DNA from: a virus
Virus record (IMG/VR): IMGVR_UViG_3300033149_005872
Coordinates: 1-24,119 of that record
Length of the DNA: 24,119 nucleotides
Reading direction: 5' to 3' (one strand)
Shown in pieces: positions 1 through 24,119 of this stretch. The first letter of the stretch is position 1; every line of letters starts with the position of its first letter. The position numbers and the translations under genes are program-made. The notes beneath the pieces were generated by a model that had not been told where the DNA came from, made no database searches, and was given only the letters and a program-made list of their open reading frames with translations.

Positions 1-2
1 GT

Positions 3-554
3 GCTTTAACTGAAAGACAAAGAGAATTAGAAAGAACACAACATGATTTGGAAAGTTCTATTTCACAAAGAGAATCTAATATATTTGGATTGTCTTCTAC
101 AATGGCTAATCTACAATCTGGTGAATTTTCACCATATGGTCCTTATGATAGAATGGAATCGGTTACAAAGTGGTATGAAGAATTAAAATCTGGGGCTATG
201 CAAGGAACTGGTATTTCTGATTTTACTAGTTATATTTCTACTTATCTTTCTCAAGCTAAAGATATGTGGGCAAGTTCTAAACAATACTTTAATGTTTATG
301 AAAAAGTAATGTCAGATTTAAAATCGGTTAAAGCGAAAGAAGCTGAAAGACTTGAAGCAGATAGATTGGAATTACAAAAAGTTAATACTAATCTTGAATA
401 TATAACAGATATATTAGAAGATATTAAAGAAATAGAAGAGAAACAAAGTATAATAATTAATGTTGAAAAAGGTATATCAATAAATGAAATAATTGATAAA
501 ATTAATGAAGCAATAGCAACTGGTAAAGCAGTAATTGTTAAACCTACTTTTTAG
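3..554 (+). CDS. C-terminal part of a coiled-coil tail protein (possible tape measure), 5' truncated
   Basis: The reading frame is open to the left edge, so this is the 3' end of a longer gene. A TTG at 48 is not a credible start because the frame continues upstream in the same charged heptad style (rich in E, R, Q, L). The visible 183 residues are mostly helical: a first coiled-coil segment, a more polar middle with aromatic residues, then a second long coiled coil rich in Lys and Glu, ending in a short hydrophobic tail. No enzyme motif is seen. It lies directly before a tail hub-like gene, where siphophages and myophages often place the tape measure or a tail-assembly protein. The tape-measure role rests on position and helical content only. 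Confidence 0.45.
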   Translation, partial: ALTERQRELERTQHDLESSISQRESNIFGLSSTMANLQSGEFSPYGPYDRMESVTKWYEELKSGAMQGTGISDFTSYISTYLSQAKDMWASSKQYFNVYEKVMSDLKSVKAKEAERLEADRLELQKVNTNLEYITDILEDIKEIEEKQSIIINVEKGISINEIIDKINEAIATGKAVIVKPTF

Positions 555-562
555 GAAAAAAA

Positions 563-3500
563 ATGGCAGAAAGTTTTGCAACATGGGCAAGTAAGGAAGT
601 TACAGAAAAGATATTTTTGGTAACACTTTCCCCGAATAATATTGCAGATGGGGATAGCTGGACTGAAAAGGGTAGTGATACTTTACCAACAAGCAGAAGA
701 CTTCATCAATGTCTTGTTTATAAAGAAAAAATGTGGATAATAGGTGGTTATGTTGGGAGTGCTTCACGGAAAGTATATTATTCTACTGATGGAGAAACAT
801 GGACTGAGGCTGGAACTGATGCTTTGCCTGTTGCTACTTATGCTCATACTTGTTTAGTTTATGATGGGAAAATGTGGGTTATTGGAGGCTATACAACAAG
901 TGCAGTCAGAAAAGTATATTACTCTACTGATGGAGAAACTTGGACAGAAGCTGGTTCTGATGCTCTCCCTGTAGCTACTTATTATCATGTATCTCTTGTA
1001 TTTGACAATAAGATGTGGGTTATTGGGGGAATAGGGGTTGCTGAAACAAGAAAAGTATATTACTCTACTGACGGAGAAACTTGGACAGAGAAAGGGACAA
1101 ATTCTTTACCAGTAGCTTTAAGAAATGGTGCTGGGTGTGTTTACGATGAAAAGATGTGGTTTACAGGGGGGTATACAGGAGCGGCGAATGCCCAAACAGT
1201 TTATTATTCCACTGACGGGGAAACTTGGACAGAGAAAGGGACAAATTCTTTACCCTCTGCGATTAGTAATCATCAATGTCTTGTTTATAACAATAAGATG
1301 TGGCAAATAGGAGGCTATGTAAGTTCTTCTATAAAAAAAGTGTATTATTCTACTGACGGAGAAACATGGACTGAAGCTGGAACTAATGCATTAATTGAAC
1401 CTATTTATTATCATCAGTGTCTTGTATATAAAGGGAAAATGTGGACTATTGGTGGTTATACAGGAGTGGCAAATTCACAAAAAGTTACATATTCTACTTT
1501 GGATACTTATTATCTTACCAATTGGGGAGGAGAACAAAATAATGATTGGTCTCATTATTATGACCCAAGAATAAGTAGTATGCCTTCTTATAAACAATAT
1601 CTTACTGAACTATTTTATGGGGCATCTATACTCAGTTGGGGTTCAATGACAATAAATAATGCAGATGGTGAATTTGACTCTGTTATTACTGGGAATTGGA
1701 TAGATGGAGATATAACAATTAGAGTTGGTGGTTTGAATGTTCTCTATTCAAATTACAAATTAATATTAGATGGTACTTATAGATTTGCTTCTGCAAATAG
1801 AAATAGTTTTACTATAGATATTTTTGATAATCAAAAAGATTTATTTGAAAAGGAAATTCCACCAAGAGAATTTGAAAAAGGTGCTTATCCTAATATTGCT
1901 GATAGTCTTGTAGGAAAACCCATACCACTTTGTTATGGGATTCTTAAAAATATCAGTCCAATAAATACAAGTTATAAAGGAACAACTTCTAAAACTACTG
2001 TTTTAAGTGCAAGTATTAATGATACAAATACATCATTTGCAAGTGATGGTAGTGGAGATATTTCTGATTTTCCTATTTATGGGGGAATTGTTTTAATAGA
2101 TGATGAAGTTTTACAATATACAGTAAGAAGTGGAAATAGTTTTACTACTGTAACAAGAGGGAAAATAGGAACAGATCCAGATGGACATTCTTCTGGTGCT
2201 ACAATAACATTACTTGCAGGAATTGAATATAAATATCATGATACAGTAAGTACTGGAAATGCAGCATATCCTGAAAGTATATGGAAATTTACTTTAGGAA
2301 AAAGTGTTTATAGTGTTCATTATTTTGGTTCAAATGAAAATACTGCTTTGTTAAACGAAGATGTAAGCATAGGAGAAACTGCTATTGATATTGATAATGT
2401 AACAGGATCAGTCCCTTCTCCTGGAGGCTATTTTATAGTTGACCAAGAAGTTATTCGATATGATTCTTTTACAGATAATGGTGGTGGTTCTTATACTTTA
2501 AATAGTTGTACTAGAGGAGAATATAGTACAACTGATGCAACACATTCCAATAATGCTAAAATATGGTTTCGTGCTAGTTGTACAAATGCAGCAACTACTC
2601 TTGTAGTAATACATGCAAGTGGAATATATGGAGTAACAAATTCTAATTGGGCAAGATTAGATTCTTCAGGAAATTTAGGAATGTCTTCAAAATTATCAGC
2701 AGGGCTTATAACATATACAGGAAGAAGTACAAATTTTCTTACTGGTGTTGGGAATCTTCCCGCTGCTGGTCTTGGGACTGCTACTTCTTTCTGGGGATTA
2801 GGTTCTTCTATGTATTCTGCATCACATGTTTCTGGTGATGATGATTATTGTGTTTTTCTTTCTCAAATTAAAACTGGTGGGGATTTTTCTGCATTTTCAT
2901 CTGCTGTAAATGAAGGTATTGAACAAACAAAAGTATTTTTTAAAGTTGGAAGTGAAATTATGGGTGTTTATAAATACTGGAAAAATTATCCATTATGGGA
3001 TTCATATTTAGGATGTGGACAAATAGTTTTGGGGGGTAAGGTATTCAAGTGTAGTTATAATTCAACTTCTTATAGGGGTATGAAAGGAACTACTGCAGCA
3101 GTTCACTCAGAAAATAATGTTATTTATGTAGAAAGTCCTATTGTATGGAGTGTAAGAGATAATGGTGTATGGTTAGAAAGAAAACCTAGTGATGCAGATG
3201 CTCCTGCACCAGGGGAATATTATATTGATGCAACAAACGGAAAAATTTATCTTGGTTCTATACCTAGTGGAAAATTAACATTAGAAGTTGCTGGTGATTA
3301 TTTTGAACCAAATAAATATGCTTTCTGGCATAGAATAATGGAAGAACTTATAGTTAATTTTACTGATTTAACCTCATCTGATATTGATGAAAGTTCATTA
3401 GAATGGCTAGATTATAATGCGCCACATGAAATAGGATTATATCTTACAGAAAAAAGAAAAGTAAAAGATGTTTTAGATATGATTTGTATTCCTCTCTTAG

Positions 3501-4096
3501 GATGGTATGGAATGGATAGAAATAGAACATTAATGATTAGAAAAATAAATGCATGGGATTATGTAGGATGGGTACATTCAAGTACTACTTGTTTTAGTGA
3601 ATGGACAATTACAAATGATATGATTTTTGATATACAAATTAAACCTTCTCCTTTGTACTTAAATAAAATTAATTTTAAATGGAATAAAAATTGGACTATA
3701 CAAAGTAAAGACGAATTAGCAACATCACTTACACCACAGGAAAAAGATAAATATGAATTAGATTATCAAACTTATACTATTGATAAAAAAGGAAGTCGTT
3801 ATGGTGTAGAAAAAACTGTGGAATCTTTATTGGTAGATGATGTAGATAATACAAGTAGAAAAGATGAATGTGGGATATTAGCCTCGCAATGGATAGATCA
3901 TTATGATAATCATAGAAAGATTATACAAGTAAAGATTAAACAATATGCTTTTCTTATATCTCTAGGAGACCTTGTAACACTTTCTTGTGATCGTTATAAT
4001 ATTGATTCTGAAGATTATCAATGTGTAGGAATAGAAGAAAATTATAATGATTCAATGGTATCTTTAACTCTTTTTGGAAATTTAACTTACTCATAA
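563..4096 (+). CDS. Large tail hub/tip-like protein with inserted kelch beta-propeller
   Basis: The product has 1177 residues; AGGA sits six bases before the ATG. Residues 1-32 give a tail-type N-terminal strand (KIFLVTLSP). Residues 33-315 are six kelch-like repeats of 47-48 residues. The tail-protein pattern then resumes (YYLTNWGG, SWGSMTINNADGEFD, GKPIPLCYGI). Two copies of a short module ending in TRG-x2-G/S-T...H follow at about 478-549 and 594-668, with a degenerate third near 817-857. The C-terminal third (EIGLYLTEKRKVKDVLDMIC, GWYGMDRNRTLMIRK, then a beta-rich end) resembles hub or tip proteins of long-tailed phages. I infer a structural protein at the tail tip whose propeller contacts the host surface or another virion protein. 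No catalytic motif is visible. Confidence 0.7.
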   Translation: MAESFATWASKEVTEKIFLVTLSPNNIADGDSWTEKGSDTLPTSRRLHQCLVYKEKMWIIGGYVGSASRKVYYSTDGETWTEAGTDALPVATYAHTCLVYDGKMWVIGGYTTSAVRKVYYSTDGETWTEAGSDALPVATYYHVSLVFDNKMWVIGGIGVAETRKVYYSTDGETWTEKGTNSLPVALRNGAGCVYDEKMWFTGGYTGAANAQTVYYSTDGETWTEKGTNSLPSAISNHQCLVYNNKMWQIGGYVSSSIKKVYYSTDGETWTEAGTNALIEPIYYHQCLVYKGKMWTIGGYTGVANSQKVTYSTLDTYYLTNWGGEQNNDWSHYYDPRISSMPSYKQYLTELFYGASILSWGSMTINNADGEFDSVITGNWIDGDITIRVGGLNVLYSNYKLILDGTYRFASANRNSFTIDIFDNQKDLFEKEIPPREFEKGAYPNIADSLVGKPIPLCYGILKNISPINTSYKGTTSKTTVLSASINDTNTSFASDGSGDISDFPIYGGIVLIDDEVLQYTVRSGNSFTTVTRGKIGTDPDGHSSGATITLLAGIEYKYHDTVSTGNAAYPESIWKFTLGKSVYSVHYFGSNENTALLNEDVSIGETAIDIDNVTGSVPSPGGYFIVDQEVIRYDSFTDNGGGSYTLNSCTRGEYSTTDATHSNNAKIWFRASCTNAATTLVVIHASGIYGVTNSNWARLDSSGNLGMSSKLSAGLITYTGRSTNFLTGVGNLPAAGLGTATSFWGLGSSMYSASHVSGDDDYCVFLSQIKTGGDFSAFSSAVNEGIEQTKVFFKVGSEIMGVYKYWKNYPLWDSYLGCGQIVLGGKVFKCSYNSTSYRGMKGTTAAVHSENNVIYVESPIVWSVRDNGVWLERKPSDADAPAPGEYYIDATNGKIYLGSIPSGKLTLEVAGDYFEPNKYAFWHRIMEELIVNFTDLTSSDIDESSLEWLDYNAPHEIGLYLTEKRKVKDVLDMICIPLLGWYGMDRNRTLMIRKINAWDYVGWVHSSTTCFSEWTITNDMIFDIQIKPSPLYLNKINFKWNKNWTIQSKDELATSLTPQEKDKYELDYQTYTIDKKGSRYGVEKTVESLLVDDVDNTSRKDECGILASQWIDHYDNHRKIIQVKIKQYAFLISLGDLVTLSCDRYNIDSEDYQCVGIEENYNDSMVSLTLFGNLTYS
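659..1507 (+). repeat. Six tandem kelch-like repeats, unit about 141-144 bp
   Basis: Each unit encodes 47-48 residues in the order WTE-x-G, LP, H-x-C/S-LV, KMW-x-I/T-GG, VYYSTDGET. The repeated KMWxxGG core and the aromatic and Gly spacing are typical of kelch blades. Six copies would suit a six-bladed propeller. Adjacent units are close at DNA level: 1067-1110 and 1211-1254 differ at one of 44 positions, which indicates recent duplication or gene conversion. Confidence 0.85.
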
Positions 4097-4111
4097 AAAT
4101 GAGAAAAGTAC

Positions 4112-4140
4112 TTGACAAAATGAGAGAAATGACGTATATT
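4112..4140 (+). promoter_or_regulatory. Sigma70-type promoter, TTGACA-17-TATATT
   Basis: A perfect -35 hexamer TTGACA lies at 4112-4117 and TATATT at 4135-4140, separated by exactly 17 bases. Only one position departs from the -10 consensus. It sits in the 80-base gap after the kelch tail gene and would start transcription about 30 bases before the next gene. It is the only well-formed promoter I found in a gap between genes. Confidence 0.75.
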
Positions 4141-4160
4141 ATATATAAAAACATAAAACG

Positions 4161-4170
4161 AAGGAGGGGT
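4161..4170 (+). promoter_or_regulatory. Strong ribosome binding site for the second tail gene
   Basis: AAGGAGGGGT is an almost perfect Shine-Dalgarno sequence. It ends six bases before a GTG start at 4177 and is one of the strongest in the window. It supports the GTG as the true start and suggests high expression, in keeping with the promoter just upstream. Confidence 0.75.
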
Positions 4171-4176
4171 TAGATT

Positions 4177-5571
4177 GTGGCCACGGAAACAATCTATAAT
4201 AAGATCAGAATTTTGCATAGGAATTTTGCTGATGAGGCTACTATTACAGCACGCAGTTCTGCTACAGCTTACCCAATTTCAAATATTATAACTGATCAGA
4301 GGGGAAAAACTTGGAGGAGTGATACCTTGTCGACAACTACACTTTCCGCTCAACTCAATGCTGGAGATAATACTATGTCAGTTGTAGATGCTACCGTTTT
4401 TGATTCTACTGGATATGTCCAGGTAGGAACTGAAATTATAGAATATCAAGGGGCATGTTCTTCTACAGATGTCCTCTACAACCTTGTTCGTGGAAAATGG
4501 GGAACTACAGCAGCAATTCATGTTAATGGATCTACTGTAAACCAAATTGAATATATTGATATAGATTTAGGAAATTCATATTTAGAAAAAAGAGTAACAT
4601 GTGTTGCCCTTGCCAATTTCAATCTTTCAGTTGGATCACGCATAGTAATTGTAGGAGGAGATTCTGCTGGTGAATTAGAAGTGGGATCTCATGACTATAC
4701 TTCCCAGCACATTTATACATATGGAAGACTTTATACTGATATTACACAAGGCCCCGAAGCATCTGGTCCTTATGCCGATTACGGCTGGGGGGATGTGATA
4801 TATGGCGTAGATATAGAACGCAGATTAGCAGATCCAAATGCCACACGTTATTTTAGGCCTGTATGTATAGGATATCTTGGTGATGCTATATTACAAACGG
4901 CAGTAAATACTACAGATACCACTTTTACAGTTTATAAGAACCCATCTTATTGGACAAATGATACTGATGGTTTTTATTCATCAGGGGGATGGGCAATAAT
5001 TTTGGATAGTATAAATGGTCATGAGGCAATAACATATACAGGAAAAACCGCAAACACACTTACAACAATTACAAGAGGAGATGGGGGAACTACAGCCGTT
5101 GCACATACTGATGGGTGTAATATTATCGAGATGCAACACAAAAGATACTATAGAATTTATTTGGGCGAAATTGCTCCAGCTACAACGTACATAGAAATTG
5201 GCCGTTTGTTTTTAGGAGATTTTGTTGAGTTTAGAAATACTTTTCAATATGGAAGTACGATTTCTATAGAAGATTTGAGCAATGCTACATATTCATTAAG
5301 TGGTGTAAAGTTTGTAGACGTAAAACCCAGAAGACACCTTGGGAAATTAAATTTCAATATGATAAGAAATGCTGAAAATAGAGCACAACTTATGCAATTT
5401 TATGAATATCTCAGTAGAGAAAAAAATTTTTTTATAGACCTTTTTAGGGGGCATACAGCGATTGAAGAATTTTTTGGAAAATTTTATGTAGAATTGACTT
5501 CATCAGATGAAATAGTAAGAACTAATAGAGATCGTAATGCTATAACTATGAATTTTAGAGAAGTAATATAG
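4177..5571 (+). CDS. Tail/structural protein with two TRG-GTTA-H modules
   Basis: The product has 464 residues and starts at GTG behind a strong Shine-Dalgarno site. It is beta-rich. Two copies of a module of about 70-85 residues occur at about 53-125 and 236-319; each runs through a TxL...N...DxT pattern, a strand around an E-I-x-Y or EAITY motif, and TRG/VRG-x-G-G/W-GTTA-x-H. The same module occurs in the preceding kelch protein. The C-terminal third has an RxxLGKLNFN stretch and ends in a short strand-rich region. There is no signal peptide, membrane span or catalytic motif. Its position after the hub-like gene and before the lysis genes suggests a tail tip, baseplate or fibre-attachment protein. 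The structural role is likely; the exact position in the virion is unknown. Confidence 0.6.
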   Translation: MATETIYNKIRILHRNFADEATITARSSATAYPISNIITDQRGKTWRSDTLSTTTLSAQLNAGDNTMSVVDATVFDSTGYVQVGTEIIEYQGACSSTDVLYNLVRGKWGTTAAIHVNGSTVNQIEYIDIDLGNSYLEKRVTCVALANFNLSVGSRIVIVGGDSAGELEVGSHDYTSQHIYTYGRLYTDITQGPEASGPYADYGWGDVIYGVDIERRLADPNATRYFRPVCIGYLGDAILQTAVNTTDTTFTVYKNPSYWTNDTDGFYSSGGWAIILDSINGHEAITYTGKTANTLTTITRGDGGTTAVAHTDGCNIIEMQHKRYYRIYLGEIAPATTYIEIGRLFLGDFVEFRNTFQYGSTISIEDLSNATYSLSGVKFVDVKPRRHLGKLNFNMIRNAENRAQLMQFYEYLSREKNFFIDLFRGHTAIEEFFGKFYVELTSSDEIVRTNRDRNAITMNFREVI

Positions 5572-5581
5572 GAGAATAATT

Positions 5582-5839
5582 ATGAGAAATAGATTTGGAA
5601 GAAGAACAGAATACAACCCTAGAAATCTTAGGAGACCAAGGGACGGAAGAGGACGTATATTTAATGGCAGAGGTTTAGGATATTTTTATAAAGATAACAG
5701 ACCCCACGATGGAAGGGGTGGAGGTGTAGGAATGCCAGGAGGAGGCAGAGGAGGACAAAACAATGGAGGTTGTAATAACGGAGGACAAGGGTATGGAACA
5801 GGCGGAGGACAGGGAGGAGGGACAGGAAGGCAAGGATAA
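5582..5839 (+). CDS. Small Arg/Gly-rich low-complexity protein
   Basis: The product has 85 residues. A GGAG that overlaps the previous stop codon lies a few bases before the ATG. Residues 1-45 are strongly basic (many Arg, Asn and Asp), and residues 46-85 are almost entirely Gly with Gln, Asn and Arg and a single Cys. No folded domain is recognisable. Gly-rich segments of this type occur in tail fibre tips and in disordered virion linkers, while the Arg-Gly composition would also suit nucleic-acid binding. Its position between a tail gene and the lysis region makes a minor virion protein the more likely reading. The ribosome site and tight spacing support it being real. Confidence 0.55.
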   Translation: MRNRFGRRTEYNPRNLRRPRDGRGRIFNGRGLGYFYKDNRPHDGRGGGVGMPGGGRGGQNNGGCNNGGQGYGTGGGQGGGTGRQG

Positions 5840-5877
5840 TAATTGAATATAAGGAAAGAAATTAAAATAATTTATTC

Positions 5878-5883
5878 GGAGAG
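5878..5883 (+). promoter_or_regulatory. Ribosome binding site that fixes an internal ATG start
   Basis: GGAGAG lies four bases before the ATG at 5888 (six from the GGAG core). The frame could also open at a TTG at 5843, where AAGGA at 5832-5836 gives a second possible site. The ATG with the better-placed GGAGAG is preferred. Confidence 0.6.
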
Positions 5884-5887
5884 AAAA

Positions 5888-6310
5888 ATGAATTTTTTTG
5901 AAAATCCTAGTATTGATTATAAAAGAAGAGTTTTGAAAGAACTTGTAAGTGAAATGATAAGAATTAGACCTCATGGAATTGATGGTAGGTCCTTATTTGA
6001 TGAGGATTATTTACACTATCTTATCAATAACAGATTGGATGATGAATGGATAGAATATTTATGGCAGCATGAGCTAAAAAAATGCCTTAAAAAAGCTAAA
6101 TTAACTCAAATGTTAATTTTAGAGTATATGATATTTCGTAAACAATTATACACAATCACAACTATCCCTGAAGGTATGGAAACTATAAAAAAAATTTTTG
6201 TAATTAAATCTGATAAAAGTTTTAAGGAAAGTGTAAAAGAAGCACAAAGTAAAGTTACTTCTATAAATGAAATACCTTTGTTTTTTAGTAATAAAATAGG
6301 GGAGGCATAA
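5888..6310 (+). CDS. Hypothetical phage protein, mostly helical
   Basis: The product is 140 residues from the ATG at 5888; a TTG at 5843 would add 15 basic residues. The sequence is soluble, mixed-charge and largely helical, with two Trp-containing segments (DDEWIEYLWQHELKKCLKK) and a Lys-rich end. There is no signal peptide, membrane helix or known motif. It ends right at the GTG of the M15 peptidase gene, so the two are probably co-translated. Placement between tail and lysis genes suggests a minor tail or assembly role. I do not recognise the family. Confidence 0.6.
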   Translation: MNFFENPSIDYKRRVLKELVSEMIRIRPHGIDGRSLFDEDYLHYLINNRLDDEWIEYLWQHELKKCLKKAKLTQMLILEYMIFRKQLYTITTIPEGMETIKKIFVIKSDKSFKESVKEAQSKVTSINEIPLFFSNKIGEA

Positions 6311-6715
6311 GTGTTTCTACAGATCCCATCCCTAGACGATTTAAATATATATTCTATTGAAACAAATAAATATTTTTCAAAAAAGGAACTCAGTTGTCAT
6401 TGTGGATGTGGATTTTATAATTTTTCTCCCGTTTTTCTAAGGAAATTGACAAAAGCGAGGATAAAGGCTGGAATTCCTTTCGTAATATCCTCTGGCTGTC
6501 GTTGTAAAGCGTATAATAAAATTGTTGGTGGCGTTGAAAATTCTGCACATACAAAAGGACTTGCTGTGGATATAGCAATTCCTAATAGTTCTAATAGATT
6601 CACTATAATAAAAGCCCTTTTCTATGTGGGGTTTAATAGGATAGGAATTGCTTCTAATTTTATTCATGTGGATGATGATTTTAGTAAACCTCAAAATGTA
6701 ATATGGTTATATTGA
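6311..6715 (+). CDS. M15-family zinc peptidase, probable endolysin
   Basis: The product has 134 residues and starts at GTG immediately after the previous TAA, with GGGGAGG six bases upstream. The M15 zinc signature is present: S-x-H-x2-G-x-A-x-D at His80 to Asp87, and a second His119 in FIHVDDD. A conserved RCxxYN-like segment precedes them (SGCRCKAYNK). This matches the peptidase M15_3/VanY-like fold that cleaves peptide cross-links or stems in peptidoglycan. A CHCGCG cluster near residue 30 also occurs in many M15_3 proteins. There is no signal peptide, so export would need a holin. The neighbouring small membrane proteins and spanins make lysis the likely role, although M15 domains also occur as tail-associated lysins. 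Confidence 0.85.
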   Translation: MFLQIPSLDDLNIYSIETNKYFSKKELSCHCGCGFYNFSPVFLRKLTKARIKAGIPFVISSGCRCKAYNKIVGGVENSAHTKGLAVDIAIPNSSNRFTIIKALFYVGFNRIGIASNFIHVDDDFSKPQNVIWLY

Positions 6716-6728
6716 AAGGAGAAATAAT

Positions 6729-7010
6729 ATGGCATTCAGTTTAACCGAAGCAGGGATAGGCTTTTATTCACTTTTTTTAACTATCCTTGGTGGGAATTAC
6801 TTTCGATCTCAGAATAAAAAAATAGATAATCAAGATAAAAAATTAGAAACCAAGGTAGATGAAAAATTGTGTATAGAGCGACATGCCAACTTAGAAAAAG
6901 GACAAGAAGAGATTAAAAATGATGTAAAAGATATTAAATCATCAATAATAACAATTGAAAAAGCCATTATTGAAGTTAAAACAAAAATGCCCAATATGAA
7001 CGGTAAATAG
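6729..7010 (+). CDS. Membrane-anchored coiled-coil protein, holin-region
   Basis: The product has 93 residues; AAAGGAG sits just upstream of the ATG. One hydrophobic segment lies at about residues 8-25 (ending LGGNYF), followed by a long charged coiled coil with a C-x3-H pair (CIERHANL). This layout of one N-terminal membrane helix and a cytoplasmic or periplasmic coiled coil recurs in small lysis-region proteins of phages. It could be a holin partner, an antiholin or a membrane tether. It follows the endolysin by 13 bases and its stop codon overlaps the next start. Confidence in the gene is good; the function is a guess from context. Confidence 0.6.
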   Translation: MAFSLTEAGIGFYSLFLTILGGNYFRSQNKKIDNQDKKLETKVDEKLCIERHANLEKGQEEIKNDVKDIKSSIITIEKAIIEVKTKMPNMNGK

Positions 7011-7150
7011 TGAATTGTCATATTTGTCTCATCATAGCAATATGCATAGCATGTTTTGGATGTGAAAATTTAAGAATTACTGGAATCGTCACTGCTGGCA
7101 GCATTTGCGCAACTTTAATAATTATCAAATTATTTTTTAAAAAGAGGTAA
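7010..7150 (+). CDS. 46-residue two-span membrane protein, holin candidate
   Basis: This short frame starts at a GTG that overlaps the preceding TAG by one base (TAGTG), so it would be translated by coupling; no good Shine-Dalgarno site is seen. It has two hydrophobic segments (about residues 5-17 and 27-43) joined by a short polar turn (CENLRIT), and ends in a basic KKR tail. It is unusually Cys-rich, with six Cys in 46 residues. Two short membrane helices with a positive C-terminus fit a class II-type holin, and the spanin genes follow four bases later. The frame fills exactly the only gap in the lysis region, which supports it being real. Confidence 0.5.
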   Translation: MNCHICLIIAICIACFGCENLRITGIVTAGSICATLIIIKLFFKKR

Positions 7151-7154
7151 TTAT

Positions 7155-7472
7155 ATGGGAGCAACAATTTTAGGATTATTTAGCTCTGCAAAAATAGTTT
7201 TTGGGGGTATTGTTACTGGAATTATTGGAATTTTACTATTGATTTTGAAAATAAAAAATGTTAAAATAAAGAAACAGGAAGCCGAAATTGTAAATGAAAA
7301 AGTAAAAACAAAAAAATCTATAGGAGATGTAAAAACCGCAAACACAGAAAAAAGCATTGCACAAAAATTACAAGAATTATCGAAAGAAAAGGAAAGAAAA
7401 ATACAGAAAATAAAGGAAAAAGAAAATGATAAGAAAAAGCCTAATATTATTACTTTTGGGAATTGGAATTAG
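7155..7472 (+). CDS. Rz-like inner-membrane spanin (i-spanin)
   Basis: The product has 105 residues. A single N-terminal membrane helix (about residues 7-31, Gly/Ile/Leu-rich) is followed by a long, highly charged, Lys/Glu-rich coiled coil lacking hydrophobic stretches. That is the architecture of Rz-type i-spanins. The 3' end overlaps the start of a lipoprotein gene in the +1 frame, as in known overlapping Rz/Rz1 pairs. In such systems the coiled coil spans the periplasm and, with the o-spanin, fuses inner and outer membranes at the end of lysis. Sequence similarity among spanins is low, so the call rests on topology plus gene arrangement. Confidence 0.75.
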   Translation: MGATILGLFSSAKIVFGGIVTGIIGILLLILKIKNVKIKKQEAEIVNEKVKTKKSIGDVKTANTEKSIAQKLQELSKEKERKIQKIKEKENDKKKPNIITFGNWN

Positions 7473-7731
7473 CTTTTTAATTAGCTGCACACCTACAATA
7501 AAATATCAATACATTCGCCCTTCTCTTCCTGAATTATCTCTCATAGAAAGACCAACCTTAAATAAAATAGAAGTAGAAAAAAAAGATGATCTTTATTGTT
7601 TATCTCTATCTGAATGTCTTGATATTCAGCAAAACGAAGTACTTTTGGAAAATATTATTGAAAAATATGAAATGCAAATAAAAGAATATCAAAAGTTTAA
7701 GGAAGAATACAACAAAGAGAATAACAAATGA
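7426..7731 (+). CDS. Rz1-like outer-membrane lipoprotein spanin (o-spanin)
   Basis: The product has 101 residues. A lipoprotein signal peptide is evident: basic MIRK start, a Leu/Ile-rich core and the lipobox L18-I19-S20-Cys21. The mature part begins TPTIK, has a Pro-containing segment (RPSLPELSLIERP), two Cys near residues 58 and 64, and a coiled-coil end. It begins 47 bases inside the i-spanin gene in a different frame, and AAGGA lies upstream of its ATG. The next residue after Cys is Thr, not Asp, so outer-membrane sorting is expected. Together with the preceding gene this forms a two-component spanin, strong evidence for a Gram-negative host. Confidence 0.75.
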   Translation: MIRKSLILLLLGIGISFLISCTPTIKYQYIRPSLPELSLIERPTLNKIEVEKKDDLYCLSLSECLDIQQNEVLLENIIEKYEMQIKEYQKFKEEYNKENNK

Positions 7732-7982
7732 CAGATATAGAATTGTTAAAAAAACTTGCTAATTTAAATGTTTGTGATGGAACATGTAATAGAAAAATGT
7801 CTTGTGTAGAATGTATAGCAAAAGAAATTTTAAAGACTATTAATGAACAAATTCACAATGAAGTTTATTATTTAAAAAAATTATATCCAAATTTGGAAGA
7901 ACATATAAAAAAAGAAAATAAAATAAAATATCAAGAATTTGTAGCGAATCTTAATAAAAATTTAGTATACCCGAAAAAATAA
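7728..7982 (+). CDS. Small Cys-rich protein of unknown function
   Basis: The product has 84 residues; its ATG overlaps the o-spanin TGA (ATGA). Residues 16-29 hold five Cys with spacing C-x3-C-x5-C-x2-C (the first four of these are at 16, 20, 26 and 29), a pattern able to bind a metal, preceded by a short Leu-rich helix. The rest is a Lys/Glu-rich helix. It has no signal peptide, unlike the gene before it. It could be a small zinc-binding regulator or an unrelated accessory protein at the end of the lysis operon. I do not recognise the family. Confidence 0.55.
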   Translation: MTDIELLKKLANLNVCDGTCNRKMSCVECIAKEILKTINEQIHNEVYYLKKLYPNLEEHIKKENKIKYQEFVANLNKNLVYPKK

Positions 7983-7996
7983 AAGGAGAAAGGGTC

Positions 7997-8851
7997 ATGA
8001 TTTGTAAAAAAAGAAAACCAGTTTTTATAATAGCAGAAGTGGGTATAAATCATAATGGCAATATAGAAATAGCTAAAAAATTAATAGACATTGCAATAAT
8101 TACAGGTTGTGATGCAGTAAAATTTCAAAAAAGGAATATAGATATTGTATACACACAAGAATATCTAAATTCACCACGAGAAAGCCCTTGGGGAATTACA
8201 AATAGAGAACAAAAGAAAGCTCTTGAATTTGGTTTTACAGAGTATACCAAAATTGATAAATATTGTAAGCAAAGAAAAATTCCTTGGTTTGCAAGTGTTT
8301 GGGATATATATTCATTGAAATTTATAGAACAATTTAATGTGCCTTTTCATAAAGTTGCTTCAGCTATGCTTTCAAATTTACCACTTATAAAAGAAATAGC
8401 TATGCGTGGTAAATATACATTTATCAGTACTGGAATGCATGATATGGAAGATATTGCAAAAGCAGTAAATATTTTTAGAAAATATAAGTGTCCTTTTGAA
8501 CTTATGTATTGCGTTTCAACTTATCCGTGTAGTAATGAAGAAGTAGATTTAAGTTGTATTAAAACATTAAAAGATACTTTTAAATGCGATGTTGGCTATT
8601 CAGGACATGAAAGAGGAATACAAATATCTACGGCTGCTGTTGCTTTGGGAGCAACTAGTGTGGAAAGACATGTGACGTTAGACCGTACATTATATGGAAG
8701 TGACCAAGCAGCAAGTTTAGAATTAGGAAGGTTTTCTACATTAGTAAGAGATATTCGTATTATTGAAAGATGTATGGGTAGTGGTAAAAAGAAAGTCTTA
8801 GAATCTGAACTTCCTATAAAAAGGAAACTTTGTTGGCATCTAAATAAATAA
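7997..8851 (+). CDS. neuB: NeuB-like nonulosonic acid synthase lacking the SAF domain
   Basis: The product has 284 residues; AAGGAG lies 10 bases before the ATG. It matches the NeuB TIM-barrel: AEVGINHNG (Gly16-Gly21), AVKFQ (41-44), a STGM strand, CVSTYPC..NEEVDLS, VGYSGHERG (His204) and ERHVTLDR (His225), then GSDQAASLE. The two His lie 21 residues apart, as do the metal-binding His of characterised NeuB enzymes. Family members usually run to about 340-350 residues with a C-terminal SAF (antifreeze-like) domain; here the protein ends shortly after the barrel, so that domain is absent. The reaction would join phosphoenolpyruvate to a mannosamine-type sugar or its 6-phosphate, giving a nine-carbon acid. 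KdsA has similar length but lacks these motifs. Confidence 0.85.
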   Translation: MICKKRKPVFIIAEVGINHNGNIEIAKKLIDIAIITGCDAVKFQKRNIDIVYTQEYLNSPRESPWGITNREQKKALEFGFTEYTKIDKYCKQRKIPWFASVWDIYSLKFIEQFNVPFHKVASAMLSNLPLIKEIAMRGKYTFISTGMHDMEDIAKAVNIFRKYKCPFELMYCVSTYPCSNEEVDLSCIKTLKDTFKCDVGYSGHERGIQISTAAVALGATSVERHVTLDRTLYGSDQAASLELGRFSTLVRDIRIIERCMGSGKKKVLESELPIKRKLCWHLNK

Positions 8852-8852
8852 A

Positions 8853-9392
8853 ATGGATTATTTTTACTTTTACAACAATATTATAGATACCCCTGGTAAG
8901 AATTGTTTAGGAAAATTTCTTCATTTAATAAATGGAAAATATGTACAAAAAGGAGGAATTGTAGGCGATTTTGGGTGTGGTAACGGTTATTCCGCTGGAA
9001 GGATACGAAGAAAATGGAAAATGGCATATGTAGGGATGGACATTTCCAAATATAGTATAAAAAATATAACTAAACCCGAAGTTTTACCTGTGATGGCAAA
9101 CATTTGCCAAGTTCCAATAAAAGATAGAAAATTTGATTTTGTTGTTTCTTGTCAGGTTTTAGAACATTTAACTGAAAAGGACATTTTTATATGTTTATCC
9201 GAAATGTACAGAACATTAAAACATAACAGATATGGTTTTATCTCTGTGGCATTAAAAATGGATAAATATAGGGCACATATTACTATTAAATCCTCAGAAT
9301 GGTGGAAGGAAATTATTGAGTCTGTGGGATTTTGTGTGAAGGAAATACATATGCTACAAAATTTTATTGTATACAAAAAGAAATGTGTATGA
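8853..9392 (+). CDS. Class I SAM-dependent methyltransferase
   Basis: The product has 179 residues. The start lies one base after the NeuB-like stop, with no clear Shine-Dalgarno site, so coupling is likely. Motif I is DFGCGNGYSAG (residues 39-49), an acidic residue ends the next strand (VGMDIS), and the post-motif is VVSCQVLEHL (Glu104, His105), followed by EMYRTLKHNRYGFISV. This is a compact Methyltransf_11-type fold. Its place inside the nonulosonate cassette suggests that it methylates the sugar or the glycan carrying it, but the substrate cannot be read from sequence. Confidence 0.75.
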   Translation: MDYFYFYNNIIDTPGKNCLGKFLHLINGKYVQKGGIVGDFGCGNGYSAGRIRRKWKMAYVGMDISKYSIKNITKPEVLPVMANICQVPIKDRKFDFVVSCQVLEHLTEKDIFICLSEMYRTLKHNRYGFISVALKMDKYRAHITIKSSEWWKEIIESVGFCVKEIHMLQNFIVYKKKCV

Positions 9393-10066
9393 AAAACATT
9401 ATAGTTTTAGGAAATGGAGAAAGCCGACTAAAATTCGATTTAAAAGAATTAAAAAAGTTAAAAATACCTATATGGGGCTGTAATGCCATTTATAGAGATA
9501 CTGAAAAAATTAATATAATAGCAACAGATAGACCATTAATGTTGGAAATTTTGAAATCGAAAAGATTAAAAAAAAATACATATTATTTTGATTTTGAAAC
9601 ATGGGAAGAAATAACAGATCCGAAACTTAAAAATATAAAAGGAATTCATTCATTAAACCCTCCTTATAAATATACAGACGTTATTGAAAAACGTAATACT
9701 GGAGCTTATGCAATTTATATAGTATCTTTTTTGTATAATCCTAAAAATATATTCTTATTTGGATTCGATTTTGGAAGTCCTGATGAAACTAAAATAAATA
9801 ATATATATTTTAATACTGTTAATTATAGAAAAAAAGGAGATAATAGGGTTTATTATCATAATCAAGTAAATGGTTCAAGATTATCAACCGCATTAGAAAA
9901 AATAAAAGGAATATTTAGAACTATTGATTTTTATCGAGTTGAATGTTTCTCTCCTCAATTAGAAAATTATAATTTCGGAGAAGATCTTTTAGCTCCTAAT
10001 ATAACATATAAACAATTTTTGGAGAAAATAAATGAGAATAGTAGTCAATCAAAATTTAAAATTTAA
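9389..10066 (+). CDS. GT42/DUF115-like protein, candidate nonulosonyl transferase
   Basis: The product is 225 residues from the ATG at 9389, which overlaps the previous TGA (ATGA); an upstream in-frame start at 9332 would add 19 residues that overlap the methyltransferase and is not favoured. The N-terminus IIVLGNGESRL and WGCNAIYRD match the nucleotide-binding start of GT42 sialyltransferases (compare AGNGPSL and RCNQFYF in Campylobacter CstII) and of DUF115 proteins. NTGAYAIYIV...IFLFGFDF parallels SGVYMC...IYLSGIDF of CstII. A DNRVYYH segment lies where CstII has its catalytic His region. Lying between NeuB-like and NeuA-like genes, it is a good candidate for CMP-nonulosonate transfer. The link is by remembered motifs, so remote homology should be tested. 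Confidence 0.55.
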   Translation: MKNIIVLGNGESRLKFDLKELKKLKIPIWGCNAIYRDTEKINIIATDRPLMLEILKSKRLKKNTYYFDFETWEEITDPKLKNIKGIHSLNPPYKYTDVIEKRNTGAYAIYIVSFLYNPKNIFLFGFDFGSPDETKINNIYFNTVNYRKKGDNRVYYHNQVNGSRLSTALEKIKGIFRTIDFYRVECFSPQLENYNFGEDLLAPNITYKQFLEKINENSSQSKFKI

Positions 10067-10589
10067 ATTAGAAGAGATTAAATTAATAGCTTTGGACTTC
10101 GATGGGGTCCTAACTGATAATAAAGCTATTCATCGGGAAGATGGAATGGAAAGTGTGTGTAGAAGTAAACTGGATAGTATGGGAGTAGACATATTAAATG
10201 ATGAAGGTTTATATAGTAAAAATCAATATAAATCTATTAAACATGAAATAGATATAGTAATTTTATCCAGAGAAATCAATCTTGTAGTGCAATCTGTTGC
10301 AAAAAAAATGAAAATCAAATGTCAACAAGCAGTCTATGATAAATTAAAAGCTTTGGAAAAAGAAGTAAAATTAAGAAAAATTAAAATGAAAAATGTATTA
10401 TTTATGGGAAACGATGTGAATGATATTCCTTGTATGAAAGCAGCTGGTGTAGGAATTGCTGTTCAGGATGCTCTACGCTCAGTGAAATTAGCGGCCGATT
10501 TTGTAACGTTTCGCAAAGGAGGAGATGGGGCTTTTCGAGAAGTTGTAGAAATGTTGATCTATGTAAAAAGACTGAAAGGGCGTTTTTAA
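10032..10589 (+). CDS. HAD phosphatase of the KdsC / NeuA C-terminal type
   Basis: The product has 185 residues; GGAGA lies six bases before the ATG, and the gene overlaps the previous one by 35 bases in another frame. HAD motif I is DFDGVLTDN (Asp22 nucleophile, Asp24), motif II the Ser of ILSRE, motif III a Lys in DKLKAL, and motif IV GNDVND (Asp128, Asp131). The C1 cap is minimal, as in KdsC and in the phosphatase domain fused to some NeuA proteins. Relative to those, the DGxGI loop reads LDSMGVDIL and is followed by an extra segment of about 15-20 residues. The likely reaction is removal of phosphate from a nonulosonate 9-phosphate between the NeuB-like and NeuA-like steps. Confidence 0.75.
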   Translation: MRIVVNQNLKFKLEEIKLIALDFDGVLTDNKAIHREDGMESVCRSKLDSMGVDILNDEGLYSKNQYKSIKHEIDIVILSREINLVVQSVAKKMKIKCQQAVYDKLKALEKEVKLRKIKMKNVLFMGNDVNDIPCMKAAGVGIAVQDALRSVKLAADFVTFRKGGDGAFREVVEMLIYVKRLKGRF

Positions 10590-10640
10590 ATAGAAAAATG
10601 AAAAAAATAATGTAGAAAATAAAAAAGAGAGGAGGCAAAA

Positions 10641-11288
10641 ATGGCTGTGACCATAATACCCGCTAGAGGCGGTAGCAGAGCAATAAAATTGAAAAATTTA
10701 CAATTAATAGATGGAAAACCATTATTAAAACACTCCATAGATGTTGCTAAAAAGTGTAAAGATATTTCTGAAATATACGTTACAACAGATTGTATTAAAA
10801 TTGCTACTTTTGCAGAGAAAGAAGGAGCTATTGCTGTAGAAGAAATAATAGAGGGAGAAGGTAATTCTGATAAAGCTCTTATAAATGTAATAACTAAGAA
10901 AAAATTGTATAATGAATGGATAATTTTTATGCAATGTACCAATGTTTTTCAAAAAGGAAAATGGATAGAAGAAGCTTTGCGTATCCTAAAAATGGGAGAA
11001 TTTAAATCAGCCGTCTCTGTAATAAAAAGTAATTATTATTCATGGGGTCCTAATTATAGATATATTCCATTAAATGATCATAGGTTAAGACAGGAACGGG
11101 ATCAATGGACAGAAAACGGGGCATTTTGGATTGCTGAGGGTGGTAATATATTACAATCAAAATATAGAGCACAAACCCCTGTTTATCTTTATGTCTGTCC
11201 TTGGTTTACTCAATTTGAAATAGATGAACCTAAAGATTTAATTTTAGTTGAGTTTATTTATAAAACCTTTTTCAAAAATAGTAGCTAA
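10641..11288 (+). CDS. neuA: NeuA-like CMP-nonulosonate cytidylyltransferase
   Basis: The product has 215 residues; AGAGGAGG lies just before the ATG. The signature IPARGGSR (residues 6-13) followed by KLKNL is the CTP-binding loop of NeuA/KdsB enzymes. IYVTTD, FMQCTNVF (usually QPTSPLR), WTENGAFWIA and FEIDEPKDL occur in the expected order; ENGA and the final IDEPxD fit NeuA better than KdsB. The enzyme would couple CTP to the nonulosonic acid to give the CMP-sugar donor in the cytoplasm. The change from QPTSP to QCTNV in the substrate loop may mark altered specificity. It closes the biosynthetic cassette and is followed by a 62-base A+T-rich gap before nrdD. Confidence 0.85.
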   Translation: MAVTIIPARGGSRAIKLKNLQLIDGKPLLKHSIDVAKKCKDISEIYVTTDCIKIATFAEKEGAIAVEEIIEGEGNSDKALINVITKKKLYNEWIIFMQCTNVFQKGKWIEEALRILKMGEFKSAVSVIKSNYYSWGPNYRYIPLNDHRLRQERDQWTENGAFWIAEGGNILQSKYRAQTPVYLYVCPWFTQFEIDEPKDLILVEFIYKTFFKNSS

Positions 11289-11350
11289 AAAAAGATCATA
11301 AATATATATTATAATAATATTTTTTTAAATAAATTAAAAAAGGTGAGTCT

Positions 11351-14300
11351 ATGAAAAAAAATGATGCAACTGATTTAACTATGTTTGTTAGGACTTCTCA
11401 AGAAACAATTGCCCATTGGGATAGAAATCGAATTGTAGATGCACTTGTCCGTGAAACATATGTAAATATAGACACTGCAAATACGATAAGTCGAGAAGTT
11501 GAGGATTTAATAAAACATTCAAATATAAGTGTGATAACTACTCCTCTTATAAGGGAGCTGGTTGATGCAAAGCTAATCGAGCATGGCCTTGAAAAAGCAC
11601 GTATTATGCATACAAGGCTTGGTATGCCTCTTTATGATGTGAATCAATTGATATTCAATCGCAACAAGGAGAACGCAAATGTGCCACATAATCCTGAGGC
11701 GACAAATTTAACATTGGCTCTTTATGATGTGAATCAATTGATATTCAATCGCAACAAGGAGAACGCAAATGTGCCACATAATCCTGAGGCGACAAATTTA
11801 ACATTGGCCGAAAATATAAAAAAAGAGTATGCTCTTCTTAATGTTTTTTCCCAAGATGTTGCAGATGCCCACATGAGGGGTGATATTCATATTCACGATT
11901 TAGGGTTCTGCGATAGACCTTATAGTTTTTTTAGAAATGAAATTTTAATAGTTAAAACTCCTAAAGACAAAATATGGGTTCTTCCTTTTGAACAATTATT
12001 TGAAAAGATAACTTCAGAAATCAAAAAAGAAAAAGAGTTTGAAATTAAAAATACTCCAGGGTTTTTTGTAGCAGATGAAAATGGTTGGGTTGAATTAAAA
12101 AGAATTGTAAGACATAAAACAGAAAAACCATTAATAACTATAAATTCAGAAAATGGGAAAACAATAATAACTACTTCTGACCATCCATTTATTAAAATAA
12201 AGGAAGATGCAAAAGTAATTATTTGTCCAAAATGTAAGAGTGAAAATGTAGTAAAAAATGGGAGTATAAAAAAGCAAAAAAGAAGTTATTTATGTAAAAA
12301 TTGTAATAGAATCTTCAGAATAAAAATAGAAGAAATAAATGTAAAAGACAGAGAAATAGTTAGTACAGAGAAAATAAATAATAGAAATTTTATTTTAACT
12401 CCAAAAATAAATTGTAAAAATAAAAACAAATCAGAAATTAAAGAAGACATGGCATACTTTATTGGCTATTTTATTGCTGAAGGTTTTTATGGTAAAAATG
12501 AAGTAAGTATTAGAACAAAAGAAATTGAATTAGATAAAATAAAACAAATACTTAGAAATAACAAAATAAAATTTGGAGGGAACAAAGAAAGAATAAGAAT
12601 TTATAGTAAAAATTTTAAAGATTATTTAAAAGACCAATTAGGAATAAGAAGATATTCTCAAAACATAACATTACCTTTTGATTTTTTTGAATATAATGAA
12701 AAAGTAATTAATGCTATGATTTCTGGAATAATTGATGGTGATGGATGTATTAAAACAGATAAATATGTAAGTGAGATATTAATAAGACTTACTTCAAAAG
12801 CATTACTTAGTCAAATGCAAACTTATTTTGACTCTATAGGTATAAGAAATTATTTAACACCAATAAAGGACTATGGAATAAGCATTTATAAAGATAAAAC
12901 AATTGAAGGTAAATTACCTTTGTTTTGTTTAAGATTCTATTTAACTTCAAAACAAAAAGAATTATTTAAATTTTCAGAGAAAATAAACAATAAAGAATTT
13001 AAAGAAACAAAAGTAAATAGAGAACAAAAAAATTATTCACAGGTTAAAAAAATAAAAGAGATTAAAAATGATGATCCTTACGTTTATGATATTACAACTG
13101 AATCAGGTACTTTTATTTCAAGTGGAGTATTGGTTCATAATTGTTCGGGTCAATCTTTAGAATACGTCAAAAAGTATGGACTGAATTTGCCAAATGCATT
13201 ATCTATGGCGAAGCCTGCAAAACATCCCGAAGTGCTTCTCGCTCACATGGTCAAATTTTCCGCTGCCTTACAAGGACATTTTGCGGGGGCTATAGGGTGG
13301 GATGCAGTCAATTTATATTTTGCTCCATATATAACACACATGAGTAGCAATGAAGTCAGACAACTATCCCAGATGCTTATATTTGAATATTCTCAACAGG
13401 CCGTTGCAAGAGGGGGGCAGGCAATATTTAGCGACATAAATCTGTATTGGGAAGTTCCCTCTCACCTGGAGAATGTTCCAGCAATAGGTCCAGGAGGAGA
13501 ATATACAGGTAAAACCTATGGTGCATATGAAAAGGATGCCCAAAAATTTTTATGGGAATTATTTGAAGTATATAAAGAAGGTGATGGATGCGGTAGACCT
13601 TTTTTCTTTCCGAAGCCTCTATTGCATATAACTGAAAAGTTTTTTACTACAGAAAATCACTTGGAATTTCTTTATCATGCCTGCGATGTTGCATCTACTA
13701 AAGGTAATACGTATTTTGTGTTTGATAGGGGTGCAACGGCAAAAATAAGTGAATGTTGTTTTCATAATACACAAAAAGTTCTTGTTAAAACTAGTAGAGG
13801 AATTAGGCACGATACAATAGGAAAAATATGTAGAACATATATAAAAGAAATAAAAGTTTTCCATAATGGTGTTTTTAGAAAAGCAAAACCTGTTATTACA
13901 AAACATGATAAATTTGTGAAAGTAACTTTATCAAATGGTTTTAAAATGTTTGTAACAGATAATCATTTGTGTCCAACATATGCAGGAGATAAAGAAGCAA
14001 AGTTCTTAACTACAAATGATTTTATACCTGTTAATAATATAGAATTTAAAGGATTAAATGATAAAGGAACTTATTTTATGGGGTATTTTATAGGAGCCTA
14101 TTTAGGAGATGGTTCTTGTGATCATAAAGGAAATAATAACGGGATAACATTTAGTCTATCAAAAAGAAAACAAAAAGTGATTAATATTATTACTGAATTT
14201 GCTAAATCTTTTGGGGCACATATTACTGTAAGACCCGAAAATGATAAACATATTATTTTTGTTAAAATTACATCTATGACTTTAAAAGCTCTCATTTTAG

Positions 14301-15712
14301 AATTTATAGGTGGAGAAAACGCTTTAACTAAAACTTTGAATAATAGAGTATACGAAATGAGTATTAGTTTTAAAAAAGGATTAACCGATGGTTATTTTGA
14401 TACAGATGGAGGTTCTTCTAAAAGAATATATACATCTAGTTCCAATTTGATAGATGATATGGCAACTTTAAATACAACTTTAGGTATGCCAATTAATATA
14501 ACAGAAGATAATAGAAAGAAATTTGAAGGCTCATATAGTAATAATCCTAATTATTGTATACGTCCTTATGAAAGAGTTTCTAAATACAAACGAAGAAAAG
14601 GATTTATATTTGAAAACAATAAATATTATTTTCAAATTAAAAATATTGATTATATATCTTATAATAAGTTAATTCCTGCGTATTGTTTTGAAATGGAAGA
14701 TAATAACAATCCTTATTTTACTTTAGCCAATGGCATCGAAACACATAATTGCAGGCTCTCCTTCAAATTAAATACTCAAGATATAGCTGAAGCAAAAACT
14801 CCCTGGAAAATGAGGTATTCGGCTTTGCAAAATGTTTCTATTAATTTACCGAGATTTGGATATGAAGCGCAAGGAGATGATACAACTTTATTTTCGTTAC
14901 TTTCCGATCGGGTGGAATTAGTTGCAAAGGCCCATATCCAGAAAAAACATTTCATTGAAAAATTATTAGCTCAAGGTAAGAATGGTCCTCTTGCTCTTCT
15001 TGTTATGGATAAAGATGGTGAACCTTATTTGCGTATGAATAAATTATCATATTTGGTTGGGATGGTTGGCCTAAATGAGCTTGTGCAAGCCCACACTGGA
15101 CAGGAAATGCATGAATCAAAAAGTGCTTTCAAATTTGGGTTGAAAGTTATATCTCATATGAAACTTATGGTTGACAAGTTATCTTCAGAATATAACATGC
15201 ATTTTGTATTAGAGCAAACACCAGCTGAAAGTACAAGTTATCGTTTTGCAAAGCTGGATATTAAACATTTTTCTCCAGACGCTGGTCACATAGTTAAAGG
15301 GAATATTCTAGAAGATGAAGTATATTATACGAACTCGACTTATCTTAATGGAAGCGTTCCAATTAATCCTATAGAACGAGTTAAACAAGAAGGACTATTT
15401 CATCCTTTAGTTGAAGCGGGGGCACTTACTCACATATGGGTAGGAGAATCAACCCCATCAAAAGAATCACTTGCTAATTTTGTGATTAAAACATTTAAAA
15501 TGACACAGAATGACCAAATTGCTTTTTCTCCAGAGTTTACTATTTGTAATAGTTGCTTAAAGACATCGAGAGGATTGCATGAAAAATGCCCAATTTGTTC
15601 ATCTCCAGACGTGGATGGGATAACGAGAATAACTGGATACTTTACAAAAATATCTAGTTGGAACAAGGGAAAAATAGGGGAATTGCATGACAGATTTAGA
15701 TTGGAGATATAA
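11351..15712 (+). CDS. nrdD: Anaerobic ribonucleoside-triphosphate reductase precursor with two inteins
   Basis: The precursor has 1453 residues; removal of both inteins leaves 716. The start has AAAAGGTGAG upstream. An ATP-cone-like N-terminus precedes the catalytic barrel (NANVPHNPEATNLTLA, HIHDLGF, LLAHMVKFSAALQGHFAGA, AVARGGQAIFSDINLYW, ISEC/CRL, PWKMRYSALQN). The C-terminus has a zinc site with Cys at precursor residues 1399, 1402, 1413 and 1416, and the glycyl-radical motif RITGY with Gly1429. The enzyme reduces NTPs to dNTPs under anoxia after activation by the radical-SAM enzyme NrdG, which is not in this window. Inteins occupy residues 192-597 and 803-1133. Residues 94-123 are exactly repeated at 124-153, unlike the usual single copy, and may affect folding. 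Confidence 0.9.
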   Translation: MKKNDATDLTMFVRTSQETIAHWDRNRIVDALVRETYVNIDTANTISREVEDLIKHSNISVITTPLIRELVDAKLIEHGLEKARIMHTRLGMPLYDVNQLIFNRNKENANVPHNPEATNLTLALYDVNQLIFNRNKENANVPHNPEATNLTLAENIKKEYALLNVFSQDVADAHMRGDIHIHDLGFCDRPYSFFRNEILIVKTPKDKIWVLPFEQLFEKITSEIKKEKEFEIKNTPGFFVADENGWVELKRIVRHKTEKPLITINSENGKTIITTSDHPFIKIKEDAKVIICPKCKSENVVKNGSIKKQKRSYLCKNCNRIFRIKIEEINVKDREIVSTEKINNRNFILTPKINCKNKNKSEIKEDMAYFIGYFIAEGFYGKNEVSIRTKEIELDKIKQILRNNKIKFGGNKERIRIYSKNFKDYLKDQLGIRRYSQNITLPFDFFEYNEKVINAMISGIIDGDGCIKTDKYVSEILIRLTSKALLSQMQTYFDSIGIRNYLTPIKDYGISIYKDKTIEGKLPLFCLRFYLTSKQKELFKFSEKINNKEFKETKVNREQKNYSQVKKIKEIKNDDPYVYDITTESGTFISSGVLVHNCSGQSLEYVKKYGLNLPNALSMAKPAKHPEVLLAHMVKFSAALQGHFAGAIGWDAVNLYFAPYITHMSSNEVRQLSQMLIFEYSQQAVARGGQAIFSDINLYWEVPSHLENVPAIGPGGEYTGKTYGAYEKDAQKFLWELFEVYKEGDGCGRPFFFPKPLLHITEKFFTTENHLEFLYHACDVASTKGNTYFVFDRGATAKISECCFHNTQKVLVKTSRGIRHDTIGKICRTYIKEIKVFHNGVFRKAKPVITKHDKFVKVTLSNGFKMFVTDNHLCPTYAGDKEAKFLTTNDFIPVNNIEFKGLNDKGTYFMGYFIGAYLGDGSCDHKGNNNGITFSLSKRKQKVINIITEFAKSFGAHITVRPENDKHIIFVKITSMTLKALILEFIGGENALTKTLNNRVYEMSISFKKGLTDGYFDTDGGSSKRIYTSSSNLIDDMATLNTTLGMPINITEDNRKKFEGSYSNNPNYCIRPYERVSKYKRRKGFIFENNKYYFQIKNIDYISYNKLIPAYCFEMEDNNNPYFTLANGIETHNCRLSFKLNTQDIAEAKTPWKMRYSALQNVSINLPRFGYEAQGDDTTLFSLLSDRVELVAKAHIQKKHFIEKLLAQGKNGPLALLVMDKDGEPYLRMNKLSYLVGMVGLNELVQAHTGQEMHESKSAFKFGLKVISHMKLMVDKLSSEYNMHFVLEQTPAESTSYRFAKLDIKHFSPDAGHIVKGNILEDEVYYTNSTYLNGSVPINPIERVKQEGLFHPLVEAGALTHIWVGESTPSKESLANFVIKTFKMTQNDQIAFSPEFTICNSCLKTSRGLHEKCPICSSPDVDGITRITGYFTKISSWNKGKIGELHDRFRLEI
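11628..11807 (+). repeat. Exact 90-bp tandem duplication inside nrdD
   Basis: Two head-to-tail copies, 11628-11717 and 11718-11807, are identical base for base. In frame they double the 30-residue block starting LYDVNQLIFN and ending TNLTLA. Family members, as I remember them, have this block once, followed directly by ENIKKEYALL. The absence of any substitution means it is very recent, or an assembly artefact. Confidence 0.9.
11924..13141 (+). other. Intein 1 in NrdD (406 residues, LAGLIDADG type, Ser1)
   Basis: The insert lies between CDRPY and the conserved CSGQSLE of NrdD. Its first residue is Ser and the C-terminal splice block ends VLVHN, with Cys as the +1 residue. Block B is TTSDHPF and block F is VYDITTESGTF. 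Two LAGLIDADG-like helices, GYFIAEGF near 12448-12485 and ISGIIDGDGC near 12720-12748, indicate a homing endonuclease; both keep an acidic residue. Between blocks B and C sits a zinc ribbon with CPKC and CKNC at 12224-12304, which is unusual. The insert is much more A+T-rich than its exteins. Splicing would join PY to CSG and restore the NrdD active-site Cys. Confidence 0.88.
13757..14749 (+). other. Intein 2 in NrdD (331 residues, LAGLIDADG type, Cys1)
   Basis: The insert lies between SEC and CRLSF; joining the flanks restores the SECCRL sequence of class III reductases. It starts with Cys (CFHNTQKVLV) and ends GIETHN followed by Cys +1. Block B is VTDNHL. LAGLIDADG-like motifs are GYFIGAYLGDGS near 14078-14117 and GLTDGYFDTDGGS near 14371-14416, both with the acidic residue kept. 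A mini-domain of about 85 residues separates the second motif from the C-terminal splice block. All splice-critical residues look intact, so splicing and homing are probably active. Confidence 0.88.
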
Positions 15713-16464
15713 TGATAATAAAAGATAATCCAAAAGTAGATATTATAATTGCCAATTATAATCATGCTGAATTTCTTCCAGATGCCATAGATTCTGTTTT
15801 GAATCAAACTTATTCTAATTGGAAACTTACAATTGTAGATGACTTTTCATCAGATGAAACAAGAAGAATAATTGATTTTTATTTGAGAAAAGATGATAGG
15901 GTAAATGTAATATATCATAATAAAAATAAAGGATATGGGGAAGCATTAATTACAGGAATAGAAAATACTAATAATCCTTTTATTGGTATTTTAGATTCTG
16001 ATGATTATCTTGAATCTAATGCTGTTTTTAGATCTCTTTTAGAATTTCAAAGAGCTAAAGGAATTTTAATGACTTATTCTATGATGCAGTTGTGCTCAGA
16101 TGATATAAATTGTCCTACTTCTCATTTTAATCCACCAGATAAATTTATAATTCCTAGTGGAAAAACTTTTTTAGATTTATGCCCAAAAGGATTTTCATTT
16201 TATTTAATTCAACATTTCAAAGTTTTTAAACGCAAAGCATATATAAAAACAGGAGGAATAAAAAGAAATTTAAGAAAAAGTGTAGATAAGGATATTATTT
16301 TTAAAATGGAGGAGGTAGGAAAAATAAAATTTATACCTGAAATCTTATATAGAAAAAGAACACATGCAAAACAAATTACTAAACTTTATAAACATAAACC
16401 TGAAATCATGAAACAAATTATGGAAGTAGTAAATGATGCAAAAAGAAGGAGAGGAATAATATGA
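15712..16464 (+). CDS. Family 2 (GT-A) glycosyltransferase, paralogue 1
   Basis: The product has 250 residues. The ATG overlaps the nrdD stop (TAATG) and GGAG lies just upstream. The GT2 start VDIIIANYNHAEFLPDAIDSVL is clear in two parts, followed by IVDDFSSDET and a KGYGEAL motif; the donor and metal-binding motif DSDD is at 95-98. A C-terminal segment (VDKDIIFKMEEVG..FIPEILYRKR) and the basic end AKRRRGII are shared with the paralogue at 17371, and the former also with 18127. GT2 enzymes transfer sugars from nucleotide donors in the cytoplasm. There are no membrane helices, so it is probably soluble. The acceptor is unknown. Confidence 0.85.
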   Translation: MIIKDNPKVDIIIANYNHAEFLPDAIDSVLNQTYSNWKLTIVDDFSSDETRRIIDFYLRKDDRVNVIYHNKNKGYGEALITGIENTNNPFIGILDSDDYLESNAVFRSLLEFQRAKGILMTYSMMQLCSDDINCPTSHFNPPDKFIIPSGKTFLDLCPKGFSFYLIQHFKVFKRKAYIKTGGIKRNLRKSVDKDIIFKMEEVGKIKFIPEILYRKRTHAKQITKLYKHKPEIMKQIMEVVNDAKRRRGII

Positions 16465-16790
16465 ATAGAGAAAAAAAAGAACAACCAAAAAGAATGGATA
16501 TCAAAGAATTTAGGGCTTTTGGATTTATACAAGAAATAAACAGGCAATTTTTACATCCTATGGGATTAGCTATAGAAGTTATTATAGATGAAAAAGGAAA
16601 TGAAACTTTAGGTGGAATTTGGGATTATAGGGATGACCCAAAAGGAATAACTTATGCAAAGGAAATAATGGCAACTAAAATAGCCAAAGAAAAGGCTGAT
16701 CGTGTCCAAGAATTTAAACGTGAAAAACACATGAGTAGGAAAAAAGCGTTAGGGTTCGTGATACAGCCAATAAAAAATGATAGAGAATAG
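16461..16790 (+). CDS. Conserved-looking small phage protein of unknown function
   Basis: The product has 109 residues; its ATG overlaps the previous TGA (ATGA). The sequence FGFIQEINRQFLHPMGLAIEV, read in two parts, then GGIWDYRDDPKGITY, has the look of a small hypothetical protein common in phage genomes, but I cannot give it a function. The N-terminus is basic and the C-terminal half is a Lys/Glu-rich helix. There is no signal or membrane segment. It sits between glycosyltransferase and methyltransferase genes, but its likely origin is the phage core rather than the glycan set. Confidence 0.6.
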   Translation: MNREKKEQPKRMDIKEFRAFGFIQEINRQFLHPMGLAIEVIIDEKGNETLGGIWDYRDDPKGITYAKEIMATKIAKEKADRVQEFKREKHMSRKKALGFVIQPIKNDRE

Positions 16791-17370
16791 AATAGACCCT
16801 TCTTTAGATAGACATTGGTATAAGATGATAAATGCAAAACATCATGCTATTGGGCTTTCTAAAATAGGAATTTATAATATATTTAAATATAAAAAAGTTT
16901 TGTATATAGGAGCTGGAGTTAGCTATGATAGATTTGAATTTGTTAAAATTTTGTATCCTTATAAAGATTTAACTATTATAGAGCCAAATTCAAAAAATGT
17001 TGACAGAAAAGTATCTTCTTATACCCTTAAAGGAATGTATCCATTAGCAAAAGTTATAAGATCATATTTAATAAATGTAAGAAGAATTTTAGGAGGTAAG
17101 AAGTTTGAATTAGGTATTTGGTGGCATGGTCCTGAACATATTCCTAAACGTGAACTATTAATTAATCTTACTGAATTTGAAAAGGTTATTACAAAATTTA
17201 TTTTATTGGGAGGCCCAAATCCATATATTCCTCAAGGGAGATTTTGTTCTTCTCCTATGTATCATTGGTATGGATTAGGAGAAATAGATTGGGAAAAATT
17301 AGGGTACAACCATATTGTTTATGGTAAAAAAAATAGATATTTAATAGCATGGAAAAATTTGGAGAAATAA
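16777..17370 (+). CDS. Methyltransferase-like protein with WWHGPEH motif, paralogue 1
   Basis: The product has 197 residues and overlaps the previous gene by 14 bases. A Rossmann-like start VLYIGAGVSYDRFEFV is followed by an acidic strand end (LTIIEPN), then the distinctive GIWWHGPEHIPKREL and a late strand before the C-terminal basic helix. The order resembles a class I methyltransferase in which GPEH replaces the usual EHL post-motif. A paralogue with the same WWHGPEH block is encoded at 20599. The proteins sit among glycosyltransferases, so sugar methylation is plausible, but the weak glycine motif leaves open a non-catalytic or other nucleotide-binding role. Confidence 0.6.
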   Translation: MIENRIDPSLDRHWYKMINAKHHAIGLSKIGIYNIFKYKKVLYIGAGVSYDRFEFVKILYPYKDLTIIEPNSKNVDRKVSSYTLKGMYPLAKVIRSYLINVRRILGGKKFELGIWWHGPEHIPKRELLINLTEFEKVITKFILLGGPNPYIPQGRFCSSPMYHWYGLGEIDWEKLGYNHIVYGKKNRYLIAWKNLEK

Positions 17371-18126
17371 ATGTTAAATAAAAAAAAGGAAAGTTTTAAT
17401 GTGAATCCCACATTTGATATTATAATGTGTTGCTTCAATAACGAAAAATATATAGAGGAAGCAATAGAATCTGTTCTTAAACAAACATATCCTTATTGGG
17501 AATTAATTCTTATTGATGATTTTTCTCAAGACAATAGTAGAGAAATTATTAAAAAATATTGTGAAAATTATTTAAATATACATGCCTCTTTTAAAGAAAA
17601 AAATGGGGGATACGGAGGAGCCATGAATTTGGGAATTTCTATTTTACAAGGAGAACTTATAGCATTAGTAGATGGTGATGATTGGATTTTTCCAAATGCT
17701 CTTGAAATAATGGTAAAAGCTCATAAGGATTATCCCAATGCTGCTTTAATTTATTCTAAATATGTAATTTGCAATGAAAAATTAAAAGCAAAACATTTAG
17801 GAAGGTCTGATTCTTTAGAAGGAAAATCTATATTAGAGGCTTGGGCAGATCCTAATGGCCCTCGAATGAGTCATCTTAAAACTTTCAAAAGGAAATTTTA
17901 TAATATGACTAAGGGGGTAAATCCAAAACTTAGAAAAGCTGTTGACAAGGATTTAGTTCTGAAATTAGAAGAAGTAGGGGATGTGATCTTTATCCCAGAA
18001 ATTTTATATAAACACAGACGACATAAAAATACAATATCTTATAAATATCGATCTCGCCCTGATATATGTAAAATGATCAAAGATAGACTCATAAGAAATG
18101 CAAAAAGAAGAAGAGGATTATTATAA
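17371..18126 (+). CDS. Family 2 (GT-A) glycosyltransferase, paralogue 2
   Basis: The product has 251 residues; GGAG precedes an ATG placed right after the previous TAA. The GT2 core is intact: FDIIMCCFNNEKYIEEAIES, LIDDFSQDNS, GGYGGAMN and the metal-binding VDGDDW. As in paralogue 1, the C-terminal part has VDKDLVLKLEEVG, FIPEILYKHRRH and the ending AKRRRGLL. The two are clearly related throughout, so they arose by duplication. An inserted PNGPRMSHLKTFKR region in the middle of the C-terminal half differs from paralogue 1 and may set acceptor choice. Cytoplasmic, metal-dependent, donor unknown. Confidence 0.85.
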   Translation: MLNKKKESFNVNPTFDIIMCCFNNEKYIEEAIESVLKQTYPYWELILIDDFSQDNSREIIKKYCENYLNIHASFKEKNGGYGGAMNLGISILQGELIALVDGDDWIFPNALEIMVKAHKDYPNAALIYSKYVICNEKLKAKHLGRSDSLEGKSILEAWADPNGPRMSHLKTFKRKFYNMTKGVNPKLRKAVDKDLVLKLEEVGDVIFIPEILYKHRRHKNTISYKYRSRPDICKMIKDRLIRNAKRRRGLL

Positions 18127-18897
18127 ATGGAATCAATAGGATTTTCCATTCTGATTACAGCCTATAATTCTGAAAAATTTATAGAACAATCAATAAAATC
18201 AGCATTAAGACAAAGTTATGAAAATAGTGAAATAATAATAGTAGAAGATGGTTCTACTGATCATACTATATCTGTTATAAAAAGATTTGAAAAAAATAGA
18301 AAGGTTAAAATATATTATAATGATAAGAATAGAGGGTATGGATATGCTTTAAGAAAAGCTTTTTCTCATGCTACAAAGCAATATGCTGTTATTTTGGATT
18401 CTGATGATATGTTAATGAAAAAGGCTTTAAAAATTATGTCTATATATATTAAAAAAAATAGAGACTATGCCTTATATCATTCCAAAAGACTTACTATAAA
18501 TGAAAAAGGAATCATTGACAGAAGAAGACAAATAAAACAAGAGTTTTATAATTTAGGAAATTCAAAATATATTGACCATTTAAGACGAAGAGAAAAATCT
18601 GGTATAAGTCATTTAAAAGTAGTAAATATGAAATTTTATAATAAGACAGATGGTGTATCCCCTTTATTAGGTAAAAAAATAGATAAAGATTTAATAGCAA
18701 AACTAGAAGAAGTAGGTAAATTTTATTTTGTTGATGAATTTTTATATCTTTATAGGAGATGGGAAGGAACAATGTCTTCCAGATTTAAAAAAATTGTTGG
18801 AAAAACAAAAGTGGTGGAATTAGGAAGAAAAATTAATGATATTATTATTGTAAATGCAGAATTAAGAAGAATATTAAAAAATGAAAATCTTTCTTGA
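18127..18897 (+). CDS. Family 2 (GT-A) glycosyltransferase, paralogue 3
   Basis: The product has 256 residues and starts directly after the previous stop codon. GT2 motifs are FSILITAYNSEKFIEQSIKS, IVEDGSTDHT, RGYGYALR and the metal site LDSDDM. It shares GISHLKVVNMKFY and IDKDLIAKLEEVG..FVDEFLYLYRR with paralogue 2, but lacks the AKRRRG end, having a longer Lys-rich tail instead. It is the most diverged of the three. Two GT2 genes placed end to end suggest sequential addition of similar sugars to one glycan. Confidence 0.85.
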   Translation: MESIGFSILITAYNSEKFIEQSIKSALRQSYENSEIIIVEDGSTDHTISVIKRFEKNRKVKIYYNDKNRGYGYALRKAFSHATKQYAVILDSDDMLMKKALKIMSIYIKKNRDYALYHSKRLTINEKGIIDRRRQIKQEFYNLGNSKYIDHLRRREKSGISHLKVVNMKFYNKTDGVSPLLGKKIDKDLIAKLEEVGKFYFVDEFLYLYRRWEGTMSSRFKKIVGKTKVVELGRKINDIIIVNAELRRILKNENLS

Positions 18898-19855
18898 TCC
18901 AAAAGCTGATCGACATAGAATGTCTAATAGAATGAAACCCCATTGGAATTCAATGGGAATAAAGTATTCTAATAATCCAAAAAAATGTGATGTTCAATTG
19001 TGCTTTGGAACTATTCAAACTCCAACTAATCTCCCCAAAATTGTAAGATTAGATGGAGTTTACTACGATACAGATAGAGATTATCATACAAAAAACAAAA
19101 GTATGATTGAAGCAATTAATCAATGTAAAGGAATAATTTATCAAAGTAAATGGGGAAAAAAGATGGCTAAACATTATTTATTTCCTCCCAAAAATATTCC
19201 TTCAATTATTATTTATAACGGAGCAGATGATTGGTGGAGTGGAGAAAAAGAAAAACACAATAATATAAATATTGTTTCCACTGCAAAATGGAGGAGACAT
19301 AAGAGACTTCAAGAGCTGTGTAAAGCTTTTATAAAATACAAAGAAGTTTTGTCTTGTCATTCTTTCACTAATAAATCACCAAAATTATATATTATAGGGC
19401 CAATTAGAGATAGAAAAGGTTCCAAATTAATTCCAGATATTGATATCATTTATTTAGATAAGATGAATTATAAAGAAATTGCTGAAGTATATAGAAAATG
19501 TGATATATTTCTTCATGCATCTAAAAGAGATTGTTGCCCATGTGCTGTTGTTGAAGCTATTGCAGCACATTTGAAAATTGTAACTACTATAGGCTGCGGA
19601 GGGGCAGTAGAATTGGTAAAAAAAGGAGGAGAAGGTGTTTGTGGAGAAGTTGTGAAAATTGATTGTGTATGTTGGAAGCCTGTGGCCCATTACAGAGATG
19701 AATGGAATATATGGAATGAAGAAGAGGAAAAGAAATATGTTGATGGAATGATTGAAGCTACGAAGAAAATAAATGAAGATTTTCTTTTTCCAGAAGAACT
19801 TTCGACTGAATTTATGGCAAGGGCATATGGGAATTTCCTAAAGAAATGTATATAG
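18881..19855 (+). CDS. GT4-like (GT-B) glycosyltransferase
   Basis: The product has 324 residues; its start lies 17 bases inside the previous gene in a different frame. GT-B features are visible: an N-terminal domain with RLDGVYY and YQSKWGKKM, the linker STAKWRRHKRLQELCKAF, and a C-terminal nucleotide-binding half with DIFLHASKRDCCPCAVVEA. The last segment corresponds to the GT4 E-x7-E motif, but the first Glu is replaced, so the pair reads D...E. There is no membrane helix. It is rather short for GT4. Transfer of a hexose-type sugar onto the same glycan as its GT2 neighbours is the likely role; donor and linkage unknown. Confidence 0.75.
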   Translation: MKIFLDPKADRHRMSNRMKPHWNSMGIKYSNNPKKCDVQLCFGTIQTPTNLPKIVRLDGVYYDTDRDYHTKNKSMIEAINQCKGIIYQSKWGKKMAKHYLFPPKNIPSIIIYNGADDWWSGEKEKHNNINIVSTAKWRRHKRLQELCKAFIKYKEVLSCHSFTNKSPKLYIIGPIRDRKGSKLIPDIDIIYLDKMNYKEIAEVYRKCDIFLHASKRDCCPCAVVEAIAAHLKIVTTIGCGGAVELVKKGGEGVCGEVVKIDCVCWKPVAHYRDEWNIWNEEEEKKYVDGMIEATKKINEDFLFPEELSTEFMARAYGNFLKKCI

Positions 19856-19900
19856 TAGGATAATATATAAAGTAGAAAACTTATAAAAAGGAAAATATAA

Positions 19901-20602
19901 ATGAAAGGTGAAAAAAAAGAAGGATTAATTTCAAAAGAAGTTAGAAAAAGAGCGAAATATATGAAACATTGTCATGTGATGGCTGCTAAAAAACAAAGAT
20001 TTATTAGGTATTATGAAAATTATAATGAATATTTTAACAGACTTATTAAAATGGAAGAAAAAATTATTTGTCCTTTTTCATTTAGTAAAAGAAAAAACAG
20101 AATGAGGACTATATCCGATTTATGGTTATGTCTTCCTTTTTTAAAAGGAAAATCTGTATTAGATATAGGAACTAGAGATTTTTATATTTTGAATGCTTTA
20201 AAATATAATAATAAAAAATGGAAAGTAAAAGGAATAGATGTTAGTTGGAAACAACAGAGATTTTATTCAGCTTATTACAGAATTCCTTTTCAATTTGCAG
20301 ATATTAATTTAAATATGATAAATGAAACATTTGATTTTATTATTTGTAGGCATGTTATAGAACACACATATTCTCCAAGAGATGTTTTGATGAATATATA
20401 TGGAATGCTTAAAGAAGAAGGAATAGTATTATTGGAAGTACCAAGTAAAGAAAGAATGAAAAAAGGATGTTTACAAAAAGCACACTCTTGGGCGTGGACC
20501 GCTGAAGGATTTAAAAAGCTATGTGAAAGATATTTTGAATGTGTACAGTTTTTTATAATAAGTGATGATATTGTATTTATAGGACGAAGAAAGGAATTAT
20601 GA
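19901..20602 (+). CDS. SAM-dependent methyltransferase with basic N-terminal extension
   Basis: The product has 233 residues; AAAAAGG lies upstream of the ATG. Residues 1-75 are Lys/Arg/Tyr-rich helices; the Rossmann core then starts with SVLDIGTRDFYIL, a GIDVS acidic strand end, ICRHVIEHTYSPRDVL and the late strand EEGIVLLEVPS, followed by a Trp-rich block (HSWAWTAEGF). This is a Methyltransf_11-like enzyme in which motif I reads DIGTRD rather than GxGxG. The IEH post-motif and loop order are normal. The substrate is unknown; its place beside glycosyltransferases suggests sugar methylation. Confidence 0.7.
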   Translation: MKGEKKEGLISKEVRKRAKYMKHCHVMAAKKQRFIRYYENYNEYFNRLIKMEEKIICPFSFSKRKNRMRTISDLWLCLPFLKGKSVLDIGTRDFYILNALKYNNKKWKVKGIDVSWKQQRFYSAYYRIPFQFADINLNMINETFDFIICRHVIEHTYSPRDVLMNIYGMLKEEGIVLLEVPSKERMKKGCLQKAHSWAWTAEGFKKLCERYFECVQFFIISDDIVFIGRRKEL

Positions 20603-21186
20603 AATTTCATATAAAAAACAAAAAATGTAAATGGGGAATAAAAGGGAAAAAAATAGATATGTTGGGATTTATAAATCATTATATCAAAAATCCTTTTTCT
20701 TATAAAAAAGTATTAAATATAGGAAGTGAAGGAAACTTTTCTTTTTCTTCAGAAATATATTCAAACGCTTCTTATGTTGTAATAATAGAACCCTTTTGTG
20801 GGTATATGAAATCAAATGAAAAAAATGCAGAAAAACAAAAAAATGAAATTGATATTAAAATAATAAGAACATTTGCTATAAATGTTGGAAAAATATTTAA
20901 AGGAAAAGTATTTAATCTCTGTTTTTGGTGGCATGGTCCTGAGCATATAGAAAGAGACGAATTAAAAATAAATCTTATTGAATTAGAAAAAGTAACTTCT
21001 GATTTAATTTTAATTGGTTGTCCGTGGGGGAAGTATTATCAAAAAGAAAAGGGGGAAAATATATATCAAAAACATCTTAGTTTTTTGTATGAAAAAGATT
21101 TCACTAATTTAGGATATAAAGTAGCTGTAATAGGAACTAGAGATAAAAAACGTGGAAGGTTATTAGCATGGAAGTATATAAAGTAA
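20599..21186 (+). CDS. Methyltransferase-like protein with WWHGPEH motif, paralogue 2
   Basis: The product has 195 residues; its ATG overlaps the previous TGA (ATGA). Like the protein at 16777 it has a Rossmann-like strand (KVLNIGSEGNFSF), an acidic strand end (VVIIEPFCG), and NLCFWWHGPEHIERDELKIN followed by a late strand and a basic tail ending AWKYIK, where paralogue 1 ends AWKNLEK. The glycine motif differs between the paralogues (GAG versus GSEG), so both may be divergent SAM-binding domains. Their wide separation in the island, with shared ends, indicates duplication followed by shuffling. Function inferred only. Confidence 0.6.
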   Translation: MKFHIKNKKCKWGIKGKKIDMLGFINHYIKNPFSYKKVLNIGSEGNFSFSSEIYSNASYVVIIEPFCGYMKSNEKNAEKQKNEIDIKIIRTFAINVGKIFKGKVFNLCFWWHGPEHIERDELKINLIELEKVTSDLILIGCPWGKYYQKEKGENIYQKHLSFLYEKDFTNLGYKVAVIGTRDKKRGRLLAWKYIK

Positions 21187-22229
21187 TTCATATATTCGAT
21201 AAACAAGATCAGATTCCTGCTATGATAAATGAAGGTTTAATTGAACATCATGGATTTATTCCCTTTTTTTATAACGATGTAATTAGTATAGGACAACGAA
21301 TAAAAAAGAGAATTAAAAATACAAAAGAAGAAATGTTAAATTGTGACTTTATTATTTTAAGGGATTTTATTATACCTAAATCTGGTAAAAATAAATTTTT
21401 TAAAGTAATTAATCACATAAATAAATTTGATTTATGGTACAAAGTAATCTATTATGATCAATTAGATAATAATGGAATTGACCAAGATATTTTAAACAAG
21501 TGTTTTTTATATTGCAAAAGAACTTGGCATAAAAAAATGCAGAATATGAACAAATTTATTTTACCTTTTGGATTTGGAGCACTCAATGCTTATTATAAAA
21601 TGAAAATTAAAAAACCAAAGAGAAAAATAGATTTATTATGTACTCTTCCTTTTAGAAATCCAGGAAGAATACATGTATTAGAAACATTACAAAGGCAAAA
21701 ATGGAAAGGATATAATGTTCAAATTGGTGATTTAACAATGTCTAAAAAGAGAGGAAGGAATGCTATATGGAAAATTAAACAGAAAGGAGTTATATCTTTA
21801 TGGAAATTATATTTTAATTGGATGAATTCTGCAAAAATAATTTTTACTGCTTATCCAGGAAAAGGAAGAAAAAATGGGGATAGTAGAACTTGGGAAGCAA
21901 TGAGTAGTGGTGCGTTGGTTTTTATGGATATTACTGATATGCCAACTGAAAATTATTTTGAACATGGGAAACATTGTTTTAAATTTGATGCTTTTTGTAT
22001 AAAATCAATTAATAAAGCCATTGAAAAGGCAAAAGAAATGTTAGAAAACAATAAATTAAGACAAAAAATAGCTTTAGAAGGATATAACCATACAAAAAAA
22101 TATCATAGTAGCCTTTCTAGAGTTGATTTTTTATATAGAGCAATTCAAGCAGTAAAAAATAATACTCAATCTGAATTTTTAAATTTATTATTAAAAGATT
22201 TTAATGAAAAAAATAAAGGAAATTTTTAA
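21168..22229 (+). CDS. CgeB-like GT-B glycosyltransferase, paralogue 1
   Basis: The product has 353 residues and begins 19 bases inside the previous gene. The C-terminal half has the pattern KIIFTAYPGKGR...DSRTWEAMSSGALVFMD, then ENYFEHGKHCFKFD, as in CgeB/Glyco_trans_1_2 proteins, where a R-x-W/F-E-A-x-ASG-type motif binds the nucleotide sugar. A basic KKRGRNAIWK stretch precedes it. The N-terminal domain begins YKVIHIFDKQDQIPAMINEGL. The final helix (KYHSSLSRVDFLYRAI) resembles that of the next gene. It is soluble and probably retains GT-B activity; donor and acceptor are unknown. Confidence 0.75.
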   Translation: MEVYKVIHIFDKQDQIPAMINEGLIEHHGFIPFFYNDVISIGQRIKKRIKNTKEEMLNCDFIILRDFIIPKSGKNKFFKVINHINKFDLWYKVIYYDQLDNNGIDQDILNKCFLYCKRTWHKKMQNMNKFILPFGFGALNAYYKMKIKKPKRKIDLLCTLPFRNPGRIHVLETLQRQKWKGYNVQIGDLTMSKKRGRNAIWKIKQKGVISLWKLYFNWMNSAKIIFTAYPGKGRKNGDSRTWEAMSSGALVFMDITDMPTENYFEHGKHCFKFDAFCIKSINKAIEKAKEMLENNKLRQKIALEGYNHTKKYHSSLSRVDFLYRAIQAVKNNTQSEFLNLLLKDFNEKNKGNF

Positions 22230-23323
22230 TGTATAAAGTATACCATATTTTCCCAAAAAACAAAGGACAACTTCCTATAATGTTAAATGAAGGACTTTTT
22301 AACCATAAAGAATTTATTCCTTTCTTTGCAAATGATTTTGTTGTCTTGGGAAAAACTATACAAAAAAAAGAAGAAGATTTTGAAAAAATATTAGATAACT
22401 GCGATTTCATTTTTATGTACGATAGAGAAGTTATAAAAAAAGAAGACAACTTATTATGTATATTAAATTTAATTAATAAAAAAAATTTATGGAATAAAGT
22501 AATTTATTTCCACCAAACAAGATATGCAGAACCTAGAGAAGATATATATAAAAAATGTTTTGCTTACTTTAAAACCATTTGGAGAGAAAAATTTATAAAT
22601 AGGGATTACCCAATTTTCCCTTTTCCTTATGGTATATTAGATGCTACTTTAAATATAAAATTAGAAAAACATCATAGAAACATTGATATTTTATGTACTT
22701 TAACAAGAGGACAGACACTATATAATACTAAAAGAATTAATGTTCTAAATTCCTTAAAAGAAGAAGATTGGGAAGGTTTTGTAGTGGGTTTAAGAAAAAT
22801 ATTTATATGTAAAAGACATGGAAGAAACGCTCCTTGGTATGACCCAAAAACAGAAGGAAAAGGATGGGTTAAATATATTCATTTAATGAATTCTTCCAAA
22901 ATTATTTTTACAGCTAGACCCTCAGATCCAAAAAATATAGGGAATTGGGGAGGAGAAGATTATAGAAGTTGGGAAGCCTTATCAAGTGGAGCACTAATTT
23001 TTATGGATCACCCAAATACACCATCTCAAAATTATTTTGAACATGGGAAACATTGTTTTTTCTTTGATGGTTTAAATAAAAAATCTATAAAGAAATCTAT
23101 TAATATGGCAAAAGATTTATTACATGGGAAAGGGGAAGATAAAAGAAGAAAAATAGCTTTAAATGGATATAATCATGCCATTAAATATCATAATAGTAAA
23201 GCTAGAATAAATTTTATATTAAAAGCTATTAAATCAGTAGAAAACAATACATATAAACATCTAATAAATTCTATTTTAGATGAGTTTGAAAAATTAAAGG
23301 CAAAAAATAAATCTAAAATGTAA
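22229..23323 (+). CDS. CgeB-like GT-B glycosyltransferase, paralogue 2
   Basis: The product has 364 residues; its ATG overlaps the preceding TAA (TAATG). It matches the previous protein end to end: YKVYHIFPKNKGQLPIMLNEGL, HRNIDILCTL, RHGRNAPW, NSSKIIFTARPSD, YRSWEALSSGALIFMD and NYFEHGKHCFFFD. Compared with paralogue 1 it has an extra acidic and Trp-bearing segment (NIGNWGGEDY) just before the donor motif. This is a tandem duplication that has diverged well beyond DNA similarity. The most likely role is addition of the same or a related sugar at another position of the glycan. Confidence 0.75.
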   Translation: MYKVYHIFPKNKGQLPIMLNEGLFNHKEFIPFFANDFVVLGKTIQKKEEDFEKILDNCDFIFMYDREVIKKEDNLLCILNLINKKNLWNKVIYFHQTRYAEPREDIYKKCFAYFKTIWREKFINRDYPIFPFPYGILDATLNIKLEKHHRNIDILCTLTRGQTLYNTKRINVLNSLKEEDWEGFVVGLRKIFICKRHGRNAPWYDPKTEGKGWVKYIHLMNSSKIIFTARPSDPKNIGNWGGEDYRSWEALSSGALIFMDHPNTPSQNYFEHGKHCFFFDGLNKKSIKKSINMAKDLLHGKGEDKRRKIALNGYNHAIKYHNSKARINFILKAIKSVENNTYKHLINSILDEFEKLKAKNKSKM

Positions 23324-23352
23324 AAAATTTTATTGAAAAAAGGAGAAAATAA

Positions 23353-23910
23353 TTGTTGCTAATTGATATTGGAGGTCAGAAAAATCGAAGGGACTTGGGC
23401 ATATGGAAAATTATGGATAAATCTTCAAAAGTGGAATATCCAATTGATCTGAATAAAGCAAAAAAAATGGAAATAGAAGATAATATTGTTGATGCTATTT
23501 TTACTTCTCATACAGCAGAACATTTAGAACCGTACAGACTTAAATGGTTTTTTAAAGAAATTTATAGAATTTTAAAAAAAGGAGGGATTCTTAGAATAGT
23601 AGTTCCAGACTTTGGAAAGGCATTACAAAAGTATATAGAAGGAGATTACAAGTGGATAAGTAGAAAAGGAAATCCTACTAAATGGAAAGATTTACCAAAG
23701 ATTCCTATTTGCTATCTCCAATCATGGATATATACTCCTTTTAGTGGTCATCGTGTAGGCTTTGATGGTAAATTTTTAACTTATCTTTTAAAAAAATCTG
23801 GTTTTAGAAAAATTAAAAAATGTCAATATAATATTTGTCATAAAGTTTTTAGAGGTAAAGACTATGGCAGATATGAAAATAATTCCCTCTTTTATGAGGC
23901 CATAAAATAA
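23353..23910 (+). CDS. COG4627-like methyltransferase
   Basis: The product has 185 residues and starts at TTG, chosen because AGGAG ends seven bases upstream. The visible core is PIDLNKAKKMEIEDNIVDAIFTSHTAEHLEPYRLKWFFKEIYRILKKGGILRIVVPDF in consecutive blocks, the classic second half of a class I methyltransferase with TAEHLEP. The N-terminus LLIDIGGQKNRRDLG replaces the usual GCG motif with IGGQ, so SAM binding may be altered. A later Trp/Tyr-rich segment (CYLQSWIYTPFSGHR) may bind an acceptor. It is followed 13 bases later by a partial paralogue. Confidence 0.7.
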   Translation: MLLIDIGGQKNRRDLGIWKIMDKSSKVEYPIDLNKAKKMEIEDNIVDAIFTSHTAEHLEPYRLKWFFKEIYRILKKGGILRIVVPDFGKALQKYIEGDYKWISRKGNPTKWKDLPKIPICYLQSWIYTPFSGHRVGFDGKFLTYLLKKSGFRKIKKCQYNICHKVFRGKDYGRYENNSLFYEAIK

Positions 23911-23923
23911 AGGAGAATAGAAA

Positions 23924-24119
23924 ATGTTAATATTAAAAACGGATGAAAAATGGGAATCTTTTTGTTTTACTAAATTTGCAGATTTTTCAATGAATTTCAA
24001 TAAGATAGACAAGTTCCCTAAAGAAAGTTTCTCAACAGATGCTATCTATTGTTCTAATATAGCAGAAAGAATTGAGCCTTATAAAATTGTGTGGTTTTTT
24101 TCTGAAATATATCGTATAT
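23924..24119 (+). CDS. Partial methyltransferase-like gene, paralogue of the preceding gene
   Basis: The frame opens at an ATG behind AAGGAG and runs off the window end after 65 codons. The last visible part, SNIAERIEPYKIVWFFSEIYRI in consecutive blocks, lines up with SHTAEHLEPYRLKWFFKEIYRI of the gene just upstream, showing a tandem duplication. The usual AEH is changed to AER. The N-terminal region (LKTDEKWESFCF) does not show a glycine-rich SAM motif, so the copy may be divergent or inactive. The 3' end is outside the window. Confidence 0.6.
   Translation, partial: MLILKTDEKWESFCFTKFADFSMNFNKIDKFPKESFSTDAIYCSNIAERIEPYKIVWFFSEIYRI

Follow-up and report, generated by a model that had tools for sequence, protein, structure and literature searches.

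According to our analysis, the uncultivated bacterial virus considered here carries a sugar-assembly island of at least 18 kb, with which it probably decorates its own particle or the surface of its host with a methylated sugar chain. The full explanation, which we favor with some reserve, is that of a system assembling short, methylated, nonulosonate-containing glycans on an acceptor that can be reached from the cytoplasm, with gene families that arose by old duplications, at least partly within the phage.

Extent and layout of the island

The island starts at position 7997 of the window (the whole stretch of DNA analysed, 24,119 nt) and continues past its end, stopping near 30.3 kb in a record of 30.9 kb (Table 1). 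The initial annotation had described a glycan island from 15712 to 24119; the genes in this span are real, but the true start lies 7.7 kb earlier and the end lies past the window. The ORFs from 15712 to 24119 are intact, closely packed, and all encoded on the + strand, the gaps between island genes range from -35 to +62 bp, and the last ORF of the window runs into a 21-base N gap (24120 to 24140). Tail and lysis genes immediately precede the island, whose GC content (24 to 32%) is somewhat below that of the long tail genes (33 to 36%). This layout is best explained by a late, operon-like gene cluster of a siphovirus-type phage.

Table 1. Predicted products of the island, with positions in the window unless stated otherwise
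Product	Position	Strand	Evidence
NeuB-family nonulosonate synthase, 284 aa, without C-terminal SAF domain	7997..8851	+	Pfam NeuB 2e-69
Class I SAM methyltransferase	8853..9392	+	Pfam Methyltransf_11 3e-15
Maf/GT42(CstII)-like putative nonulosonate transferase, copy A	9374..10066	+	AlphaFold model, pLDDT 68
KdsC/KDN-9-phosphatase-like HAD phosphatase	10032..10589	+	NCBIfam KdsC and KDN-9-PPhBT, 76 bits each, below cut-offs
CMP-nonulosonate cytidylyltransferase (NeuA/PseF-like)	10641..11288	+	Pfam CTP_transf_3 3e-16
GT2 glycosyltransferase a (gt2a)	15712..16464	+	Pfam Glycos_transf_2 4e-29; paralogues
Small protein of phrog_3954, function not assigned	16461..16790	+	PHROG E 2e-14
WWHGPEH protein 1, predicted class I SAM-methyltransferase fold	16777..17370	+	Sister of WWHGPEH protein 2 (99/95); fold
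GT2 glycosyltransferase b (gt2b)	17371..18126	+	Pfam Glycos_transf_2 1e-35
GT2 glycosyltransferase c (gt2c)	18127..18897	+	Pfam Glycos_transf_2 5e-31
GT4-type glycosyltransferase	18881..19855	+	Pfam Glycos_transf_1 4e-13
Methyltransf_23 methyltransferase	19901..20602	+	Pfam 1e-15
WWHGPEH protein 2	20599..21186	+	Model pLDDT 87.9; Foldseek methyltransferase matches
CgeB-like glycosyltransferase 1	21168..22229	+	Pfam Glyco_trans_1_2 8e-10
CgeB-like glycosyltransferase 2	22229..23323	+	Pfam Glyco_trans_1_2 9e-10; 44% to copy 1 (358 aa, E 1e-94, blastp)
Methyltransf_11 methyltransferase a (mt11a)	23353..23910	+	Pfam 8e-8
Methyltransferase b (mt11b), start only in window	23924..24119	+	Intact in L006:17148-17687; 50% to mt11a (159 aa, E 5e-57)
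Maf/CstII-like copy B	28148-29131 of record		28.5% to copy A (242 aa, E 3e-23, blastp)

Predicted nonulosonate pathway

The NeuB-family synthase, the Maf/CstII-like transferase, the KdsC-like phosphatase, and the CMP-sugar synthetase encoded between 7997 and 11288 constitute a probable nonulosonate pathway. The initial annotation did not mention it. The synthase also matches NCBIfam NeuB_NnaB (252 bits, against a cut-off of 400) and the solved chain 6ncs (PDB, E 1e-45), and it harbors the active-site Glu of AEVG and two His residues (GYSGHERG and ERHVTLD). Its SAF (antifreeze-like) domain is missing, the profile match stopping at position 273 of 329; comparably short proteins are the NeuB of the viral contig L227 and 6ncs, both of 290 aa. 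In characterized NeuB enzymes, one arginine of the SAF domain completes the active site of the partner (PMC7591256). The phosphatase finds KdsC-type matches in the PDB too, while the cytidylyltransferase matches PseF (54 bits, under the cut-off) and NeuA in the PDB (E 5e-11). None of the NeuB-, KdsC-, and PseF-type proteins reaches the curated NCBIfam equivalog cut-offs for Neu5Ac, Pse, Kdo, or KDN enzymes. In the sequence at hand we saw neither a UDP-GlcNAc 2-epimerase nor another source of the NeuB substrate, so the pathway would draw this substrate from the host or from a part of the genome outside the sequence.

The KDN pathway of Bacteroides thetaiotaomicron is encoded by BT1713-BT1715. 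It shares with the island the triple of synthase, KDN-9-phosphatase/KdsC-type HAD phosphatase, and cytidylyltransferase, which in the island is predicted from proteins scoring under the curated cut-offs. Among viral contigs we found 196 NeuB candidates, and in the 79 flanks fetched, NeuA was encoded near NeuB in 26, GT2 in 15, and GmhA in 5. One of these contigs, L227, carries NeuB (60% identical to that of the island) and NeuA (40%) as well as methyltransferases and GT2; it differs by its GT29 sialyltransferase, and neither WWHGPEH proteins nor the CgeB pair were detected there.

The model of Maf/CstII-like copy A aligned (VIA-align) with Maf (5mu5, Z 10.9) and CstII (1ro8, Z 9.8) over 155 to 179 residues, followed by a P. 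multocida sialyltransferase (Z 9.2) and MptE/HPPK (Z 8.8), the next row scoring 5.9. With modest confidence, given the pLDDT of the model, copy A is predicted to share the Maf/CstII fold. Pfam gives nothing above its cut-off for the Maf-like proteins, and a PDB sequence search with the pair was empty. With copy B, encoded past the span of the initial annotation, the pair represents a fifth duplicated family. A third candidate copy (24464-25300) was unsupported in profile comparison.

WWHGPEH proteins

Both proteins named after their WWHGPEH motif are predicted, from the model of the second, to be class I SAM-dependent methyltransferases with a Rossmann fold. Foldseek retrieved 1207 PDB matches at an E value of 0.001 or better, of which the 50 listed are methyltransferases, including NodS, EvdMO1, and DhpI (E about 1e-7). 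Two of the top-ranking proteins, NodS and EvdMO1, act on sugars. By profile, the link to the adjacent Methyltransf_23 protein reached an E value of 0.017 only, so the relationship rests on the fold. The family occurs in 37 viral contigs, against 11 loci when about 85,000 species genomes were scanned for the pattern [IF]WWHGPE, and those 11 are distant relatives (27 to 44% identity). Its frequent neighbors in other viral contigs are GT2, GT1/4, methyltransferases, and sulfotransferases; the gene adjoins GT2 in two contigs (L026 and L033) and is fused to it in a third (L054).

Duplicated families and their origin

Blastp bears out the four duplicated families initially proposed, three GT2 proteins and two each of the WWHGPEH, CgeB-like, and methyltransferase proteins. 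The 8- to 28-kb stretch holds four paralogous families with five extra copies; among 107 nonredundant viral loci of at least 15 kb, none had at least five extra copies and three had at least four families, a purely descriptive comparison, since glycan genes are overrepresented among these loci too and the window was picked after the fact. With copies 30 to 50% identical and synonymous sites close to saturation, the duplications are, by their sequences, old.

The claim that the phage evolves its glycan by duplication fares differently from family to family. The WWHGPEH copies (40% over 174 aa, E 5e-26) are sisters in the tree (99/95), and their duplication within the phage is well supported; that of the CgeB pair, which also shares a 230-bp stretch of DNA at 74% identity, and of the tandem methyltransferases is likely. 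The GT2 family is where the claim falters. Its members are real paralogues (gt2a-gt2b, 37% over 248 aa, E 1e-51; gt2b-gt2c, 34% over 249 aa, E 4e-40; gt2a-gt2c, 31% over 217 aa, E 1e-25), but the C-terminal patterns ascribed to all three are looser than stated: KDL-x2-KLEEVG is exact in two of three, gt2a having KDIIFKMEEVG instead, and ILY-x-HRR is exact in gt2b only. The loosened form KD[LI]xxK[LM]EEVG occurs in 2 of 28 bacterial, plasmid, or named-phage GT2s and in none of 33 viral GT2s. Since both carriers are bacterial, the motif identifies a subgroup of GT2s that includes bacterial proteins rather than a phage-specific duplication, and we rejected it as proof of the latter.

It is rather improbable, though deserving consideration, that some repeated families are separate acquisitions of related bacterial genes. 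In a wide GT2 tree, gt2c falls outside gt2a plus gt2b, next to a bacterial row (84/68), and the three-way clade recovered by a focused tree has support of 71/76 at best; however, this clade is not rejected in the wide tree (p-AU 0.26), the WWHGPEH copies are sisters, and the CgeB copies are adjacent and mutually closest, as are the mt11 copies. Old duplications, at least partly within the phage lineage, remain the best explanation of the paralogous families.

Recent capture of a bacterial surface-glycan operon is highly unlikely in our estimation. The island GT2s group among bacterial GT2s and are as near to them (34 to 39%) as to one another, and the lower GC content of the island points the same way. 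Against capture, no bacterial locus with the same genes in the same order, the finding named beforehand as its sign, was present among the 11 WWHGPEH genome loci and the GT2 loci examined, a limited sampling; at the former, the other families of the window are not adjacent, generic GT2s excepted. Furthermore, WWHGPEH relatives are largely viral, and at the search sensitivity used the CgeB pair has no full-length relatives in phages, plasmids, viral contigs, or 16 viral records, a single partial match appearing among 247 genomes.

The analysis upholds a glycan island carried by the phage and containing duplicated families, but not the proposal of a long or variable glycan. The sole close relative, the near-identical contig L006 (99.8%), carries the same set of copies and gives no sign of current variability. 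As for length, SAM-binding motif I is gone from mt11b, which is expected to be inactive, and the copies may differ in role.

Predicted product and acceptor

In the proposed mechanism, NeuB, the KdsC-type phosphatase, and the CMP-sugar synthetase would supply a CMP-activated nonulosonic (sialic-acid-like) sugar, the transferases of Maf/CstII-like, GT2, GT4, and CgeB-like type would join sugars into a short glycan and cap it, leaving its decoration to the multiple methyltransferases, with the diverged copies presumably serving different sugar positions or acceptors. Gene content, paralogy, fold matches, and the spread of the families among viruses are observed; which sugar is made, on which acceptor, when, and to what benefit is inferred. 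No strong hydrophobic or predicted membrane segment was detected in any island protein, whereas two short proteins upstream score 2.2 to 2.5 for hydrophobicity, and no flippase, polymerase, exporter, or initiating transferase was recognized in the sequenced part of the incomplete genome. Since the enzymes are apparently soluble and no export or polymerization gene was recognized, the most likely acceptor is one to which the cytoplasm gives access. Our leading if tentative candidate is virion protein; a host envelope glycan, for example LOS that the host's own machinery then exports, follows closely, being possible in our view with less conviction.

We give similarly limited credit to the proposal that the island alters a host surface glycan (LOS, O-antigen, or capsule) against superinfection, in the manner of lysogenic-conversion gtr cassettes, a lipid-linked core being extended in the cytoplasm and then exported by host transporters. 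Conversion genes are usually located just after lysis genes, as is the island, and enzymes of the GmhA and KdsC types are characteristic of LPS pathways. Surface-polysaccharide or O-antigen loci of a member of the phylum Bacteroidota (L307) and of a Gloeothece plasmid (L215) likewise contain several GT2s that are paralogues within the subgroup seen in the island, alongside methyltransferases, sulfotransferases, or nucleotide-sugar enzymes. L307 has, as read from translations, ABC exporter-like and nucleotide-sugar dehydratase/epimerase genes, none of which was recognized in the phage island as sequenced, and the island includes the WWHGPEH family, whose members come mostly from viral contigs. 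Against the proposal, the GtrA/GtrB membrane proteins that, with a specific transferase, define a Gtr-type serotype conversion cassette were not recognized: the island GT2s match the PHROG "GtrB-like" across the catalytic part only and have no hydrophobic segment. Nor did the joined contigs, about 41 kb in all, yield a recognizable integrase (Pfam on part of the ORFs).

For a protein acceptor, a close parallel is flagellin glycosylation in Caulobacter, Campylobacter, and Geobacillus (NeuB with Maf or FlmG). Flagellin receives Neu5Ac or Kdo through O-glycosylation by Maf-type enzymes, and NeuB/FlmG belong to a cytoplasmic route of protein glycosylation (PMC7591256). Shared with the island are the NeuB-type synthase, the cytidylyltransferase, the Maf-fold transferase, and the possibility of a cytoplasmic protein acceptor; the island differs in belonging to a phage, without flagellin, and in its SAF-less NeuB and extra GT2, CgeB-like, and methyltransferase genes. 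Bolder, and in our view doubtful, is a self-contained system in which Maf-like transferases would attach the methylated nonulosonate glycan to the phage's own virion proteins as a viral counterpart of flagellin sialylation, with the WWHGPEH methyltransferases as a largely virus-borne part found in many environmental viruses. Virion glycosylation in mycobacteriophages, for which we know of no reported nonulosonate pathway, is a further parallel, with an unrelated host. There, according to the citing article, phage glycosyltransferases are linked to capsid and tail-tube glycans (Freeman et al. 2023, cited in PMC12619734).

Phage glycosyltransferases often modify DNA (PMC12619734), and the transferases and methyltransferases of the island could act on phage DNA instead of protein or envelope. 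We deem this hypermodification most improbable, because no pyrimidine-modifying enzyme was recognized and enzymes of the NeuB/NeuA, FkbM, and GmhA types belong to glycan metabolism.

Implications

The literature covered, from which most subscription papers fall out, yielded nothing direct on phage sialic-acid islands or virion sialylation. The possible benefits of the glycan are receptor masking, evasion of defenses, and superinfection exclusion. If our explanation is true, the making of sialic-acid-type sugars is not confined to cells but extends to phages, with possible consequences for phage receptor masking, for defense avoidance, and for recognition by other organisms. WWHGPEH would then provide a marker motif for locating such islands in viral metagenomes, and the island itself would offer small, soluble enzymes with directly testable products.

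Genome setting of the glycan island

According to our analysis, the phage glycan island is real and well defined, and its paralogues are old and unusually numerous. The full record, of which the window covers positions 1-24119, is a linear viral sequence of 30,907 bases, incomplete at both ends, and had no DNA-level match in the named-phage collection. A sister contig (IMG/VR 3300033141_004054; 36,978 bases), 99.8% identical to the record, reaches 10.7 kb further upstream and there encodes an HK97-like capsid protein, tail proteins and a tape measure; we read the joined contigs, judging from gene content, as a tailed, siphovirus-like phage. On one strand, the tail genes are followed by an M15 peptidase, holin-like proteins and the island, whose genes overlap or are separated by at most 62 bp. 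The Kelch-repeat region of the tail protein is possibly a receptor-binding addition. The insertions in NrdD match Pfam Intein_splicing (8e-23), LAGLIDADG_3 and Hom_end, and the 90-bp duplication in nrdD is either a strain difference or an assembly artefact. In the database locus L005, a GIY-YIG/NUMOD3 homing-endonuclease-like ORF and a short ORF with a NUMOD3 motif lie inside and after the island.

Features of the window, the full record and related loci from database searches
Sequence	Coordinates	Feature
Window	563-4096	Tail protein; Kelch-repeat region N-terminal to Rcc01698-like part
Window	9374-10066	Maf/CstII-like protein
Window	11351-15712	Class III anaerobic ribonucleotide reductase NrdD, broken by two intein-type insertions
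Window	11628-11808	Perfect 90-bp tandem duplication within nrdD; single-copy in sister contig
Window	15712-16464	GT2 glycosyltransferase gt2a
Window	16777-17370	WWHGPEH copy
Window	17371-18126	GT2 glycosyltransferase gt2b
Window	18127-18897	GT2 glycosyltransferase gt2c
Window	20599-21186	WWHGPEH copy
Window	21168-22229	CgeB-like copy
Window	22229-23323	CgeB-like copy
Window	23353-23910	First tandem methyltransferase
Window	23924-24119	Second tandem methyltransferase (continues past window end)
Record	28148-29131	Second Maf/CstII-like protein
L005	10319-11122	GIY-YIG/NUMOD3 homing-endonuclease-like ORF
L005	15277-15687	Short NUMOD3-motif ORF
L009	7079-8191	Glycan cassette with double-domain WWHGPEH protein among head-completion-like genes
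L227	9341-9967	GT29 (eukaryote-type) sialyltransferase adjoining NeuB and NeuA (Pfam 5e-27)

Number, origin and age of the paralogues

All four duplicated families were found intact, with pair identities of 31-37% (GT2), 40% (WWHGPEH), 44% (CgeB-like) and 50% (tandem methyltransferases). The Maf/CstII-like proteins make up a fifth pair (28.5% identity, E 3e-23), both copies of which are encoded outside 15712-24119. Among 107 non-redundant viral loci of at least 15 kb, none equalled the island's number of extra copies per ~20 kb and three equalled its family count, figures that are descriptive since GT2, NeuB, WWHGPEH and Maf/GT42-like queries had been used to collect the set and since the choice of window was post hoc. 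Given pair identities of 30-50%, dN of 0.47-0.80 and synonymous sites near saturation, the duplications are old. Every gene copy recurs in the sister contig, which shows scattered differences only, and comparing it with the record gave no sign of ongoing copy-number change.

In a wide GT2 tree, gt2a and gt2b were sisters (87/87) and gt2c was placed elsewhere, a clade of all three not being rejected (p-AU 0.26); a focused tree recovered this clade at 71/76, nested in a well-supported group (95/96) that includes bacterial GT2s. Bacterial proteins 34-39% identical to the window GT2s come from the phyla of two genomes with database loci, L179 (Bacteroidota) and L189 (Planctomycetota), and two bacterial GT2s share the motif KD[LI]xxK[LM]EEVG. 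The window GT2s are therefore members of a subgroup employed in bacterial surface-glycan loci, and their duplication likely took place inside the phage lineage. The initial annotation's proposal that the island evolves by duplication is partly supported; the long or variable glycan it envisaged is hypothetical.

The two window WWHGPEH copies are sisters (99/95). The WWHGPEH pattern was found in 37 viral loci versus 11 in ~85,000 species genomes, the latter mostly on archaeal or uncultivated-genome contigs; one of the 11, L179, matches the viral contig L025 with equal score and length. In L009, another phage fragment, a single protein has two WWHGPEH domains, next to sulfotransferase-, methyltransferase- and glycosyltransferase-like genes. 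The structure model (pLDDT 87.9) predicts a class I SAM-methyltransferase fold, its best matches including the sugar-acting NodS and EvdMO1; methylation activity is putative. The adjacent CgeB-like copies are still 74% identical in DNA over a stretch of 230 bp, and no full-length relative of the pair was found in any collection searched. The second of the adjoining tandem methyltransferases may, from its sequence, be inactive, since it has lost both motif I, where LKTDE stands in place of IDIGG, and the conserved AEH-motif His.

Nonulosonate genes and putative acceptor

The island probably encodes a nonulosonate pathway. Genes for NeuB, a methyltransferase, the Maf/CstII-like protein, a KdsC/KDN-9-phosphatase-like HAD protein and a NeuA/PseF-like cytidylyltransferase lie 5' of 15712-24119, and an FkbM methyltransferase, a GmhA/SIS-domain protein and a glutaredoxin-like protein are encoded past the window end. 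We leave the exact sugar unnamed because the NCBIfam scores of the nonulosonate genes fall under the curated cut-offs. The Maf/CstII-like assignment is a structure-based prediction: Maf scored Z 10.9, CstII 9.8, a sialyltransferase from Pasteurella 9.2 and an HPPK of the MptE type 8.8, with all remaining matches below 6. Foldseek by itself was weak. The family of 9374-10066 (L126-L178; motifs VxGNGESR...WGCNAIYRD) is widespread in viruses, with at least 53 loci, and may, on the modelled structure, be Maf/sialyltransferase-like.

Strongly hydrophobic segments are absent from all island proteins, and the record, incomplete at both ends as it is, showed no recognisable flippase, polymerase, ABC exporter or initiating transferase. 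Since, in addition, flagellin receives nonulosonates from Maf-type enzymes in the cytoplasm (PMC7591256), the acceptor we prefer is one accessible from the cytoplasm, a virion protein being a little more probable than host LOS.

At least 196 candidate loci in viruses contain NeuB relatives, but only three named-phage records do. Within the fetched flanks of 79 viral NeuB loci, neighbours included NeuA-like genes (26/79), GT2s like gt2b (15/79) and GmhA-like genes (5/79), and the viral contig L227 carries NeuB, NeuA and a GT29 sialyltransferase together. On the NeuB counts and these NeuA, GT2 and GmhA neighbours, nonulosonate genes are common in viruses and not particular to this phage, which is unusual in its combination of genes and its number of paralogues.
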